This document shows positions 1 through 64,000 of a stretch of 64,000 nucleotides of DNA, in pieces. Position 1 is the stretch's first letter, and each line of letters begins with the position of its first letter. The DNA comes from Microbispora catharanthi (GTDB lineage: Bacteria > Actinomycetota > Actinomycetes > Streptosporangiales > Streptosporangiaceae). A program made the position numbers and the translations under genes. The stretch spans positions 1 through 64,000 of the forward strand of contig NZ_VDMA02000028.1 of assembly GCF_006334915.2 (NCBI RefSeq), read 5' to 3'. Below the pieces are notes generated by a model, which had not been told where the DNA came from, searched no databases, and worked only from the letters and a program-made list of their open reading frames with translations.

Positions 1-84
1 CTCTGCCCACGACGGTGCCGCGGGGATGAGTGCGACCGCCGTCACGCAGGCGGCCACTGCCGATGTGCGAAATCTTCTCCGCAT
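1..84 (-). CDS. Secreted protein, N-terminal signal peptide only (runs off left edge)
   Basis: Only the first 28 codons are inside the window. They encode an Arg-rich n-region (MRRRFRTS), a hydrophobic core and an Ala-x-Ala-like end (PAAPSWAE), which is a classical signal peptide. A purine-rich AAGAGAAG lies about six bases before the ATG at position 84. The gene follows the large secreted dehydrogenase gene on the same strand, about 95 bp after its stop, so both may be co-expressed exported proteins. The mature domain lies outside the window and its function cannot be judged. Confidence 0.6.
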   Translation of the reverse strand, partial: MRRRFRTSAVAACVTAVALIPAAPSWAE

Positions 85-113
85 GAGTGTCTTCTCTTTC
101 TTGCCGCTATACG

Positions 114-211
114 GGCGGGTTCGCTAGGTGCCGATGCCCGTGCCGACAAACTCGGGTTCGTCGGCACGGGCGGGTTCGCTAGCTGCCGATGCCTGTGCCG
201 ACGAACTCGGC
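114..211. repeat. 54-bp tandem duplication over the 3' end of the secreted dehydrogenase gene
   Basis: Two copies of a 54-bp unit, about 114-167 and 168-221, differ at only a few bases. On the minus strand each copy encodes the C-terminal EFVGTGIG(S/T) followed by TAG. The first copy read by the ribosome ends the gene and the second is untranslated. This looks like a recent slippage or unequal exchange event at the gene end. Confidence 0.75.
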
Positions 212-3200
212 CCAGTTGAGGTTGAACAGGTTGCCGCCCGTGGCGCCACCCGTGACCGAGCGGAACACCAGGAACAGCTCATGCGTCCCGGACATCGAGA
301 CTGGGAACGTCTGGCTTGTCCAGGTTCCCGTCCCGCCGGTGGACACGAGGTTGGCCGTCGTCAGGATCGGCCCGGTGATCGAGTCCTGACGGACCTCGAT
401 TGCCGCCAGCGGCGACCCGGGCGTGCGGCCGGTCGCCGCGTCCGCCACGCGGAACGTGATCGAATCGATGTTGGTCAGGTTGAATGGGCCGTTGAGCTGG
501 AGCCAGTCGCCCGAGCCCAGGCTGCCGCGGTGCACGCCGGTGCCGCCGTCGGTGTTGGTCGCCGTGTTGGTGCCGGACTGGTTGACGACGAACTCCACCT
601 CCTGGTGCTTCTGGCGGATCTGGTGCTGGCCGGTCGTGGTCAGCGGTGGGACGCCGCCCGGACCGCCGTGGTCGGTGTAGCGCGCCTGGACCACGCCGGA
701 GACGGTGCCGCCGTGTGAGGCGTCGTCGGTCTCCGTGTGGAGCACGCCCGAGCAGCCGTTGACGGACTCCTCGGCGTGGCCGTGCGCGTCGTGGCCGAGC
801 ACGAACGTCACCTGCACCTCGGAGCAATTCACCGTCCCGTCCTCGGGGTCGGTGACCGTGACCGAGAACGGGATGGTGTCGCCGAACGCGAACGTCCCGC
901 CCTCCACCGGCGTATTGACGACCACCGTCGGGCTCGTGTTGCCCACGGTGATCAGGGTGCTGGTCGAGGTTTTCTTGCCGGACGAGTCGAGCACGGTCAG
1001 CACGGCCGTGTAGCGGCCGGACTGCGTGTAGGTGTGTGTCGGGTTCGGGTCGGTCTCGATCGCCGAGCCGTCGCCGAAGTTCCACTCGTAGCGGATCGAG
1101 TCGCCGGGATCCTCATCCAGCGAGCCAGCGCTGGAGAAGTTCACGGTCAGCGGCGTTGAGCCGTCGGTGCGGTCCGTGGTGAGCACGGCCTTCGGCGCGC
1201 GCTTGCCCTTGACGTACTCCCACTTGTACATGCCCGCGTCGGGGCTGATGACGTTGAACCCGTTGCCGTAGGTCAGCAGGTAGAACGCGCCGTCAGAACC
1301 GAACTGCAAGTCCATCGGGTTGTCGCACTCGAACCGGAACCTGCCTGCCCCGGCGTTCGCACGGCTGCCGCAATCCAGGAAGTTGTTGATCTTCTGGATG
1401 TGGTTGTTCTGCTTGTCGAGCTTGACCTCGCGCAGCGTGTCCTGCGTCCACTCGCTGATGATCACCGAGTCGTCGTAGTACGGCGGGAACTTGTTAGGGT
1501 TCGGGTTCTCCGGGTCGTAGTGGTACTTCGTGACCCCGTGCGGACCGACGCCGCCGGTGTAGAGCTCGGGGAACAGCCGCGGGCATTCGGTCGTCGAGCC
1601 GGGCGCGATCGGGCCCGGGGTCGGCGCGTAGTAGGCCTCGCACGGGGTGCCGAGCGGCGCGTTCGGGTTGTTGTCGCGGTAGGAGTACCAGATGTCCGGG
1701 TCGGTGACCGGCGGGACGTCCCTCAGGCCCGGCTCGACCGTCGGACCGCCCTCAATGTTCCACAGCGAGTCGTTGCGCTGCGTCGGCCCGTCGCAGTCGA
1801 ACTTCTGAGGCGGGTTGTTCAGCGGCGTGCCCGCGGTGGTGGTGCCGGGCGCGAACTCGTGGAAGTTCCACTGGTAGTGCGCGAGGTCGCGCTTGTAGCA
1901 CGTCGGCCAGCCGTAGTTGGACGGCTTGCGCACGATCTCGTAGCGGCCGGTGCCCGCCGGGCCGTGCGAGCGCTGCGGTGTCTGGGCGTCGGGCGAGTAG
2001 TCGCCGACGTAGGCCACGTCGTTCTCGTCGACCTGGATCCGGAACGGGTTGCGGAAACCCATCGCGTAGACCTCCGGCCGCGTCTTGTCCTGCGGCGCGC
2101 CCGCGACCAGCGGGAACAGGTTGCCCGACGGGATCGAGTAGGCGCCCGTGCCGGAGCCGAAGTCGGCCTTGTTGGCGTCGGCGGCGGAGATGTTGCCGTC
2201 CTTGACCTTGATCCGCAGGATCTTGCCGCGCAGGTCGTTGGTGTTCAGCGCGCTGCGGCGCGAGTCACCGGTGAGCCGCTGATACCAGCCGCCCTCCTGC
2301 GCCGTGTTGGTGGCGATCGCCGGCGTGGCGGTGCCGGTCAGGCCGGCGCCGTTGGCGGTGATCTGCGGCTGATCGGACTGCTGCTTGCCGCGGCGGAAGA
2401 ACACGTTGACGTTCGACGTGTTGACCGGGCCGCCGCTGGTCTGGATCTCATCCGCCTCGATGTTCGAGAGCGCCTCGAGCGCCGCGTCGATCGCATTGCG
2501 ATCCGCGTTCCACGCGATCGGCTCCGTCGTCTGGCCCTCGAAGGTCAGCGTGAACGTGCCGCCCGTCGCGTCGGTGACGCGCACGGTCTGCTGCTCGTCG
2601 GTCTTCTGCGAGTTGTACGGCCCGTAGCCGCCGCCGTTGATGCCGCCCGCGGGCGTGTCATCGCCGGTGACCATCCAGAGGTTGCCGTGCTTGTCGAAGT
2701 CGATGTCGCCCCCGACGTGGCAGCACTCCTGGCGGTTGACCGGCACGCGCATGATCTGCTGCTCGGAGCCCATGTCGAGGTGCGCCGGCGTGCCGTCGGT
2801 GGCGTCGACGAACTTGAAGCGGCTGAGCTGGAAATAGCCCACGTACGGATCCCACGCGGTCTTGGACGCCGCCACGTTCGGCGGGGTGGTGTTCGGCGTG
2901 ATCTGGGTGACGACCGATCCGTCGCTCAGCTTGACGTCGGTGACCTCCTTCGGCGAGTAGTAGAGGTAGACCCACTTGTTGGTCGCGAAGTTGGCGTCGA
3001 CCGCCGGGCCGTAGAGCCCGTCCTCGCCCGCGGAGTAGATCTGCTGCGTCATCGGCAGGCTCGGATCGGCGAAGTTGGCGACGACCGTGGTGACGCCCGT
3101 GGTCGAGTCGTGCATGCGCAGCGAGCCGAGGCGGTCCGTCTGCAGAACGCGGCCGTCCGGCAGCTGGTCGAAGCCGATCGGCTCCTGCAGGTTCGGCGGC

Positions 3201-4198
3201 GAGCCGATCTTCGTCTGCTGGTAGTTGGCCAGCACGGTCGCGCCGCAATCGCTGTAGACCGGGTCGGCCTGGCCCGCGGCCCAGCCGATCGCGCCCTTGA
3301 GGTGCTTGGTGAGGCCGGCGTCGAAGCTCGCGGCCGTGTTGCCCAGGCCGGTGTAGAACGAGCGGCCGCCCTGGAAGTCCTTACACCACGAGACCGGGTG
3401 ATCGGCGCCCATCGTGCCCCCGGCGATCCCGTCGAGGTTGTCGCCCTGCGGCTGCGGCCCGAACGGGTCCTCGACGACGGTGTCGAGGACGTGTGACACA
3501 CCGCGGACGTTCTTTGTGAAGTTGTACCAGTTGTCGGTCCGCGACCAGATCTGCGGCAGATCCTTGGTCGCGTCGTGGACGCGGTCGGCGACCTTCACGT
3601 CACCCGATTGCACGTCGGTCCTGCCGGACGCACGCGTCCCCAGGAGGTCAGTCAGGAACGACCAGGACTCGTCGGTCTCGACCGCCGAGCCGACGCCGAC
3701 GAAGCCGCCGCCGTCGCGGAAGTAGCTCTCGAAGTTCGCGCGTTGCGCGTCCGTGAGCGGGCTCGCCTGACCCGTGTCCAGGAACACGACCGCGCGGTAC
3801 TGCTCCAGCTTCTTCTTTGTGAACTGGTCGCCCACGTCAGCGGGCTCGGGCGCCACGACCGTGAAATCACCGGTTTTGGCCGCATCCCGGATCGCGGCCA
3901 GGCCGGCCGACGACACCGCGTCCTGGGTGCTGCGCACCACGAGTACCTTGAAGCCGGCGTCTGGTGGTGCGGCCTTGGCGGCAGGCGCGGACGGCTGCAG
4001 CAGCGCCGCTGCAGCGCTGAAAGCGGGTGCAGCCGCCGTGGGGGCCTCGGCGCTCACCGGCGTCGCGAGGAGCGTGATGAAAGGGGCGATGAGGACTGGA
4101 GCCATCATCGTGGTCGCGGTGCGACGTCTCGGGCGTCGTCCGTTTTCTGGCAGGGCTGCGTCGAGCAGCCTGGCCCACGTTCGATGACGTGGTGACAT
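179..4198 (-). CDS. Secreted ThuA / PQQ-type sugar dehydrogenase / PKD / CBM6-like multidomain protein
   Basis: A protein of 1,339 residues. It has a long twin-arginine-like export signal (RRPRRR before a hydrophobic stretch ending near residue 50), then a ThuA/GATase-like domain (about 75-290), a PQQ-dependent soluble glucose/sorbosone dehydrogenase beta-propeller (about 310-930), a PKD domain (about 1000-1085, with YEWNFGDGS) and a C-terminal CBM6-like beta-sandwich (about 1220-1339). Such proteins act outside the cell on sugars or polysaccharides. An extra module of about 105 residues (about 530-635, TGGTFTLTFEGQTT...) interrupts the propeller. I chose the ATG at 4198, preceded by AGGAAAGGG, over an upstream GTG-frame extension. 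It is monocistronic or followed by the partial secreted gene. Confidence 0.85.
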   Translation of the reverse strand: MSPRHRTWARLLDAALPENGRRPRRRTATTMMAPVLIAPFITLLATPVSAEAPTAAAPAFSAAAALLQPSAPAAKAAPPDAGFKVLVVRSTQDAVSSAGLAAIRDAAKTGDFTVVAPEPADVGDQFTKKKLEQYRAVVFLDTGQASPLTDAQRANFESYFRDGGGFVGVGSAVETDESWSFLTDLLGTRASGRTDVQSGDVKVADRVHDATKDLPQIWSRTDNWYNFTKNVRGVSHVLDTVVEDPFGPQPQGDNLDGIAGGTMGADHPVSWCKDFQGGRSFYTGLGNTAASFDAGLTKHLKGAIGWAAGQADPVYSDCGATVLANYQQTKIGSPPNLQEPIGFDQLPDGRVLQTDRLGSLRMHDSTTGVTTVVANFADPSLPMTQQIYSAGEDGLYGPAVDANFATNKWVYLYYSPKEVTDVKLSDGSVVTQITPNTTPPNVAASKTAWDPYVGYFQLSRFKFVDATDGTPAHLDMGSEQQIMRVPVNRQECCHVGGDIDFDKHGNLWMVTGDDTPAGGINGGGYGPYNSQKTDEQQTVRVTDATGGTFTLTFEGQTTEPIAWNADRNAIDAALEALSNIEADEIQTSGGPVNTSNVNVFFRRGKQQSDQPQITANGAGLTGTATPAIATNTAQEGGWYQRLTGDSRRSALNTNDLRGKILRIKVKDGNISAADANKADFGSGTGAYSIPSGNLFPLVAGAPQDKTRPEVYAMGFRNPFRIQVDENDVAYVGDYSPDAQTPQRSHGPAGTGRYEIVRKPSNYGWPTCYKRDLAHYQWNFHEFAPGTTTAGTPLNNPPQKFDCDGPTQRNDSLWNIEGGPTVEPGLRDVPPVTDPDIWYSYRDNNPNAPLGTPCEAYYAPTPGPIAPGSTTECPRLFPELYTGGVGPHGVTKYHYDPENPNPNKFPPYYDDSVIISEWTQDTLREVKLDKQNNHIQKINNFLDCGSRANAGAGRFRFECDNPMDLQFGSDGAFYLLTYGNGFNVISPDAGMYKWEYVKGKRAPKAVLTTDRTDGSTPLTVNFSSAGSLDEDPGDSIRYEWNFGDGSAIETDPNPTHTYTQSGRYTAVLTVLDSSGKKTSTSTLITVGNTSPTVVVNTPVEGGTFAFGDTIPFSVTVTDPEDGTVNCSEVQVTFVLGHDAHGHAEESVNGCSGVLHTETDDASHGGTVSGVVQARYTDHGGPGGVPPLTTTGQHQIRQKHQEVEFVVNQSGTNTATNTDGGTGVHRGSLGSGDWLQLNGPFNLTNIDSITFRVADAATGRTPGSPLAAIEVRQDSITGPILTTANLVSTGGTGTWTSQTFPVSMSGTHELFLVFRSVTGGATGGNLFNLNWAEFVGTGIGS

Positions 4199-4328
4199 GG
4201 GAAACCCTTTCCTGACCGGGGGGACGTCAGGCAAGGCGCGCGCCGCCGCGCTTGTTGCCGCTTGTTGGCGTTGGTTGCGGATACGGGGGGTTGCTGGAGA
4301 GGTGCCGCCTCCAGGTCTGTGGGGGCCG

Positions 4329-4690
4329 TCAGTAGGCTGTCGGCCGGGGTAGTGAATCCATGATCGTTCTCAGTTCGTCGATGATCCGGTTGACCACCAT
4401 GCTCGCGGCGCCGCGGGAAGCGGCGCCGAAGCCGAGCGTGGAGGCGACGAATCGGCACTGGGCGGCGGGGGCGGCCACCACGAGCCGCTGCAGCTGATCC
4501 TGCGCGTGGGGCAGCAGCCACTCGGCCAGTGAGGCGAAGTAGCCCCCGATGACGATCAGTCGCGGGTTGAACAGGTTGGCCACGATCGAGCCGCCGAGCC
4601 CGAGCCATTGGCCGACCTGCGCCACCGCCTGCATCATGCGCCGGTCGCCAGCGCCTGTGCGGTCGTCGCCCAGGCGCCGGATCCGGTCGT
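4329..4690 (-). pseudogene. ROK-family regulator/kinase, C-terminal fragment
   Basis: The frame ending at 4329 encodes the C-terminal third of a ROK (NagC/XylR) protein: GDRRMMQAVAQVGQWLGLGG, then NLFNPRLIVIGG, then a helical tail. Full ROK proteins need about 300-400 residues, and the N-terminal HTH and sugar-binding half are absent. The in-frame sequence stops resembling ROK upstream of about 4690. At that point another frame carries the start of an alpha/beta hydrolase, so two truncated genes meet here. Deletion between two formerly separate genes is the simplest explanation. It is probably not functional. Confidence 0.7.
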
Positions 4691-4792
4691 GCCGGGTCCG
4701 GAGCGGTGCAGCATCAGCACCGCGGGCCCGGTGCCGCTCTCCAGGACGTGGACGGGGGAGCCGTCGACGGTGACGGTGCGAAGTGTCGTCAC
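4634..4792 (-). pseudogene. Alpha/beta hydrolase N-terminal fragment (52 codons)
   Basis: A GTG start at 4792, just after the DJ-1-like gene, opens a frame that reads as the start of an alpha/beta hydrolase of the meta-cleavage-product type: VDGSPVHVLESGTGPAVLML, then HRSGPGTTGSGAW, matching the usual LLHGSGPG oxyanion loop. It runs into a stop after 52 residues where the ROK tail begins in another frame. The catalytic Ser, Asp and His regions are lost. The 20-bp spacing from the upstream stop suggests it was once the second gene of the DJ-1 operon. Confidence 0.6.
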
Positions 4793-4811
4793 CGGGACAG
4801 GCCAGGTGTGC

Positions 4812-5381
4812 TCATGCCGATGCGGAGTTGACGGACTTCGAGAAGACCTCCATCATCACCCGGCCGAACTGCGGCATGTCGGGCCAGCCGCGGCAGGAGA
4901 CGAGGTTTCCGTCCACGACGTCGGGAGCGTCGATGACCGTCGCGCCCGCGTTCTCCATGTCACCGGTGATGGGGGGGAAGCACGCCGTCTTCCGGCCCTT
5001 CAGCAGCCCGTACACCGCCGGCACCTGCGCGCCGTGGCACACCAGCGCGATCGGGAGGTTGCGCGCGAAGAAGTGCTCGGTGATGCGCCTGACGTCGCCG
5101 TCGACCCGGATCCACTCGGGGGCACGTCCCCCAGGGATGATGAGGGCGTCATAGCGCTCGACGTCGACCTCGGCCCAGGGCACGTCGACCGGCAGCTTTC
5201 GGCCGTTCTTCTCCACGTAGGCGTCGGAGTTGGGGTCGAATTCGTGGATGACCAGCTGAACGTCACGCATCGTCCGTGACGAGACGTCGACGTCCCAGCC
5301 GCCCTCCTGCACGCGATAGTAGGGATACATGGTGTCGAGCTCCTCGGCGGCATCGCCGGTAAGGAGCAGCGCTCTGGGCAC
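4812..5381 (-). CDS. DJ-1/PfpI family protein
   Basis: A protein of 189 residues, the usual length for a single-domain DJ-1/PfpI protein. The nucleophile elbow is at Cys115 in ALVCHGAQ, and an upstream Glu-type loop (IIPGGRAPEW) lies near 82-90. Members are glyoxalases, chaperone-like or amidotransferase-like enzymes in the cytoplasm, and the substrate cannot be inferred here. The GTG start at 5381 follows GAGGAG with six-base spacing. The stop TGA overlaps an ATG, and a truncated hydrolase frame follows immediately, so this gene is the surviving member of a broken operon. Confidence 0.8.
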   Translation of the reverse strand: MPRALLLTGDAAEELDTMYPYYRVQEGGWDVDVSSRTMRDVQLVIHEFDPNSDAYVEKNGRKLPVDVPWAEVDVERYDALIIPGGRAPEWIRVDGDVRRITEHFFARNLPIALVCHGAQVPAVYGLLKGRKTACFPPITGDMENAGATVIDAPDVVDGNLVSCRGWPDMPQFGRVMMEVFSKSVNSASA

Positions 5382-5830
5382 CTACTTCTCCTCGCATCTG
5401 GGGCGGGCGAGATGGATCCAATCCGATCCGATCCGATTGCGTCAGCATTCCTCGGCCCGGCCCGCCCGTCAAGCCTTTACGCCATTCCGTCCGCGCCCTT
5501 GACTTCGTCGAACAATCGCCGGAACCGCTCACCGGACAGCAGGATGTGCCGGCGCATGGCGTAAGCGGCGGCCGCGAGATCTTCCCGGCGGCGTTCCGCC
5601 CGTCATGGCCTCACGGCCCCGCGCGATCGTCGCTTCGTCGTCCATCGTGACGTGAGGTCCCTTCTAGCGTCTTCGCGAACCTGTTGACATCGGTCGCAAC
5701 GCTGCTGCATGCTGACGACGACTCGGATCGTATAGGAAAGGCGACGGATGCTAGCCATCCTGCACCATCGCGGAACCGCCGCCAGCGCCCTACTTCGACC
5801 ACCTAAAGCTGCCCTGAGCATGCTCGACGT
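5382..5830. other. Non-coding stretch upstream of the DJ-1 gene
   Basis: No frame in either strand has a convincing protein or start signal. It presumably holds the promoter of the DJ-1-like gene. Composition is slightly less GC-rich than its surroundings, in keeping with degraded sequence next to the transposase relic. Confidence 0.4.
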
Positions 5831-6310
5831 CCTGCTCGGTTCGCCACCGGGCCACACAAGGACCGAAGGACTTCTCGACTGACTGAAGACCCAGTACGTC
5901 GCGGCGTACTCGTGACGCCGGTCTGCGGGGCGGCGCCCGCGACAGCCTGGCAATTCGACCAAGGGTCACCGTCATCTTGAGCGGACCTTCGCCTTCGATG
6001 AGTTCGGCCCGCTGGGTATCCGCCCTGCCCACGGGTCCGGGTGGGCCAAGCAGGGCCGCCCCCGACCTACGCCTCCTGGGCCAATCCGATCGAGGCGCAC
6101 TTAGGACCGCTGCGGCAGTTCACCATCGCCAACTCCGACCATGCCAACCACACGGTCCAGACCCGGGCTTTGCACGCCTACCTGCGCTGGCGCAACGCCA
6201 ACGCCCGCCACCCCGACGTCCTTGCCGCCCAGCGCTGCGAACGCGCCCGAGTTCGCAGCGAGAAAGGAATCCGCTGGGGCGGGCGTCCTCTCCCAACCGC
6301 CGTGGCCTGA
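5830..6310 (+). mobile_element. IS630-family transposase relic (fragmented)
   Basis: Fragments in different frames match the second half of IS630-type transposases: a piece with LKTQYVAAY near 5885, then FDEFGPLGIRPAHGSGWA near 5990-6045, then a longer stretch at 6063-6310 reading YASWANPIEAHLGPLRQFTI and RALHAYLRWRNANARHPDV. Frameshifts, stops and an internal deletion separate the pieces, and the N-terminal HTH part is missing. The DEFG carries the first catalytic-core acid and the IEAHLGPLRQFT motif is typical of this family. Terminal inverted repeats were not found. The element is dead, but it marks past transposition beside the truncated ROK and hydrolase genes. Confidence 0.65.
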
Positions 6311-6358
6311 CGACCACCCAACCCGGTGATCGTTTCCGGTCACAGCAGTAGCCGTGCT

Positions 6359-7039
6359 CTAGCCGAGGAAGGCCGCGACCTCGCGGACGAAGGCGTCGGG
6401 GGCGTTCTCGTGCACCAGGTGCCCGGCCGGGATCGTGACGTGCGCGGCGCCGGGGATGCGGCGGGCCATCTCGGCGACCCGGTCCTGGGGGATGTGGCTG
6501 TCCGGCCCGCCGCCGATCACAAGCGTGCGCGCGGTGATCCGGCCCAGCCGCCCCAGCCAGGCCGGGTCGGGGTGGTCGATCTGCGGCCTGACCGCCTCCA
6601 CCATGGCCCAGTCGAACGACAGCGGTCCCTCCGGCCGTACGAGCGGGGGCGGGTCGCGCGGCACCGGGAGCGGCACGTCCTCCAGGACCAGCGTCCGCAC
6701 CCGGCCCGGCCGCTCGGCGGCGAGCAGGTAGGCCACGACGCCGCCCATCGAATGCCCGATCACGTCCACCGCGTCGAGCGACAGCGCGTCGAGGAAGGCG
6801 AGGACGTCGTCGCGCATGAGTTCCAGGCTGTAGTCCCCCGGCCGGTCGCTGGCACCGTGGCCGCGCAGGTCCAGGGCGTACGCGTGCCGGTCGGCGGCCA
6901 GCGCCTCCGCCACGCCGTCCCAGCCGGCCATGCCCTCGCCCAGGCCGTGCAGCAGGATCAGCGGCGCGGCGTCGTCCGGGCCGTACGTCCGGTACGCGAT
7001 CCCGACGCCGTTGGCCTGAACCACCACATGATCCGTCAC
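6359..7039 (-). CDS. Alpha/beta-fold hydrolase
   Basis: A protein of 226 residues with the standard alpha/beta hydrolase order: oxyanion loop LLHGLGEGMAGW, DLRGHGASDRP, nucleophile elbow VIGHSMGGVVA and a C-terminal HLVHENAP carrying the catalytic His. It probably cleaves an ester, lactone or epoxide in the cytoplasm; the family is too broad for a substrate. Length is slightly short because the cap region is compact. The GTG at 7039 sits at the start of conserved sequence. It is transcribed divergently from the MFS gene at 7189 with a 149-bp shared upstream region. Confidence 0.8.
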   Translation of the reverse strand: MTDHVVVQANGVGIAYRTYGPDDAAPLILLHGLGEGMAGWDGVAEALAADRHAYALDLRGHGASDRPGDYSLELMRDDVLAFLDALSLDAVDVIGHSMGGVVAYLLAAERPGRVRTLVLEDVPLPVPRDPPPLVRPEGPLSFDWAMVEAVRPQIDHPDPAWLGRLGRITARTLVIGGGPDSHIPQDRVAEMARRIPGAAHVTIPAGHLVHENAPDAFVREVAAFLG

Positions 7040-7188
7040 ATTGCGACGATATAACCCCGATAAACCTCTATGGGAGCAACAGGCACACCAAGTACCATGA
7101 CGCCGGAAAACGGGATCACCGTTGATCACGGATACGGCCGATCCCGCATGCCGGGTGGCCGGAGGCTGCTCGTACCGCGGGAGGTCAG

Positions 7189-8388
7189 GTGTCCGCACTG
7201 CGGCGTGGACTGTGGGCGCCGGTCGCCCTCTCCTACGTCACCTTCATCCTCGTCGGCCTGAGCGCCGGCGTGGGCGGGGTGCTGCTGCCCGCGCAGATCG
7301 ACGACTACGGCCTCGACAAGGCCACGATCGGCACGCAGTTCTTCACCTTCTCCGCCGGATTCATGCTGGCCGGATCGACCGCCGGCCTGCTGATCCACCG
7401 CTTCGGGATCCGGGCCTCGCTCATCGTCGGCGGCGGCACGTTCGTGCTGGCCGGCCTCTACTCGTCCATGCGCCCGCCGTTCCTGGCCTTCGTGGCGGTC
7501 CAGATCCTGGCCGGGTATGGCACGGGCATCCTCGAATCGGTGCTGAACGCCTACCTCACCGACCTGCCCGGGGCGACGACGCTGCTCAACCGCCTGCACG
7601 CGTTCTTCGGCGTCGGCGCACTGCTCGGGCCGCTGCTCGCCACCTGGATCCTGACCGCTCTGCCGTGGACGGCCGTGTGGCTGGTCCTGGCCCTGGTATG
7701 CCTGCCGCTGCTGGTCGGCTTCCACCTGACCCTGCCCGCCCGCGAGGCGCCGCCGCCCGCGTCGGCCGAGGAGCAGGCGGAGCGTCCGGGCCTGCTGGCC
7801 ACCGCGTCGCGGCAGCCCGCCGTCCTGCTGGGCGCGGTGTTCCTGGCCGTGTACGTCGGCCTGGAGATCAGCGTGGGCAACTGGGGGTTCACCTTCCTGG
7901 TGGACGAGCACGGGCAGGGGAGCCTGCTGGCCGGATACACCGTCTCCGGCTACTGGCTCGGGCTCGCCCTCGGGCGCTTCCTGATCAGCCCGGCGGCCAC
8001 CAGGCTCGGCATGACCGCGACCGGGATGACCTTCGTCTGCCTGGCCGGCATCACCGTCAGCTCGGTTCTGGCGTGGATCGCGCCCGGTGGCGTGGTGGCC
8101 AGCGTGAGCTTCGTGCTGCTCGGCTTCTGGCTTGGGCCGATCTTCCCCACGACGATGGCCGTCGCGCCGCGGCTCACCGTGACCCGGCTGGTGCCCACGG
8201 CGATCGGGCTGCTGAACGGGGTGTCGGTGGTCGGCGGGGCGGTGTTCCCATGGCTGGCCGGGGCGATCGCGCAGGGCGTCGGGGTCTGGACCCTGCCGCC
8301 CTTCGCCGTGGCGCTCGCCCTGCTGCAACTGCTCTTCTGGTGGCTCGTGGTGGGCCGCATGAACCCGGCCCCCCGCACCGCTTCCTAG
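7189..8388 (+). CDS. MFS transporter (about 12 TM)
   Basis: A protein of 399 residues made of regularly spaced hydrophobic helices, consistent with a 12-helix major facilitator. The N-terminal half has a Gly-rich helix pattern (GFMLAGSTAGLLIHRFGIR) typical of the loop 2-3 region, and the C-terminal half contains GFWLGPIFPTTMAVAPR. Similar proteins are annotated as sugar or drug permeases of the FucP/YbjJ type; the substrate is unknown. The GTG start follows GGGAGG. The stop overlaps by three bases the stop of the convergent membrane protein gene. Confidence 0.8.
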   Translation: MSALRRGLWAPVALSYVTFILVGLSAGVGGVLLPAQIDDYGLDKATIGTQFFTFSAGFMLAGSTAGLLIHRFGIRASLIVGGGTFVLAGLYSSMRPPFLAFVAVQILAGYGTGILESVLNAYLTDLPGATTLLNRLHAFFGVGALLGPLLATWILTALPWTAVWLVLALVCLPLLVGFHLTLPAREAPPPASAEEQAERPGLLATASRQPAVLLGAVFLAVYVGLEISVGNWGFTFLVDEHGQGSLLAGYTVSGYWLGLALGRFLISPAATRLGMTATGMTFVCLAGITVSSVLAWIAPGGVVASVSFVLLGFWLGPIFPTTMAVAPRLTVTRLVPTAIGLLNGVSVVGGAVFPWLAGAIAQGVGVWTLPPFAVALALLQLLFWWLVVGRMNPAPRTAS

Positions 8389-8861
8389 CGGCGGGACCTG
8401 ATCAGCTCGAACGCGGCGACCGTGGCGAGGCCATACCCGAGGTGAGGGACCAGGTCGGACATCCAGCCGCCGACGCCCCACTCACGCGGGTCGGTCAGCC
8501 CGAGCGCGGTCATCGGCGCGTTGCCCGCGACCGCCGCGGCCACGCCCACCCCGGTCGCCGCGGCCGGGAGGCTGACCCTCCGTCGTACGGCGTGGCGGAA
8601 CAGGCCGTAGGCCAGGCCCACACCGACGCCGGTGAGGATGCCGAGCATCGGCCCGAGCCCCTGCTCCCGGTTGCTGCGGGCGTCCTCCTCCTCCCCGAGA
8701 CCGATGTGGAGCCGCTCGCTGACCGCGCCGGCCGCCTGCTCCGGCAGCGAGCTCGCCGGCCGGCCGCGCACCGCCATGTCCAGATAGCCGATCGTGTTGA
8801 GCACGGTCGTCCCGGCCGCTCCCGCGACCGCCCCCGCCGCCATGTCGCGATAAATCCCCAT
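8385..8861 (-). CDS. Small integral membrane protein, unknown function
   Basis: A protein of 158 residues with Gly/Ala-rich hydrophobic segments near both ends and in the middle (GAVAGAAGTTVLNTIGYLDM; GILTGVGVGLAYGLF; a C-terminal AYGL-like helix). A charged loop of about 40 residues (SERLHIGLGEEEDARSN) separates the first two. It resembles actinobacterial hypothetical membrane proteins, and I recognise no catalytic motif. It is convergent with the MFS gene and divergent from the amidase gene at 8973. Confidence 0.65.
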   Translation of the reverse strand: MGIYRDMAAGAVAGAAGTTVLNTIGYLDMAVRGRPASSLPEQAAGAVSERLHIGLGEEEDARSNREQGLGPMLGILTGVGVGLAYGLFRHAVRRRVSLPAAATGVGVAAAVAGNAPMTALGLTDPREWGVGGWMSDLVPHLGYGLATVAAFELIRSRR

Positions 8862-8972
8862 AGCGGTCGCTTAACCGGGCGGGGCTCGGCTCAAACGACG
8901 GGCGCCCGCACGAGGATCAAGGGGAGATATAGGGTCGTCCAGGTGACGGTAAACGACACTCCGGGGGACGGA

Positions 8973-9788
8973 ATGGACCGAGAGCTCACCTTGATGGCCG
9001 TGCACGCGCACCCCGACGACGAGGTGATCGGCACCGGCGGGATCCTGGCGAAATACACGGCCGAAGGGATCCGTACGGTCCTGGTGACGTGCACCAACGG
9101 CGAGCAGGGGGACGGCCCCGGCGGGGTGAAGCCGGGCGAGCCCGGCCACGACGACGCCGCGGTCGCCGAGCGGCGGCTGGCCGAGTTGCGCGAGTCGGTC
9201 GCCCACCTCGGCATCGATCACGTGGAACTGCTGGGCTACCGCGACTCCGGCATGGACGGCTGGGACGGCAACGGCCACGCCGACGCGTTCGCGAACGTCC
9301 CGGTCGAGACGGCCGCCGCCAGGCTCGCCGAGCTGATGGAGCGCTACCGCCCGCAGGTGATCGTCACCTACGACGAGAACGGCAACTACGGGCACCCCGA
9401 CCACATCCAGGCCCACCGCATCGCGGTCGCGGCGGCCGAGAAGACCGGCATTCCGGACAAGTTCTACTACACCGCCGTGCCGCGTGAGGGCATCCGGCAG
9501 ATGTTCGAGTTCATGCGGGCGAACGGCATGGCGCCGGACGACTTCGAGCTCCCCGACGACTTCGGCACGCCCGACGAGCTCATCAGCAGCGTCGTGGACG
9601 TCTCGCCGTACGTGGAGAACAAGCTGAAGGCCCTGCAGGCCCACGCGAGCCAGGGCGAGAACATCCCCTTCCTGAGGATGCCGCCGGAGGCCCAGCACCA
9701 GGCCTTCTCGCGCGAGTACTTCATCCGGACGACGTCCCGGGTCGCCACTCCCGACCAGGAAGACGACCTGTTCGCCGGCCTGCGCTGA
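8973..9788 (+). CDS. PIG-L/LmbE-type N-acyl amidase, mycothiol S-conjugate amidase-like
   Basis: A protein of 271 residues. The zinc-binding motifs are visible: HPDDE at residues 13-17 inside LMAVHAHPDDE, and GHPDHIQAHR near 140-149. The N-terminus is closest in style to Mca, which hydrolyses mycothiol S-conjugates to mercapturic acids, rather than MshB. It could also be a deacetylase of another N-acetylglucosaminyl conjugate. The ATG at 8973 lines up with Mca starts; an in-frame GTG at 8943 with a purine-rich leader is an alternative. A perfect hairpin terminator follows the stop. Confidence 0.75.
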   Translation: MDRELTLMAVHAHPDDEVIGTGGILAKYTAEGIRTVLVTCTNGEQGDGPGGVKPGEPGHDDAAVAERRLAELRESVAHLGIDHVELLGYRDSGMDGWDGNGHADAFANVPVETAAARLAELMERYRPQVIVTYDENGNYGHPDHIQAHRIAVAAAEKTGIPDKFYYTAVPREGIRQMFEFMRANGMAPDDFELPDDFGTPDELISSVVDVSPYVENKLKALQAHASQGENIPFLRMPPEAQHQAFSREYFIRTTSRVATPDQEDDLFAGLR

Positions 9789-9817
9789 CGCCCGCCTCGG
9801 GCGGCAACCGGTGAAAC

Positions 9818-9851
9818 GCCGCGCCCCGGCCGTCAGGTGCCGGGGCGCGGC
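9818..9851. terminator. Perfect 13-bp hairpin after the amidase gene
   Basis: GCCGCGCCCCGGC at 9818-9830 pairs fully with GCCGGGGCGCGGC at 9839-9851 around an 8-base loop. It sits between the convergent amidase and hydrolase genes and can serve both strands. Confidence 0.75.
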
Positions 9852-9930
9852 CTGACGTTGGCCTCGCCGATGGACGCGCGGAGCTTGGTCAGCAGGCGGG
9901 CAAGCGCACGCGGACGGCCGCCGGCCCACG

Positions 9931-10878
9931 TCACAGGTTCGTCGGGTGCACCGGATTCGCCGGAGCCGGCAGCGTGCGCGCGAGCCAGCCGGTGACGAGT
10001 TCCTTGACCCGCGCGTCGATCGGCTCGCGCGCCTCACGCCGGTAGGCGCGCAGCGACGGAGGCCCGGGCTGCCTGCGCAGGATGTGGCTGAGATCGGGGA
10101 TCACGTGGGTCTCGATCGGTCCCGGCACCAGCTCCGCCATGCGGGCCAGATCCTCCGGGTTCACCTGGAGATCCTTGTCTCCCGTGACGGCCAGCACCGG
10201 CGCGTTGATCCGGGCGAGATCGGCCGCGGGATCGTAGTCGAGGAACTCGCGGGTCCATCGGGCGTTCACCCGGACCCCGCCGATGCGGGCGACGTCGGTC
10301 GTCGTGCGGCGGATGCGCTCGTGGTTCTTCGTCACCTTGGCGACCAGGTCGGTGCGGGTGAGGCGCAGCACGGCGCGGACGAACGCCGGCAGGGTCGGCG
10401 CGAGACGCGCGGCCTGCCAGCGCAGCGTCTCCGCCCCGCTCCCGGCGGTGCCGGCCAGCAGCACGACCGCCGCCACCGCGGGGTCGTGGGCGGCGAGGTT
10501 CGCCGCGATCAGCGCGCCCTCGCTGTGCCCGGTCAACGCCACGCGGCCGGGGTGGATCTCCGGACGTTCGCGCAGCGCGGCCAGCGCGGCTCCGGCGTCG
10601 TCCATGTTGTCGCGGAACCCGGCCGCCAGGAAGCCACCGGTGCTGGCCCCCACTCCCCGCTTGTCGTATCGGAGGGACGCGATCCCGGCGGCCGCGAACG
10701 CCTCGGCCAGCTGACGGGTCACCCCGAGGGGGAGGCGCCGATGGTCGGAGTCACGGTCGACCGGTCCCGAGCCGGGGACCAGCAGCACCGCGGGGAAGGG
10801 CCCGTCGCCGTCGGGCAGGGTCAGCGTGCCGGCGAGCCGCTCACCGCCCGAGGCGAAGGCGAGGTCGATGTCGCGCAT
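9931..10878 (-). CDS. Alpha/beta hydrolase (dienelactone hydrolase/peptidase-like)
   Basis: A protein of 315 residues: an N-terminal beta-rich lid (FASGGERLAGTLTLP), the oxyanion strand AVLLVPGSGPVDRD, RYDKRGVGAST, nucleophile elbow LTGHSEGALIA and a C-terminal DLSHILRR supplying the His. This layout is common in actinobacterial hydrolases often annotated S9-like or dienelactone hydrolases. The ATG at 10878 is preceded by GGAGGG with a four-base spacer. It lies 13 bp after the small protein at 10892 and is probably co-transcribed with it, under the divergent ArsR-like regulator. Confidence 0.8.
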   Translation of the reverse strand: MRDIDLAFASGGERLAGTLTLPDGDGPFPAVLLVPGSGPVDRDSDHRRLPLGVTRQLAEAFAAAGIASLRYDKRGVGASTGGFLAAGFRDNMDDAGAALAALRERPEIHPGRVALTGHSEGALIAANLAAHDPAVAAVVLLAGTAGSGAETLRWQAARLAPTLPAFVRAVLRLTRTDLVAKVTKNHERIRRTTTDVARIGGVRVNARWTREFLDYDPAADLARINAPVLAVTGDKDLQVNPEDLARMAELVPGPIETHVIPDLSHILRRQPGPPSLRAYRREAREPIDARVKELVTGWLARTLPAPANPVHPTNL

Positions 10879-10891
10879 CGTGCCCTCCGTC

Positions 10892-11233
10892 TCAGGCGCC
10901 GGAGAGGGTGGCGACCACGGCGCGCGGGTCGTCCACGCCCAGCAGGAGGGAGGAGTAGCCGTGCCCGTCGAGGTGGATCCGCACTGCCGGCTGGCCGTGG
11001 CGCACGTCGACGAACTCCCTGCCCGACCGGCTGTGCCACGTGCCGAGCTTGCGCCGCCCGGGCACGCCGAGGCCGGTGCGCACGCCCCGGGCCGCGCCGA
11101 GCGCGTCGTCCACGATCTCGGCCGACCGGACCGCCGAGCGCGGGACGCGCAGGTCGGCACGCAGGGCGGCGGCCTTCTCCGCGGCGGTGAGGTGGACTTC
11201 GACGGCGTCGGCGGTGACGGTCACGGTGCTCAT
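10892..11233 (-). CDS. Conserved hypothetical, 113 residues
   Basis: A beta-strand-rich small protein (VTVTADAVEVHLTAAEKAAA; RVPRSAVRSAEIVDDALG) with no export signal and no membrane helix. The pattern of alternating strands and the VPRSAVRSAEIVDD segment resembles small PH-like actinobacterial proteins of unknown role. It is the first gene of a two-gene unit with the hydrolase and is divergent from the HTH regulator, which suggests a small regulated locus. Confidence 0.65.
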   Translation of the reverse strand: MSTVTVTADAVEVHLTAAEKAAALRADLRVPRSAVRSAEIVDDALGAARGVRTGLGVPGRRKLGTWHSRSGREFVDVRHGQPAVRIHLDGHGYSSLLLGVDDPRAVVATLSGA

Positions 11234-11272
11234 GGCATCCCTCGCAGGTTGTCGCTTCGGTGAGGCCGATTG

Positions 11273-11306
11273 TTCTCGATTGTGAGAATGATGTCAAATG
11301 TGAGAA
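11273..11306. promoter_or_regulatory. Probable operator between the HTH regulator and the divergent hydrolase unit
   Basis: TGTGAGAA occurs twice, at 11281-11288 and 11299-11306, 18 bp apart. The first copy is also part of an inverted pair, TTCTC-N4-GTGAGAA at 11273-11288. The site lies just 5' of the ATG at 11317 and in the divergent promoter region, where an ArsR/HTH-type autoregulator would bind. Binding is inferred. Confidence 0.5.
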
Positions 11307-11316
11307 CGTAGGGCCT

Positions 11317-11838
11317 ATGACGACGGCCGATTTGCTGCTGCACCCGATCCGGCTGCGCATCGTCCAGGCGCTCCTGGGCGAGCGGATGCTGACGACGGCC
11401 GACCTTCGCGCGGAGCTCCCCGACGTACCGCCCGCGACCCTCTACAGGCAGGTCGCGGCGCTGGTCGAAGGCGAGGTTCTCGAGATCGCGGCGGAGCGCA
11501 AGGTGCGGGGCACCTTCGAACGGACCTACCGGCTGCGTACGGCCAACGCGCACGTCAGCGCCGAGGAGGCCGCCGGGCTGAGCGCGGAGGAGCACCGTCA
11601 GGCGTTCATGACGTTCATCGCGTCGCTGCTGGCCGACTTCGACCGCTACCTCACCCGCGACGACATCGACCTCGGGCGCGACGGCGTGGGATTCCGGCAG
11701 GCGGCCATGTATCTCAGCGACGAGGAGTTCCAGGACTTCCTGCGGGACCTGCGAGAAGTGCTCGGCCCGAGGCTCGCCAACCAGCCCGCGCCGGGCCGCA
11801 CCCGGCGCCTCCTGTCCACCATCGTCATGCCGACCTGA
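11317..11838 (+). CDS. HTH transcriptional regulator, ArsR/PadR-like
   Basis: A protein of 173 residues with an N-terminal winged helix. LLLHPIRLRIVQALLGER, TTADLRAELPDVPPATLYRQ and VAALVEGEVLEIAAERK form the helices and wing. The C-terminal about 90 residues are helical and may bind a ligand or dimerise. It is divergent from the 10892/9931 unit with repeated TGTGAGAA sequences between, so it probably controls that unit and itself. I chose the ATG at 11317, which lies directly before the conserved domain, over farther upstream in-frame starts. Confidence 0.75.
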   Translation: MTTADLLLHPIRLRIVQALLGERMLTTADLRAELPDVPPATLYRQVAALVEGEVLEIAAERKVRGTFERTYRLRTANAHVSAEEAAGLSAEEHRQAFMTFIASLLADFDRYLTRDDIDLGRDGVGFRQAAMYLSDEEFQDFLRDLREVLGPRLANQPAPGRTRRLLSTIVMPT

Positions 11839-12017
11839 GACACCCGCCGCAAGCGCCCGTCGAGCGCTCCGCACGACACTGCGCAAGATCGCGGCAAGAC
11901 CCTCTCTCCGGCGTCGTCGGCGCAAGGACAAGCCTGACGAACAAGGAGTGGCATACATGCGCAAGCTCACGCGAACGGGCGCGGCCCGACGTGATCCGAG
12001 AAACAGGACCCGGCGCT

Positions 12018-12971
12018 CTAGGTTCCGGCCTGGAGGAGGCGCCGTCCGAGGGCTTCGGCGGCCTCCCGCAGTTCGCGTGACCCGACGATGCGGAAGGGCG
12101 CCCGGATCGCCGTGAGCTGCCGGACGTACCAGTCCGGTTCGTCCGTGCTGCCCACCAGGCGCGTGGTGGTCGCGTCGATCGCCTCGCGGCGGCCCAGGCT
12201 GCGCGGGATCCACTCGGCCACGGCCTCGGCGGGCGCGTCGACGACGACCTCCACCTCGTGCCGCCACCCTGCCGACAGATGGTCCTCCAGCATCTCCGCC
12301 GGATCGAGATCGGCCGGAGGGACGGCCCGCACATCCAGCACCTCGACGCCCGCCACCTTGTCCACCCGCAGCACCCGGCGGGCGTTCTTCGTGTGCGACC
12401 AGCACAGCAGGTACCAGCGACCGCGGCGTACGACGACGGCCCACGGGTCGACCTCCATGACCCGCTCGTCCCCGGGGCGGATGCGATATCCGAGCCGCAG
12501 CCGGCGGTGCCCGGCGCAGGCCTGGACGAGGACGGCGGTGGTCTCGGGGCTGGGAGTCCTGGCCCCGGGCTCGGGGTGTCTCGTGCTCAGGCTCCGCACC
12601 GCCGCGGCCGGCCCGGCGACCGCCTCGGGAAGCACCCGCAAGATCTTGCCGAGCGCGCCGCCCACGGGATCGGCCGGGTCCGCCGAGTCGTGGTGGCCGT
12701 CCAGCACGGCCATCACCAGCCCGAGCGCCTCGGCCTGCGTGAACATCAGGGGAGGCAGCCGGAGCCCCCGGCCGATGCGGTAACCCCCGTAGGGGCCGCG
12801 AACGGACTCGACCGGTATGCCGGCCTCGCGCAGGATGCCGACGTAACGCCGGGCGGCCCGCTCGGAGACGCCGAGCCGGCCGGCCAGCCGTTCCGCCGTG
12901 ATGCCGGGGCTGCTCTGGATCAGTTCGAGGAGCAGGAGCGCCCGCGCGGTCGGGCTCTCGTCGTGTGTCAT
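12018..12971 (-). CDS. WYL-domain transcriptional regulator (YafY/DeoR-like)
   Basis: A protein of 317 residues: an N-terminal HTH_11 (LLLLELIQSSPGITAERLAG, then RLGVSERAARRYVGILREAG), a linker with PYGGYRIGRGLRLPPLMFT, and a WYL domain (VDPWAVVVRRGRWYLLCWSH) followed by a WCX C-terminal extension. WYL proteins sense nucleotides or small ligands and control neighbouring genes. It is divergent from the DinB-like gene at 13031, with a perfect 8-bp inverted repeat between them. The start may be the ATG at 12971 or the GTG at 12986; neither has a strong ribosome site. Confidence 0.8.
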   Translation of the reverse strand: MTHDESPTARALLLLELIQSSPGITAERLAGRLGVSERAARRYVGILREAGIPVESVRGPYGGYRIGRGLRLPPLMFTQAEALGLVMAVLDGHHDSADPADPVGGALGKILRVLPEAVAGPAAAVRSLSTRHPEPGARTPSPETTAVLVQACAGHRRLRLGYRIRPGDERVMEVDPWAVVVRRGRWYLLCWSHTKNARRVLRVDKVAGVEVLDVRAVPPADLDPAEMLEDHLSAGWRHEVEVVVDAPAEAVAEWIPRSLGRREAIDATTTRLVGSTDEPDWYVRQLTAIRAPFRIVGSRELREAAEALGRRLLQAGT

Positions 12972-12985
12972 TCGGCAAGCCGTCA

Positions 12986-13012
12986 CATTCCGGAAGTGGA
13001 TCGTCCGGAATG
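12986..13012. promoter_or_regulatory. Inverted repeat operator between the WYL regulator and DinB-like gene
   Basis: CATTCCGG at 12986-12993 and CCGGAATG at 13005-13012 form a perfect 8-bp inverted repeat with an 11-bp spacer, in the 59-bp gap between the two divergent genes. It is the likely binding site of the WYL regulator. Confidence 0.5.
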
Positions 13013-13030
13013 CACCGTAGCCTGTCCCCC

Positions 13031-13576
13031 ATGACCGAAAACGTCCTTTATGAGCCGCCGGTCGCGGGCGACGAGATCGACACCTTGCTGGGCTCGCTGG
13101 ACCGCCAGCGCCGGATTTTCGCGTGGAAGTGCGGCGGGCTCGACGCGGCCGGCCTGCGGGCGACCACCGCCGCGTCGTCCATGACCCTGGGAGGGCTGTT
13201 CAAGCACCTGGCCCTGGTCGAGGACGACATGTTCTCCCAGAAGCTGTTCGGGCGACCGCCGGCGCCGCCGTGGGACACGGTGGACTTCGACGCCGACCCC
13301 GACTGGGAGTGGCGCACGGCCGCCGACGACACTCCCGAGCAGTTGACGACCTTGTGGCAGGACGCGGTGGCCCGCTCCCGGGCCGGCGTACGGCAGGCGC
13401 TGGCCGAGGGCGGCCTCGAACGGCTCGCGGTGTACACCGGCTCCCGCGGCGAGTCGCCCAGCCTCCGCCGCCTGCTGATCGACATGATCGAGGAGTACGC
13501 CCGCCACGTCGGGCACGCCGACCTCATCCGCGAGTCCGTTGACGGCCTGGCCGGAGAGGACCAGCCGGCGGAATGA
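13031..13576 (+). CDS. DinB-like/DUF664 protein
   Basis: A protein of 181 residues with the four-helix DinB/DUF664 pattern: an N-terminal LLGSLDRQRRIFAWKCGGLD, LGGLFKHLALVEDDMF with the first His ligand, and EEYARHVGHADLIRE with the HxxxH-like ligand pair near the C-terminus. The family includes mycothiol-dependent transferases and maleylpyruvate isomerases. Its stop overlaps the start of the GNAT gene (ATGA), indicating coupled translation. It is probably controlled by the divergent WYL protein. Confidence 0.75.
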   Translation: MTENVLYEPPVAGDEIDTLLGSLDRQRRIFAWKCGGLDAAGLRATTAASSMTLGGLFKHLALVEDDMFSQKLFGRPPAPPWDTVDFDADPDWEWRTAADDTPEQLTTLWQDAVARSRAGVRQALAEGGLERLAVYTGSRGESPSLRRLLIDMIEEYARHVGHADLIRESVDGLAGEDQPAE

Positions 13577-14187
13577 GGCAGGACGTCACCGAGCCGATTC
13601 CCGCCGATCGGCTTGTCATCGTTCCCGCCGACCGGGCGTCGTGGGACGACCTGCAGGCGATCTTCGGCACGACCGACTGCCATTGCCAGCGCTACAAGAT
13701 CTTCACGTACCGGTGGGGCTCGGTCTCCGATGCCGAGCGTGCCGCGCGCCTGCGCGAGCAGACCGGCTGCGAAGCCCCCGGAGCCCGGTCGACCAGCGGT
13801 CTCGTGGCCTATCTGGACGGTGAGCCGGTCGCGTGGTGCGCGGTCGAGCCCCGGACGGCCTACCCCCAGCTGACCCGCACCCGCGTCCCCTGGAAGGGGC
13901 GGCAGGAGGACGAGACCGACGACAGCGTCTGGGCCGTGACCTGCTTCGTCACCCGCAAGGGCTTCCGCCGGCGTGGGGTGACGTACGTGCTCGCACATGC
14001 CACGATCGACTTCGCGCGAGAACGGGGAGCCCGGGCCCTGGAGGCATACCCGATGATCACCAGACCGGGCGTCGAGATCACCTGGGGCGAGCTCCACGTC
14101 GGCAGCCGTGACGTCTTCCTCGACGCGGGGTTCACCGAGGTGAGCAGGCCGACCCTCAGGCGAGCCGTCGTACGGATCGACTTCTGA
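13573..14187 (+). CDS. GNAT-family N-acetyltransferase
   Basis: A protein of 204 residues. The acetyl-CoA loop motif appears in CFVTRKGFRRRGVTYVLAHA (the R/Q-x-x-G-x-G/A region), followed by a typical C-terminal strand with FLDAGFTEVSR. GNATs acetylate small amines or proteins; no substrate can be inferred. It overlaps the DinB-like gene by four bases and forms a two-gene operon. Confidence 0.75.
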   Translation: MRQDVTEPIPADRLVIVPADRASWDDLQAIFGTTDCHCQRYKIFTYRWGSVSDAERAARLREQTGCEAPGARSTSGLVAYLDGEPVAWCAVEPRTAYPQLTRTRVPWKGRQEDETDDSVWAVTCFVTRKGFRRRGVTYVLAHATIDFARERGARALEAYPMITRPGVEITWGELHVGSRDVFLDAGFTEVSRPTLRRAVVRIDF

Positions 14188-14211
14188 CCCTCCCGCCGGG
14201 GTTCGGCGCGG

Positions 14212-14946
14212 TCAGTCCGAGATCGCGATGCGGAGGCGGCGGAAGCCGCGGCCCTTGCTCTCGATCTTGGCGACCTTGATCCTGCCGATCTGCTTGGTCG
14301 AGGCGACGTGCGTGCCCCCGTCGGCCTGGGTGTCCAGGCCCACGATGTCGACGATCCGCACCTCGGGGATGCCCTCCGGCACGAGGTTCGTCGCGGTGCG
14401 GATGATGTCGGGGATCGCGAAGGCCTCCGCACGAGGCAGCACCCGTACGTCGATCCTGCGGTCGGCGGCGATCTCGGCGTTGCACGCGTCCTCGATCGCC
14501 TCCTTGAAGCCGGGTGGCACCTCGGGGAGGTTGAAGTCCATCCGCGCGGTCATCGGCTCCATGTTCCCGCCGGTGACCAGGGCCCCGTAGTCGCGGAACA
14601 CGACGCCGCACAGCACGTGCAGGCCCGAGTGGGTGCGCATGAGCGCGGAGCGCCGCTCGTCGGCGACCGCCGCCCGCACGACCGTGCCGGCGGGCGGGAT
14701 CGGGTCGTCCGCCGCCGGGACGAGATAGAGGTCGTCTCCCTTGCGCACGCCCTCGATGCGGGTCTCGACGCCCTGCCACAGCAGCACGCCGTGGTCCGGC
14801 GGCTGGCCTCCGCCGCCCGGATAGAAGGCCGATCGGTCCAGGACGATCCCGTCCGGCGTGGCCTCCAGCACGACGGCCTCGAAAGACCGCAGGCCCTGGT
14901 CGGTCAGCTCCAGCCGCCTCGTCCGCCCGTGAAGATCGAACGTCAC
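14212..14946 (-). CDS. Alanyl-tRNA editing protein (AlaX type)
   Basis: A protein of about 244 residues, homologous to the editing domain of alanyl-tRNA synthetase. The zinc-ligand motif HxxxH is in RTHSGLHVLCG, followed by the strand-helix pattern of the AlaX core and a downstream GGTHVASTKQIG. It hydrolyses Ser- or Gly-tRNA(Ala) in trans. The N-terminal FYPGGGGQPPDHG motif is typical. Several GTG starts are possible; 14946 places conserved sequence at the N-terminus and is preceded by a TAGACT that would give a leaderless transcript. Confidence 0.8.
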   Translation of the reverse strand: MTFDLHGRTRRLELTDQGLRSFEAVVLEATPDGIVLDRSAFYPGGGGQPPDHGVLLWQGVETRIEGVRKGDDLYLVPAADDPIPPAGTVVRAAVADERRSALMRTHSGLHVLCGVVFRDYGALVTGGNMEPMTARMDFNLPEVPPGFKEAIEDACNAEIAADRRIDVRVLPRAEAFAIPDIIRTATNLVPEGIPEVRIVDIVGLDTQADGGTHVASTKQIGRIKVAKIESKGRGFRRLRIAISD

Positions 14947-15029
14947 CTCACCGAGTCTAGTCACGACCGCCGGGCCGAGGCCCAGCCCGGGCGCGGGCCG
15001 TACGGTCCGCGCCCGGGTGGTGTCATCGG

Positions 15030-16583
15030 TCAGGACCGGAATCGCCAGCCGGGCAGGCCGGGGACGGGTCCGGACGGCACGGGCCACGGGGCCCGGCGCA
15101 GCGTGGCCTCGGCGGGCGGCACCGCCGGGCAGCGGGTGCCCCGGGCTGGAAGCGCGCGCGAGACCAGGTAGCGGTCGAACGCTCCCGTCGTGCAGTCCCC
15201 GCGACCGTACATGCGGTGTCCCCAGCCCTCGTAGGTGAGCAGCACGCCGGCGCGGCCGATCTGCCTGGCGGTGCTCGCCGCCCAGACGTAGGGGGTGGCC
15301 GGATCGTGGACCGCGTTGCCCAGCAACACCTGCGCGTTCGGGGCGACCCGGAGCTGATGCTGCGGGTCGGGAATCGGCGTGGGCTGACCGAGGCAGGCGG
15401 CGACCATCGCGATCGCCAGCGGGCTGATCCGCATGTCCGGCGCGATCCTCGCCGCCCGGTTCACGTGAGCGGCGTACTCACGGAAGTCGCGCACGGGCAG
15501 GAAGTAGTCCTCGCAGAACACCTGCGCCGGATTCTCGACGACCTCGTCCTCCTGCCGGCGCGGCTCGGCCGACGGCGCGGGGGGCTCGACGCCGGTGTCC
15601 AGCGCGACGAGCACATCCGCGAGTTGCGACCAGGCCGGCCCGTAGAAGGCGCCGAAGACCAGGGAAAGCAGGGAGGTCCGGTTCAGGGAGACCGACGGGT
15701 CCCCGGGGAACGGCAGTTCGCCCCGGTCGGCGCGGTCGATCAGGCCGGCCCACAGTGCCCGCACGTCCTTCCCGTGCAGCGCGCAGGTCTCGGTGCGGTC
15801 GCACCAGGAGACGAACTCGTCGAACGAGTCCTGCACCGTCGCGGTCTCGGTGTCGAGGAACGCCTGAGTGCCCAGGCTGTGGTCCATGTTGCTGTCGAGC
15901 GCCAGGGCCCGTACGCGGCCGGGGAAGCGCTCCGCGTAGAGCTGCCCGATCAGCGTGCCGTACGAGACCCCGTAGTAGGTCAGCTTCTCGTCGCCGAGGG
16001 CGGCGCGGATGGCGTCGAGGTCGCGCACCACGCTGAGCGTGTCGACGTGGTCGAACAACGGCCCGGTGCGCGCCCGGCAGTCCTCGCGCAACCGCTGGTT
16101 GTAGGCGACGAGGGCGGTGAAGTCGGCCTGGCTTCGCAGCGCGAGCGGGTCGGGCGCCTGGTAGGCGAGGGCGGCCGAGCAGACGACGGGGTGACTGCGC
16201 GCGACGCCGCGCGGGTCGAAGCCGACGAGGTCGAAACGGCGGGTGATTTCCGCGCTGAAAGCAAGCCTTTGTTCGAGGACGGCGTCCACGCCCGACCCGC
16301 CGGGACCGCCCGGATTGATGACGAGCGAACCCACCCTCGCTGACGGGTCGGTCGCCTTGCGCCGGACGAGCGCGAGGTCGATGGTCGCGCCGCGGGGCCG
16401 GGCCCAGTCGATCGGCACGGCCAGCGTGCCGCAGTCGGCGGTGGGGTCGTCGGCGCAGGGCGTCCAGGTGACGGATGCGGCGGGCCCGCCTCCGCCCTGC
16501 TCGGCGGTGCCCGCGGCGACCGGCGAGAGGGGAAGCAGGGCGGCGATGAGGGATGAGACGACGACGGCTAATCGCGCTCGCAC
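15030..16583 (-). CDS. Secreted tripeptidyl aminopeptidase (alpha/beta hydrolase, S33)
   Basis: A protein of 517 residues with a signal peptide (VRARLAVVVSSLIAALLPLS...). It has the tripeptidyl-aminopeptidase layout: TWTPCADDPTADCGTLAVP, the oxyanion loop VINPGGPGGSG, the nucleophile elbow YYGVSYGTLIG, and a C-terminal lid-and-hydrolase part (TAP-C) with EGWGHRMYG carrying the catalytic His. It removes N-terminal tripeptides outside the cell. I chose the GTG at 16583, preceded by GGAGG and four bases, over the ATG at 16610. Codon 5 is TTA (16569-16571), so bldA may control translation during development. Confidence 0.85.
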   Translation of the reverse strand: MRARLAVVVSSLIAALLPLSPVAAGTAEQGGGGPAASVTWTPCADDPTADCGTLAVPIDWARPRGATIDLALVRRKATDPSARVGSLVINPGGPGGSGVDAVLEQRLAFSAEITRRFDLVGFDPRGVARSHPVVCSAALAYQAPDPLALRSQADFTALVAYNQRLREDCRARTGPLFDHVDTLSVVRDLDAIRAALGDEKLTYYGVSYGTLIGQLYAERFPGRVRALALDSNMDHSLGTQAFLDTETATVQDSFDEFVSWCDRTETCALHGKDVRALWAGLIDRADRGELPFPGDPSVSLNRTSLLSLVFGAFYGPAWSQLADVLVALDTGVEPPAPSAEPRRQEDEVVENPAQVFCEDYFLPVRDFREYAAHVNRAARIAPDMRISPLAIAMVAACLGQPTPIPDPQHQLRVAPNAQVLLGNAVHDPATPYVWAASTARQIGRAGVLLTYEGWGHRMYGRGDCTTGAFDRYLVSRALPARGTRCPAVPPAEATLRRAPWPVPSGPVPGLPGWRFRS

Positions 16584-16799
16584 ACGGCCTCCATTGTCGA
16601 GCGACAACATGGAGCACCAATTGTGGGCAATTCATGTCAATACGGGAATCCGACTGAAGACGGAGAAGCGCCTCATCCGTTGGGCGTATTCATGTCTGAT
16701 TCGCCCGTTGTGTTGCGGCCGGAATTCCCGGTCAGGTGACAGGACGGAAACCCGCGCGTCCCACCGGTTGCCGCGAGCGCGGCGACGTCGGGCTCGGCC

Positions 16800-16832
16800 T
16801 CCACCGGGCATCTACTGCGCTTCTAGTCACCG
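16800..16832. promoter_or_regulatory. Candidate SARP box upstream of the methyltransferase at 16879
   Basis: Three 11-bp-phased repeats start at 16800 (TCCACCGGGCA), 16811 (TCTACTGCGCT) and 16822 (TCTAGTCACCG). They match the TCNA-N7 pattern seen at other promoters of the cluster and end 46 bp before the start codon. Confidence 0.5.
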
Positions 16833-16878
16833 TTGCCAGCGTCGCACCTGTCCGCCTGGTTCGACACGAAGGAGCGCT

Positions 16879-17904
16879 ATGTCGGGAACCGATCGCGGGG
16901 TCAGCCGGGAACGGCTGCTGGCGATGATGACGGCGTTCAAATCCACCTACCTGCTGCGTGCCGCCATTGAGCTGCGGATTTTCGACGCGCTCGCCGACGG
17001 TCCCGCCGATCCTGACGATGTCGCGGCCATCTTGCGCACCAATCCCCGAGCCACTCGGATTCTGCTGCGCGCTCTGGCCGCCGCCGGATTGCTCGACATG
17101 GACGGCGAGCAGTTCCAGCTCGTCAGCGGCGCGCGAGAGCTGCTGGTGACCTCCAGCCCGCAGTACGGCGGCGGGGTGGTGCGGGTGGCGGCCAGCGACT
17201 GGGAATGGGACGCGATGAAAAACCTCGCGGACGTCGTACGGCATGGCGGCACCCTGCTCGACGTCAACGCCGAGACGCCGGGGTTCCCCTACTGGGTGGA
17301 CTTCGCCACACACTTGACCTTCGCCACGAAACCCGGCGCCGAGTTCGTCGCCGACCTGCTCGTGCCCTGGGCCGAGGACCGGCCGTCGCTGGACGTGCTC
17401 GACGTCGGGTGCGGACACGGGCTCTTCGGTTTCTCCGTGGCCGCCCGGGACACCCGCGCCACGGTGACGTGCCTGGACTGGCCCGAGGTGCTGGACGTCG
17501 CCAGGACGTACGCCGAACGGCTTCACGTCGGCGACCGGGTGAGTTACCTTCCGGGAGACGCGTTCGAGGTCCCGCTGGACGGGCGGTATGACGCGATCAT
17601 CCTGGGCAACTTCCTTTTCCAGTTCCCGCCCAGCCGCGGCATCGACCTGCTGCGCCGCCTGGCGTCCGCGCTCAAGCCGGGGGGCCAGGTGCTCATCGTC
17701 GGGTTCACCACCGGCGACCGGCCGCCCGCCCAGGACTACCACGCGCACATGCTGAGTCTGCTGATGCTGGCGTGGACCAGCCAGGGCGAGCTCCACTCGC
17801 CGCTGATGTACCAGAAGATGCTCGCCTCCGCCGGGCTGGTCGACCTCGACACGCACGAGAAGCCCGGCCTGCCGCTCCGCGTGGTCAGCGGCCGGCGCGC
17901 CTGA
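16879..17904 (+). CDS. SAM-dependent methyltransferase (acetylserotonin O-MT-like)
   Basis: A protein of 341 residues, probably the first gene of the polyketide cluster. It has an N-terminal dimerisation/winged-helix domain (about 1-95: LLRAAIELRIFDALADGPAD), then a Rossmann SAM domain with motif I LDVLDVGCGHGLFGF near 172-187. The catalytic His-Asp of TcmO/DnrK-type O-methyltransferases is not seen at the usual place (the equivalent reads NFLFQFPPSRG), so it may be a C-methyltransferase or act with another base. The ATG at 16879 follows AAGGAGCG. It is likely co-transcribed with the FAD monooxygenase that follows. Confidence 0.8.
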   Translation: MSGTDRGVSRERLLAMMTAFKSTYLLRAAIELRIFDALADGPADPDDVAAILRTNPRATRILLRALAAAGLLDMDGEQFQLVSGARELLVTSSPQYGGGVVRVAASDWEWDAMKNLADVVRHGGTLLDVNAETPGFPYWVDFATHLTFATKPGAEFVADLLVPWAEDRPSLDVLDVGCGHGLFGFSVAARDTRATVTCLDWPEVLDVARTYAERLHVGDRVSYLPGDAFEVPLDGRYDAIILGNFLFQFPPSRGIDLLRRLASALKPGGQVLIVGFTTGDRPPAQDYHAHMLSLLMLAWTSQGELHSPLMYQKMLASAGLVDLDTHEKPGLPLRVVSGRRA

Positions 17905-18024
17905 CCTCGCTCGACCTCTTCCGGCCGGCCGGCGGCGGACTCAGGTCCGGGTGCTCCCGGCCGGGCGGCCACCCACTCAGGAGTCTGCCGGACGGCCTGC
18001 TCCCAGAACCGACAAGGAACCAGT

Positions 18025-19479
18025 GTGAACGTGGCAATTGCCGGCGGCGGCCCGGTGGGGCTCATGCTCGCCTGCGAACTCGGCCTGGCCGGTGTGCCGG
18101 CGACCGTGTTCGAGCGCACCGCACAGCGATCACCGCATGCCAGGGCGTGGGGACTGCACGCGCGAACCGTGGAAACACTCGATCGGCGCGGGCTGGTCGA
18201 GGCGTTGTGGCACGAGAGGGCCGCCTGGCCGAAGATGCCGTTCGCCGGCATGTGGCCGCTGCTCGACCTCAGCGCGTTGGCCTCCGACCATCCGTACATC
18301 CTCAACGTGCCGCAGACGCGGGTCGAGGAGGTCCTCGAGGCGCGAGCGCGGGAACTGGGCGTCACGATCGCGCGCGAGCACGACGTCACCGGGTTCGATC
18401 AGGACGCCGACGGCGTCGTGGTCGAGGTCAGGGACTCCCTCGGAGAGACCCGGCGGTTCGAAGCCTCCTACCTCGTGGGCTGCGACGGCGGTCGCAGTGT
18501 CGTACGCAAGCTGGCGGGCATCGAGTTCGCCGGAACGGAACCGACCGTCGGCGGGATGCTCTGCGACTGCACGCTGCCGACCATGGCACAGGAACGCCGC
18601 GGCATCACCAGGACTCCCCACGGAACGGTGAACATCAACCCGCGTCCGAACGGCGTGGTCCGGATCGTCACCACCGAGTTCGGCCGGCCGCATTCCGACC
18701 GGGACGCGCCCGTGACGATCGAGGAGTTCCGCGGGGCCGTCCGCCGGATCCTCGGCCGCGACCTGGACATCGTGGAGCCGACCTTCATGACCCGGTTCGG
18801 CGACTCCACCCGGCTCGCCGACGCCTATCGGGCGGGCCGGGTCCTGCTGGCCGGCGACGCGGCCCACGTGCACTTCCCCTATGGCGGCCTGGGGTTGAAC
18901 CTCGGCCTCCAGGACGCGGTGAACCTCGGCTGGAAACTCGCCGCGCAGATCCAGGGGCGAGCCCCCGAAGGGCTGCTGGACTCCTACGAGGCCGAGCGGC
19001 GGCCCGCCGCCGACGCGGTGCTGGACTACAGCAGGACACAGCTGGCACTGCTGGATCCGCACCGCAACGTCACCGCGTTGCGCACACTGTTCGGCTCGCT
19101 GCTGGAGATCCCCGAGGTCAACCGTCACCTGGCCGAACAGGCGACGGGCACCGGCCTGCGCTACGAGTCGGGCGAAGGCGCGCACCCCCTGGTCGGTTCC
19201 TTCGCCGGGGACACGCGGCTGAAGACCGGCAACGGTGAACAGAGCCTGGTGGCGCTGCTGCGCTCGGGCCGTGGCGTGCTGCTCGACCTGGCCGGGGACG
19301 GCGACGTCGCCGACGCGGGCGAGGCGTGGTCGTCCCGGGTGGACACCGTGACCGCCACCTGCGACGAGCCGCCCGCCGCCGCGATTCTGGTGCGGCCGGA
19401 CGGCTACGTCGCGTGGGCCGGCGACGGCGACACGGCAACCCTGCCGGACGCCCTGCGCACCTGGTTCGGCACGCCCTGA
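18025..19479 (+). CDS. FAD-dependent aromatic monooxygenase (PgaE/RdmE class)
   Basis: A protein of 484 residues. It has an N-terminal FAD-binding GGGPVGLMLACELG, a middle DG motif YLVGCDGGRSVVRK near 150, and the GD motif VLLAGDAAHVHFPYGGLGLN near 275-290, followed by a C-terminal thioredoxin-like domain ending with RPDGYVAWAGDG. This domain set is that of NAD(P)H- and FAD-dependent hydroxylases acting on polycyclic polyketides. It is downstream of the methyltransferase and ends at a strong hairpin terminator. A GTG start is used, with AAGGAA upstream. Confidence 0.85.
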   Translation: MNVAIAGGGPVGLMLACELGLAGVPATVFERTAQRSPHARAWGLHARTVETLDRRGLVEALWHERAAWPKMPFAGMWPLLDLSALASDHPYILNVPQTRVEEVLEARARELGVTIAREHDVTGFDQDADGVVVEVRDSLGETRRFEASYLVGCDGGRSVVRKLAGIEFAGTEPTVGGMLCDCTLPTMAQERRGITRTPHGTVNINPRPNGVVRIVTTEFGRPHSDRDAPVTIEEFRGAVRRILGRDLDIVEPTFMTRFGDSTRLADAYRAGRVLLAGDAAHVHFPYGGLGLNLGLQDAVNLGWKLAAQIQGRAPEGLLDSYEAERRPAADAVLDYSRTQLALLDPHRNVTALRTLFGSLLEIPEVNRHLAEQATGTGLRYESGEGAHPLVGSFAGDTRLKTGNGEQSLVALLRSGRGVLLDLAGDGDVADAGEAWSSRVDTVTATCDEPPAAAILVRPDGYVAWAGDGDTATLPDALRTWFGTP

Positions 19480-19499
19480 CAGCACGCGGAGGACCCGGG

Positions 19500-19531
19500 G
19501 TGACCGGGCGAGCTCCGGCTCGCCCGGTCAC
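19500..19531. terminator. Perfect 14-bp hairpin between FAD monooxygenase and AKR genes
   Basis: GTGACCGGGCGAGC at 19500-19513 pairs with GCTCGCCCGGTCAC at 19518-19531 around a TCCG tetraloop. It lies between two convergent genes and is probably bidirectional. Confidence 0.8.
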
Positions 19532-19538
19532 TCTGACG

Positions 19539-20537
19539 TCAGCCGTCCTTGTCGACCCCGGCGGCACGGCGATGCGCGGGGTGCCGGGATCCGGCCACCC
19601 GGCCGGGCTGGAAGATCTCCTCGAGCAGGCGGATGTGTCGTTCGGTCAGCCGGATCTCGGCGGCCGCGACGTTGCTGTGCAGATGTCCGAGACTCCGGCT
19701 GCCCGGGATCGGCACGACGTCGTCACCGCGCGAGAGCAACCACGCCAGCGCGAGCCGGCTGAGGGGCACGCCCAGCTCCTGAGCGATCGGCCGGGCTTGC
19801 GCGACCATCCGCTGGTTGTGCCGGAAGTTGTCGCCCTGCAGGCGCGGATGGTTGCGCCGCTGGTCCCCGTCGCCGAAGTGCTCAGGCGACGGCAGGGTCC
19901 CGGTCAGGAAACCCTTGCCGAGCGGGCTGTGCGCGACCAGGCCGACACCGAGGTCGCGGGCTGCGGGCAGGATCTCCGCCTCGATGTGCCGCTCCCACAA
20001 CGAGTACTCGCTCTCCAGCACGCTGATCGGCTGCACGGCGTGCGCCCGGCGAAGCACCTCGGCGGACACTTCCGAAAGTCCGATGTGCCGGATCTTGCCC
20101 GCCGTCCGCAGCTGCGCGAGGGCGCCGACGCTGTCCTCGATCGGCACCCGCGGATCGGCCCGCCCCAGGTAGTAGACGTCGACGTGGTCGACTCCCAGCC
20201 GGGCCAGTGAGGCGTCACACGCCTGCCGGAGATAGGTGGGACTGCCGTCCACGATGCGCGGCGGCCCACCGGGGACCTCCGACCGCACTCCTCCCCTGGT
20301 CGCGATCACCACATCGGCACGGCGACCGCGTACGGCCTCGCCGACCAGCCGTTCGTTCTCCCCGCCCCCGTAGAAGTCCGCCGTGTCGAGCAGGGTCACA
20401 CCGAGATCCACGGCACGCCGGATGGTGGTGACGCAGTCGGCGCGATCGACCGCGCCATAACCACCGGACATGCCCATGCATCCGAGCCCGACGGCTGACA
20501 CGGTCAGCCCGCCCGCTCCCAGCTTTCTGCGCTCCAC
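19539..20537 (-). CDS. Aldo/keto reductase-fold protein with altered catalytic tetrad
   Basis: A protein of 332 residues with the AKR (alpha/beta)8 pattern: VSAVGLGCMGMSGGYG, DTADFYGGGENERLVG and a C-terminal VVPIPGSRSLGHLHSN cofactor loop. Of the usual Asp-Tyr-Lys-His tetrad, Asp51 and Tyr56 are present. The lysine position reads Arg81 (VIATRGG instead of ATK), and the histidine position reads Gly125 (VYYLGRADP instead of YYLHR.DP). Normal ketone reduction is therefore doubtful. It may act as a dehydratase or isomerase, bind NADPH without catalysis, or serve as a scaffold. It is divergent from the aromatase/cyclase gene, so it is probably part of the cluster. Confidence 0.75.
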   Translation of the reverse strand: MERRKLGAGGLTVSAVGLGCMGMSGGYGAVDRADCVTTIRRAVDLGVTLLDTADFYGGGENERLVGEAVRGRRADVVIATRGGVRSEVPGGPPRIVDGSPTYLRQACDASLARLGVDHVDVYYLGRADPRVPIEDSVGALAQLRTAGKIRHIGLSEVSAEVLRRAHAVQPISVLESEYSLWERHIEAEILPAARDLGVGLVAHSPLGKGFLTGTLPSPEHFGDGDQRRNHPRLQGDNFRHNQRMVAQARPIAQELGVPLSRLALAWLLSRGDDVVPIPGSRSLGHLHSNVAAAEIRLTERHIRLLEEIFQPGRVAGSRHPAHRRAAGVDKDG

Positions 20538-20589
20538 GTGATCTCTCCGTCCGACGGCACCGGCTCTCCGCCACCATCGCCGCGGCGGC

Positions 20590-20622
20590 TAGACCGGGAT
20601 TAGAACCGCGATCCAGCTGACG
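20590..20622. promoter_or_regulatory. Candidate SARP box between AKR and aromatase/cyclase
   Basis: Phased 11-bp repeats start at 20590 (TAGACCGGGAT), 20601 (TAGAACCGCGA) and 20612 (TCCAGCTGACG). A single TCGAGCGCCCC occurs again at 20648. They sit in the 183-bp divergent promoter region. The match is weaker than at 55422 because TAGA replaces TCGA. Confidence 0.4.
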
Positions 20623-20720
20623 CGATCGATCGGGCATGTAGCGGGGTTCGAGCGCCCCTGGGGAGATTCGAATCGTCATTCTTCCAGCGCGAACGGTAAC
20701 TCCAAGGAAGGAGCGGAGCC

Positions 20721-21659
20721 GTGCCGACCAGCACCAGGGACTCCGTCCAGGCCATCAGTGTGAACGCGCCCGCGGCCGTCGTCTTCGACCTGATCGCCGA
20801 CGTGGACCAGCTCAAGCGCATCTTCACCCCAGTGATCCACACCGCCTATCTGGAGCGCGGCGAGTCGGCCGACCGGGTGGAACGGTGGTCGTGGGAGCGG
20901 CAGCTCGACGCGGTCCGCAGCTGGCGGGCCCGCCGGGAGCTCGACCGGGAGGCCGGCCGGATCCGGTTCCGGCACGAGAACCCCAACCCGCCGATGCTCG
21001 ACGTCGCCGGCGAATGGTCGTTCACCCCGTCCGGCGACACGACCCAGATCGAGCTGCGGCACGAGTTCACCGTGGACCCGGCGCACCCGGACGCCGAACA
21101 GGCCGCCGCGATGCTCGACCGCGGCGCCGGCATGCAGCTGGGACGGCTCAAGCACGTCGCCGAGAGCCTGTCGTCCATCGCCGGGCTGGAGGTCTCCTAC
21201 GAGGTGCAGCTGGTGATCGACGAACCGATCGAGGACGTCTACAACTACTTCTACGAGGCCGACAGGTGGCCGGAACGCATACCGCACTGCCTGAGCGCCA
21301 GCCGCAAGGAGGACGTTCCGCTACAGCAGGTCGTCGTGATGGACGTGCAGGTGCCGAGCGGCGCCATCCACACCACCAAGCAAGCCCGAGTGTGCTTCCC
21401 CAACGAGAAGATCATGTGGCGCCAGCTGGAGGGCCTGCCCCCGCTGGACGACATGCTGTACGGCTACATGACGTTCACGCAGACTCCCGAGGGCGTGCTC
21501 GTCAGGACCGGCCAGACAGAGCTGCTGAAGCCCACGGGGGTGGCCAAGCGGGGCTGGACGATGGACGAGGCCAAGGGGCACGTGGCCGAGGTGCGCGGCG
21601 GTCGCAATCTCGACGCGCTCAAGAGCGCCGCCGACTTCCTGCGGCGCCGGCGCGGATGA
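20721..21659 (+). CDS. Didomain aromatase/cyclase (SRPBCC), copy 1
   Basis: A protein of 312 residues built of two START/SRPBCC halves, about 1-150 (NAPAAVVFDLIADVDQLKRI) and 160-312 (VQLVIDEPIEDVYNYFYEAD). Didomain enzymes of this length aromatise and cyclise the first ring of C9-reduced type II polyketide chains (ActVII and Gris-ORF4 type). A second didomain enzyme lies at 27945, and the two are clearly divergent paralogues, so one may have moved to a different ring or role. The GTG at 20721 has AAGGAAGGAG upstream. Translation is coupled to the oxidoreductase gene by an ATGA overlap. Confidence 0.85.
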   Translation: MPTSTRDSVQAISVNAPAAVVFDLIADVDQLKRIFTPVIHTAYLERGESADRVERWSWERQLDAVRSWRARRELDREAGRIRFRHENPNPPMLDVAGEWSFTPSGDTTQIELRHEFTVDPAHPDAEQAAAMLDRGAGMQLGRLKHVAESLSSIAGLEVSYEVQLVIDEPIEDVYNYFYEADRWPERIPHCLSASRKEDVPLQQVVVMDVQVPSGAIHTTKQARVCFPNEKIMWRQLEGLPPLDDMLYGYMTFTQTPEGVLVRTGQTELLKPTGVAKRGWTMDEAKGHVAEVRGGRNLDALKSAADFLRRRRG

Positions 21660-22756
21660 GCGGCGCCGCGATGAGCGCGACAAGGGTCGGGCTGTTCGGG
21701 CACGGCTGGTGGGCGCGCCGCTACCTCGCGCCCGCCCTGTCCGGCGCGGGTGCCGAGTTGGTGGCCCTCTGCGGCCGCGACGGCGCCCGCGCCGCCAAGG
21801 CGGCCGTCGAGTTCGGTGTGCCGCGGTCGTTCGACCGGATCGAGGCCATGCTCGAGTCGGTCGAGCTGGACGCCCTGGTGATCACTTCCCCGCCGTCATC
21901 GCACGCGGAGGCGGTACGAGCCGCGGCCGCCGCCCGCCTGCCGATCTTCTGTGAGAAGCCCCTGGGCCGCACCGCTCAGGAGACGGCGGGCATGGTGACG
22001 GCCTGCGCGGGTCTGCCCACGGTCGCCGGGTTCACGCAACGGTGGAACCCGGCGATCAGGACGGCCCGCAGGTTGCTCGCCGAGGGCGCGGTGGGGCGCC
22101 TCAGGCACGTGCGCTACAGCACGGCCAGCGCGCTGTCCTCGGACGCCACCGCCCCCTGGGACTGGCGCTACGACGCCGACGAGTACGCCTACGGCGTGCT
22201 CAGCGACCTCGGACCGCACGCGGTCGACGTGGTGCGGTGGCTGGGCGGCGAGATCACGGAGGTGACCGCCGCCGCGCACACGGTCTTCGCGGAGAGGTCC
22301 ACTCCGGACGGGCAGGCCAAGAAGGTGGAGAACTGGGACGAGTGCTCGGTGACCGTCCGGCTCGCCGACGGAGTCCGGGCCTCGATGTTCGTGAGCAGGA
22401 TGCTTCCGGTCAGCCCATACCGCCGTTTCCACCACCAGCTGGAAATCGTGGGCAGTGCCGGAACGCTGGCCTACGACTCGGATCGGCCGGTCGAGGTCAC
22501 CCTGTCGCACCCCGGCGGCCGGCCTTCGGTGGTCCGCGCGGACGGCCTCGACACCGGCGACGCCGAACCCGGGTCGTTCGAGGAGCTGATGGCGGTCATG
22601 GACGCGGGCGCCGCCGCACAGGCACGCGACATGCTCGCGGTGTTCGGCGGGCAGACGCCCGGCGACGTGCCGACCTTGGCCGACGGGCACACCGGTCAGC
22701 TCGTTCTCGACGCGGCCGCGCGTTCGGCGACCGCCCAGGCCTGGATCCGCTGCTAG
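21656..22756 (+). CDS. Gfo/Idh/MocA-family oxidoreductase
   Basis: A protein of 366 residues: an N-terminal Rossmann domain (TRVGLFGHGWWARRYLAPAL), the cis-proline cofactor/substrate motif FCEKPLGRT near 100, and the C-terminal substrate-domain signature SDLGPHAVDVVRWLGG. Members oxidise or reduce sugars, inositols or other polyols with NAD(P). It is coupled to the first aromatase/cyclase gene, which is unusual for a sugar enzyme; it may reduce a polyketide carbonyl instead. It is distinct from the deoxysugar 3-ketoreductase at 32100. A long hairpin terminator follows. Confidence 0.75.
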   Translation: MSGAAMSATRVGLFGHGWWARRYLAPALSGAGAELVALCGRDGARAAKAAVEFGVPRSFDRIEAMLESVELDALVITSPPSSHAEAVRAAAAARLPIFCEKPLGRTAQETAGMVTACAGLPTVAGFTQRWNPAIRTARRLLAEGAVGRLRHVRYSTASALSSDATAPWDWRYDADEYAYGVLSDLGPHAVDVVRWLGGEITEVTAAAHTVFAERSTPDGQAKKVENWDECSVTVRLADGVRASMFVSRMLPVSPYRRFHHQLEIVGSAGTLAYDSDRPVEVTLSHPGGRPSVVRADGLDTGDAEPGSFEELMAVMDAGAAAQARDMLAVFGGQTPGDVPTLADGHTGQLVLDAAARSATAQAWIRC

Positions 22757-22762
22757 AAAAAC

Positions 22763-22800
22763 GTGGGTGTTCCCGCGAGCCCTCTCGCGGGAACACCCAC
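22763..22800. terminator. Perfect 17-bp hairpin, convergent genes
   Basis: GTGGGTGTTCCCGCGAG at 22763-22779 pairs perfectly with CTCGCGGGAACACCCAC at 22784-22800, loop CCCT. It is preceded by AAAAA on the plus strand, which gives a U-run for the opposite strand. It separates the plus-strand oxidoreductase from the minus-strand cyclase operon. Confidence 0.85.
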
Positions 22801-22812
22801 ACAAGCACTCGG

Positions 22813-22860
22813 TCGACCGCCCAGTTGACGGCTCAGTCGACGGCTCAGTCCGCCGCTCAC
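22813..22860. repeat. 12-bp tandem repeat, four units
   Basis: Four consecutive units of the form TNGNCNGCTCAG lie at 22813, 22825, 22837 and 22849. The middle two differ at one base. The stop codon of the cyclase gene falls in the last unit, so the array is the immediate 3' untranslated region. Confidence 0.7.
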
Positions 22861-23627
22861 TCCACCAGGGCGACCGCACGGGCCCAGCCGGCGCCCGCGT
22901 TGACCAGCTTCACCGGGAAGCACATGACCTGGAAGCCGAACGGCCGCGGCAGCGCGTCGAGGTTGCCCAGGCGCTCGATCTGGCAGTACTCCCGCTCCCG
23001 TCCCACCATGTGCGCGGGCCACAGCACACCCGGGTCACCGGTGGCGTTGTACCGTTCGATGATGTTGCCGAACGGCGCGTCCAGGCTGAACGCGTCGGTC
23101 CCGATCACGCGGACGCCGAGGTCCAGCAGCAGGTGGACCGCGGAGGCGTCGAGGCCGACGAAGTCGGAGAAGTACTTCGGGGTTCCGAGGTGCCGCGTGG
23201 CGCCGGTGTTCAGCAGCACGATGTCCAGCGGCTCGGGCCGGTAGTCGATCTCGGCCAGCGCTCGCTCGATCACGTCAGCGCCCACGGCGCCGGTCTCCGC
23301 GTCCCGCAGGTCGAGCAGCACGCCCGGACGGTAGAACCAGTCGAGCGGCATCTGGTCGATGGTCCGAGGCGTGCCGTACGCCGCCTTGGACCCGTAGTGC
23401 GACGGCGCGTCGACGTGTGTGCCGGTGTGCGTCGTCAAGGTGAAGGTGTCATTGTTCAGGAACTCGCCGCCGGGCAGCACCGCGGGGTCGAACTCCAGCC
23501 CCAGGTGCTCGCGCATCTCGGCGCTCATGTGTCGTGCGCCCTCGGCGGGCGTCATGGCCTGATGCACGACCGGGTCGGGCTCCCAGAAGGTCGCGTCGAC
23601 GGGCGACGACAAGTCGATCAGCGGCAT
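22857..23627 (-). CDS. Polyketide cyclase, KynB/SnoaM-fold cyclase family
   Basis: A protein of 256 residues with the cyclase-family metal motif HTGTHVDAPSHYG near residue 68, plus MPLDWFYRPGVLLDLRD and VRVIGTDAFSLDAPFG. Enzymes of this fold (kynurenine formamidase-like) perform second- or third-ring cyclisation in type II pathways such as nogalamycin (SnoaM). The ATG at 23627 follows CTGGAG. It is the last gene of the long minus-strand operon that starts with the ketoreductase at 29696. Confidence 0.85.
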   Translation of the reverse strand: MPLIDLSSPVDATFWEPDPVVHQAMTPAEGARHMSAEMREHLGLEFDPAVLPGGEFLNNDTFTLTTHTGTHVDAPSHYGSKAAYGTPRTIDQMPLDWFYRPGVLLDLRDAETGAVGADVIERALAEIDYRPEPLDIVLLNTGATRHLGTPKYFSDFVGLDASAVHLLLDLGVRVIGTDAFSLDAPFGNIIERYNATGDPGVLWPAHMVGREREYCQIERLGNLDALPRPFGFQVMCFPVKLVNAGAGWARAVALVE

Positions 23628-23650
23628 GTGTGCTCCAGGTGCTGAGTGGG

Positions 23651-24868
23651 TCAGTCGGTCACGAACAGGTCCGCCGCGATCCGGATGTCCTTGTTGCCGT
23701 AGGCGAGCCGGTGCAGCACTTTGCGGAACACCGGGGTGCGGGACAGCGCCTTGGCCGCCCTCGGCCGGAGTGCGGCGGCCACCGGGCTCTGCGAGAGCAT
23801 CGCCCTGCTCTGCATCACCTGCAGCCTCATGATCGCGGCGACGTCGCGCCGGCGCACTGCGACGTACGGCCCGAGCAGGTCCGCGCTCGGGTTCCCGGCG
23901 CGCAACGAGGCCATGAGCAGGGGATGCAGGGCCACCGCGTCCTGCACCGCGAGATTGATGCCCTGGGCGCCGATGGGACTGTGCGTGTGGGCGGCGTCGC
24001 CGATCAGGACCAGGCCGTCCGCCGCCCACCGGCGCGCGGTGCCGGAGAAGACGTCCAGCAACGTGAGGTCGCTCAGGCTGGTCAACGTGCTGTCGATCAG
24101 GCCGGCGTACGGCGGGAGCGCGTCGGCGATCCGTGCCTTCACGTGGTCGATGCCCTGCTCGGCCATGGCCCGGTAACCCTTGTGCGGCAACGTCCAGCCG
24201 ACCTGCAGGCTGTCGGGAAACGAGCGATAGACCAGCACCGGGTTGCCCGCGGCCCGGAAGATCCGGACGTCCGGCGGATCGCCGGCCGGGCACGGGATCT
24301 TGAACCACAGCACGTCGTGATCGAAGACGTCGCGCCGATCGAATTCGATCCCGGCGAGTTGCCGGGTCTTGGAGTATCGGCCGTCCGCGGCCACCACGCA
24401 GTGGGCCCGCACCACCTGCCGCCTGTCCGGCCCTCCGGCGACGACGCCGCCGATCCTGCCGTCCTCGGTGATGAGCTCGCTCACCCTGTGGCCGGCCAGA
24501 TAGGTCACGCCGAGCCGCTGGATCGCGGCGAGCAGTTCCTCGATCAGATGCCGTTGCGGAATGCTCAGAAGGTAGTTGAACGGCCCGGGTAGCCGGCGGT
24601 AGTCGATGTCCACCAGCGCCCTGGCCCGGTCGACGAAACGGAACCGGGAGTGCTCGTGGCACCCGCGCTCGCGGGCGCCGTCGAGCACTCCCAGCTCGGC
24701 GAGGAGTCGCAGACCACCCGGCTGGAGGATCTCGCCGCGGTATTCCCGCTCCATCGACGTGCTGCGCTCGACCACGACGACGGCGGCGCCCGACCGGGCG
24801 AGCAACAACGCGAGGGTCAGTCCGGCCGGACCGCCGCCCACGACACAGAAGTCGGCCTTGAGGTCCAC
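23651..24868 (-). CDS. FAD-dependent monooxygenase/halogenase-fold flavoenzyme
   Basis: A protein of 405 residues: FCVVGGGPAGLTLALLLARS at the N-terminus, CVVAADGRYSKTRQLAG as the DG motif near 160, and GLVLIGDAAHTHSPIGAQGI near 285 as the GD motif. It lacks the thioredoxin-like C-terminal domain of the larger hydroxylases here, so it belongs to the shorter subclass (anhydrotetracycline/geranylgeranyl reductase-like). I chose the GTG at 24868 because GGAG sits five bases upstream; upstream GTGs at 24874 and 24883 are possible, the last overlapping the SDR stop. It acts in the operon of ring-forming enzymes and is likely an early oxygenase. Confidence 0.8.
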   Translation of the reverse strand: MDLKADFCVVGGGPAGLTLALLLARSGAAVVVVERSTSMEREYRGEILQPGGLRLLAELGVLDGARERGCHEHSRFRFVDRARALVDIDYRRLPGPFNYLLSIPQRHLIEELLAAIQRLGVTYLAGHRVSELITEDGRIGGVVAGGPDRRQVVRAHCVVAADGRYSKTRQLAGIEFDRRDVFDHDVLWFKIPCPAGDPPDVRIFRAAGNPVLVYRSFPDSLQVGWTLPHKGYRAMAEQGIDHVKARIADALPPYAGLIDSTLTSLSDLTLLDVFSGTARRWAADGLVLIGDAAHTHSPIGAQGINLAVQDAVALHPLLMASLRAGNPSADLLGPYVAVRRRDVAAIMRLQVMQSRAMLSQSPVAAALRPRAAKALSRTPVFRKVLHRLAYGNKDIRIAADLFVTD

Positions 24869-24879
24869 TGTCACTCCGT

Positions 24880-25641
24880 TCACGCGCGGATGCTCAGGCC
24901 GCCGTCTGCGGTGATCACCTGCCCGTGGATCCAGGCCGCCTCGTCGGTGCACAGCAGCGCCACCACGTCGGCCACGTCCTCCGGCCTGGTCAAGCGACCG
25001 GCCGGGGTTCTGGCGGCCAGGGCCCTGACGGCGGGCGCATCAGGCCCGCCGGCGCCCTTGTCCAGCTTCCCTGTGGACACCGCGTTGACCGCGATCCCCT
25101 TCGGCGCCAGCTCCACGGCGAGATAGCGGACCAGGCTCTCCAGAGCGGCCTTGCCGACGCCCTGGCTGACGTAATCCGGCACCACGGACCTGGCGCCCAT
25201 GCTGGAGATCGCGATGATCCGTCCGGTGCCGGGCGTCATCGTCTCGCCGAGCCTGGCCGCGGCCTGCACGAGCGGGCTCACCGCCAGCCGTACGTCGTCC
25301 CAGAAGTCGCCCACCTGTGGTTCGACCGCGGACATGGGGTGGAACGACGCCGCGTTGTGCACGAAGACATCCAGCTGCGGGTGCCGCTCGCGCACCGCTT
25401 CCAGCAGTTTCGGCGCGACATCCGGCTCCGCGGCGTCGAATTTCAGCGCGGTCGCCGTCCCCTTCGATCCGGACAGCAGCTCGACCGCGCGTTCGGCGTC
25501 GTCATCGGAATGGGCATAGTTCAGGTAGACGTGGCACCCGGAGGCGCAGAGCTTCCTGGCGATGGCCAGGCCGAGGCCTCTGGTCGCGCCGGTGACCAGG
25601 GCGACCCGTCCGTCCAGTCCCGGTGTCGCTGCGACGTCCAC
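24880..25641 (-). CDS. Short-chain dehydrogenase, FabL-like Y-x6-K spacing
   Basis: A protein of 253 residues: VALVTGATRGLGLAIARKL cofactor loop, HNAAS, and an active-site segment IISSMGARSVVPDYVSQGVGK in which Tyr157 and Lys164 are separated by six residues. Classical ketoreductases have Y-x3-K; Y-x6-K is the pattern of enoyl-ACP reductases such as FabI and FabL. It may therefore reduce an enoyl starter unit or an unsaturated ring position, not a ketone. It follows the ligase-ABM gene after four bases and precedes the FAD enzyme in one operon. Confidence 0.75.
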   Translation of the reverse strand: MDVAATPGLDGRVALVTGATRGLGLAIARKLCASGCHVYLNYAHSDDDAERAVELLSGSKGTATALKFDAAEPDVAPKLLEAVRERHPQLDVFVHNAASFHPMSAVEPQVGDFWDDVRLAVSPLVQAAARLGETMTPGTGRIIAISSMGARSVVPDYVSQGVGKAALESLVRYLAVELAPKGIAVNAVSTGKLDKGAGGPDAPAVRALAARTPAGRLTRPEDVADVVALLCTDEAAWIHGQVITADGGLSIRA

Positions 25642-25647
25642 CTCGCA

Positions 25648-27948
25648 TCAACCCCGCTTGCCCGCGGCCGCGGGCTCCTCGTCGGCGTCCAGCGCGCGGT
25701 TCCAGGCCACGTGGTTGACCTTCTCCACCGTCACGTCCGCGAGCTCACGCAGCCTGCGGAAGGTCTCGTGCTCCACCGTCCGGTCGTACGCGGCCGGATC
25801 CCACCAGTAACCGATTCCCGTGTAGCTGCCCCGGTCGGCCATGGACCGGTTGAGGTCGGCGTAGCCGAAGCCGTACGTCGACCGGATGTGCTTGGCGTAG
25901 TCGGTGAAGGCGGCTTCGAACTCCTCGGCGGAGCCGGTCAGCCGGTAGCGGGTGACGGTCATCAGCGGCGTGTCGAACTCGCCACGCGAGCCCGCTTCCT
26001 TCTCGGCGTTGACCCTGAAGATGTTCTTGCACAGGTCCAGCTCGGCGTCGGCGAGCATGGACCGCATCGTGGCCTGATGAGAGCGGAACTCGTCGGTCTG
26101 CACCACGCGCTGGAATGCCTCCTGGCTCAGCCACCATCCGAAGTTCACGTACACGGAGGGGTCGTCGGCCAAGGTCACGGCCTGGTGCGAGCCGAACCCC
26201 TCCTGCGCCCGCATGTACTCCACGTGTTCGAGGAAGAATCGCTCGAATGCCTTGGGGTCACCCTGGGTGGTGAACCTGGCGATCACGGCGATCAGGTTGC
26301 TGAGGTCCTTGCTCTCGCCCACGATGTCGAAGATCCTCTCTCGTTGCGTGCCATCGGGCCGTACGGTGAGCTCTCGCCGGGTGATGAGCTCCGCCCGCAG
26401 ATCGCGGCGCTGCACCTTGCCGTTGGGCGAGCGCGGCACCGCGCCGACCACTTCGATGTGCTCCAAGCGCTGGTAGTAGGGCACCCGATCGGCTACGAAC
26501 CGGGCGATCTCGTCTGCCACGGCGACGTGGTCCGGCACGGGCTCGCGCAGGGCGACGAAGGCGTTGGCCACCGCTCCGCTGATCTCGTCGGGGTAGCCGA
26601 CCACGGCCGACTCGGCGACCAGCGGGTGTGCCTCCAGCACGCCCTCGATCTCCGACGGCGAGACCATGTAGTTGTCCCGTTTGAAGAAGTCCTTGATCCG
26701 ATCCACGATGGTCAGCGCGCCGTCGGGGTCGAGATATCCGACGTCCCCGGTGTGCAGCCAGCCCTCGGCGTCGATGCCGGAGGGCCGGCCGGGATCGAGA
26801 TATCCCTTCATCACCTGCGGTCCGCGAACCTGCACCTCGCCGCGCTCGCCGGCGGCCAGCACGGCCCCGGACTCCAGGTCCACGATGCGGCACTCGGTGT
26901 CCGCGACCACGCGGCCCACCGTGCCCGGCCGGGGATCGCCGGGGCCCGCGGAGTGGGTCAGCGGCGAGGTCTCGGCCAGGCCGTACCCCTGGAACACCGG
27001 CACCCCGAAATGCCCGGACAGCTTCCTCGCCACCCGCGGCGCCAGCGCCGTCCCACCAGAAGCGATCATGCGGACGGTCTCCAGCCGCATGTCCGGCAGG
27101 CCGGGGTCGGCGGCGAGCCGGTTGAGCTTCATCGGAATCGTGTAGAAGTGGGTCGCGCCGACCCGGTTGGCCAGCTCGATCGCGGCCGCGTTCTCGGGAG
27201 CGACGCAGGGAACCTGCCGTGCACCGGCGAACAGTCCCGAGTTCATGTGCATCAGGTGGTATTTCGGCAGGTGGTTGAGGACGATCGAGCCGGCGTCGAG
27301 CTGGTGTGCCTCGGCGACCTGCGCGGCGTTGACCGTCAGATTGCGGTGGGTCAGCAGCACCCCGCGCGGCAGGCCGGTGGTGCCGCTGGTGAACTGGATG
27401 CAGGCGACGTCGTCGGGCGCCATCTCCGGCGGCGCCGCCATCGCGTTTCCCCGCACCTCGTAGGCGGCGCTCAGGTCGTCGATCGTACGGATGTCGTTGG
27501 CGTCCTGGACGGGTCCCGGCCCGACCAGAACCGCTTCGCGCAGGCGCGGCAACCTGTGCCTGATCTTGCGGAGCCGGGCGAACAGCTCGGTGGTGACGAA
27601 CACCAGCTTCGCCTCCGACGTGGACAGGAAGTGCTCCAGCGCGTGCTCGGGCAGCAACGGGTTGATCGGTGCCGCGATGTTGCCGCTGCGCACGATGCCG
27701 TGAAAGCCCACGACGAAATCGGGATGCGGCGGAGAGGCGATGGCGACCACGCAGCGTTCCTCGCCGAGCAGGCCGCGCAGGGCCGCCGCGCACATGGTCG
27801 CGGCGCGATCCACCTCGCCGAAGCTGATGTCCCCGTACTCCGCACGGATCGCGATGCCGTCCGGGTCACGGGCCGCCGCGGCGCCGAGCAGGCCGTCGGC
27901 CGTCCTGATCGTGTGTGTCGCGGCGCTCGCCGCGTTCTCGGCGATCAT
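25648..27948 (-). CDS. Acyl-CoA ligase fused to two ABM-type oxygenase-like domains
   Basis: A protein of 766 residues. Residues about 10-520 are an ANL adenylate-forming enzyme: P-loop FTSGTTGLPRGVLLTHRN near 180, LHTGDVGYLDPDG, DRIKDFFKRDNYMVSPSEIE, and the C-terminal catalytic lysine in PNGKVQRRD. Residues about 535-766 are two homologous ferredoxin-like repeats, each with a conserved F-x3-Y-type core and W (NFGWWLSQEAFQRVV; IGYWWDPAAYDRTVE), resembling ABM/SnoaB-like quinone-forming monooxygenases. ABM proteins are normally small free dimers; here both halves are covalently attached to a ligase. The ATG overlaps the stop of the upstream aromatase gene. The C-terminus may be degenerate or substrate-binding rather than oxygenase. 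Confidence 0.8.
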   Translation of the reverse strand: MIAENAASAATHTIRTADGLLGAAAARDPDGIAIRAEYGDISFGEVDRAATMCAAALRGLLGEERCVVAIASPPHPDFVVGFHGIVRSGNIAAPINPLLPEHALEHFLSTSEAKLVFVTTELFARLRKIRHRLPRLREAVLVGPGPVQDANDIRTIDDLSAAYEVRGNAMAAPPEMAPDDVACIQFTSGTTGLPRGVLLTHRNLTVNAAQVAEAHQLDAGSIVLNHLPKYHLMHMNSGLFAGARQVPCVAPENAAAIELANRVGATHFYTIPMKLNRLAADPGLPDMRLETVRMIASGGTALAPRVARKLSGHFGVPVFQGYGLAETSPLTHSAGPGDPRPGTVGRVVADTECRIVDLESGAVLAAGERGEVQVRGPQVMKGYLDPGRPSGIDAEGWLHTGDVGYLDPDGALTIVDRIKDFFKRDNYMVSPSEIEGVLEAHPLVAESAVVGYPDEISGAVANAFVALREPVPDHVAVADEIARFVADRVPYYQRLEHIEVVGAVPRSPNGKVQRRDLRAELITRRELTVRPDGTQRERIFDIVGESKDLSNLIAVIARFTTQGDPKAFERFFLEHVEYMRAQEGFGSHQAVTLADDPSVYVNFGWWLSQEAFQRVVQTDEFRSHQATMRSMLADAELDLCKNIFRVNAEKEAGSRGEFDTPLMTVTRYRLTGSAEEFEAAFTDYAKHIRSTYGFGYADLNRSMADRGSYTGIGYWWDPAAYDRTVEHETFRRLRELADVTVEKVNHVAWNRALDADEEPAAAGKRG

Positions 27949-28892
27949 CCTCGGCCACGGCTCTCCGCGAACGCCTTCGCGTGCTCGAGGGTGGTCATGC
28001 TGTTCTTGCCCAGGGCCTGGCGCACGAAGTCGCGTGCTTTGCGGACCGTGGCGCCCTCACCGAGCACAGCGGTCACGGCATCGCGCCTAATCATGACCGT
28101 GTGCCGCGATGTCGCGGTGACCGCACCGCCCTCCGCGCGCAGCGACCACTCACCGACGTGGGCGGACATCAGCGCGGGCACCTCGGTCTGCTTGTACACG
28201 ATCCGGTTCGGGAAGCACACCCGGACCGACTTGGTGGTGTGCACCGAGCCGTTCGCCGCCGTGGTGTCCATCTCCATGACCTGGATGCCGGGCGTGTCCT
28301 CGGCGAGCGCGAGCCGTGCGACGTGCGGCAGGCGCCGTGGCCATTCCCTCGCCTCGTAGAGGAACTCGTACACGTCGTCGATGCCGCCGTCGATCCGGAT
28401 CGAGTCGTCGAAGCTCACGGTCAGCTCGGCGAGCTCGCCGGCGGCCTCGGCCGCGTGCCTCAGCCTGTCCAGTTCGGACAGGCTGTTGCGGTCGACCGCC
28501 TTCTTGATCCAGTCCACGCCCGCCGGATCGTCGTCGAGGGCCTGGAAGTCGTGCTTGAGCAGCACCCGCGTCTCGCCCTCCGAGACCGGTTCGAGCACCC
28601 ATTCGCCGCCCATCGCCGCGACCGGCGGCTGCGAGACCTCCTGACGGAACCGCACGCGGCGGCCGGCCCGGTCGAGGACGCGCCTGGACGTCCACGTCTT
28701 GACCTCGTCGTTGGCCAGCGCCCACAGTCTGATCAGTTCCTCGTCACCGGTCTGCTCGAGCCGTTCGGCGTGGACGGTCGGCGTGAAGGTGAAGGGCCAG
28801 CGGGTGACGTCGGCGATCACCTCGTAGACGACCTCGGCCGGGGCCGGCACGGTGATCGCATGCTCGTCATGATGCGTCGCGAGCTGGGACAC
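27945..28892 (-). CDS. Didomain aromatase/cyclase (SRPBCC), copy 2
   Basis: A protein of 315 residues with two SRPBCC halves, 1-150 (TVPAPAEVVYEVIADVTRWP) and 160-315 (SIRIDGGIDDVYEFLYEARE). It lies directly after the ketoreductase in the same operon, the classical place for the first-ring aromatase of a C9-reduced chain. I therefore think it is the canonical ARO/CYC and the copy at 20721 is the extra one, but this is inference. A GTG start at 28892 is used, with GGAAGG upstream. Its stop is coupled to the ligase start. Confidence 0.85.
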   Translation of the reverse strand: MSQLATHHDEHAITVPAPAEVVYEVIADVTRWPFTFTPTVHAERLEQTGDEELIRLWALANDEVKTWTSRRVLDRAGRRVRFRQEVSQPPVAAMGGEWVLEPVSEGETRVLLKHDFQALDDDPAGVDWIKKAVDRNSLSELDRLRHAAEAAGELAELTVSFDDSIRIDGGIDDVYEFLYEAREWPRRLPHVARLALAEDTPGIQVMEMDTTAANGSVHTTKSVRVCFPNRIVYKQTEVPALMSAHVGEWSLRAEGGAVTATSRHTVMIRRDAVTAVLGEGATVRKARDFVRQALGKNSMTTLEHAKAFAESRGRG

Positions 28893-28916
28893 GGGTCAGT
28901 CCTTCCGGGACAGGGA

Positions 28917-29696
28917 TCAGTAGTTGCCGAGGCCACCGCAGACGTTGAGCGCCTGAGCGGTGATCGGTGCGGCGTCGTCCGACAGCAGGTAGGCGACCAG
29001 GCCGGCGACCTCCTCCGGAGTGGAGTAGCGGCCGATCGGGATCTTGGCCTCGAACCGGTGCAGCACCTCGTCCTGCGTGATCCCCCAGTGCTCGGCGTAT
29101 CCCTGCCGCACCTTCTCCGCCAGCGGTGTCTCCACATAGCCGGGGCAGACGGCGTTGACGGTGATCCCTGTCTTGGCCAGCTCCAGCCCGAGTGCCTTGG
29201 TCAGCCCGATCACGCCGTGCTTGGAGGCGGAGTAGGGCGCGCCGAACACCACACCCTGCTTACCGCCGGTGGACGCGATGTTGACGATCCGGCCCCGCTG
29301 CCGGTCGAGCATGCCGCCGGCGGTGAGCACCTTCCTGGTCATCAGGAAGACGCTGTTGAGATTGGTGTCGATGACGTCGTACCACAGCTCGTCGGTGATT
29401 TCGGCGGTCACCCCGCCGCCGCTGCGGCCGGCGTTGTTGACCAGCACGTCGACCGGGCCGTAGCGATCCACCGCCGCCCGGACGAACGCGTCGACGTCCG
29501 TGGCCGAGCGGACGTCACACGTCGTTCCGTCCACGTCGAGCTCGCGGTCGCGCAGCTGTTTCACGGTGATTTCCAGGTCGTCCGCACTGCGGGAACAGAC
29601 GAACACCCGCATCCCGAGACGGGCGAGCCGCTCCGTCACCGCGAGGCCGATGCCTCGCGTCGCGCCGGTCACGACGGCGACCCTCTGCTCTCCCAC
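28917..29696 (-). CDS. Polyketide ketoreductase (ActIII type)
   Basis: A protein of 259 residues with the actinorhodin-KR layout: VAVVTGATRGIGLAVTERLA, LVNNAGRSGGG, and the catalytic Tyr-Lys in APYSASKHGVIGL. It ends with the SDR motif LNVCGGLGNY. It reduces the C9 carbonyl of the poly-beta-keto chain on the ACP. First gene of the operon 29696-22857. The GTG at 29696 follows a strong GGAGGAGGAG. The promoter region shared with the plus-strand operon holds two SARP-like boxes. Confidence 0.85.
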   Translation of the reverse strand: MGEQRVAVVTGATRGIGLAVTERLARLGMRVFVCSRSADDLEITVKQLRDRELDVDGTTCDVRSATDVDAFVRAAVDRYGPVDVLVNNAGRSGGGVTAEITDELWYDVIDTNLNSVFLMTRKVLTAGGMLDRQRGRIVNIASTGGKQGVVFGAPYSASKHGVIGLTKALGLELAKTGITVNAVCPGYVETPLAEKVRQGYAEHWGITQDEVLHRFEAKIPIGRYSTPEEVAGLVAYLLSDDAAPITAQALNVCGGLGNY

Positions 29697-29748
29697 GACT
29701 CCTCCTCCGCCGGTCGGCTTGCCGGCACCGAGCGTCATCCGCGCCACT

Positions 29749-29770
29749 CGAACCGGGCTCGACGGCCGGT
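29749..29770. promoter_or_regulatory. SARP box 1 in the KR / SnoaL-like divergent promoter
   Basis: Two 11-bp repeats, TCGAACCGGGC at 29749 and TCGACGGCCGG at 29760, 53 bp from the ketoreductase start. Perfect TCGA-to-TCGA spacing of 11 bp. Confidence 0.55.
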
Positions 29771-29796
29771 GGACGCCGCCGCCTTCCATCGCGCGT

Positions 29797-29818
29797 CAAG
29801 CACCGCTTGAGAAGCGGT
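29797..29818. promoter_or_regulatory. SARP box 2 in the KR / SnoaL-like divergent promoter
   Basis: Repeats TCAAGCACCGC at 29797 and TTGAGAAGCGG at 29808, 46 bp before the plus-strand ATG at 29865. Same phase and CCGC/GCGG core as box 1, so each divergent operon may have its own SARP site. Confidence 0.45.
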
Positions 29819-29864
29819 CGTCAGCCTCGGGGTTCGAATCCGTTCTGGCCGAAAGGGCATTCTC

Positions 29865-30302
29865 ATGGCGCTGCCACCGCAGGCCCCGCAGTCCGCGGAG
29901 CTCTACCTCGCCGTCCAGCACTTCTACGCCCGCCAGATGCAGCTGCTCGACGACGGCAAGGCCGACGAGTGGGCCGCGACCTTCACCGAGGACGCGGTGT
30001 TCGCGGCGAACGCACGTCCCGAGCCGGTGCGCGGCCGCGCGGACATCGCCGCCGGCGCGCGGCAGGCGACCGAGCAGCTGGCGCTTGACGGTCTGGTCCG
30101 CCGGCACTGGCTGGGCATGCTCAGCGTCGACACGCGATCCGACGGGACGGTGCTGGCACGCAGCTACGCGTTGGTGATCTCCACGCCCAAGGGCGGGCAG
30201 GCGGCGATCCACGTGAGCACGGTGTGCGCGGATGTGCTCGTGCGGGACGGCGACGACCTGCTGGTCCGCAGCCGCCACGTCACCCGTGACGACCTGGTCT
30301 GA
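29865..30302 (+). CDS. SnoaL/NTF2-like protein
   Basis: A protein of 145 residues with the NTF2-like cone fold pattern: VQHFYARQMQLLDDGKADEW, FTEDAVFAANARPEPVRGRA, and C-terminal beta strands with the ADVLVRDGDDLLVRSRHV ending. Family members are cyclases (SnoaL), isomerases or hydroxylases in aromatic polyketide pathways; a catalytic Asp cannot be assigned with confidence here. It opens the operon that continues into the P450, epimerase and ketoreductase genes. Confidence 0.7.
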   Translation: MALPPQAPQSAELYLAVQHFYARQMQLLDDGKADEWAATFTEDAVFAANARPEPVRGRADIAAGARQATEQLALDGLVRRHWLGMLSVDTRSDGTVLARSYALVISTPKGGQAAIHVSTVCADVLVRDGDDLLVRSRHVTRDDLV

Positions 30303-30311
30303 GGAGCTGCC

Positions 30312-31475
30312 GTGATCGGCGATGTGGATGTCCCGGTGATCCCGCTGGCGCAGAGCCCGGTGTGCGCGGCCGATCCCTATCCCGGCCTGGCCCGGTTGCG
30401 CGAGCTGGCGCCGATGGTCCGGGTGCAGACCACGTTCATGGGCGAGGTCTGGCTGGTCACCCGGTACGACCTGGCCAGGGAGCTGCTCGCCGACCTGAGG
30501 TTCAGCAGGCGGCGCCCGGACGACAGCCCGGTGGCCGCGGTGGACTCCGACCCTCCCGACCACACCCGTATCCGCCGGCTGGTCGGCAAGGCCTTCACCC
30601 GCAACCGGGTCGAGCGTCTGCGCACCTGGGTGCAGGGCCTGGTGGACGGCATGCTCGACGAGATCGCCGGGGCCGGCCCGGTCGACCTGCTCGACCGGTT
30701 CGCCTACCCGCTGCCGATCGCGGTGATCTGCGAGATGCTCGGCGCCGCCGAGACCGACCGGGCCGACGTACGCCGCAGGACCGAGAAGATCCTCGCCGGA
30801 GAGGTCGCGGAGAACCGCGAGGAGGTCTACGACCGCACCAAGGAGTACATCGTCGACCTGATCGCCGCCAAACGGCGGCAGCCGGGCGACGACCTGATGA
30901 GCGCGTTGATCGCGGCCCGCGACGGCGACAGCACGCTGACCGAGCCGGAGCTGATCGAGCTGGGCATCGCGCTCATCGCAGCCGGGTACGCGACCACGAC
31001 CAACCTGATCGGCAACGGCATCCACGCGTTGCTGACCAACCCCGGCCAACTGGCGCTGCTGCACGCGCAACCCGATCTGATCGACTCGGCGGTCGAGGAG
31101 TTCCTCAGGTACGAGAGCTCGTTCAGCGCCGCCGGGCAGATCGCGAAGGAGGACGTCGACGTCGAGGGAATCGTGGTGCGAGCGGGCGAGGTCGTGCTGA
31201 TCTCGTTCTGCGGCGCCAACCGGGACCCGGCCAGATTCGAGCACCCCGACCGGCTCGACATCACGCGCAGCCCCAACCCGCACCTGGCCTTCTCACACGG
31301 CATCCATCACTGCCTCGGGGCGCCGCTCGCCCGGATGGAGGCGCAGGTCGCGATCGGCACGCTGGTGCGCCGCTTCCCGCACGCCACGCTGGCCGGGCCG
31401 ACCCGCTGGCGGGAGAACATCATGCGCGGGCTGCTCGAGCTACCGGTGGATCTGAAGGGCCGAGGTTTGGAGTGA
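30312..31475 (+). CDS. Cytochrome P450 with altered I-helix
   Basis: A protein of 387 residues. The heme-binding loop is FSHGIHHCLGAPLA, with the ligand Cys near 334. The K-helix ExxR is in VEEFLRYE, and ANRDPARFEHPDRLDI is typical of actinobacterial P450s. The I-helix oxygen-activation motif reads AAGYATTTN near 223-231, where most family members have AGxET or AGxDT; the acidic residue is missing. Such changes occur in P450s that use other proton routes or catalyse unusual chemistry. GAGGAG precedes the GTG start. It has no own ferredoxin gene nearby. Confidence 0.85.
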   Translation: MIGDVDVPVIPLAQSPVCAADPYPGLARLRELAPMVRVQTTFMGEVWLVTRYDLARELLADLRFSRRRPDDSPVAAVDSDPPDHTRIRRLVGKAFTRNRVERLRTWVQGLVDGMLDEIAGAGPVDLLDRFAYPLPIAVICEMLGAAETDRADVRRRTEKILAGEVAENREEVYDRTKEYIVDLIAAKRRQPGDDLMSALIAARDGDSTLTEPELIELGIALIAAGYATTTNLIGNGIHALLTNPGQLALLHAQPDLIDSAVEEFLRYESSFSAAGQIAKEDVDVEGIVVRAGEVVLISFCGANRDPARFEHPDRLDITRSPNPHLAFSHGIHHCLGAPLARMEAQVAIGTLVRRFPHATLAGPTRWRENIMRGLLELPVDLKGRGLE

Positions 31476-31479
31476 AGCC

Positions 31480-32103
31480 ATGAAAATCACCGAGATGGCG
31501 ATTCCGGACGCCTACCGCATCCGGCCAGAACGGATACCGGACGTGCGGGGCAACTTCTACGAGGCGTGGCGGATGAGCGAGCTCGCCGAGGCGATCGGCC
31601 GCCCGTTTCCGGTCATGCAGGTGAACTACTCGGTCTCCAGGCGCAACACCCTGCGCGGCATCCACAGCACGGCCGTGCCTCCGGGGCAGGCCAAGCTCAT
31701 CACGTGCGTACGCGGCCGGGTGCTGGACGTCGTGGTCGACCTGCGGGTCGGGTCGCCCACGTTCGGGATGTACGACACCACGATCCAGGACGAGGAGTCC
31801 GGCATCGCGGTCTACCTGGCCGACGGACTCGGTCACGCGTTCCTCGCCCTCACCGAGGGCGCGTGCATGAACTACGTGTGCGCGGAGGAGTACGTGCACG
31901 GCACCATGATCGACGTGCAGGCTCTCGACCCCGAGCTGGGAATCCCGTGGAAGCTGACCGAGCCGCCGATCATGTCGGAGAAGGACAGGGTGGCACCGAC
32001 TCTGGACGAGGCGGTCGCGATGGGCTTGCTGCCCACCTACCAGCAGTGCCGTGACGTCCGCCCGTCGCTGGACGGCGGCAGGGTCCCATCGGAGTCGAAG
32101 TGA
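31480..32103 (+). CDS. NDP-4-keto-6-deoxyhexose 3,5-epimerase (RmlC family)
   Basis: A protein of 207 residues, the usual RmlC-family length. The catalytic His is at residue 62 in NTLRGIHST (family motif LRGLH), with a Gln-containing strand GQAKLITCVRGRVLDVVVD and the Tyr-containing ACMNYVCAEEY. It inverts C3 and/or C5, giving the L-series sugar. The ATG is four bases after the P450 stop, and the stop overlaps the next start (GTGA), so it is co-translated with the 3-ketoreductase. Confidence 0.85.
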   Translation: MKITEMAIPDAYRIRPERIPDVRGNFYEAWRMSELAEAIGRPFPVMQVNYSVSRRNTLRGIHSTAVPPGQAKLITCVRGRVLDVVVDLRVGSPTFGMYDTTIQDEESGIAVYLADGLGHAFLALTEGACMNYVCAEEYVHGTMIDVQALDPELGIPWKLTEPPIMSEKDRVAPTLDEAVAMGLLPTYQQCRDVRPSLDGGRVPSESK

Positions 32104-33107
32104 GCATCACAGGTCCTGTGCGGTTCGGCGTGCTCGGCTGCGCGGACATCGCGTGGCGGCGGATGCTTCCCGCGATGGCGGCCGAGCCCGATGTCCGGCT
32201 GGTGGCCGTCGCCAGCCGCGACGAGGCCAAGGCGCGGAAGTTCGCCGCGCGGTTCGGCTGCGACGCGGTCACCGGATATCGGAACCTGCTGCTCCGATCC
32301 GACGTGGATGCCGTGTACGTGCCGCTGCCCGCGATGCTGCACGCCGAATGGGTCGAGCAGGCCCTGCTGGCGGGCAAGCACGTCTTGGCGGAGAAGCCGC
32401 TGACGTCCAGTCACCGGCAGGCGAGCAGGCTGGTCGAGCTGGCGGCGTCGCGGGGCCTGCTGCTGTTCGAGAACTTCATGTTCCTCCACCATTCGCAGCA
32501 CGCCACCGTGCGGCGGCTCCTGGCGGACGGCGCGATCGGCGAGCTGCGGGCGTTCGCCGCGGCTTTCACGATCCCTCCGAAGCCCGCGGGCGACATCCGT
32601 TATCAGGCCGATGTGGGTGGTGGCGCGCTGCTGGACGTCGGCGTCTACCCGATCCGCGCCGCGCTGCACTTCCTCGGCCCGGAACTCGGCTTCGCCGGCG
32701 GAGTGCTGCGGTGGGACACGCGCAGGAACGTGGTGAGCTCCGGCAGCATCCTGCTGACCACGCCGGAGGGAGTCGCCGCGCAGCTAACCTTCGGCATGGA
32801 GCATTCCTACCGTTCGACCTATGAACTGTCCGGGAGCACCGGCAGGATCCTGTTGGACCGGGTGTTCACACCGCCGGAGAGCTACCAGCCGGTGGTCCAC
32901 ATCGAACGCCAGGACCACAGGGAGGAACGCGTCCTGCCGGCCGACCACCAGTTCGCCAACGTCGTGCGCCACTTCACGCAGGCCCTGCGGCACGGCCGCG
33001 ACCTGGCCCTCGACGCGGAGAACACACTGCGCCAGGCCCGCCTCGTCGACGAGGTGCTGGCCTGGTCACGGATGATCCGGGTCGGCGAGGACGCCTTGAC
33101 GGAGTGA
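32100..33107 (+). CDS. NDP-hexose 3-ketoreductase (Gfo/Idh/MocA family)
   Basis: A protein of 335 residues: VRFGVLGCADIAWRRMLPAM Rossmann start, HVLAEKPLTSSHRQA with the catalytic Lys of the EKP motif near 98, and GGALLDVGVYPIRAALHFLG. It is closest in style to the 3-ketoreductases (KijD10/UrdS-type partner of the 2,3-dehydratase) that make 2,6-dideoxysugars. It forms a pair with the 2,3-dehydratase at 60658. The stop codon lies inside the TetR operator that controls the next gene. Confidence 0.8.
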   Translation: MSITGPVRFGVLGCADIAWRRMLPAMAAEPDVRLVAVASRDEAKARKFAARFGCDAVTGYRNLLLRSDVDAVYVPLPAMLHAEWVEQALLAGKHVLAEKPLTSSHRQASRLVELAASRGLLLFENFMFLHHSQHATVRRLLADGAIGELRAFAAAFTIPPKPAGDIRYQADVGGGALLDVGVYPIRAALHFLGPELGFAGGVLRWDTRRNVVSSGSILLTTPEGVAAQLTFGMEHSYRSTYELSGSTGRILLDRVFTPPESYQPVVHIERQDHREERVLPADHQFANVVRHFTQALRHGRDLALDAENTLRQARLVDEVLAWSRMIRVGEDALTE

Positions 33108-33125
33108 GCACTCACTTCGTACAGT
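33096..33125 (+). promoter_or_regulatory. Promoter and TetR operator of the regulator gene
   Basis: TTGACG at 33096-33101 and TACAGT at 33120-33125 are 18 bp apart and end six bases before the ATG at 33132, so the transcript is probably leaderless. The spacer contains the palindrome ACGGAGTGAG-CA-CTCACTTCGT at 33099-33120, one mismatch between the 10-bp arms. A near-identical palindrome lies at 56783-56804. Confidence 0.75.
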
Positions 33126-33131
33126 TGGGGC

Positions 33132-33854
33132 ATGACGAAACCAAAGCCGAATGACACTGACGTAGCCCCCTCCGCACAGCCGACCAGGCGCCGGGCCCCG
33201 AGCATGAGCCCCGAGGAACGCCGCGCCATGATCGTGCACGTGACCCTGCCGCTGGTGGCCGAGTACGGCGCCGCGGTGAAGACCAGCCAGATCGCCGCGG
33301 CGGCCGGGATCGGCGAAGCCACGATCTTCCGGGCGTTCAAGGACAAGGACGAGCTTCTCGAGGCGTGCATCGCCGAGGCGCTGCGGCCGGACAACGTGGT
33401 CGAGGCCATCCGCGCCATCCCGTTGGAGATCTCGCTGCACGAAAGGCTGCTCGAGGCCGCCTCCGCGATGGAGGCGCACATGGACAGGATGGGCCGCGTG
33501 CTCGGCGCGGTGGCCGCCTCCGGCTTCCGCAGCGGCCCCCGCAATCGCGGCGACGCGTCCGCGCAACCACGGGAGCGGGGCGAGGCGTCCGCGCAACCAC
33601 GCGAGCGGGGCAGCCGCGTCGCCGGCATCGCCGCGACCAGAGCGGCGCTCGCCGAACTGTTCGCGCCCGAGCAGCCCGCGCTGCGCCTGCCCGCCGACCA
33701 GCTCGCGGGCGTCCTGCTGGATCTGCTGTTCGCCCGGTCTCACCGGCCCGACGCCGACAGCGAACCGATCTGCTTGGCCTCGCTGATCAGGCTGTTCCTG
33801 CACGGCGCGTTCGACGCCACCAAACTGCCGGCCGAGTTTCGGGGCGGTGCTTAG
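33132..33854 (+). CDS. TetR-family repressor
   Basis: A protein of 240 residues with an N-terminal extension of about 25 residues, then the TetR HTH: VTLPLVAEYGAAVKTSQIAA, AAAGIGEATIFRAFKDKDEL. The C-terminal ligand domain is helical and contains an Arg-Glu-rich linker with a tandem repeat. The operator sits in its own promoter and a copy sits before the MFS exporter gene, so it probably senses the product and releases export genes. The stop overlaps the GTG start of the ABC transporter. Confidence 0.85.
   Translation: MTKPKPNDTDVAPSAQPTRRRAPSMSPEERRAMIVHVTLPLVAEYGAAVKTSQIAAAAGIGEATIFRAFKDKDELLEACIAEALRPDNVVEAIRAIPLEISLHERLLEAASAMEAHMDRMGRVLGAVAASGFRSGPRNRGDASAQPRERGEASAQPRERGSRVAGIAATRAALAELFAPEQPALRLPADQLAGVLLDLLFARSHRPDADSEPICLASLIRLFLHGAFDATKLPAEFRGGA
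33551..33610 (+). repeat. 30-bp in-frame tandem duplication inside the TetR gene
   Basis: Units 33551-33580 and 33581-33610 differ at two bases and encode a repeated (D/E)ASAQPRERG decapeptide in the linker after the third TetR helix set. The reading frame is kept. Confidence 0.75.
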
Positions 33855-35893
33855 TGGATCAAGGTGGGGGCGGTATCGAATCGGCGATGCGCCGCCTTCC
33901 ACTCGGGTTGGACGACCCGACCAGCGTCGCCGACAGCGGCCTGACCGGCCCCATCGACATCCCGGACCCCAAACCGCGAAAACAGCCCAGGGACCTGAGG
34001 TCACGGTGGCGACGGTTTCGGCAGACCTCCGTCGGCACCGTGCGCGGCCTGCCGCGCGTGATCGGGCTGACGTGGCAGGCCAGTCCGGTGCTGACCGTGG
34101 TGATCGGCGTGGTCACCGTCGTGAGCGGCCTGCTGCCCACCGCCTCGGCGTACATGACGAAGCTGCTGATGGACTCGGTGGTCGAGGGCATCCAGGTGCA
34201 CACCCAGCACCGTCCGGACGTCGTCATGCTGACGGTGCCGCTGTTCCCCGGCATCGCCATGACGTCGATCACCAAGATCATCACAGTGGCCGCGCTGCAG
34301 TTTCTCCTCTTCACGCTGACCACGGTCATCACGTCGCTGACGAACATCGCCCAGCAACTGCTGCAAGAGAAGATGGTGCTCACCATCCGGCACAAGGTGA
34401 TGGACCACGCCAGTAACCTGCATCTCGCCTTCTTCGAAGGCTCCCAGTCCTACGATCTGCTGCGACAGGCCGACCAGGAGGCGCCCAGCCGCCCGCTGTC
34501 GATGATGAACTCCGCGTTCGGCCTGGTGAAGACCGTGATCACGTTCTGCACGATGATCGCCCTGCTGATCGCGATCAGCCCGCTGCTCGCGGTCGTGGCG
34601 CTCGTCACCCCGATCCCCGCGTTCGTCTCGCAAACCCGGTACTCCGCCCGGAGCTTCGCGTTCAACTTCCTCGGTTCCCCGATCCGCCGCCGGATGGAAT
34701 ACCTGGCAGGACTCGTCACCACCGACACGTACGCCAAGGAGATCAAGCACTTCGGGCTCGGCGGCTATCTCGTCGACCGGTTCCGCCGGCTCGGCCAGGT
34801 CTACTACGAACGGCAGCGCAAGCTGATCGGCACCCGCAACATGGCCGCCGCCGCCTGGAGCATGCTGACGACCCTCACCAGCTCCGCGATCTACCTCTAC
34901 ATCGCGCTGCAGGCCGTCTCCGGCAGGCTCACCCTGGGTGATCTCGCGCTGTACACCGGTGCCGCGGCCGCCGTGCAGAGTTCCGTCCAGGGCCTGTTCC
35001 TCGGCGTCAGCGGGATGTACGAGAACAACCTGTTCCTGGACCTGCTGTACCGCTTTCTCGGCACCCGCCCGGCGATCCGCAGGCCGGAGCAGCCCCGCCC
35101 GATGCCGGCGGACGTGCGCGGTCACGTGCGGTTCGAGGAGGTCTCGTTCAGCTACTCGGGATCCGACATCAAGGCACTCGACCGGGTCAGCTTCGAGATC
35201 CGTCCGGGCGAGACCGTCGCGGTGGTCGGCCGCAACGGCGCGGGCAAGTCCACCCTGATCAAGCTGCTGTGCCGGCTGTACGACCCGACAGAAGGCCGGA
35301 TCCTGCTGGACGGCACCGACATCAGGGAGTACGACCCGGAGGAGTACCGGGCCAGGATCAGCGCGATGTTCCAGGACTTCGTGACCTATCAGGCCACCGC
35401 GAGCGAGAACATCGGCCTCGGCAACCTGCCGCAACTCGACGACAGGGAGGCGATCGTGGACTCGGCCGAGCGGGCCGGGATAGCCGAGCGCATCGAGCGG
35501 CTGCCCCGGGGCTTCGACAGCCCGCTCGGCCGGTGGTTCGACCAGGGCGTCAGCCTGTCCGGCGGTGAATGGCAGAAGATCGCGCTGGCCAGAGCGTTCA
35601 TGCGCAAGTCCGCGATCCTCGTGCTCGACGAGCCGACCTCCGCGCTCGACGCGCAGGCCGAGCACGATCTGTTCACCCGGCTGCGCGCCCTGGCCGCGGG
35701 GCAGACCACGCTCTACATCTCGCACCGTTTCTCCACCGTCCGCCAATCCGACCGGATCATGTTCCTGGAGGACGGCAAGCTCGTGGAGGACGGCACCCAC
35801 ACCGAACTGATGCGGCTCGAGGGCAGATACGCCGAACTGTTCACCCTGCAGGCGTCGGCGTACCTCGATGACGAGAAAGCCGTCGGGTCGTGA
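33854..35893 (+). CDS. ABC exporter half-transporter (fused TMD-NBD)
   Basis: A protein of 679 residues. An N-terminal six-helix membrane domain (about 70-370) is followed by the nucleotide-binding domain: Walker A VVGRNGAGKSTLIK, signature LSGGEWQKIALARA, Walker B ILVLDEPTSALD and the H-loop ISHRFSTVR. The domain order is that of type IV exporters (MsbA/LmrA-like), so it probably exports the polyketide or an intermediate as a homodimer. GTG at 33854 overlaps the TetR stop (TAGTG); an ATG at 33887 is also possible. A large hairpin terminator follows. Confidence 0.85.
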   Translation: MDQGGGGIESAMRRLPLGLDDPTSVADSGLTGPIDIPDPKPRKQPRDLRSRWRRFRQTSVGTVRGLPRVIGLTWQASPVLTVVIGVVTVVSGLLPTASAYMTKLLMDSVVEGIQVHTQHRPDVVMLTVPLFPGIAMTSITKIITVAALQFLLFTLTTVITSLTNIAQQLLQEKMVLTIRHKVMDHASNLHLAFFEGSQSYDLLRQADQEAPSRPLSMMNSAFGLVKTVITFCTMIALLIAISPLLAVVALVTPIPAFVSQTRYSARSFAFNFLGSPIRRRMEYLAGLVTTDTYAKEIKHFGLGGYLVDRFRRLGQVYYERQRKLIGTRNMAAAAWSMLTTLTSSAIYLYIALQAVSGRLTLGDLALYTGAAAAVQSSVQGLFLGVSGMYENNLFLDLLYRFLGTRPAIRRPEQPRPMPADVRGHVRFEEVSFSYSGSDIKALDRVSFEIRPGETVAVVGRNGAGKSTLIKLLCRLYDPTEGRILLDGTDIREYDPEEYRARISAMFQDFVTYQATASENIGLGNLPQLDDREAIVDSAERAGIAERIERLPRGFDSPLGRWFDQGVSLSGGEWQKIALARAFMRKSAILVLDEPTSALDAQAEHDLFTRLRALAAGQTTLYISHRFSTVRQSDRIMFLEDGKLVEDGTHTELMRLEGRYAELFTLQASAYLDDEKAVGS

Positions 35894-35898
35894 ACGAA

Positions 35899-35945
35899 GG
35901 CGCCCCTGGCCGGTGGTCGTTCGCTCACCACCGTCCAGGGGCGCC
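35899..35945. terminator. Long hairpin between ABC exporter and FAD monooxygenase
   Basis: GGCGCCCCTGG at 35899-35909 pairs with CCAGGGGCGCC at 35935-35945, extended inward by CGGTGGT pairing with ACCACCG. Convergent genes on both sides. Confidence 0.75.
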
Positions 35946-35993
35946 GTGCCATCAGCCCAGCCGTGCCATCAGCCCAGCCGTGTCATCAGCCCA
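35943..35993. repeat. 17-bp tandem repeat, three units, at the 3' end of a FAD monooxygenase gene
   Basis: Units GCCGTGCCATCAGCCCA at 35943, 35960 and 35977 (third with one change) overlap the last codons and stop of the FAD monooxygenase. The C-terminal MTRLG-stop is duplicated in the 3' untranslated part. Confidence 0.7.
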
Positions 35994-37642
35994 GGAGCGC
36001 CGTGCCATCCGCCCAGCACCTGACGCATGACCGCGTCGAGCGAGGCGGCCTCGTCACCGGACGGCGCGCGCCAGGCCACATATCCGTCGGGCCGGACGAG
36101 CAGGGCGCCGTCCGGTTTGATGCCGGCGACGGCAGGCCAGCGCCGCTCCTCGTCGACCAGGTCACCCTCCTCCGCCAGCCGGTAGACCGCCAGCGGCAGG
36201 CCGGCCCAGGGCTCGGCCGCCTCCTGCCATACCTGGCCGGCCGGTCCGCACAGCAGGGCGAAACCGGACTCGACCAGGTCCAGCGTGGACATCCGCGCGC
36301 CGGAAGGCCCGCCGAGCCACAGATGTGGCACCCGGCTGCCCGCGTGCCCGTCCAGGTTGAGCCCAGGATCGCTGATCGAGGGCAGGCCTGGCCGAGGCGA
36401 GACGATCACCGGGGAGTCGTACTGCGGACACAGCGACACGACCACCGGATGCGCCATGCCCAACCGCTCCCGCTCGGCGAGCGAGGACTTCAGATCCCAG
36501 TGCAGCCGCGGGTTGCGCTGCACGAGCATGGCCTGCTCGACGGTGAACCGGCCGACCGGCAGGCGCTCCCGCTCGTAACTGTCCACAAGCCCGGCCCCCG
36601 CCTTCCCCCGCAGGGCGAAGGCGAGCTTCCACGCCAGGTTGTGCGCGTCGGCGATACCGGTGTTCAGCCCGTACGCGCCGCTGGGCGGCATCACGTGCGC
36701 GGAATCGCCGACGAGGAACACCCGGCCCTGCTGGAAGCGGTCCGCCACGAACGCCGCAGCCTGCCACGGCATCACCGCGAGCAGTTCGATGTCCAGGTCC
36801 GGCAGGCCGATGGCCTGACGGACGACCTGAAGGCAGCGCTCCGGCGGGAAGTCCTCGGGAGTCAGTCCGCTGTCCGGGGGACAGGAGATGTAGAACACCC
36901 AGCGGTCGGTGTTGTTGATCGCCAGCAGCAGCCCCTCGGCGCCCGGGCAGCGAATCTCACACACCACGAACTCGTGACCGCGCACGAGATCGGTGAGATC
37001 GGCCCGGAACAGCACAGTGATCATCGGCGCGCCCAGCGGACCCGGCCCGGTCGTGCCGATGCCCAGCCGCTCCCGGATCGAGCTGTTCGCACCGTCCGCC
37101 GCGATCACGTAGTCGGCGGTGATCACCGATGTCCGTCCGGTCGCCCGGTCGGCCACGGTGACCGTGACCGAGTCCTCGCCCTGCCGCAGATCGACCACTT
37201 CGCTGTCGAAGCGCACCTCGGCGCCGTGCTCCCTGGCCGAGGCGAGCAGGATCGGTTCGAGCTCGTCCTGCGGGCAGATGCCGTTGGTGCTGGTGATCGG
37301 GCTGACCGAGCCGACCACGTCGACGGCGTCGGCGTCGTCGTCGGCGACGGGGGAGATGCGCGTAGCCGTGCCGAGGTCACTGCCGGCCAGCCGCTCCACC
37401 ACCACCTTCCCGCCGTTGCGTGCCATCACGCTGCCGGCGGCGAGCACGACCTCGTCCAGCCCGGCCGTACGCAGCAGTTCCCTGGTTCGCGGCGCGAGCC
37501 CGGTCGCCCTCGGGTAGATCGACGTGCGCGCGTGCCGCTCCACGAGTAGCGGCCGGACACCCTGGCGGGCGAGAAACAGCGCCGCGGCCAGGCCTGCCCC
37601 GCCACCACCGACGATCAGTACGGAAACGTGCTCGTCCGCCAC
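35969..37642 (-). CDS. FAD-dependent monooxygenase, large class
   Basis: A protein of 557 residues: VLIVGGGGAGLAAALFLARQ, DG motif YVIAADGANSSIRERLG, GD motif VFLVGDSAHVMPPSGAYGLN near 290, and a C-terminal thioredoxin-like domain with MSTLDLVESGFALL. It is a third paralogue of the enzymes at 46477 and 49439 and shares their NLDGHAGSRVPHLWL segment. It is co-transcribed after the ACP, a location typical for enzymes acting on ACP-bound or newly released aromatic intermediates. The GTG at 37642 has GGAGGG four bases upstream. Confidence 0.85.
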   Translation of the reverse strand: MADEHVSVLIVGGGGAGLAAALFLARQGVRPLLVERHARTSIYPRATGLAPRTRELLRTAGLDEVVLAAGSVMARNGGKVVVERLAGSDLGTATRISPVADDDADAVDVVGSVSPITSTNGICPQDELEPILLASAREHGAEVRFDSEVVDLRQGEDSVTVTVADRATGRTSVITADYVIAADGANSSIRERLGIGTTGPGPLGAPMITVLFRADLTDLVRGHEFVVCEIRCPGAEGLLLAINNTDRWVFYISCPPDSGLTPEDFPPERCLQVVRQAIGLPDLDIELLAVMPWQAAAFVADRFQQGRVFLVGDSAHVMPPSGAYGLNTGIADAHNLAWKLAFALRGKAGAGLVDSYERERLPVGRFTVEQAMLVQRNPRLHWDLKSSLAERERLGMAHPVVVSLCPQYDSPVIVSPRPGLPSISDPGLNLDGHAGSRVPHLWLGGPSGARMSTLDLVESGFALLCGPAGQVWQEAAEPWAGLPLAVYRLAEEGDLVDEERRWPAVAGIKPDGALLVRPDGYVAWRAPSGDEAASLDAVMRQVLGGWHGAPGLMTRLG

Positions 37643-37662
37643 CGGACCCTCCCCTTCGCCCG

Positions 37663-37926
37663 TCACGCCTGTGCCGGTTGCTGCTGGCGCTCGACGACGA
37701 GGGCGACCAGCTCGGCGGGCGTCCTGGCCTCGGACACGGACTCCTCGGGCAGCGACACCCGGTATTCCTGGGAGATCCGGCTCACGGTCTCCATGACCGC
37801 CAGCGAGTCGTAGCCGAGGTCCTCGAATTCCATGCCCGCGACGTCGCCGTCCAGGTCCACCGCGTCGTCCTCGCCCGCGCACTCGCGCATGATCCGCACC
37901 AGGTTCTCGAGGGTGAACGTCGTCAT
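37663..37926 (-). CDS. Acyl carrier protein of the minimal PKS
   Basis: An 87-residue protein with the phosphopantetheine attachment Ser41 in LGYDSLAVME, the standard DSL motif. Acidic helix II follows. It carries the growing poly-beta-keto chain. AGGAGG precedes the ATG at 37926 by six bases. The gene order KS-alpha, KS-beta, ACP is conserved in type II PKS clusters. Confidence 0.9.
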   Translation of the reverse strand: MTTFTLENLVRIMRECAGEDDAVDLDGDVAGMEFEDLGYDSLAVMETVSRISQEYRVSLPEESVSEARTPAELVALVVERQQQPAQA

Positions 37927-37944
37927 TGAGATCCTCCTGATCTG

Positions 37945-39156
37945 TCAACCAGCTGAGCGAACGACCATTGCCGCGTTGAAACCGCCGTATCCCCGGGCCA
38001 GCACGAGTGCCGCCGTCCCCCTGGCCGGGCGCGGCTCCCCGATCACCAGGTCGATGTCGTAGCCGGGCGCGGGGCACCGGACGTTCACGGTCGGTGGCAC
38101 GACGCCGTCTCGCAGCGCCATCAACGCGTCGACGAGGTCGAGTGCGGCGGCACCCGAGGACAGCCGCCCGATCATGCTCTTCGGGGCGGTGACGGGAACA
38201 CCGTGCGGACCGAACAGCTTGACGATCGCGTCCGACTCGACCCGGTCGAGTTCGGGAACCGCCGCGGCGTCGGCGAAGACCATCGCGATGTCCTCGGTCC
38301 GCACGCCGGCGTCGGCGAGGGCGATCTCGGCGGCACGCCGCAGCGTCGGCTCCCGGCCGGACCCGGGCGCGGGGTCGAAGGTCGCGCCGTAGCCGGCGAT
38401 CTCGCCGTAGATCTCGGCCCCACGCCGCCGCGCCGCGTCCGCGTCCTCCAGGACGAGGATGGCTCCGCCCTCGCCGGGCACGCTTCCGGTCGCCTCCTGC
38501 GCGAACGGCAGGTAGGCCGCGTCCGGGTCGTCCCCGAGGCTGACCCGGCCGCTCGCCAGGTAGGCCGCCAGCCCGTACGGGCACAGGGAAGCGTCGATCC
38601 CGCCGGTGAGCATGAGCCGATGACCGCCGCGGATCTTGCGGCGAGCCTGCGCCACCGCGTCCAGACCGCCTGCCTGCTCGGTGACGAACACCCCGGTCGG
38701 ACCGCGCATGCCGTGCCGGATCGACAGCTGCCCGGTGTTGACGGCGTAGAACCATGCGAACGACATGTAGGCGCTGACGTGGTTCGGCCCCTTGCTGTAC
38801 AGCTTTTCCAGTTCGTGCTGGCCGAACTCGAACCCGCCGGCGGAGCTGGACGTGATCACCCCGGCGTCCAGAGAAGGCATGCCGGCCAGGTCGGCCCCGG
38901 CGTCGGCCAGCGCCCAGTCCGAGGCGACCAGCGCCAGTTGGGTCATCCGGTCGGTCTGCGGGATCAGCCGGCTCGGCAGCCGGCCGCCGACCTCGAAGTC
39001 GATCTCGCCGGCCAGCCGGATCGGATACGGGCTCGGGTCGAAGCGGGTGATCCGCCGGATCGCGTTCTCCCCGCGCAGAGTCGACGACCAGTGCGTGTCG
39101 AGGCCGACTCCGTTGGGTGCGGCGACCCCGATTCCCGTGACGACCGTCCTGGTCAT
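37945..39156 (-). CDS. Ketosynthase chain-length factor (KS-beta)
   Basis: A protein of 403 residues, homologous to KS-alpha, with the active-site Cys replaced by Gln161 in VFVTEQAGGLDA, the hallmark of KS-beta. The gatekeeper region that sets chain length lies in the heterodimer interface; the sequence does not let me call the chain length safely. It overlaps KS-alpha by four bases (ATGA), which enforces equal expression of the heterodimer. Confidence 0.9.
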   Translation of the reverse strand: MTRTVVTGIGVAAPNGVGLDTHWSSTLRGENAIRRITRFDPSPYPIRLAGEIDFEVGGRLPSRLIPQTDRMTQLALVASDWALADAGADLAGMPSLDAGVITSSSAGGFEFGQHELEKLYSKGPNHVSAYMSFAWFYAVNTGQLSIRHGMRGPTGVFVTEQAGGLDAVAQARRKIRGGHRLMLTGGIDASLCPYGLAAYLASGRVSLGDDPDAAYLPFAQEATGSVPGEGGAILVLEDADAARRRGAEIYGEIAGYGATFDPAPGSGREPTLRRAAEIALADAGVRTEDIAMVFADAAAVPELDRVESDAIVKLFGPHGVPVTAPKSMIGRLSSGAAALDLVDALMALRDGVVPPTVNVRCPAPGYDIDLVIGEPRPARGTAALVLARGYGGFNAAMVVRSAG

Positions 39157-40424
39157 GCCGCCGCCTCCGCAGGACGCGCCAGCACCATCGCACTCTGGAA
39201 CCCACCGAATCCACTGCCGACCGTGAGTGCCACGTCCACCTGCCGCTCGCGGGCGACCAGCGGCACGTAGTCCAAGCCCAGTTCCGGGTCCGGCGAGTGC
39301 AGATTCGCGGTGGGCGGCACCACACCGTGCTCGATGGCCAGCGCGCACGCGGCGACCTCGATCGAGCCGATCGCCCCAAGAGAGTGGCCGATCATCGACT
39401 TGATCGAGCTGATCGGCACCTGGTAGGCGTGATCACCGAGACTGCGCTTGAACGCGGCTGTCTCGTGGCGGTCGTTCTGCTTGGTCGCCGTGCCGTGTGC
39501 GTTGACGTAGTCGACCGACTCCGGGTTCAGCCGCGCCTCGTCCAGTGCCGCGGTGATCGCGGCTGCCAGCTCCTCGCCGTCCGGGCGGAGACCGGTCATG
39601 TGATAGGCGTTGCTGCGGCCGGCGAATCCGCCGATCTCCGCGTAGATGTGCGCGCCCCGGGCCACGGCCGCGGTCAGTTCCTCCAGCACCAGCACGGCGC
39701 TTCCCTCGCCGAGGACGAAGCCGTTGCGGGTGACGTCGAACGGCCTGGACGCCCCGGCCGGGTCGTCGTTGTGCCGCGAGGTCGCTCTGATCGCATCGAA
39801 GCAGGCGACGGTGATGGGCGCGATGGGCGCGTCCGCACCCCCCGCGATCATGATGTCCGCGGTGCCTTCGCGGATCAGCTCACACGCGTATCCGATGGCG
39901 TCGATCCCCGACGTACAGCCCGCGGAGACGACGGTCGACGGCCCTTCGGCCCCGGCGAGCCACGACAGCTCCGCGGCCATCGAGCTGGGCACGAAGTAGT
40001 CGTAGAGATGCGGCACGCCATAGGTGTGATTCACCAGCCAATGACGGCCGCCGTCACTCATGGTGACGTACTCCTCCTCGAGTCTCTGCGTGCAGCCGAC
40101 CGCGCACCCGATGCTCACCCCGGCCCGGTGTGCCTGACCGGAGGTGATGTCCAAACCGCTGTCGGCGATCGCCTCCTTGGCGGCGACGACCGCGAACTGC
40201 GTGACCCGGTCCATTCGCCGGATCTCCTGTGGGCGAAGGCCTTCCTGCCTCGGGTCGAAATCACACTCGGCGGCCATCCGGGATCGGTAAGGCGAGGGAT
40301 CGAAAGAAGTGATGGGGCGGGTCGCACTGATTCCCGATGTGATCCGCTCCCAGAACGCCTTCTTACCGATTCCGCCCGGCGCCACAACGCCGATCCCTGT
40401 TATCACGACGCGACATTGGCTCAC
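39153..40424 (-). CDS. Ketosynthase alpha (KS-alpha)
   Basis: A protein of about 423 residues with catalytic Cys near 170 in VVSAGCTSGID, His in NAHGTATKQND and His in SMIGHSLGAIGS. It condenses malonyl units with the chain-length factor and ACP. I prefer the GTG at 40424, five bases after AGGAGG, over the GTG at 40427 which is only two bases away. Leads the operon KS-alpha, KS-beta, ACP, FAD monooxygenase, with a SARP-type repeat about 60 bp upstream. Confidence 0.9.
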   Translation of the reverse strand: MSQCRVVITGIGVVAPGGIGKKAFWERITSGISATRPITSFDPSPYRSRMAAECDFDPRQEGLRPQEIRRMDRVTQFAVVAAKEAIADSGLDITSGQAHRAGVSIGCAVGCTQRLEEEYVTMSDGGRHWLVNHTYGVPHLYDYFVPSSMAAELSWLAGAEGPSTVVSAGCTSGIDAIGYACELIREGTADIMIAGGADAPIAPITVACFDAIRATSRHNDDPAGASRPFDVTRNGFVLGEGSAVLVLEELTAAVARGAHIYAEIGGFAGRSNAYHMTGLRPDGEELAAAITAALDEARLNPESVDYVNAHGTATKQNDRHETAAFKRSLGDHAYQVPISSIKSMIGHSLGAIGSIEVAACALAIEHGVVPPTANLHSPDPELGLDYVPLVARERQVDVALTVGSGFGGFQSAMVLARPAEAAA

Positions 40425-40483
40425 CACGGCCTCCTAGCGGGGGAAAGTAGGGATACCAACTGTGGTCGGTGTAAGGCTGAAGG

Positions 40484-40516
40484 AAGCGCCTAGAGCGGGA
40501 CTCGAAGCCCACCGAA
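40484..40516. promoter_or_regulatory. Candidate SARP box upstream of KS-alpha
   Basis: Read on the minus strand, TTCGGTGGGCT at 40516, TCGAGTCCCGC at 40505 and TCTAGGCGCTT at 40494 are in 11-bp phase. The middle unit matches the TCGANNCCCGC form at 49304 and 63576. It lies about 60-90 bp before the KS-alpha start. Confidence 0.5.
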
Positions 40517-40532
40517 TTCGCCCCGCAGGACG

Positions 40533-40575
40533 ACAAGCGGCACGTCGCCCGATGAGTGGGTGACGTGCCGCTTGT
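40533..40575. terminator. 14-bp hairpin after the SARP gene
   Basis: ACAAGCGGCACGTC at 40533-40546 pairs perfectly with GACGTGCCGCTTGT at 40562-40575 around a 15-base loop. It insulates the minimal PKS operon from SARP transcription, both on the minus strand. Confidence 0.75.
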
Positions 40576-40589
40576 GGCCGTGCCGTTCG

Positions 40590-42449
40590 TCAGACGTCAG
40601 CGGGCTCCCGGAGCGGGCTGGTGCTCGGCCCGACGGGTCTGGCCGGCGGCGCGTCCCAGGGATCCACGAGCTGCCGGACCGCGGCCTGGAACAGCGCGGG
40701 AACCCGGTAGCCGGACTCGTGGCCCTCCCGCGTGGACGTCTGTTCCTCGATGAGGCTGGCGTCCACCAACTGCTCCAGCAAGGTCTCCGCCGCGGCCACC
40801 CGGACGTCGAGCAGGTCGGCCACGACGGCCGGGGTCACGGTTTGCCCGCACAGCCCGGCTACCAGGTCGAGCGCGTCGCGGGTGATCCCGCTCAGCTGGC
40901 GGCGGCTGGCCTCGACGCTGGCCAGCAGTTCGTCCCCGTACTCCCCCAGCTCCACCAGGAGGTTGTCGGACCGGCTCAACCGGCCGATCATCCGGTCGAG
41001 GCTCCAGTGCGGCCGTGCGGCGATTCGGCCGGCCACCGCACGCAGGGCCAGCGGCAACCGGTCACAGGTCCGGATGAGCGTCCGCGCGGCCTCGGGCTCG
41101 GTCTCGACCCGCTCGGGACCGATCAGCCGGCCCAGCAGTTCCAGCGCCGAGTCCTCGGGCAGCGGCCCCAGGCTGATGTTGACCATGCCGGGCACCGCGG
41201 TCGGCCGGGTCCGGCTCACAACGAGCATCGCGCATGACGAACCCCCGGGGGTGAGCTCCCGGATGTGCCGGGCGGCGAGGACCTCGTCGAGTACGACCAG
41301 AACCTTGCGGTCCGCGGTCCAGGTGCGGAACATGTTGCTCAGTTCCCGCAGCCCGGGGGGCAACCGGTCCGGTGGTATCCCGCAGCTACGGAGGAAGCCC
41401 GCCAGGATGTCCGCCAGCCCACGGCCACTGTCACCCAAGTCGCCCACGTTCGCGTAGAACTGGCCGTCGGGGAACAACGACCGGAGCTCGTGTGCCGCCT
41501 GGAGCGCGAACGCCGTCTTGCCGACGCCGGGCGGACCGAGGACCTGCACGATGCTCAGCCCACGGTCACCGGCCACGGCCGACCGGAGTCTCCTCGTCTC
41601 CCCCGTACGGCCGACGAAATCGGTGATCGCGGGCGGCAGTTGTGCGGGCGAGGTGGGCGCCATGGCCGACACCTGGTGGCCGACCTCCCCGTCGCCCTTG
41701 AGGATCGAGTGGTGCAGCCGCTGGATCTCGGTGGACGGCTCGAGGCCGAGCCCGGCGACCAGCTCGGTCCTGGTCCGCTGGTAGACGTCCAGCGCCTCGG
41801 CCCGGCGTCCGCAGCGCACCAACGCGAGCATCAGCTTGGCCACGAAACCCTCGTGTGCCGGATTCGCGCTGACCAGCGAGAGCAGCTCGCTGACGACCTC
41901 GTGATGCCGGCCGAGCTGCAGGTCGAGCTCCAACCGCAGCTCCAGGACCTCCTTGCGGATCTCCTCCAGCCGAGTCGCCTCGGCGTCGAGCAGGGGCCCT
42001 CTCTCCACATCCGTCAGCGCCGCCCCCGACCAGAGACCGAGCGCCTCGTTTAACGCTGCGACCGCGTCCTCGATGAGCCCTTCGTGGCGGCATGCCTTCG
42101 CGCGATTGACCAGCGCCTCGAACTCGTACACGTCGACCTGGTCGTCCTCGCCCAACTGCAGCTCGTAGCCGGGCGGCTTGGTCAGCAGGACCAGTGAGCC
42201 GCCGGCGTCCTGGCCTGCCTCGAAACTGCCGAACAGCTTGCGCAACTGGTATATGTACGTCTGCAGCGTCGTTCTGGCGCTCCTCGGAGGCCGGTCACCC
42301 CATAGCTCTTCGACCAACGCGCCGCTGCGTACGACCGTGTCGGCGCGTAAGAGCAACAGGGCGAGGACGCGCCGGAGCATAGGCGCCGAGGGAGTCAGCG
42401 AGCCCTCCGATGTCACGATCTCCAGCGGACCGAGCAATGTGAACCGCAT
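40590..42449 (-). CDS. SARP-family pathway activator with NB-ARC ATPase (large SARP)
   Basis: A protein of 619 residues: OmpR-type winged helix (about 1-90, ending YQLRKLF), a bacterial transcriptional activation domain (about 95-245), and an NB-ARC/AAA module with Walker A VLGPPGVGKTAFAL near 305, similar to AfsR but without the TPR region. Large SARPs bind direct repeats overlapping -35 regions and recruit RNA polymerase. Codon 133 is TTA (42051-42053), so translation should depend on the bldA tRNA. It probably activates the cluster through the TCNA repeat boxes. ATG at 42449; GAGG lies about eight bases upstream. Confidence 0.85.
   Translation of the reverse strand: MRFTLLGPLEIVTSEGSLTPSAPMLRRVLALLLLRADTVVRSGALVEELWGDRPPRSARTTLQTYIYQLRKLFGSFEAGQDAGGSLVLLTKPPGYELQLGEDDQVDVYEFEALVNRAKACRHEGLIEDAVAALNEALGLWSGAALTDVERGPLLDAEATRLEEIRKEVLELRLELDLQLGRHHEVVSELLSLVSANPAHEGFVAKLMLALVRCGRRAEALDVYQRTRTELVAGLGLEPSTEIQRLHHSILKGDGEVGHQVSAMAPTSPAQLPPAITDFVGRTGETRRLRSAVAGDRGLSIVQVLGPPGVGKTAFALQAAHELRSLFPDGQFYANVGDLGDSGRGLADILAGFLRSCGIPPDRLPPGLRELSNMFRTWTADRKVLVVLDEVLAARHIRELTPGGSSCAMLVVSRTRPTAVPGMVNISLGPLPEDSALELLGRLIGPERVETEPEAARTLIRTCDRLPLALRAVAGRIAARPHWSLDRMIGRLSRSDNLLVELGEYGDELLASVEASRRQLSGITRDALDLVAGLCGQTVTPAVVADLLDVRVAAAETLLEQLVDASLIEEQTSTREGHESGYRVPALFQAAVRQLVDPWDAPPARPVGPSTSPLREPADV
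42051..42053 (-). promoter_or_regulatory. TTA codon 133 in the SARP gene (bldA control point)
   Basis: In-frame TTA (Leu133) in VAALNEALG. TTA codons are rare in such GC-rich genomes and are read by the bldA leucyl-tRNA. The regulator is therefore a natural developmental switch. Confidence 0.85.
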
Positions 42450-43387
42450 AAGTTGACCTCGCAGCGATGATCGACAAAGTGGCTCGGGCACGCGGCACCC
42501 CACCACGTGGACACGGGCAAGCCGCCGGAGGGCGCGCGGCTGTACACCCACGCCGATGCCGGCTTACCGGAGACAAGGGAGTTGGATGACCGCTCGTCGC
42601 AGCGGTCCCCAGTCAAGAGCCGAAGATCACCTGATGATGTGACTCACATTGATCCCCCGTTTCTCGCATCGCCGGAAGATGAGATCACCGAGCCGGCAGG
42701 ACACACCACCGCACATGCGATCTCAAACTTCGCCCAGAAGCCTTCTCCCGGCGTGCGCAAGTCAGTAGAGAAAGTCTTTGATCCGGACAGGCGCTACAGG
42801 CGTGTTCCGAGTGAGCCGTCGCCGTCGGCAAGAATCCCGTTCCAGGCTTTCGACATATCCCTCACGCCTTTCATGCCTCCGATCTCACTGATCAGGTCAT
42901 GGTCGCGCCGATACCTCGCCCAGGAGGAACCAACGGGCTAAACGGCCGGGTGTCACCTGCTCCGCGCGACATTAAGGCCCACGGAAAAAGCGCCCAAGAT
43001 CCTGCCCGCAGCCATCGAACACTGCTTTGCGAAATGGCTTCACAAGCAAACCGCACAAACATCGCCCCGTGCGGAACTTATTCTGGCAAATTTTCCAGAG
43101 GGGATCAAGAGGTCACCTGAGGGCAAAACCACCGCTGCACGCAATCCCGGCCGGACCGAAAGAAGGACACAGGCACTACCTGCGGAAACGGTCCGGCATC
43201 GACGATCGCCCTTCTCCTGTCAGCAGTCGGTCGAGGCACACCTTGACCACTTGTAGTTAGCCACAGTCACACATAGTGTCGATCACAGTGACTGTTCGTG
43301 CCCGTGATCGCGAATACGCGTTCATCCGCAGTGGATCAATAATTCACCGAGATGGCCTTGATATATCGATTTCCGGCGGAGGTTCGT
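42450..43387. other. Long intergenic region upstream of the SARP gene (938 bp)
   Basis: No convincing coding frame is present; composition is clearly lower in GC than the flanking genes. It holds the SARP promoter and leader, and probably sites for higher regulators. An inverted repeat CAGTCAC (43264-43270) with GTGACTG (43288-43294) lies near the acyl-CoA carboxylase stop. Its length and composition suggest a hub for global regulators, but no known box was recognised. Confidence 0.5.
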
Positions 43388-44848
43388 TTACAGCGGAATG
43401 TTTCCGTGCCGTCCTGCCGAATTCCCGCCGCGTGTGGCGATCGCGGCCGCCAGCGCGGCGGCGAGCCGGCGCTGGGTCGACGCCGGGTCGATCACCTCGT
43501 CCACCACGCCGATCGCCACCGCCCGGTCCACGCCCCCGACGGCACGCGCATGTTCCGCCGCCAGCCGATCGTGCAAGGCTTCCCGCTCGTCCTCGGCGGC
43601 GGCGGCGAGCTGCCGACGATGCAGGATCCCGACCGCGGCCTGAGCGGACATGACGGCGACCTCTGCCTGCGGCCAGGCGAACACGGCGGTGGCGCCGAGA
43701 GCCCGCGAGTTCATCGCGACGTACGCGCCGCCGTACGCCTTGCGTAGCACCAGGGTGACCCGTGGCACGGTGGCTTCGGCGAACGCGTGCAGCAGCTTCG
43801 CGCCCCGCCGCACCACACCGCCGCGTTCCTGTCCGAGCCCGGGCAGATATCCGGGTACGTCGACGAGAACCACGAGTGGAATGCCGAAGGAATCACACAT
43901 TCGGATGAAGCGTGCGGCCTTCTCGGCACTGACCGAGTCGAGACAACCGGCGAGCCGGAGTGGATTGTTGGCCACCACCCCCACCGTGCCGCCGGCCAAC
44001 CGGCCGAGCCCGACCACCATGCTCGGTCCCCATCTGGGCTGAAGTTCCTCGAAGCTGCTGCGCAGCTCGGCGTCCGGGGAGATCGTCGGGTCGAGCATCT
44101 CGTGGACGACCGAACGTATGTCGTAGGCGCGTCTGGCCTCGTCAGGAAGCAGTGCACGCAGGTCGGGGCCGTGCTCGGGGAGCAGGTCGAGATCGATGTC
44201 ACCGGCGCCGGCCAGCAGCCCGGTCAGCCGGCGTGTCCTGAGATAGGCGTCCGCCTCGTCGTCGGCGGCGACGTGCATCACGCCCGAGTCCTTGCCGTGC
44301 AGTTCGGGGCCGCCGAGCGTGACCATGTCCACCGCCTGCCCGGTCACGCTGCGTACGACGTCAGGACCGGTCACGAAGACCCGCGCCTCGGGCGCCATGA
44401 CGACGATGTCGGTCAGCGCGGGGCCGTAGGCGGCGCCGCCTGCGGCGGGGCCCAGCACCACCGAGATCTGCGGCACCTTGCCCGACGCCCGGACCATGGC
44501 CGCGAAGACCCTGCCGACTCCGTCGAGCGCCTGCACCCCCTCGCCGAGCCTGGCGCCGCCGGAGTGCCACAGGCCGATCACCGGGCACCGTTCCCGTACG
44601 GCGGTGTCGATCGCCGCGACGATGTGGTCGCAGCCCGCCGTGCCCATCGCGCCACCCATCGTCGTGGCGTCGCTGCAGTAAACGACCACCGGCAGGCCCG
44701 TGATCTGCCCGCGGACAGCATAGGCGCCGCTGTCGTCGGCCGGCCGTAACTCCTCCACGGAATCCTGGTCGAGCAGTTTCCTCACTCGGACACGCGGGTC
44801 CCGGGTGTTCTCGCTGCCGGTTTCCGATCGTGGGATTGTCGTCGTCAT
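43388..44848 (-). CDS. Acyl-CoA carboxylase beta (carboxyltransferase) subunit
   Basis: A protein of 486 residues with the carboxyltransferase signatures GLWHSGGARLGEGVQALDGVG and IPLVVLVDVPGYLPGLGQE, and a C-terminal AYGGAYVAMNSRALGA oxyanion loop. It supplies malonyl-CoA (or another alkylmalonyl-CoA) extender or starter. The alpha and epsilon subunits must come from the host. Codon 34 is TTA (44747-44749). ATG at 44848 with AGGAG seven bases upstream. It is last in the minus-strand operon from 49241. Confidence 0.85.
   Translation of the reverse strand: MTTTIPRSETGSENTRDPRVRVRKLLDQDSVEELRPADDSGAYAVRGQITGLPVVVYCSDATTMGGAMGTAGCDHIVAAIDTAVRERCPVIGLWHSGGARLGEGVQALDGVGRVFAAMVRASGKVPQISVVLGPAAGGAAYGPALTDIVVMAPEARVFVTGPDVVRSVTGQAVDMVTLGGPELHGKDSGVMHVAADDEADAYLRTRRLTGLLAGAGDIDLDLLPEHGPDLRALLPDEARRAYDIRSVVHEMLDPTISPDAELRSSFEELQPRWGPSMVVGLGRLAGGTVGVVANNPLRLAGCLDSVSAEKAARFIRMCDSFGIPLVVLVDVPGYLPGLGQERGGVVRRGAKLLHAFAEATVPRVTLVLRKAYGGAYVAMNSRALGATAVFAWPQAEVAVMSAQAAVGILHRRQLAAAAEDEREALHDRLAAEHARAVGGVDRAVAIGVVDEVIDPASTQRRLAAALAAAIATRGGNSAGRHGNIPL
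44747..44749 (-). promoter_or_regulatory. TTA codon in the acyl-CoA carboxylase gene
   Basis: In-frame TTA encodes Leu in DSVEELRPADD. With the SARP TTA this puts precursor supply as well as regulation under bldA. Confidence 0.85.
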
Positions 44849-44972
44849 ACGCGGGCTCCTGTGGTCATCCGTCCGATCGAAAGCAAGGAGAACGGGGTCT
44901 CCAGCGCACGGCGGATGCCGGACCGGCTCGCGGAAGCCGGGCCGGTACGGCACCGCCGCGAAAGGCGACAGG

Positions 44973-46034
44973 TCAGCGGCGGACCGCCTCGATGATCGTG
45001 GTCGACTGCACGCCGGTCCACGCGGGACGCACCGGGATGAGTCTGGACAGTTCGAACCCGGCGCGCTCCAGCAGCTTCTGGAAATCCGCCTCGGTCCGCT
45101 CCCTGCCGCCGGGGCTGCTCAGCAACATCATCACGTCACTGCGAGCAGCGATCTTCGATGCCACCGAGTCGTCGAACCGCTCCGGGCACACGGTCTCGAC
45201 GAGCAGGAGCCGGCCACCCGGCTTCATCGCCCTGTGGCAGTTGGCCAGGATCTGAACGCTGCGCTCGTCGTCCCAGTCGTGGACGACGCTCTTGAGGATG
45301 TAGAGGTCGCCGCCGGCGGGCACCGACTCGAAGAAGTCACCCGCGACGATCTCGATGTCCTTGCCGCCCTCCGTCGTGGCCAGGTGCGACCTCGCCGCCT
45401 CCAGCAGGAACGGCTGGTCGAGGAGAATCCCCCGCAGCCCGGGGTTGGCCGCCACCACCGCGGCGAGCAGCGAACCCAGGCCGCCGCCCACGTCGACCAC
45501 GGTGGAACATCCGCTGAAGTCGTAGGCGTCGACCACCGAGCCGACCGTGTAGGTGGAGAAGAAGGTCATCGACTGGCTCAGCAGGGCGATGACCTCGGGC
45601 GGCGGTTCGGAGAACACCGCCGACCCCTTCTCGAACAGGGCCGTCTTGCCGGTCTGCAGCACGTCGGCCAGACCTGCCCAGCGCTCCAGGTGTTCCGGGC
45701 TGGCCAGCGTCATCGCCACGGCGTAGAGCGAATCCCGCACATCGCTGCGCAGGTGATAACCGACATCGGTCAATCCGAACACCCCGGACCGGGGCTCCTC
45801 CAGCACCCCCGAGCTGACCAGCAGCCGCAGGAATCTGAGCAACGACGCCGCGTCCGTCGCCGACGCGGCCGCGAGTTCGTCCACCGGCCGCGGGCCGTCG
45901 GCCAGCAGATCCGCGATCTTCAGCTGTGCGGCCACGTGCACCGCGCTCGACTCGTGGTGGCCCGTGATCAGCTGGAACAGCTCGACCGCCGACGTCGGCG
46001 CATCGGTTCCGCCCGCGACCTCTATCTCGACCAT
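44973..46034 (-). CDS. O-methyltransferase (TcmO/DnrK class), copy A
   Basis: A protein of 353 residues with an N-terminal dimerisation domain (SAVHVAAQLKIADLLADGPR), SAM motif I TVVDVGGGLGSLLAAV near 180, and the catalytic His in ILKSVVHDWDDERSVQIL. It methylates a phenolic or enolic oxygen of the polyketide or a sugar. It shares length and motifs with copy B at 48180. ATG at 46034 is preceded by GAGGAG with five-base spacing. Part of the unit 49241-43388. Confidence 0.85.
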   Translation of the reverse strand: MVEIEVAGGTDAPTSAVELFQLITGHHESSAVHVAAQLKIADLLADGPRPVDELAAASATDAASLLRFLRLLVSSGVLEEPRSGVFGLTDVGYHLRSDVRDSLYAVAMTLASPEHLERWAGLADVLQTGKTALFEKGSAVFSEPPPEVIALLSQSMTFFSTYTVGSVVDAYDFSGCSTVVDVGGGLGSLLAAVVAANPGLRGILLDQPFLLEAARSHLATTEGGKDIEIVAGDFFESVPAGGDLYILKSVVHDWDDERSVQILANCHRAMKPGGRLLLVETVCPERFDDSVASKIAARSDVMMLLSSPGGRERTEADFQKLLERAGFELSRLIPVRPAWTGVQSTTIIEAVRR

Positions 46035-46069
46035 GCGTACTCCTCTGCTGTGGAAGTCCTCGCCGACGG

Positions 46070-46456
46070 TCACACGTCTCTCGCGTTCATCGGCCCGAAC
46101 CGGTCACCGTCGATCCCCCACGCCACCAGCCGGTGCGGGGTGACCCGGATCAGCGGCGTGTCGGAGTCGGCGCCGATGGCCTCGGCCTTGCCCCTGATCT
46201 CGATGCCGCGCGGCCGCCACGGGTCGACCGACTCCAATTCGTCGACCACCAGCGCGGCCTGCCCCGTCTCCTGCACGTCCCGGAACTTCCTGCTGCGCCG
46301 CATCACCTCCGCGTAGCCGTGGATGTCGATCGTGCCCAGGTCGGCGTTGTAGTCGAACCCCACGGGGACGACGTGTGGCGCGCCGCTCGCGTTCACGGTG
46401 GCCAGCCGGCACAGCCGCTGCGCCCCGAGGAAGGCGAGCTCGTTTTCTGTGAACAC
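46070..46456 (-). CDS. PPOX-class flavoprotein (pyridoxamine-5'-phosphate-oxidase-like)
   Basis: A protein of 128 residues: FLGAQRLCRLATVNASGAPH and VVPVGFDYNADLGTIDIHGY form the split-barrel, and DELESVDPWRPRGIEIRGKA completes it. Family members bind FMN or F420 and reduce or oxidise quinone-like substrates. A role in quinone redox adjustment next to two FAD hydroxylases is plausible but unproven. A strong AAGGAG precedes the GTG at 46456. Confidence 0.75.
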   Translation of the reverse strand: MFTENELAFLGAQRLCRLATVNASGAPHVVPVGFDYNADLGTIDIHGYAEVMRRSRKFRDVQETGQAALVVDELESVDPWRPRGIEIRGKAEAIGADSDTPLIRVTPHRLVAWGIDGDRFGPMNARDV

Positions 46457-46476
46457 TTCGCTTCTCCTTTCTCCTT

Positions 46477-48135
46477 TCACGCCGATGCCGCGGCACCGGC
46501 GTCGGAGCGGTCCAGCAGACCGTTGAGAACGCCGGCGAGCCGCTCGCCCGCGTCCTGCTGCGCTCCGGTGCTGCGCCAGGCGACGAAATTGTCCGGCCGG
46601 ACGAGCACCGCACCTTCGGCGGTGATGCCGACCTGCTCGATCACCTTGTCGTCGGCGTCCTTGACGTCGCCGTCGGGCCCCAGCCGGTACACCGTCACGG
46701 GCAGCTCGCTGTTCAGCCTGTCCGCGGCCTGCCGCCACCCGGCCGCGTTCGGCCCCAGGAGCAGGGCGAAACCGGCGCCGGCCAGGTCCAGGGTGGAGAC
46801 CTTCTCCCCCTTGCGCTCGACCCACACGTGCGGCAACCTGCTGCCGGGCGAGCCGTCCAGGTTCTGCTCGACGTCCTCAAGGGAGGGCAGCTCCTCGCGG
46901 GCATCGATCACGGCGCCCCGCGTGTACTGGAAACCGAAGCCGGTGACCAGCGGGTCGGCGATCCGCAGCTTCGCCTTCTCCGCCTCGCCCTCAGGGCTGT
47001 TGTCCCAGTGCAACTCCATGAACCGGAAGCGCAGCCTGGCCTGCTCGCAGGTGAACTGCGCGATCGGCAGGCGCTCCTGGTCGTAGGTGTCCAGCAGCCC
47101 CGGCCCGGCCTCGCCGTTGATCACCATGGCCAGCTTCCAGCTCAGGTTGTAGGCGTCGCCGATTCCGGTGCTCATGCCGAAGGCGCCGACGGGTGGAATG
47201 GTGTGCGCGGCGTCGCCGGCCATCAGGACCCTGCCGACCCGCAGCTTGTCGACCACGCGTGCCGACATCTGCCATGCGAGCCGGGCCAGGACCTCCACCT
47301 CGAGGTCAGGCCTGCCGACGACCTTGCGCACGATCTCCGCGCAGCGCTCCGGCGGGTAGTCCTCCAGCGACTCCTTGTCCGCGTCGTACGTGAAGTGGAA
47401 GACCCAGCGGTCCTTGTTGTTGATCGTCAGGAGGATGCCCTCGATCTCCCCGGTGCGAATCTCGGCGAACGCGAACTCGTTGCCGGCGACCAGGTCGCTC
47501 AGGTCCGCGCGGAACATCATGTTGATCATCGGCTCGCCGAGCTTGTCCAAGCCGCTCATGGTGAGCCCCAGCGAGCGCCGGGTGCGGCTGGACGCGCCGT
47601 CCGCGCCGACGACGTAGCCGGCCCGCACGTCGCGGCGCTCGCCGGTCTCGTTGTTCAACAGCGTCACGGTGACTCCGGAGTCGTCCTGCGTCAGCGACTC
47701 CAGCTCGGTGGAGAACTGGACCTCCACCCCGCGGTCCGCCGCCGCGGCCACGAGCATGCGGTCGATCTGGTCCTGTGAGCATGGGCCGATGTCGGTCGGG
47801 CTGATCCGCCTGGTCACCTCCAGCACGTCCAGCGGAGGCGTGGGGAACCGCGGTGCCGCGGCCAGGTCACTGTCGGCCAGCGACGGCGACACATTGATCT
47901 TGCTCATGCTCGGCGCCAGCTCGGCGCTGGCCTCGCGCATCCGCTCCTCCAGCCCCATGGCGCGGAAGAACTCACGCGCCGGCGGCTGCACACCGGTGGC
48001 CCGCGGATGGATGGACGTGGTGGCGCGGCGCTCGACCACCAGTGATCGAACCCCGTGGCGGGCCAGCGCGACAGCCGTCGACAATCCGACGGTGCCCCCG
48101 CCCACGATCAGCACCGGAACGTGTTCGTACGCCAT
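46477..48135 (-). CDS. FAD-dependent monooxygenase, paralogue A
   Basis: A protein of 552 residues with VLIVGGGTVGLSTAVALARH, DG motif YVVGADGASSRTRRSLG, GD motif VLMAGDAAHTIPPVGAFGMS near 290 and C-terminal thioredoxin-like domain. It shares long identical stretches with the enzyme at 49439, including EQNLDGSPGSR and WVERKGEKVSTLDLAG. It probably hydroxylates the polycyclic core or cleaves a ring by Baeyer-Villiger chemistry; the sequence does not separate these. ATG at 48135 with AAAGG upstream. Confidence 0.85.
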   Translation of the reverse strand: MAYEHVPVLIVGGGTVGLSTAVALARHGVRSLVVERRATTSIHPRATGVQPPAREFFRAMGLEERMREASAELAPSMSKINVSPSLADSDLAAAPRFPTPPLDVLEVTRRISPTDIGPCSQDQIDRMLVAAAADRGVEVQFSTELESLTQDDSGVTVTLLNNETGERRDVRAGYVVGADGASSRTRRSLGLTMSGLDKLGEPMINMMFRADLSDLVAGNEFAFAEIRTGEIEGILLTINNKDRWVFHFTYDADKESLEDYPPERCAEIVRKVVGRPDLEVEVLARLAWQMSARVVDKLRVGRVLMAGDAAHTIPPVGAFGMSTGIGDAYNLSWKLAMVINGEAGPGLLDTYDQERLPIAQFTCEQARLRFRFMELHWDNSPEGEAEKAKLRIADPLVTGFGFQYTRGAVIDAREELPSLEDVEQNLDGSPGSRLPHVWVERKGEKVSTLDLAGAGFALLLGPNAAGWRQAADRLNSELPVTVYRLGPDGDVKDADDKVIEQVGITAEGAVLVRPDNFVAWRSTGAQQDAGERLAGVLNGLLDRSDAGAAASA

Positions 48136-48179
48136 GACAAGGCCTTTCTGGTGAGGAGGACAGCTAGGAGGGGGCCGGG

Positions 48180-49241
48180 TCAGGGGCGGACGGCCTCGAC
48201 GATCATGCTGGAGCGCACGCCGGTCCAGGCGGGCCTGATCTCGATGATCCGCCCGGGCCGGAATCCGGCCGCCGACACCAGCGCCTGGAACTCGGCGGCC
48301 GACCGCTCCTTGGCGTTGGCGTTGACCATCATGTTGACGTCGCTGCGGGCGGCGATCCTGGACGCGATCGAGTCGTCGAACCTCTCGGGATACTGCGTCT
48401 CGACCACGAGCAGCCTGCCGCCGGGCTTGAGCTGGTTGTAGCAGTTGGTCATGATCTCGACGCTGCGCTCGTCGTCCCAGTCGTGGATCACGTTGTTGAG
48501 CAGGTACGCGTCACCGCCGGCCGGCACCGCGTCGAAGAAGTCCCCGCCGACGATCTCGCACCGGTCGGCCACGGGGTTGCCCGCCATCCGCCGCTTGGCG
48601 TTCTCCGCCATGTACGGCAGGTCGAACATGATCCCGCGCAGGCCGGGGTTGGCGGCCAGGATGGCCGAGATCAGGATGCCCTCGCCCGCGCCGAGCTCGA
48701 CCAGGGTGCCGAATCGACCGAAGTCGTAGGCCTGCACCACGGCCTGAGCGGTGTGCGAGACGAAGAAGGTCATCGTCTTGCCCAGCAGTTCGAGGATGTG
48801 CGGCGGCATCTGCTTGAACGGATCACCCTTGTGCTCCTCGGGCACCCGGGACGCGCCGGTGCGCACGCAGTCCGCGAGTTCGCCCCAGCGCTGCTGGTTG
48901 CGCGGGTTCGCCATCATCAGCGCGAACGAGTGCAGCGAGTCGGCGCGGTCGGTCCGCAGGTGCTCGCCCACCCTGGTCAGCCCGTACAGGCCCGGCTCGG
49001 GCTCGGTGAACACACCCGAGCTGACCAGCAGCCGCAGCAGTCTGCGCAGCGCGAACGCGTCGGTCTTGGTGGCGGTCGCGAGCTGCTCGAAGCCGACCGG
49101 CCCGGCGGCGACCAGGTCGGCCAGGCCGAGTCTGGCGGCCACGTGCACCGCGCTGGACACATGGTGCGCCGTGATCGACTGGAACAACTTGACGGCGGTA
49201 GTCGGTGAATCGCTCGTGCCGGTCAACTCTGCCAGCGCCAT
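48180..49241 (-). CDS. O-methyltransferase (TcmO/DnrK class), copy B
   Basis: A protein of 353 residues when started at the ATG 49241, preceded by GGAAGGA seven bases upstream; this exactly matches copy A in length. Motif I reads TLVELGAGEGILISAI and the catalytic His is in LNNVIHDWDDERSVEIM. Together with the adjoining FAD enzyme it mirrors the copy A pair, suggesting duplication of a methyltransferase/oxygenase cassette. First gene of the operon 49241-43388; divergent from the second FAD paralogue. Confidence 0.85.
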   Translation of the reverse strand: MALAELTGTSDSPTTAVKLFQSITAHHVSSAVHVAARLGLADLVAAGPVGFEQLATATKTDAFALRRLLRLLVSSGVFTEPEPGLYGLTRVGEHLRTDRADSLHSFALMMANPRNQQRWGELADCVRTGASRVPEEHKGDPFKQMPPHILELLGKTMTFFVSHTAQAVVQAYDFGRFGTLVELGAGEGILISAILAANPGLRGIMFDLPYMAENAKRRMAGNPVADRCEIVGGDFFDAVPAGGDAYLLNNVIHDWDDERSVEIMTNCYNQLKPGGRLLVVETQYPERFDDSIASRIAARSDVNMMVNANAKERSAAEFQALVSAAGFRPGRIIEIRPAWTGVRSSMIVEAVRP

Positions 49242-49303
49242 GAACACGTCCTTCCACGTCGGGTCGTCGACAGGCACTGTCGCCATCCTCGGTGGACCGC
49301 CTC

Positions 49304-49325
49304 TCGAAGCCCGCTCGATCCGCCG
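49304..49325. promoter_or_regulatory. SARP box near the methyltransferase B start
   Basis: TCGAAGCCCGC at 49304 and TCGATCCGCCG at 49315, exactly 11 bp apart, 63 bp from the minus-strand start at 49241. Confidence 0.55.
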
Positions 49326-49339
49326 CCGGGGCGAGCCCT

Positions 49340-49372
49340 TCGAGCCGGGATGGATCGCAGGTCAAGGCGGCG
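49340..49372. promoter_or_regulatory. SARP box (three units) near FAD paralogue B
   Basis: Units TCGAGCCGGGA at 49340, TGGATCGCAGG at 49351 and TCAAGGCGGCG at 49362 are in 11-bp phase, 67-99 bp upstream of the ATG at 49439. Confidence 0.5.
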
Positions 49373-49438
49373 CCACCACAGTGACCTGACCCAGCACAAC
49401 TCTCCGCGACGTCCACAAGCGAGGAAGAGGGTTCACTC

Positions 49439-51079
49439 ATGCCGGTCGAGCACGTTCCCGTTCTGATCACCGGCGGCAGCACCGTCGGACTGTCCACCGC
49501 CGTCGCCCTTGCCCAGCACGGACTACGTCCGATGCTCGTGGAGCGCCGGGACGGAACGCTGATCCACCCGCGGGCGACCGGGCTGCACCCGCCGGCCCGG
49601 GAGTTCTTCCGCAGCACCGGTCTCGACGCCCAGATGCGAGAGGCCAGCGCGGTGCTGGCCAGCAGCCTGACCAAGTTCAGCGTGACGACGCTCGCGGGCG
49701 ACGACCTGTCGAAAGTGGAGCGGATCCCGACTCCGCCGGAGGACGTGGTCGCGGCGACCCTGCGGATAAGTCCCACGGACGTCAACCCCTGTGCGCAGGA
49801 CCAGATCGACCGGGTGCTGCTGGCCGCCGCCGCCGAGCGGGGAGTGGATGTCCGGTTCTCCACGGAACTGGTGTCGATGACCCAGGACGAGTCCGGGGTG
49901 ACCGCGACGCTGCTCAACCGGGCGACCGACGAGCGCTACACCGTACGGGCCGACTATCTGGTCGGCGCCGACGGCTCCTCCAGCCGGGTGCGGGAGCTGC
50001 TGGGCATCCCCATGGAGATCGAGGATCGGCTCGGCAACCCGATGATCCACATCCTGTTCGACGCGGACCTCGGCGAGCTCATCCGGGGCAACGAGTTCAA
50101 CTTCTGCGAGATCAGGCACCCGGACTACGAGGGATTGCTGCTGTCGATCAACAACAGGGACCGCTGGGTGTTCCACCGCAGCTACGACGAGACCAAGGAG
50201 TCCGTGGCGGACTATCCGGAGGAGCGCTGCCTTGAGCTGATCAAGGGCGCGATCGGGCTGCCCGACCTGCCGGTGAAGATCCTGGCCATGCTGCCGTGGC
50301 GGATCTCGGCCGGAGTGGCCGACGCGGTGAGGGACGGCCGGGTCTTCCTGGCCGGGGACGCCATTCATGTCATCCCGCCCATCGGTGGTTTCGGCATGAG
50401 CACGGGCATCGCCGACGCCTACAACCTGAGCTGGAAGCTGGCCATGGTGCTGCGCGGCCACGCGGGGCCGGGGCTGCTGGACACCTACTCCCAGGAGCGG
50501 CTGCCGATCGCGGAGTTCACCAGAGACCAGGCCGTGCTGCGGTTGCGGTACATGGCCCTGCACTGGGATCCCCGTCCGGAGGCCGAGCAGGAGCGCAACA
50601 TGCTGCGCATCGCCGATCCGCTCGTCACCAGTTCGGGCTACCAGTACACCGAGGGCGCCGTCCTCGGCGCCCGGGAGGAGCTTCCCTCCCTTGAGGACGT
50701 CGAGCAGAACCTGGACGGCTCGCCCGGCAGCCGGGTGCCGCACGTGTGGGTCGAGCGCAAGGGGGAGAAGGTCTCCACCCTCGACCTGGCCGGCACCGGC
50801 TTCGCCCTGCTGACCGGTCCGGACGCCACGGGCTGGCAGCAGGCCGGGCAGGCCGTCGCCGAGCACACCGGCCTGCCGTTGGGCGTGTACCGCATCGGGC
50901 CGGGCGCCGAGATCGACGACCCCGGCAGCCGTTTCGCCACCGTCGCCGGCATCGGCGAGGAGGGCGCGCTGCTGGTCCGGCCGGACAACTTCGTCGCCTG
51001 GCGTGCCACGGGAGCCCACCCCGAGCCGCGCGAGCAGCTCACCGGGATCCTCGACGCCCTCCTGCACCGGACCGCCTGA
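49439..51079 (+). CDS. FAD-dependent monooxygenase, paralogue B
   Basis: A protein of 546 residues: VLITGGSTVGLSTAVALAQH, DG motif YLVGADGSSSRVRELLG, GD motif VFLAGDAIHVIPPIGGFGMS near 306, and a C-terminal thioredoxin-like domain ending RPDNFVAWRATGA. The GD motif has Ile for the usual Ala before His. It is a close paralogue of the gene at 46477 and a more distant one of 35969. Strong GAGGAAGAGG upstream of ATG 49439. Leads an operon with the radical SAM gene. Confidence 0.85.
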   Translation: MPVEHVPVLITGGSTVGLSTAVALAQHGLRPMLVERRDGTLIHPRATGLHPPAREFFRSTGLDAQMREASAVLASSLTKFSVTTLAGDDLSKVERIPTPPEDVVAATLRISPTDVNPCAQDQIDRVLLAAAAERGVDVRFSTELVSMTQDESGVTATLLNRATDERYTVRADYLVGADGSSSRVRELLGIPMEIEDRLGNPMIHILFDADLGELIRGNEFNFCEIRHPDYEGLLLSINNRDRWVFHRSYDETKESVADYPEERCLELIKGAIGLPDLPVKILAMLPWRISAGVADAVRDGRVFLAGDAIHVIPPIGGFGMSTGIADAYNLSWKLAMVLRGHAGPGLLDTYSQERLPIAEFTRDQAVLRLRYMALHWDPRPEAEQERNMLRIADPLVTSSGYQYTEGAVLGAREELPSLEDVEQNLDGSPGSRVPHVWVERKGEKVSTLDLAGTGFALLTGPDATGWQQAGQAVAEHTGLPLGVYRIGPGAEIDDPGSRFATVAGIGEEGALLVRPDNFVAWRATGAHPEPREQLTGILDALLHRTA

Positions 51080-51116
51080 CCGTTCCCCACAGACTCCAGG
51101 ACAGGAAAGGCGGTCG

Positions 51117-53006
51117 ATGTTGGACATCAGCCTCGTTCAGCAGGGCGCATGGGACATGCCGCTCGACTCGATGCCGCTCGCCGCGGGGTACCTCAAGGCG
51201 GTGGTCGACGCCGATCCGGATCTGTCGGCGGAGGCGACCGTGCGGATCCGCAACTTCCGGGGCGGCCGGACGCTGACGCAGATGGCCCGCCGGTTGTTCC
51301 TCGACGGGACTCCCGACGTGCTGGCGTTCTCCGTGCTCGGCTGGAACTACCGCAACTTCGGCGCACTGGCCGAGATGTTCAAGCAGCTCAACCCGCACGG
51401 CACCGTGATCTTCGGCGGCAACCACGTCGCATACCAGTCCGAGCGGGTGTTCCGCGAGTTCCCGCACGTCGACGTCGTGGTCAACGGCGAGGGCGAGCAC
51501 ACCTTCCGCGAGCTGGTGGCATACCTGCTCGGCCGCCGCGGCGACCTGGACCCGGTCGGCGTGGCCGGCTGCTCCTTCCGCCGCCCCGACGGCTCGGCGC
51601 ACACCACGCCGGAGCGGGAGCGGATCTCCGACCTGGACACCATTCCCTCGCCTTTCCTCACGGGGGCCATCCCGATGACCGACTCGGCCGGGAACTTCCG
51701 TTATGACGTGGCGTTGATGGAGACCAACCGAGGCTGCCCGTACAAGTGCTCGTTCTGCTACTGGGGCGGCGCGGTCGGGCAGAAGATGCGATCGTTCTCC
51801 GCCGAACGACTGGCCGAGGAGCTCGACGTGTTCGGCTTCCACCAGGCTCCCTCGATCGTGCTGTGCGATTCCAATTTCGGGCTGCTGGAGTCCGACGAGC
51901 AGTTCGTCGAGATGCTGATCAAGACCAGGGAGCGGCACGGCTACCCGCGTGCGCTGGAGACCAGCTGGGCCAAGAACAAGTCGGCCCGGTTCTACAAGAT
52001 CGTCAAGGAGCTGCAGCGACACGGTTTCCAGAGTTCGTTCACGCTGGCCCTGCAGACTCTCTCCGATGAGGCGCTGACCGGCATGCTGCGCAAGAACATG
52101 AAGGTCAACCAGTGGGAGAGCCTGGTCGACTGGCTCAACGAGGAAGGACTGGACTGCTACGCCGAGCTGATCTGGGGCGCTCCGGGCGAGACGCCCACGT
52201 CATTCCTCGCCGGCTACGACAGACTGGCCGCCAAACTGTCGCGCATCGCGGTCTACCCGATGTTGTTGCTGCCCAACACGTCCTACAGCGAGCACAGGGA
52301 AGTGCACGGGTTCGTGACCATCCGCGGTGAGGACGACGACTTCGAGTACGTGCTCGCCAACCGCAGTTTCACTCTCACCGAGAACCTGGAGATGCAGCGG
52401 TTCATCTTCTGGGCCCGGATACTGGGCGAGAACCAGTACCTGCGGCACGTCTGGCAGGCGGCCCGGGAGCTGGCCGGGCTGACGCAGTCGCAGGTGATCA
52501 GCAGCCTCAAGCAGTATTTCGAAGAGTCCGACCACCCCTCGGCGATCGCGTTGCTCAACGCCGTTCCCGTGCTCGCCGAGTCACCGGCGATCGCCGGCGC
52601 CCTGCGTTCCCTGTACGGCCGGCCCGAACTGGAGGCGGTCGTACACCGGTGGTGGCGGGAGGTGATGGTGCCGCGGTTCCCGCCTCGGTGGCGGCGGTTC
52701 GCCGAAGCCCTCTACGAGTACGAGCGCTGGTCCCGCCCGGTGTACGTGGTGCCGGGCGAGGATCCGCCGGCCGGCTGGCGTCTCGCCGGTGACGACGGGT
52801 ACGAGAGCGAGACCGTGTGCCTGCCGTACGACGTGGCGCAGGCCCTCGCGAACTGGGCGGAAACCGTGGCGTCCGGCCCCACGGAGCGGCCGACGGCGTT
52901 CGCGTTCACCGCTCGTCGCGGTTTCCACGACCACCTGGACAACCACGAGACGGCGGCGCACTACATGGCTCAGCCGAGGCGCGTCCCTCAGCCCGCCACG
53001 GTCTGA
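51117..53006 (+). CDS. B12-binding radical SAM enzyme (probable class B methylase or rearrangement enzyme)
   Basis: A protein of 629 residues. The N-terminal about 140 residues form a cobalamin-binding Rossmann domain (TVIFGGNHVAYQSERVFREF; DVVVNGEGEHTF). The radical SAM CX3CX2C cluster is Cys207, Cys211 and Cys214 in NRGCPYKCSFCYWGG. A long helical C-terminal region of about 200 residues follows. Class B enzymes methylate unactivated carbon; related B12 enzymes make ring contractions. In an aromatic polyketide cluster it could C-methylate a sugar or sp3 position. ATG at 51117 follows AGGAAAGG. Downstream is a long hairpin. Confidence 0.85.
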   Translation: MLDISLVQQGAWDMPLDSMPLAAGYLKAVVDADPDLSAEATVRIRNFRGGRTLTQMARRLFLDGTPDVLAFSVLGWNYRNFGALAEMFKQLNPHGTVIFGGNHVAYQSERVFREFPHVDVVVNGEGEHTFRELVAYLLGRRGDLDPVGVAGCSFRRPDGSAHTTPERERISDLDTIPSPFLTGAIPMTDSAGNFRYDVALMETNRGCPYKCSFCYWGGAVGQKMRSFSAERLAEELDVFGFHQAPSIVLCDSNFGLLESDEQFVEMLIKTRERHGYPRALETSWAKNKSARFYKIVKELQRHGFQSSFTLALQTLSDEALTGMLRKNMKVNQWESLVDWLNEEGLDCYAELIWGAPGETPTSFLAGYDRLAAKLSRIAVYPMLLLPNTSYSEHREVHGFVTIRGEDDDFEYVLANRSFTLTENLEMQRFIFWARILGENQYLRHVWQAARELAGLTQSQVISSLKQYFEESDHPSAIALLNAVPVLAESPAIAGALRSLYGRPELEAVVHRWWREVMVPRFPPRWRRFAEALYEYERWSRPVYVVPGEDPPAGWRLAGDDGYESETVCLPYDVAQALANWAETVASGPTERPTAFAFTARRGFHDHLDNHETAAHYMAQPRRVPQPATV

Positions 53007-53009
53007 ACG

Positions 53010-53050
53010 GCGAGACCCGTGGGCGGCCACCGGCGGCCCACGGGTCTCGC
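53010..53050. terminator. Perfect 15-bp hairpin between radical SAM and DUF6365-like gene
   Basis: GCGAGACCCGTGGGC at 53010-53024 pairs with GCCCACGGGTCTCGC at 53036-53050. Convergent genes flank it. Confidence 0.8.
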
Positions 53051-53057
53051 ACTCGGG

Positions 53058-54338
53058 TCAGGCGTTCTTGATGCCGAGCTTGCCGGCCGCGGCCCGGATC
53101 ACCTCGTGAGTGGGCGGCAGGTCGTCGACCAACCGGACGTAACGCGACTGCGCTTCGGCCAGCCGCTCACGGACCGCGGGTTCGTACAGGATGCCCCGCA
53201 TCCCTTCCACCACGGCCCTCTCATCGAACAGCTGCTCGTGGGCCATCGCCGTCAGGTACTCGTTGCCCTGCACCAGCGGCTCGACGAAGTGATACAGCCC
53301 CTTCGGCCAGTGCCGGAACGGGTCGATCGGCACGACCTCGCCCAGCCACGAGCGCACGGTGTCCGACAGACCGCCGAGCTCCTGTTCCATGCCGGCGACG
53401 CTCTGCTCGTCGGTCAACGTGAACCGGTTGGTGAGCAGCATGCCGGGCGTGCCCATCAGCACGGCGCGAGCGAGCGTCACCGCGTTCATGCTCAGCGACA
53501 GCAGCAGGTCCGCGGAGCTGAGCAGCGCGTGATAGCGGTCGGGTGTGGTGGGCGCGAGCACGTGCAGCCGCTCCGCGGGCAGGGTGGTGAAGGGCTCCAG
53601 CATGGGACCGACCACCACGACGTGGGTGCTGTCCGGCAACTGGCGCAGATAGTGGGCGAGCAGCTCGGGCACCCGCTCCCCCAGGCGGACCATCATGTCC
53701 GTGGTCTGCCGGGTGACCTCCTTGGGCTGCTGCCAGCTCGACACCGGAATCAGCACCAACCGGTCGTTCGGCGACAGGCCGAGCTCGGCGAACACCTTCG
53801 CCCGGGTGCGCTCGTCGCGGCCTGGCTCCGGGGCGATGATCCGGTAGGGGTAGCCGCGGCCGGACGGCCCCGGGTCCAGGTGCGCGATCGGAACCGGCCG
53901 GAGGTGCACGTCCATGTCCAGGATGTGCCTGTCGTACTCCCGCCCCCAGCCCCGGCCGCAGAAGTCGTAGGCGAAGACGGTGTTCTCCCATTCCCACATG
54001 TCGATGGGGAGCAACGGAACGCCGTGCTTCTCGATGAACCATGGGTCGTCCACGCCGCTGCGGACCATGTGGCCCCAGAAGTTGGTGTAGTCGGCCAGCA
54101 CTATGGCGTCCGGGCGGACATCCCTGATCACCTCGTCGACGAACCGCTCGACCGGCCGGGCGTCGCCGTCGATGATGTGGAACGGATACCTGCCCGCGCG
54201 AAACAGCGGCTCCACGGCTTTCGTGGTGACGAAGTGGTTCTGGACCCCGCCGTCGGCCAGTTGGTCGGCGAGGGACAGGCCGACGAAGGTCTCGCCGTAC
54301 CCACCCAGCACCGGCAGGCTGAAGTGCAACAGTTTCAT
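53058..54338 (-). CDS. DUF6365-like protein A, candidate GT-B-type glycosyltransferase
   Basis: A protein of 426 residues with two Rossmann-like halves: an N-terminal MKLLHFSLPVLGGYGETFVG and a C-terminal RLHVLAPTTPDRYHALLSSA, then DLLLSLSMNAVTLARAVLMG. The overall rhythm is that of GT-B glycosyltransferases, but the conserved His-Cys-Gly-Gly loop of macrolide/aromatic GTs is not present. It belongs with a DUF6365-type family of unknown function and is paralogous to the 427-residue protein at 55500. ATG 54338 follows AAGGGGAG. It is co-transcribed after the acyltransferase or from its own SARP box. Confidence 0.7.
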   Translation of the reverse strand: MKLLHFSLPVLGGYGETFVGLSLADQLADGGVQNHFVTTKAVEPLFRAGRYPFHIIDGDARPVERFVDEVIRDVRPDAIVLADYTNFWGHMVRSGVDDPWFIEKHGVPLLPIDMWEWENTVFAYDFCGRGWGREYDRHILDMDVHLRPVPIAHLDPGPSGRGYPYRIIAPEPGRDERTRAKVFAELGLSPNDRLVLIPVSSWQQPKEVTRQTTDMMVRLGERVPELLAHYLRQLPDSTHVVVVGPMLEPFTTLPAERLHVLAPTTPDRYHALLSSADLLLSLSMNAVTLARAVLMGTPGMLLTNRFTLTDEQSVAGMEQELGGLSDTVRSWLGEVVPIDPFRHWPKGLYHFVEPLVQGNEYLTAMAHEQLFDERAVVEGMRGILYEPAVRERLAEAQSRYVRLVDDLPPTHEVIRAAAGKLGIKNA

Positions 54339-54353
54339 CCGAACTCCCCTTGG

Positions 54354-54406
54354 TGGACTCTCCGTCGACGATGGCGAGCGCGCCTCGAGACCCGCTCAAG
54401 CCCGGG
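54354..54406. promoter_or_regulatory. SARP-like repeats upstream of DUF6365-like protein A
   Basis: A clear pair, TCGAGACCCGC at 54385 and TCAAGCCCGGG at 54396, and a weaker pair, TGGACTCTCCG at 54354 and TCGACGATGGC at 54365, each with 11-bp phase. They overlap the end of the acyltransferase gene and precede the minus-strand start at 54338. Confidence 0.45.
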
Positions 54407-55373
54407 TGGTCGCCCGGATGCGATGCATGGCCGCCCGCACCACGTCCCGGTCGGCCCGCGGGTCGCCGGCCCGCGCCGGCGACATGGCCACGACCTCGCT
54501 GCCGCCCGGCCGCACCGCGGGGTGACGCCGGGCCAGGCTGGCCAGGCCCTGCCCCGGCCCGGCCTCCACGAGCAGGAAGTCCCCGCTCGCCAGCAGGGCG
54601 TCCAGCGCGGGCCGGAACAACACCGGAGCGACCGGATGACTCGCCCAGAAGGCCGGGGCGGCCACCTGCTCCGCGGTCAGCACCGCGGCGGTGTAGCCGG
54701 AGTAGATGGGGATGCTCGGCGGCCGGGCCGGCACCGCCGCGAAGGCGCGCTCCGCCCCGGCGACCGAGAACGCCAGCAGCGGACTGTGGAACGGGCAGGT
54801 CGCGGGCACGCGGCGGCAGGTGAACGCGTCGTCGCGCAACGCCTCCTCCACCGCGAGCAGGGGCGCCTCGGCGCCCGCGAGCACGGTCTGGCGAGGCGCG
54901 TTGATCGCCCCGACCACCACGTCGGAGCGCAGGAACGGCTCCACCTCCCGCACCGAGGCCGCGACCACCAGCATCCCGCCGGGCACCGCCCCCGACAGGC
55001 TGCGCACCCTCTCACGCAGCAGCCGCACGGCGTCGGCCAGGTCGAAGACACCGCCCAGGACCGCCGCCGCCATCTCGCCGATGCTGTGTCCCAGCAGCGC
55101 CGCGGGGCGCTCCCAGCTCCCCGCCAGCCGGCCGAGGGCGTAGTCGACCGCGAACAGCAACGGCTGGGACCGGGTCATGTGATCGATGGACACCTGAGGA
55201 CGTGCGGCAAGCCAGTCGTCCCGCAACCGCGGGCCCTGGTCTTCGAAGGCCGCGAACACCTCGTCCATCGCCTCGGTGAACACCTCCTCGTGCCCGTACA
55301 GGCCGGCTGCCATCAACGCCTGCTGCGAGCCTTGTCCCGGCAACAGCAGGGCCAGCGGTTTGGGCGCCGTCAT
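54396..55373 (-). CDS. Acyltransferase (FabD/PKS AT family), possibly starter-unit AT
   Basis: A protein of 325 residues. The nucleophile elbow is AALLGHSIGEMAAAVLG, with Ser near 96. The substrate-specificity motif, HAFH in malonyl- and YASH in methylmalonyl-specific ATs, reads CPFH in ATCPFHSPLLAFS. The conserved Gln (PGQGSQ) is at the N-terminus. Discrete ATs in type II clusters load or edit starter units (ZhuC-like). With the acyl-CoA ligase this predicts a non-acetate starter. ATG at 55373 follows GAGGAGG. Divergent from DUF6365-like protein B across a four-unit SARP box. Confidence 0.8.
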   Translation of the reverse strand: MTAPKPLALLLPGQGSQQALMAAGLYGHEEVFTEAMDEVFAAFEDQGPRLRDDWLAARPQVSIDHMTRSQPLLFAVDYALGRLAGSWERPAALLGHSIGEMAAAVLGGVFDLADAVRLLRERVRSLSGAVPGGMLVVAASVREVEPFLRSDVVVGAINAPRQTVLAGAEAPLLAVEEALRDDAFTCRRVPATCPFHSPLLAFSVAGAERAFAAVPARPPSIPIYSGYTAAVLTAEQVAAPAFWASHPVAPVLFRPALDALLASGDFLLVEAGPGQGLASLARRHPAVRPGGSEVVAMSPARAGDPRADRDVVRAAMHRIRATTRA

Positions 55374-55421
55374 CGCGAACCTCCTCAGTGCGTGCCTGAC
55401 CGACTGAGTAAGCACCGATGG

Positions 55422-55465
55422 TCGAGGACGGTTCGAACCCGCCTCGAGCAGGCGTCGGCAGTCTC
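55422..55465. promoter_or_regulatory. Four-unit SARP box between AT and DUF6365-like protein B
   Basis: TCGAGGACGGT, TCGAACCCGCC, TCGAGCAGGCG and TCGGCAGTCTC start at 55422, 55433, 55444 and 55455, exactly 11 bp apart. It is the cleanest array in the window and the type site for the motif. Confidence 0.65.
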
Positions 55466-55499
55466 GGCAGCCGGTAGCAGCGACACGACGGGAGTTCCC

Positions 55500-56783
55500 A
55501 TGAGATTGCTGTACTTCAGCCTCTCCGCGGCCGCGTTCGGCGAGACGTTCATCGGCCTGTCACTGGCCGAACAGCTGCGCCGGGCGGGCATGGACAACCA
55601 TTTCGTGGTGCCGCCGGTCACCGCCCCCGCCGTACGGCACTTCGGCTTCGAGCACACCGTGGTGGACTACGCGACCTGTCCGAAGGGACCTGCCGCCCGG
55701 GCGTTCATCGACGACCTGGTGAAAACCGTGGAACCGGATGCGATCGTGCTGTCGGACTACGGCTCGTACTCCCGCAGCGTGGAGTTCCACCTGCGGCTCG
55801 ACCCGTGGTTCATCGAGGAGTACGGCCTGCCGATCCTGCCGATCGACCTGGGCGAATGGGAGAACACCACCTTCGAGATCGACCTGGTCGGCCGCGATCC
55901 CGTACCGGTCAGCAAGAAGATCCTGGACTGGCCGGCTCACCTGCGCCCCGTCCCGACCGCCCACCTGGACGCGGGAGCGGGCGGCAGCGGCTGTCCCTAC
56001 CGGGTCGTCGCACCGGAGCCACCCGTGACCGACCTGGCCAGGGCGGGAGTGTTCAACGAGTTCGGCCTGCGCCGCGACGACCGGCTGGTGCTGATCCCGG
56101 TCTCGTCGTGGCAGCAGCCCGGCGGCCGGATGTCCGGTGAGATGAGCGCCAGACTGGCCGAGCGCGTCCCCGAATTGCTGGTCCACTATCTCGGCCGGCT
56201 GCCCGCCGCCACCCATTTCCTGGTGATCGGCGAGCCGCCGCCCGCCCTGCTCGGCCTGCCCGCCGAGCGTCTGCACGTCATCCCGCCCTGCTCGATCGAG
56301 CGGTTCACCACGCTGCTCGGCACGTCGGACCTGACCATCGTGTTCAGCCCGACGAGCGCGACCAGTGCCCGGTCGGTCCTGATGAACCGCACCGCGATGG
56401 TCGTGCAGAACCGGTTCCGGGTGCACAACGACGCGGACGTGGCGCTTGTCGACGCCGAGGTGAAGCTGACCGGCACGGTGCGCGACTGGCTGGGCCGAGC
56501 GGCGCCCATCGACCCGTTCCGCCTGTGGCCGAAGGGCGCCTACTTCGTCCAGGAGCCGATGTTCACCGACAACCCGTACATGGACGCGCTGATCACCGCG
56601 GAGATCCTGGACGAGACCGGCACCGTCGCCGCCATGGAAGGGGCGCTGTACGACCCCGAGATCCGCGATCGGCACGCGTCGGCCCGGGCGGACTATCTGC
56701 GGGCGGTGAACGCCCTGCCGGACACCGCGGACGTGGTCCTCGCCGCCGTCCAGCGCGCCACCGCCGCGCTCTCCGGCCATTGA
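55500..56783 (+). CDS. DUF6365-like protein B, candidate GT-B-type glycosyltransferase
   Basis: A protein of 427 residues, paralogous to protein A: MRLLYFSLSAAAFGETFIGL, DLGEWENTTFEIDLVGRDPV and PIDPFRLWPKGAYFVQEPMF match the equivalent segments. The C-terminal half (RLHVIPPCSIERFTTLLGTS; SARSVLMNRTAMVVQNRF) is where a GT-B enzyme would bind the NDP-sugar. Two such proteins fit two glycosylation steps or a heteromeric enzyme. GGGAG precedes ATG 55500. The stop TGA lies at the promoter of the MFS gene. Confidence 0.7.
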   Translation: MRLLYFSLSAAAFGETFIGLSLAEQLRRAGMDNHFVVPPVTAPAVRHFGFEHTVVDYATCPKGPAARAFIDDLVKTVEPDAIVLSDYGSYSRSVEFHLRLDPWFIEEYGLPILPIDLGEWENTTFEIDLVGRDPVPVSKKILDWPAHLRPVPTAHLDAGAGGSGCPYRVVAPEPPVTDLARAGVFNEFGLRRDDRLVLIPVSSWQQPGGRMSGEMSARLAERVPELLVHYLGRLPAATHFLVIGEPPPALLGLPAERLHVIPPCSIERFTTLLGTSDLTIVFSPTSATSARSVLMNRTAMVVQNRFRVHNDADVALVDAEVKLTGTVRDWLGRAAPIDPFRLWPKGAYFVQEPMFTDNPYMDALITAEILDETGTVAAMEGALYDPEIRDRHASARADYLRAVNALPDTADVVLAAVQRATAALSGH

Positions 56784-56809
56784 CGGAGTAAGTGCTCACT
56801 CCGTATCGT
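56780..56809 (+). promoter_or_regulatory. Promoter and TetR operator of the MFS efflux gene
   Basis: TTGACG at 56780-56785 and TATCGT at 56804-56809, 18 bp apart. Palindrome ACGGAGTAAG-TG-CTCACTCCGT at 56783-56804, one mismatch between arms. 17 of the 22 bp equal the palindrome at 33099-33120, with the same position relative to -35 and -10. Confidence 0.75.
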
Positions 56810-56936
56810 GGAATGGCGACGCCGGCCGTGCCACGCACGCGAAGCAGTTCAGGGACGCCACCTCGCAGCCGGGTATCCCGCTCGGCCCGGCAGCGCACGT
56901 CCTCACCGGTCATTCCCGCACAGGAAGGAGCACACT

Positions 56937-58478
56937 GTGGCGGAATTCGGCAACCCCGCCGCCTCTACGGGCAGCGAGCGGCCGACCATACGCGACGTGT
57001 TCGGGCGGATGGACCCGCGGGCCCAGCGGATCGTGCTCATCTGCACGTTCGCCGCCGCGTTCCTGAGCCTGCTCGACGCGACGATCATCGGTACGGCCCT
57101 CCCCAAGATCGTTGAACAGCTCAACGGCGACCAGACGCTCTACACCTGGACCGTAACCGGATATCTGCTGACGTCCACGGTGACCGCGCCGTTGTACGGC
57201 AGATACTCCGACCTTCATGGCCGCCGGCCGGCCCTGCTGATCTCGCTGGGACTCTTCCTCCTCGGATCGGTCCTCTGCGGGCTCGCCCAGTCGCTCCCCT
57301 TCCTGATCGTCTTCCGGACGCTGCAAGGCGTCGGGGCCGGCGGCCTGCTCCCTGTGGCCATGGCGTTCGCCCGTGAGGCGTTCCCGATGGAGGCGATCGG
57401 CAAGCTGCAGTCGGCGATGGGCACGATGATCGCGGTCAGCCTGATGGGCGGGCCGTACGTCGGTGGTCTGCTGACCGACTTCGCCGGCTGGCGCTCGGTG
57501 TTCTTCATCAACCTGCTGCTGGTGCCGCCGATCATCGCGGTCGTCGCGCTGCTGATGCCGCGCTTCCGCGCCGCCGACGTCCCGTCGGGGAAGGCGGACG
57601 TGCGCGGCGCCCTGTTGTTCATGAGCGGCCTGTCGCTGATCCTTTTCGGGTTGACCCAGAAGGGCAGGACGGCCGACGGGCAGGTCATGTACGACTGGCT
57701 CAGCCCGCCGGTGGCCGGGTGCCTGGTGCTCGGTGTGGTGCTGATCGGGGTCTTCGTACTGGTCGAGCGGCGCACGCGGGTTCCCCTCCTGCCGCTTGAG
57801 CTCTTCCACAACCGGACGTTCTCGGCCGTGCTCGGGGCCAGCGGCTTCTTCTCCATGGCGATGTTCCCCGCCGTGCTGTTCATGCCGCTCTACTTCCAGC
57901 AGGTGCGGAACATCTCGGCGACCGTGTCGGCGCTGCTGCTGTTCCCCCTGCTTCTGGGAATGGTGCTGAGCAACCGGTACAGCGTCCCGATGATGTGGCG
58001 TCCCACCTGGGCGAAGCCGGTTCTCATCGCGGCGGCCGCGTTGCTCGGCGTCGGCTCGGCGCTGTCGTTCACGGTCGGCGCGGAAACGCCGCTCGTCCTG
58101 GTCGTGCTCTACCTGACGTTCATCGGGGTGGGCATCGGGCCGTCCATGGCCGGCGTCGGCCTGCTCGCGCAGAACTCGGTGCCGCCGACTGACATCGGCA
58201 CCGCCACCTCCACCCTGATGCTCACCAAGACCGTCGGCCACACGCTCGGCCTGGCGATCGGGCAGACCATGTTCTCGGCACTGCTCCAGTCGACCACGGC
58301 CGGCCCACTGGCCGGGATGAGCGACGCACTCACCATGACCGTGGCCACGGTCGGGTTCGCCGGCGCCGTCCTCGCCGGTCTGTCCGCCCTGTTCATGCGT
58401 CCGGTGACGATTCGCCGTCCCGGCGGTCCTCCCAAGCCGGACCTCGCGTCTCAGCCAGCGGAAGGAACCCAGCAATGA
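56937..58478 (+). CDS. MFS drug exporter, EmrB/QacA family (14 TM)
   Basis: A protein of 513 residues with a 14-helix pattern. The family motif D1 (LLDATIIGTALPKI) and the loop 2-3 motif GRYSDLHGRRPALL are clear. DHA2 exporters remove cationic or aromatic drugs with the proton gradient and give self-resistance in many aromatic polyketide producers. GTG at 56937 follows AGGAAGGAG; a leader of about 120 bases lies downstream of the operator promoter. ATGA coupling to the YceI gene. Confidence 0.85.
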   Translation: MAEFGNPAASTGSERPTIRDVFGRMDPRAQRIVLICTFAAAFLSLLDATIIGTALPKIVEQLNGDQTLYTWTVTGYLLTSTVTAPLYGRYSDLHGRRPALLISLGLFLLGSVLCGLAQSLPFLIVFRTLQGVGAGGLLPVAMAFAREAFPMEAIGKLQSAMGTMIAVSLMGGPYVGGLLTDFAGWRSVFFINLLLVPPIIAVVALLMPRFRAADVPSGKADVRGALLFMSGLSLILFGLTQKGRTADGQVMYDWLSPPVAGCLVLGVVLIGVFVLVERRTRVPLLPLELFHNRTFSAVLGASGFFSMAMFPAVLFMPLYFQQVRNISATVSALLLFPLLLGMVLSNRYSVPMMWRPTWAKPVLIAAAALLGVGSALSFTVGAETPLVLVVLYLTFIGVGIGPSMAGVGLLAQNSVPPTDIGTATSTLMLTKTVGHTLGLAIGQTMFSALLQSTTAGPLAGMSDALTMTVATVGFAGAVLAGLSALFMRPVTIRRPGGPPKPDLASQPAEGTQQ

Positions 58479-59035
58479 CCACCACGGAAACCCTGTCGGC
58501 ACCCGGCCTCACCGCCGGCCTCTGGACGATCGACGTCGCCCACTCGGAGGTGTCGTTCTCGGTGCGGCACATGATGATCGCCACGGTCCGCGGCTCGTTC
58601 GGCGCGGTCAGCGGCACGATCGACGTCGCGCCGGAACTGACGGCCTCGTCGATCGAGGTCGAGGTCGACACCGCGTCGGTCTACACCCGCAACCCCAAGC
58701 GCGACGAGCACATCCGGTCGGCGACCTTCCTCGACGTGGAGAAATACCCGACCGCCACGTTCCGCTCGACGAGGCTGGAACCGGCCGGCCCCTCCACCGC
58801 GGTGCTGACCGGCGAGCTGACCATGCATGGCACGACTCGGGAGGTCCGCTTCGACCTGCGGTTCAACGGGGTCCGGGTGGATCCGTGGGGCAGCACGAAA
58901 GCGGGATTCAGCGCGGAGACGGTCATCGACCGGCACGACTTCGGGATGGTCACCGACATGCCCCTCGACAGCGGCGAGCTGTTCGTCGGACGCGAGGTGA
59001 CCCTGACCATCGAGCTGGAAGCCACGGCACAGTAA
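58475..59035 (+). CDS. YceI-like isoprenoid-binding lipocalin-fold protein
   Basis: A protein of 186 residues: WTIDVAHSEVSFSVRHMMIA, the alternating strands of the YceI beta-barrel, and the DRHDFGM(V) loop near 150. It has no signal peptide here, unlike E. coli YceI, so it is cytoplasmic. YceI proteins bind long hydrophobic molecules. Coupled with the exporter, it may bind the polyketide or a quinone on its way to the transporter; this is inference. Confidence 0.8.
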   Translation: MTTTETLSAPGLTAGLWTIDVAHSEVSFSVRHMMIATVRGSFGAVSGTIDVAPELTASSIEVEVDTASVYTRNPKRDEHIRSATFLDVEKYPTATFRSTRLEPAGPSTAVLTGELTMHGTTREVRFDLRFNGVRVDPWGSTKAGFSAETVIDRHDFGMVTDMPLDSGELFVGREVTLTIELEATAQ

Positions 59036-59049
59036 GAGAGCACAGGTGG

Positions 59050-59085
59050 AACAGGCCCTTGTGGACAACTCCACAAGGGCTTGTT
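59050..59085. terminator. Hairpin with T-run after the YceI gene
   Basis: GCCCTTGTGGA at 59055-59065 pairs with TCCACAAGGGC at 59070-59080, loop CAAC, followed by TTGTTCT. It lies between convergent genes. Confidence 0.75.
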
Positions 59086-59099
59086 CTCGTTACTTCGCG

Positions 59100-60650
59100 C
59101 TACGGGGCCGCGACGCCCACCGAGGTCAGCGCGGCGGAGAGCCGGCCGGCAGTCAGCTCCGCACCGGCCGCGCACACGTAACCGTCGGGACGGACCAGCA
59201 CCCAGCCGCCCGCGGCGATGCCGAGATGACGGCCGAGCCTGCTGTCAGGCCGCAGGACGCGAACCGTCAGCCATTCCCCCGCCTTCGCCGACAGCTCGTC
59301 GGCGAGATCGGCGGAGCCCGGCCCGGCGAGCAGCAGCCAGCGGGCAGCGGCGAGGTCCGCCTGCATCTGCGGCCACTCCGGGCCGGACGTGACATGCGCG
59401 GGCAGCTTGGTGATCCGTTCACCGGGCCGGGGGCCGCCGTCCCTGTCCGGGCCGGCGACGGTGAGCGGGCTGTCGGCGTAGGTCAGGTTGAGCCCGGAGA
59501 TCCCGCCAAGGATCTCCCGTTGCAGCTTCTTGCGCACCGGCGGCACCGTACGGACCACGGTGAACACGATCGGCAGCAGCCAGCCCGCGACGGAGTTCTT
59601 CAGCTGCACCAGGAATGTGGCCTTCCTGGTCGACTTGAGCAATGCCGCACCGACCGGAACGCGCTCGGCGGCGTACGTGTCGAGCAGCCTGTCCTCGGCA
59701 TGCCCGCGCAGCGCCATCGCCAGTTTCCAGGCGAGGTTGTACGCCTCCTGGATGCCCGTGTTCATTCCTTGGCCCGAGGCGGGACTGTGCACGTGCGCGG
59801 CATCGCCGGCGACGAAACAGCGGCCGACCCGCATTCTCGGGACCATCCGCTGCTGGAACGTGAACACCGAGGTCCAGGTCGGCTCGTCCACACGCACCCG
59901 TCGCCCCAGCCCCGCGCTCAGCTCGCGGCTGAAGCGCTCGGCGACGGTCGCCGGGTCGGTGCCGTGCTCGACGTTCACCGTGTCCAGCAGCCGCCACCGG
60001 CGCTCGCCGCTCATCGGCGCCATCATCATGGTGAGGCCACGGTTGCGGACCCAGTAGATGCTGTTTCTCGGCACGTCCACGTCGATCGTCGCGTCCGCGA
60101 TCAACCAGGTCTCCGCGGACTCCCCGAGCAGCTCCAGCCCGAGCTTCTTGCGGACCGTGCTGTGCCCGCCGTCGCAACCGACGAGGTAGTCCACGGCGAC
60201 GGCCTCGGACGCACCGGAGTCGTGCCGCAGCGCCGCGCGCACCCGGTGCTCGTCCTGCTCGAAGTCCTCCAGCCTGACACCCCACTCGATCTCGACGCCC
60301 TGAGCGCGCACCGCGTCCCTGAGCACCTCCTCGGTGAGCACCTGGTCGATGCAGAGGGTGAACGGGAACCGGGTCGGCATCTCGTCATAGTCGGCTTCCA
60401 GCCGAGTCAGCCTGCGCCCGTTCTGGAACAAGGTGAACGCCTGGACGCGTTCTCCCCGCCCGACCATCCGGCCGGCGACTCCCATCTGCTCGTAGATCTC
60501 CAAGGTGCGCGGATGGGTCGCGATCGCCCGGCTCGTCTCCGCCGGGCCCTGTTTGGCGTCCACCACCCGGACCCGTACGCCGCGGCGAGCCAGCTCATGC
60601 GCCAACGTCAGACCGGCGGGGCCCGCGCCGACGACGAGAACCTCGGTCAT
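59100..60650 (-). CDS. FAD-dependent aromatic hydroxylase (RdmE/PgaE class)
   Basis: A protein of 516 residues: VLVVGAGPAGLTLAHELARR, DG motif YLVGCDGGHSTVRKKLG, GD motif CFVAGDAAHVHSPASGQGMN near 285, then a thioredoxin-like domain ending RPDGYVCAAGAE. It is unlike the three large paralogues in detail and closer to the 18025 enzyme. It lies last in the operon with the two sugar dehydratases. ATG 60650 lies eight bases downstream of the 2,3-dehydratase stop. Confidence 0.85.
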   Translation of the reverse strand: MTEVLVVGAGPAGLTLAHELARRGVRVRVVDAKQGPAETSRAIATHPRTLEIYEQMGVAGRMVGRGERVQAFTLFQNGRRLTRLEADYDEMPTRFPFTLCIDQVLTEEVLRDAVRAQGVEIEWGVRLEDFEQDEHRVRAALRHDSGASEAVAVDYLVGCDGGHSTVRKKLGLELLGESAETWLIADATIDVDVPRNSIYWVRNRGLTMMMAPMSGERRWRLLDTVNVEHGTDPATVAERFSRELSAGLGRRVRVDEPTWTSVFTFQQRMVPRMRVGRCFVAGDAAHVHSPASGQGMNTGIQEAYNLAWKLAMALRGHAEDRLLDTYAAERVPVGAALLKSTRKATFLVQLKNSVAGWLLPIVFTVVRTVPPVRKKLQREILGGISGLNLTYADSPLTVAGPDRDGGPRPGERITKLPAHVTSGPEWPQMQADLAAARWLLLAGPGSADLADELSAKAGEWLTVRVLRPDSRLGRHLGIAAGGWVLVRPDGYVCAAGAELTAGRLSAALTSVGVAAP

Positions 60651-60657
60651 GGGCGCT

Positions 60658-62091
60658 TCACCACAGACCATGGAGGCAGGCGGTCAGGGTGCGTGCCTGC
60701 ACGTTGAGATAGCGGCTGTGCTGCAACAGGTCGGTCAGCTGGCTGACGGTGAGCCAGCGGTGATCCTCGGACGCGGCCAGCGGGAAGTCACCGTCGACCT
60801 CGACGACCATGTAGCGGTTTCGCGCTCGGTAGAAGCGGCCGCCTTCCTCGGATTGAACGGCGTCGTAACGGACCCTCTCCGGCGGCGCCGTCAGCACCTC
60901 GTCCAGGAACGCCGGCCGGCTGCCGGCCGGCAGCCCCTCGTAGTTCGACGGGGTGCACTGCACGGTGGGCGCCAGCTCGACCATGTCGAGATAACCGGGC
61001 TCGATCCGGGCGTGCACGAGCACGTGCAGCACGCCCTCGATGCGCTTGGTGAGGAAGGCGATCACACCCTGATCGCGTGGCGCGAACAACGGCTGCGTCC
61101 AGTTCGCGACCTCACGCGTGTTCCCCTCGACCGACACCGCGATCGTCTCGAAGTGTTTTCCTTCGGTGTGCGCGATCGTGTCGTCGCCGCGCCGCCACCC
61201 GGTGACGTCGTTCAGCGGGATGCGCCGTACGGCCAGCCGGTAGCGGGTCTTGGTCTCGGTGACCCAGCTGAGGATCTCTCCCATCGAGTGGAGCGTTCCC
61301 TCATCCCGCGCCAGCGACCGCACCAACGCCGACCGGAACCCGGAGTCGGTGCCGGCGCCGCCGGGCGTGCCGAAGGGGATGCACGACAGGACCGTCCGCG
61401 CGTCCATGTTGACCACGTTGTCCAGCTGCAGCAGCTCCTGCAGCTGGCCCAGGGTGAGCCAGCAGAAATCCGGGTGCAGCGGAACGTCCTGGGTGGTCTC
61501 CACGACGATGTTGCGGTTGCGCTTGTGGTGGAACCAGGCGCCCTGCTCGGATTGCAACACGTCCACCAGCACACGGCCGCGCCGGTCGCCGACGAAATGC
61601 TCCAGGTAGGGCACGCTGCCGCCCCTGTGGACCCTGGTGTAGTTGCTGTGGGTGGCCTGGACGGTCGGCGACAACTGCAGCAGCGGAAGATTGCCCGGCT
61701 CCATCTTCGCCTGCATGAGGCAGTGCAGCACGCCGTCGATCTGCTTGACCAGGATCCCGAGAATTCCGATCTCGGGCTGGTTGATGATCGGCTGCGTCCA
61801 CCGGGGAACCGGACCGTAGTCGGTCTGCACCTCCAGGCCCTCGACGGTGAAGAACCGCCCACTGACATGCCGCAGGTTGCCCGTGTCCGGATCGAAGTCC
61901 CATCCGTCCAACTCGGCGAACGGCACGCGGCGCACCTCCAGCACACCGGCGCGGGCTCGCTCGGCGAACCACTCGTGGAACTGGTCCGTCGGCATCAGCC
62001 GGTTGTCGCTCGTGGACCCTGACTCGGTGAAGCGGTAGTCGTGCTCCCGGTTCTCGCGCCGGAGCAAGGCGTTGGCCGGCACTTGCACCAC
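60658..62091 (-). CDS. NDP-hexose 2,3-dehydratase
   Basis: A protein of about 477 residues made of two homologous halves (about 30-240 and 270-470), each with a Trp-Thr-Gln-Pro motif (RWTQPIINQPEIGI; NWTQPLFAPRDQGV) and a PTVQ-containing strand (SPTVQATHSNY; APTVQCTPSNY), as in EvaA/UrdS/OleV. It removes the C2 hydroxyl from NDP-4-keto-6-deoxyglucose, giving the 3,4-diketo sugar that the 3-ketoreductase at 32100 would reduce. I chose the GTG at 62091, five bases from AGGAGG; GTGs at 62097 and 62088 are alternatives. Confidence 0.85.
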   Translation of the reverse strand: MVQVPANALLRRENREHDYRFTESGSTSDNRLMPTDQFHEWFAERARAGVLEVRRVPFAELDGWDFDPDTGNLRHVSGRFFTVEGLEVQTDYGPVPRWTQPIINQPEIGILGILVKQIDGVLHCLMQAKMEPGNLPLLQLSPTVQATHSNYTRVHRGGSVPYLEHFVGDRRGRVLVDVLQSEQGAWFHHKRNRNIVVETTQDVPLHPDFCWLTLGQLQELLQLDNVVNMDARTVLSCIPFGTPGGAGTDSGFRSALVRSLARDEGTLHSMGEILSWVTETKTRYRLAVRRIPLNDVTGWRRGDDTIAHTEGKHFETIAVSVEGNTREVANWTQPLFAPRDQGVIAFLTKRIEGVLHVLVHARIEPGYLDMVELAPTVQCTPSNYEGLPAGSRPAFLDEVLTAPPERVRYDAVQSEEGGRFYRARNRYMVVEVDGDFPLAASEDHRWLTVSQLTDLLQHSRYLNVQARTLTACLHGLW

Positions 62092-62138
62092 GTGCACCTC
62101 CTGACTAGGTCTGTCCGCTGGACAGGTCGGCTCGCGCG

Positions 62139-63455
62139 TCAGGCGCAGCCCGCGACGAACTCACGGATGGTTGAGGTCATGTAATCGATCATTTCGGCGG
62201 TGATCACCGGATGGACGCCGATCCAGAAGGTACGTTCGGTGACGATGTCGCTGTTGGTCAGGTCGCCGGCGACCCGGTAGGTCTCCTTGCGGTAGGCCGG
62301 ATGGCGGGTCAGATTGCCGGCGAACAGCTGGCGGGTGCCGATCCCGGCCCGTTCGAGTACGGCCACGATGTCCCTGCGTTCGAACGGCGCGCCCTCCTCG
62401 ACGGTCAGCACGAAGCCGAACCAGCTCGGATCGCTGCCCGGAGTGGGCTCGGGCAGCCGCAGGCCCTCGACGCCGAGCAGGCCGTCACGCATTCGCCGCC
62501 AGTTGCGACGCCGGGCGGCCCCGAACTCCGGCAGCCGGCGCAGCTGGGTCTCGCCGAGCGCGGCCTGCAGGTCGGTCGCCTTCATGTTGTAGCCGACGTG
62601 GGAGAAGATGTACTTGTGGTCGTAGCCGGGCGGCAGCGTGCCGAGCGTCCACTTGAAGCGGCGAGCGCACTTGTCGTCCTCACCCGGCTCGCACCAGCAG
62701 TCGCGCCCCCAGTCCCTGACCGACTCCACGATCCTGGCCAGCTGCAGGTTGTCGGTCAGGACACTGCCGCCCTCGCCGGTGGTGATGTGGTGCGCCGGAT
62801 AGAAGCTCTGCGTCGCGAGGTCGCCGAACGTCCCGGTCAACCGGCCGCCGTAGGTCGAGCCGAGCGCGTCACAGTTGTCCTCGACGAGCCACAGCCCCTT
62901 CTCCTTGGCCAGTTCCGCGATCTCGGCCACCGGGAACGGATTGCCCAGCGCGTGCGCGATCATGATCGCCTTGGTCTTCGGGCCGATGGCCTCGGCGACC
63001 CGCTCGAGGGTCGTGTTGTACGTGCTGAGCTCGATGTCGACGAACACCGGGATGAGCCGGTTCTGCACGATCGGGTTGACCGTGGTCGGGAAACCCGCCG
63101 CGACAGTGATCACCTCGTCGCCCGGCAGCAGCCGCCGGCGGCCCAGCAACGGCGACGTCAACGCGGTCAGCGCGACCAGGTTGGCCGACGAACCGGAGTT
63201 GACGAAGTGGGCCTTGCGCAGGCCGACCGTCTTGGCCAGCGCCAGCTCGAACCGCCGTGAGTAGGCGCCTGCCGCGATCCGCATGTCCAGCGCCGCCTTC
63301 ACCAGCGCGACCCGGTCGTCCTCGTCGAGGTCCGCTCCGGTCGGGGTGATCGGTGTCTCTCCTGGCACGAACGGCTTGGTGCCGATCTGCTGATGGTATT
63401 TGCGGACCTGCTCGAGGATCAGCGTCCTGGTGTCGCTCGCCATCGGGCTCGTCAT
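62139..63455 (-). CDS. NDP-4-keto-6-deoxyhexose 3-dehydratase, E1/SpnQ type (PMP and [2Fe-2S])
   Basis: A protein of 438 residues of the PLP aminotransferase fold. The usual PLP lysine is replaced by His222 in SFYPAHHITTGEGG, and the four [2Fe-2S] cysteines of the E1/SpnQ family are at Cys195, Cys253, Cys255 and Cys263 (DWGRDCWCEPGEDDKC). It removes the C3 hydroxyl, leading to a 2,3,6-trideoxy sugar. It needs a reductase partner (E3 type) not seen here. ATG 63455 follows GGGAG-TG-GGAG. Confidence 0.85.
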   Translation of the reverse strand: MTSPMASDTRTLILEQVRKYHQQIGTKPFVPGETPITPTGADLDEDDRVALVKAALDMRIAAGAYSRRFELALAKTVGLRKAHFVNSGSSANLVALTALTSPLLGRRRLLPGDEVITVAAGFPTTVNPIVQNRLIPVFVDIELSTYNTTLERVAEAIGPKTKAIMIAHALGNPFPVAEIAELAKEKGLWLVEDNCDALGSTYGGRLTGTFGDLATQSFYPAHHITTGEGGSVLTDNLQLARIVESVRDWGRDCWCEPGEDDKCARRFKWTLGTLPPGYDHKYIFSHVGYNMKATDLQAALGETQLRRLPEFGAARRRNWRRMRDGLLGVEGLRLPEPTPGSDPSWFGFVLTVEEGAPFERRDIVAVLERAGIGTRQLFAGNLTRHPAYRKETYRVAGDLTNSDIVTERTFWIGVHPVITAEMIDYMTSTIREFVAGCA

Positions 63456-63545
63456 CGTGACTGTCTCCCACTCCCACTTTCGTGGCGCGGGTCCGGCGTA
63501 CGCGGAAGATGACACACCTCCCTGCCGTCCCTGCCGTACCGGACT

Positions 63546-64000
63546 TCAGTGTTGCGGCAACGGTTGGAAGGCCCCTCGATGCCCGCTCGAAGGCCGCGTT
63601 CCCGCGGTCCGCCAGAGATCTCCCAGCGTCTCGTCGACCGGCCACCGCGGCGTCCAGCCGAGGATGTCCCGCGCGGCCGTGACATCCGTCTGCTCCCATG
63701 CGATCCCGGCGGACCGGGTGGCACGCGAGTGTTCGAGTTCGTGGACAGTGGCCGGCACGCCCGCGATGGCGATCAACCGCTCGACCAGATCCCGGACGCT
63801 GAGCGCCGTTCCCCGGCCGATGTTGACCACCCGGCGCGGGGCCGGCGCCATCTCGGCCGCGGCGAGGACCGCGCCGGCCACATCTCGAACGTCCACGACA
63901 TCCCGCTCGTCGCGGAGCGAACCCAGGGTCAGCTCCACACCGCGGCCGTCGCGTGTGGCCAGCGCGTCGGCCACCTGGCCGAGCAGGCTCTGCGCGGGCT
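63546..64000 (-). CDS. NDP-hexose 4-ketoreductase, C-terminal part (runs off right edge)
   Basis: The visible 150 residues match the C-terminal part of extended SDR sugar reductases: DVVDVRDVAGAVLAAAEMAP, VVNIGRGTALSVRDLVERLI and DVTAARDILGWTPRWPVDET. It would set the C4 stereochemistry in the last step. No start codon is needed as the frame is open to the edge. A SARP box lies inside its last codons. Confidence 0.8.
   Translation of the reverse strand, partial: PAQSLLGQVADALATRDGRGVELTLGSLRDERDVVDVRDVAGAVLAAAEMAPAPRRVVNIGRGTALSVRDLVERLIAIAGVPATVHELEHSRATRSAGIAWEQTDVTAARDILGWTPRWPVDETLGDLWRTAGTRPSSGHRGAFQPLPQH
63565..63597. promoter_or_regulatory. Candidate SARP box upstream of the 3-dehydratase operon
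   Basis: TGGAAGGCCCC, TCGATGCCCGC and TCGAAGGCCGC start at 63565, 63576 and 63587, 11-bp phase, 110-140 bp before the minus-strand ATG at 63455. It lies within the end of the upstream coding sequence. Confidence 0.5.

Follow-up and report, generated by a model that had tools for sequence, protein, structure and literature searches.

The closest described relatives of the proteins considered here are the GT1/EryCIII-like glycosyltransferases (PF06722, PF21036; VinC, SpnP, UrdGT2, EryCIII and the elaiophylin glycosyltransferase), GT-B-fold enzymes of approximately 400–430 residues that are found beside deoxysugar genes, have a histidine or aspartate after strand 1 as general base and carry an H-x-G-G-type donor motif. 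Glycosyltransferase activators of the DesVIII/EryCII type are P450-like in sequence and fold. The available part of a 2025 paper (PMC12190653) counts a single known glycosyltransferase homologue in the granaticin cluster and leaves sugar attachment unexplained.

We examined 64,000 nucleotides of Microbispora catharanthi DNA (the window), in which two paralogous genes of DUF6365 (PF19892), a family without an assigned function in Pfam, belong to a type II polyketide cluster and lie on either side of its acyltransferase gene. From sequence and predicted structure, we propose that DUF6365 is a previously unrecognized family of GT-B, nucleotide-sugar-dependent glycosyltransferases, and that the two proteins (A and B) work alongside a canonical glycosyltransferase in adding sugars; we put the probability of this reading at roughly 0.7.

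The DUF6365 pair and its gene cluster

53058..54338, minus strand: protein A, DUF6365, proposed GT-B glycosyltransferase (426 aa; PF19892 E = 8.9e-117)
54396..55415, minus strand: acyltransferase (PF00698, E = 4.6e-32)
55500..56783, plus strand: protein B, DUF6365, proposed GT-B glycosyltransferase (427 aa; PF19892 E = 5.4e-121)

Both proteins are full-length members of the family, scoring 390.9 (A) and 404.8 (B) bits in Pfam against a gathering score of 32.5 and covering the 404-position model almost end to end (1–402 and 1–403, respectively). Their reading frames are intact, they share ∼46–47% identity, and they are the only two PF19892 proteins found in the source genome. DUF6365 was the only Pfam family matched by either protein and no NCBIfam family was matched; the glycosyltransferase models of both collections and the p450 model of Pfam gave no match to A or B. 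The name ‘DUF6365’ was not found in the literature searched. The acyltransferase gene lies 5′ of the gene for A on the same strand, and its product has no part of its own in sugar attachment.

A preliminary description of the window had reported a pair of 426/427-residue paralogues of GT-B-like architecture around the acyltransferase gene, in agreement with the coordinates, the PF19892 matches and the structural comparisons below. It had also described a full trideoxysugar gene set with no canonical glycosyltransferase, and had assigned sugar attachment to the DUF6365 pair on that ground. The genes relevant to these claims are as follows.

31480..32103, plus strand: dTDP-4-dehydrorhamnose 3,5-epimerase family (PF00908, E = 1.2e-48)
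32100..33107, plus strand: Gfo/Idh family oxidoreductase, probable sugar 3-ketoreductase, function by context (PF01408, E = 9.1e-26)
60658..62097, minus strand: NDP-hexose 2,3-dehydratase (PF03559, E = 7.4e-171)
62139..63515, minus strand: RfbH-like 3-dehydrase, PLP (NF011936, 654.9 bits against a cut-off of 423)
63546..64000 (to 64652 on the contig), minus strand: sugar epimerase/4-ketoreductase spanning the window edge (PF01370)
66158–67375 on the contig, plus strand: canonical EryCIII-like glycosyltransferase (PF06722/PF21036), ∼2.2 kb past the window end
69431–70309 on the contig, outside the window: nucleotidyltransferase (PF00483)
70346–71308 on the contig, outside the window: probable 4,6-dehydratase (PF16363)

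The deoxysugar set is thus incomplete within the window, with the nucleotidyltransferase and 4,6-dehydratase genes outside it and the epimerase/reductase gene cut by its edge. Searches for four families (PF06722, PF00534, PF00201 and PF00535) together with tblastn found no glycosyltransferase inside the 64 kb, as had been claimed, but across the whole contig the same families gave one match, PF06722 at 66926–67339, within the gene at 66158–67375. The cluster therefore does possess a canonical glycosyltransferase, the only one on the contig by these family searches and tblastn. Such a gene just past 64 kb is one half of what the preliminary description had set against its own proposal. The argument from a missing enzyme consequently falls; the proposal that DUF6365 attaches sugars nonetheless draws strong indirect support from the fold, the profile match, the conserved acid, the gene context and a homologous Actinokineospora cluster.

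Pfam scans of the window covered all but a few of its called genes (those outside the scans include 8973–9788, 17098–17904, 21656–22756, 22857–23627 and 33887–35893), and some scanned entries yielded no family because they had been read from the wrong strand. Kigamicin was set aside as the product on the absence of an asparagine-synthase-type gene among the window proteins scanned (compare the available part of PMC9327801).

Predicted fold and profile comparison

AlphaFold models of the two proteins (A, pLDDT 92.1 and pTM 0.90; B, pLDDT 92.2 and pTM 0.90) display the two Rossmann-like domains of the GT-B arrangement, with Foldseek probabilities of 1.00 against GT-B enzymes. Nearly all of the best 50 PDB matches listed for each protein are GT-B glycosyltransferases, many of them for antibiotics; taken together, A and B match the elaiophylin glycosyltransferase, VinC, CalG1, SpnP, UrdGT2, EryCIII and the glycopeptide enzymes GtfA and GtfD. 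The lowest E value, 1.3e-13, belongs to B and the elaiophylin glycosyltransferase; B also matches VinC, SpnP, UrdGT2, GtfA, EryCIII and GtfD. TM-scores are just ∼0.45–0.6 and the rmsd is large across the whole chain. The likeness is read at the whole-chain level rather than residue by residue. This comparison, suggested as a check in the preliminary description, supports a GT-B glycosyltransferase fold for both proteins.

A single comparison of a DUF6365 profile with a profile of 10 canonical glycosyltransferases from these clusters gave a probability of 96% (E = 4.4e-9). Only this profile–profile comparison detected the likeness: plain HMM searches of DUF6365 against the canonical enzymes, and the converse, returned no match, and single-protein sequence searches of the PDB yielded one chance match for A (E = 0.34) and none for B. 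The best hit of a profile search of the PDB was GtfD, a weak match (E = 0.029) limited to ∼45 N-terminal residues in which an acid, the proposed base of GtfD, occupies the equivalent position. Unlike the GT1/EryCIII-like enzymes, DUF6365 proteins match neither PF06722 nor PF00201, and unlike the DesVIII/EryCII activators, A and B have a GT-B fold and no p450 match.

UDP-GlcNAc 2-epimerase, which is of the same fold class but no transferase, appears at rank 49 among the matches listed for A, and DUF6365 genes are frequently coupled to nucleotide-sugar genes; both observations would fit a different GT-B-fold enzyme acting on the donor, such as an NDP-sugar epimerase or hydrolase. We regard this as rather improbable, since glycosyltransferases outrank the epimerase for A, the epimerase is absent from the 50 matches listed for B, the cluster's deoxysugar pathway already has an epimerase and reductases (its gene context requires no further epimerase), and the Actinokineospora contig described below has DUF6365 yet no sugar-nucleotide gene set.

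Conserved residues and phylogeny

At the position of the canonical catalytic histidine both proteins have an acid (E16 in A, E15 in B), and all 31 aligned DUF6365 homologues do likewise (29 E, 2 D); in the profile–profile alignment E15 of B is placed opposite the N-terminal histidine of its own cluster's glycosyltransferase. D83, D113, W202, D277, P345 and N359 are also kept in all 31 sequences, and R291 in 30. The H-x-G-G-type donor motif of GT1 enzymes is missing, with SLSMNAVTLAR (A) and FSPTSATSAR (B) facing HHGGGGG of the cluster's canonical glycosyltransferase.

In a tree of 29 rows, A groups with the single Actinokineospora DUF6365, protein B (row WINDOW_B) and one Virgisporangium copy (support 99/98), and B pairs with a Virgisporangium copy (99/95). 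The residue counts comprise these 29 sequences plus the homologues of genomes G877 and G912, which are outside the tree, as are the sub-cut-off matches of G243 and G533. The grouping of B indicates that A and B did not arise by recent duplication. It is also unlikely, in our judgement, that one of the two is catalytic and the other a scaffold or heterodimer partner. Pairs do occur, in the window, in Virgisporangium and distantly in G208, but A and B both retain every alignment-invariant residue, have intact frames and give equally confident models, they are not recent duplicates, and only single copies were seen at the other loci.

Gene context in other genomes

DUF6365 homologues are found within deoxysugar gene sets or immediately 3′ of a nucleotidyltransferase gene. 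We surveyed a subset of DUF6365 holders, 25 genomes or records for the 2,3-dehydratase and 22 for a canonical glycosyltransferase. A first scan of named genomes, made with the alignment of two sequences, gave 49 candidate stretches of which none was confirmed; in a second scan 17 of 42 were confirmed. Genes outside the window are our own calls from G+C content by codon position, with uncertain start codons; their names come from BLAST against this contig's and other fetched genes and from Pfam scans of chosen neighbours, and are non-curated.

Co-occurrence with deoxysugar genes was a second check raised in the preliminary description. An NDP-hexose 2,3-dehydratase is present in all 18 type II PKS genomes or records with DUF6365, within 27 kb on the same contig in 12 and on a separate contig in six. 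Among Streptomycetaceae, PF03559 occurs in 7 of 9 genomes with DUF6365 and in 167 of 394 overall, only a mild enrichment at the genome level.

A canonical PF06722 glycosyltransferase lies within ∼21 kb in 16 of the 17 type II PKS DUF6365 loci with sugar genes (the seventeenth is on a contig of 5.9 kb; sugar sets were partly read in two, N. halotolerans, with short contigs, and plasmid NZ_CP108163). DUF6365 is therefore not strictly required to account for glycosylation there. In Virgisporangium the DUF6365 pair is immediately 3′ of a glycosyltransferase gene, and the distant G208 pair has a PF06722 glycosyltransferase close by.

At radical-SAM loci, DUF6365 overlaps the nucleotidyltransferase gene by 4 bp (5/5 by our gene calls). 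The 2,3-dehydratase is missing from four of these five genomes and 3.9 Mb away in the fifth (G795), so that donors must differ there. At none of the four radical-SAM loci checked (G305, whose contig starts 18.8 kb from the DUF6365 gene, G302, G795 and G1126) did the locus's own contig show a PF06722 glycosyltransferase within 45 kb.

Actinokineospora has a homologous cluster with one DUF6365 gene beside three TylF/MycE-family methyltransferase genes (one TylF, two MycE). On its 98-kb contig we found no deoxysugar gene set and no match to PF06722, PF00534 or PF00201; 7.5–12.7 kb past DUF6365 it does carry one GT2/GtrA gene and two genes for PMT-type mannosyltransferases. The 2,3-dehydratase and 11 PF06722 matches sit on other contigs, and RmlD is elsewhere in the genome.

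The canonical glycosyltransferases near type II PKS loci, and the Virgisporangium pair directly behind one, would suit a non-catalytic partner that activates the canonical enzyme in the manner of DesVIII/EryCII. An obligatory partner is disfavoured by the four radical-SAM loci, with no PF06722 match within 45 kb, and by the Actinokineospora contig, with none at all, and all 31 sequences retain the acid where the catalytic base would be; we consider a partner role quite unlikely. The ‘enzyme and partner’ version of the earlier proposal fares no better, given that DUF6365 is mostly single and some clusters have no canonical glycosyltransferase nearby.

Granaticin-type clusters

Granaticin-type clusters contain DUF6365 amid rhodinose genes, with one canonical glycosyltransferase; the DUF6365 gene overlaps the upstream 3,5-epimerase gene by 4 bp (5/5 by our gene calls). 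We infer that the clusters of S. lateritius, S. litmocidini, ISL-36 and G1078/G877 are granaticin clusters because of their layout and the MerR-type and Sfp-type genes of the S. lateritius cluster, and because litmomycin is identical with granaticin A according to a title cited in PMC12190653. The available parts of two papers describe gra-orf20 as SoxR-like (PMC8733708) and place a PPTase inside the granaticin cluster (PMC9813960). No mention of gra-orf24/25 was found in the available part of the latter, and no paper naming litmocidini together with granaticin in the literature searched.

The route to the ‘double C-glycoside’ link of granaticin is still to be found, according to the available part of PMC12190653, and the presence of DUF6365 in these clusters might suggest that it forms the second sugar–aglycone C–C bond rather than a glycosidic bond. 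This we hold to be highly improbable: DUF6365 lies amid rhodinose genes, overlapping the 3,5-epimerase gene, and occurs in clusters with very unlike sets of genes, such as the radical-SAM type and the window's own.

Proposed function

Identity, predicted fold, conservation and gene context are established directly for DUF6365; we infer the catalysis, donor, acceptor and roles of D277 and R291 that follow. In a glycosyltransferase of this kind, the N-terminal domain would bind an aromatic or glycosylated acceptor, with the conserved acid that follows strand 1 (E16 or E15) as putative general base. The NDP-sugar would sit in the C-terminal domain, where R291 and the invariant D277 occupy the donor region in which GT1 enzymes have H-x-G-G. 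A and B would act alongside the canonical EryCIII-like enzyme just past the window, each adding a sugar, most likely the cluster's 2,3,6-trideoxyhexose, either directly to the polyketide or to a sugar that it already bears.

More tentatively, at somewhat short of an even chance, DUF6365 may be an antibiotic-pathway glycosyltransferase family with a non-GT1 donor site that includes the long-sought L-rhodinosyltransferase of granaticin B and, at radical-SAM loci, transfers a nucleotide-activated group supplied by the translationally coupled nucleotidyltransferase.

If DUF6365 proteins are glycosyltransferases, they would provide a candidate for rhodinose attachment in granaticin B, predict extra sugars on the products of this cluster and its Actinokineospora relative, imply glycosylation in radical-SAM clusters with no glycosyltransferase of the usual family nearby, and offer glycodiversification work a set of enzymes whose donor site is unusual. 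With such genes now annotated without a function, the number of glycosylation steps in aromatic-polyketide antibiotics is probably undercounted.

A SARP-box-like repeat between the DUF6365 genes

55422..55448: SARP-box-like repeat (TCGAG, TCGAA, TCGAG at 11-bp spacing)
40590..42551, minus strand: SARP-type regulator (BTAD, PF03704, E = 6.8e-42)

The preliminary description had placed a strong SARP box near each DUF6365 gene. The repeat is present as a single site in the divergent promoter common to acyltransferase–A and B, which rules out one box per gene; no direct repeat of at least 7 nt was found at 54320–54420 or 52990–53070. No other exact TCGAG-N17-TCGAG occurs in the window. Allowing at most one mismatch, the pattern has eight matches, two of which are this site read on either strand, where 11.2 would be expected; what is notable is therefore its placement alone. 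The SARP-type regulator encoded in the window is a possible reader of this box.

DUF6365 genes and the surrounding cluster

The window comprises bases 1–64000 of a 119,524-bp contig in a 9.25-Mb genome. The two paralogues that the preliminary description placed on either side of an acyltransferase gene (hereafter A and B) were recovered at the expected coordinates, and both match the Pfam model DUF6365 (PF19892) over nearly its full length. No other Pfam family matched either protein, and NCBIfam gave zero matches. A and B are 46–47% identical and are the only DUF6365 copies found in a search of the M. catharanthi genome. The principal features are:

40590–42551, SARP-type regulator gene
53058–54338, minus strand, gene A, DUF6365, 426 residues
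54396–55415, minus strand, acyltransferase gene, between A and B
55500–56783, plus strand, gene B, DUF6365, 427 residues
66158–67375 of the contig, canonical EryCIII-like glycosyltransferase (PF06722, 108 bits; PF21036, 91.5 bits)

A follows 57 bp downstream of the acyltransferase gene on the same strand, and a short intergenic stretch separates this pair from the divergent gene B. That stretch contains the window's only exact copy of TCGAG-N17-TCGAG (55422–55448), with a heptamer-like TCGAA as a third repeat midway within it. A SARP box had been proposed near each gene; one exact box does lie in their shared divergent stretch, but SARP-like patterns with at most one mismatch are no more frequent across the window than chance predicts (8 versus 11.2 expected), so that only the placement of this site is suggestive. 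A second SARP-like repeat, with one mismatch, lies between divergent O-methyltransferase and FAD monooxygenase genes (49340–49366).

The cluster encodes a type II polyketide synthase with two ketosynthase-family genes (39156–40427 and 37948–39348, taken as KS and CLF), together with several FAD monooxygenases, a P450, O-methyltransferases, an MFS exporter and a KedN5-type B12 radical SAM methyltransferase (51003–53006; NF033712, 1018 bits against a cut-off of 700). The latter gene sits in a type II polyketide cluster, and its Actinokineospora counterpart is 72% identical. Positions 25651–27948 encode a 766-residue fusion of an AMP-ligase and an antibiotic-biosynthesis monooxygenase (ABM), with counterparts in Actinokineospora (764 residues, 63%) and Virgisporangium (524 residues, 60%).

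Sugar genes inside the window encode a 3,5-epimerase, a Gfo/Idh reductase, an NDP-hexose 2,3-dehydratase and an RfbH-like 3-dehydrase. Just past its edge lie genes for an epimerase/4-ketoreductase, a KSIII, an ACP, the canonical glycosyltransferase, E1 alpha and beta subunits, a nucleotidyltransferase and a probable 4,6-dehydratase. The earlier premises that the window holds a full sugar gene set and that the cluster lacks a canonical glycosyltransferase are therefore both wrong. That enzyme is the sole PF06722 match on the whole contig, on which PF00534, PF00201 and PF00535 gave zero matches. The E1 alpha and beta genes (contig 67422–69412; 7338–9409 of the extracted stretch L003) are located between the canonical glycosyltransferase and the sugar nucleotide genes; their products may provide either a branched starter unit or a two-carbon branch of the sugar.

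Predicted fold and conserved residues of DUF6365

AlphaFold models built from a 20-sequence alignment were of high confidence for both A (pLDDT 92.1, pTM 0.90) and B (pLDDT 92.2, pTM 0.90). Foldseek searches of the PDB (E ≤ 0.001) returned 391 and 454 matches, respectively, and GT-B glycosyltransferases account for nearly all of the best 50 in each case. The matches listed include YjiC, the elaiophylin glycosyltransferase, VinC, CalG1, SpnP, UrdGT2, EryCIII, GtfA and GtfD, with lowest E-values among them of 2.4e-12 (A) and 1.3e-13 (B). For most matches the TM-score is modest, at about 0.45–0.6. UDP-GlcNAc 2-epimerase, a GT-B enzyme without transfer activity, ranks 49th of the best 50 for A and is absent from the best 50 for B.

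A profile search against PDB sequences gave GtfD as its best, weak match (E = 0.029), with an aspartate at the position equivalent to E15 of B; this aspartate is the proposed base of GtfD. Comparison of the DUF6365 profile with a profile built from 10 canonical glycosyltransferases from these clusters gave a probability of 96% (E = 4.4e-9) and placed E15 of B opposite the N-terminal histidine of its own cluster's canonical enzyme. A histidine there is the general base proposed in UDP-glycosyltransferases, as excerpted text of PMC1885805 describes for H39 of human UGT1A1. Across 31 homologues the E15 position is glutamate in 29 and aspartate in two, D83, D113, W202, D277, P345 and N359 are invariant, and R291 is conserved in 30. 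Canonical enzymes carry an H-x-G-G-type donor motif that DUF6365 lacks. These indirect lines of evidence give DUF6365 the appearance of a GT-B glycosyltransferase, yet by sequence it falls outside GT1.

Distribution and genomic context

DUF6365 is rare, being found in 7 of 345 genomes of the order (6 above the cut-off, own genome included), 3 of 396 in a phylum sample (2 above the cut-off, own genome included), 9 of 394 Streptomycetaceae and one plasmid record. A scan of named genomes gave 17 loci, which partly overlap the genomes of the other samples. Three kinds of context were seen: type II polyketide clusters, clusters with multiple radical SAM genes, and distant members.

All 18 type II polyketide genomes or records examined also carry an NDP-hexose 2,3-dehydratase gene, a co-occurrence with deoxysugar genes suggested earlier as a check. 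In 12 of them this gene shares a contig with DUF6365, at most 27 kb away, and in six it is on a different contig. One of the six is Actinokineospora; the other five are draft assemblies, and their sugar genes are assumed to be part of the DUF6365 cluster. With Actinokineospora excluded, an RfbH-like 3-dehydrase is present in 15 of 17 type II loci (the other two being incompletely readable) and a canonical PF06722 enzyme within about 21 kb in 16 of 17; the remaining locus sits on a 5.9-kb contig. The link is weaker at the genome level, where the dehydratase occurs in 7 of the 9 Streptomycetaceae with DUF6365 versus 167 of 394 overall.

In the radical SAM clusters, DUF6365 shares 4 bp with the nucleotidyltransferase gene upstream of it (5/5, in our own gene calls). 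None of the four loci checked had a PF06722 match on the DUF6365 contig up to 45 kb away; one of these contigs starts 18.8 kb from the gene. Of five such genomes searched for the dehydratase, four are without it and the fifth has it 3.9 Mb away. This cluster type recurs in genomes G305, G302, G795, G941 (S. cellulosae) and G192 (stretches L021–L023, L024–L027, L055–L058, L032 and L066), with several radical SAM genes, some of them B12-binding, and, besides the nucleotidyltransferase–DUF6365 overlap, a haem-oxygenase-like gene, ABC transporters and a SARP regulator. Some clusters contain a small gene of 70–85 codons. The distant members come from G208, G364, G912 and Thermosporothrix. G208 carries a tandem DUF6365 pair with a PF06722 gene nearby; there (L029, 13081–15790) radical SAM and nucleotidyltransferase genes also adjoin the pair, such that the contexts are mixed.

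Fold, profile match, conserved acid and context together suggest that DUF6365 is a glycosyltransferase family and that A and B are sugar-adding enzymes, a reading to which we assign a probability of roughly 0.7. The preliminary description, which proposed the pair as the missing sugar-attaching enzymes, was probably right in its conclusion and mistaken in its premise, and that conclusion reaches further than was supposed. Literature searches, whose coverage left out most subscription journals, found no functional assignment or naming of DUF6365.

Related clusters and the relationship of A to B

A homologous cluster is present in Actinokineospora spheciospongiae, on a contig of 97,972 bp (identities to the window: KS 75%, P450 79%, B12 radical SAM 72%, acyltransferase 63%). 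It has one DUF6365 gene, whose product shares 48% identity with A. When the seven deoxysugar genes of the M. catharanthi cluster were used as queries against this contig, only Gfo/Idh matched, weakly (29%), and that match is the counterpart of a different M. catharanthi cluster gene. The contig has zero matches to PF06722, PF00534 and PF00201. One TylF-family and two MycE-family methyltransferase genes, families named after macrolide enzymes that methylate sugars, adjoin DUF6365 divergently. The genome also encodes the dTDP-rhamnose reductase RmlD (285.8 bits versus 224). The plain reading is that a methylated sugar, perhaps rhamnose, would be attached by DUF6365. Two caveats apply: three genes, one GT2/GtrA and two PMT-type, lie 7.5–12.7 kb beyond it, and other contigs of the genome hold 11 PF06722 matches and a 2,3-dehydratase. 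In Virgisporangium aurantiacum, a related cluster has a tandem DUF6365 pair directly behind a canonical enzyme, and a separate contig carries the same three methyltransferase genes as in Actinokineospora, with deoxysugar genes.

In a tree of 29 sequences, one Virgisporangium copy is the partner of B (support 99/95), and these two form a clade with A and Actinokineospora (99/98), so A and B did not arise by recent duplication. Both retain every residue that is invariant in the 31-homologue alignment. An enzyme accompanied by a dead partner is less favoured on both counts, and the sequences favour A and B as two working enzymes that may act on different acceptors or positions.

Granaticin-type clusters

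A common cluster, likened to that of granaticin by layout and gene content, is present in S. litmocidini, S. lateritius, Streptomyces sp. ISL-36 and two further genomes. Its DUF6365 gene and 3,5-epimerase gene share 4 bp, in a neighbourhood of 3-dehydrase, reductase and 2,3-dehydratase genes. The S. lateritius cluster also encodes a MerR-type regulator, a phosphopantetheinyl transferase and one canonical glycosyltransferase. Judged from genes alone, the first two resemble the granaticin cluster, for which excerpts of the respective sources describe the regulator gene gra-orf20 (PMC8733708) and the phosphopantetheinyl transferase Gra-ORF32 (PMC9813960). For granaticin, PMC12190653 counts a single known glycosyltransferase homologue in the cluster and describes the attachment as unclear. 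A second activity, which would attach the extra L-rhodinose of granaticin B, has a good candidate in DUF6365. A YcaO-domain gene is located within or next to the granaticin-type cluster (L051, 4823–7081, from a genome identical to S. lateritius; PF02624, E = 2e-100), together with two DUF6081 genes (L070, 6246–7043; L052, 11199–12035).
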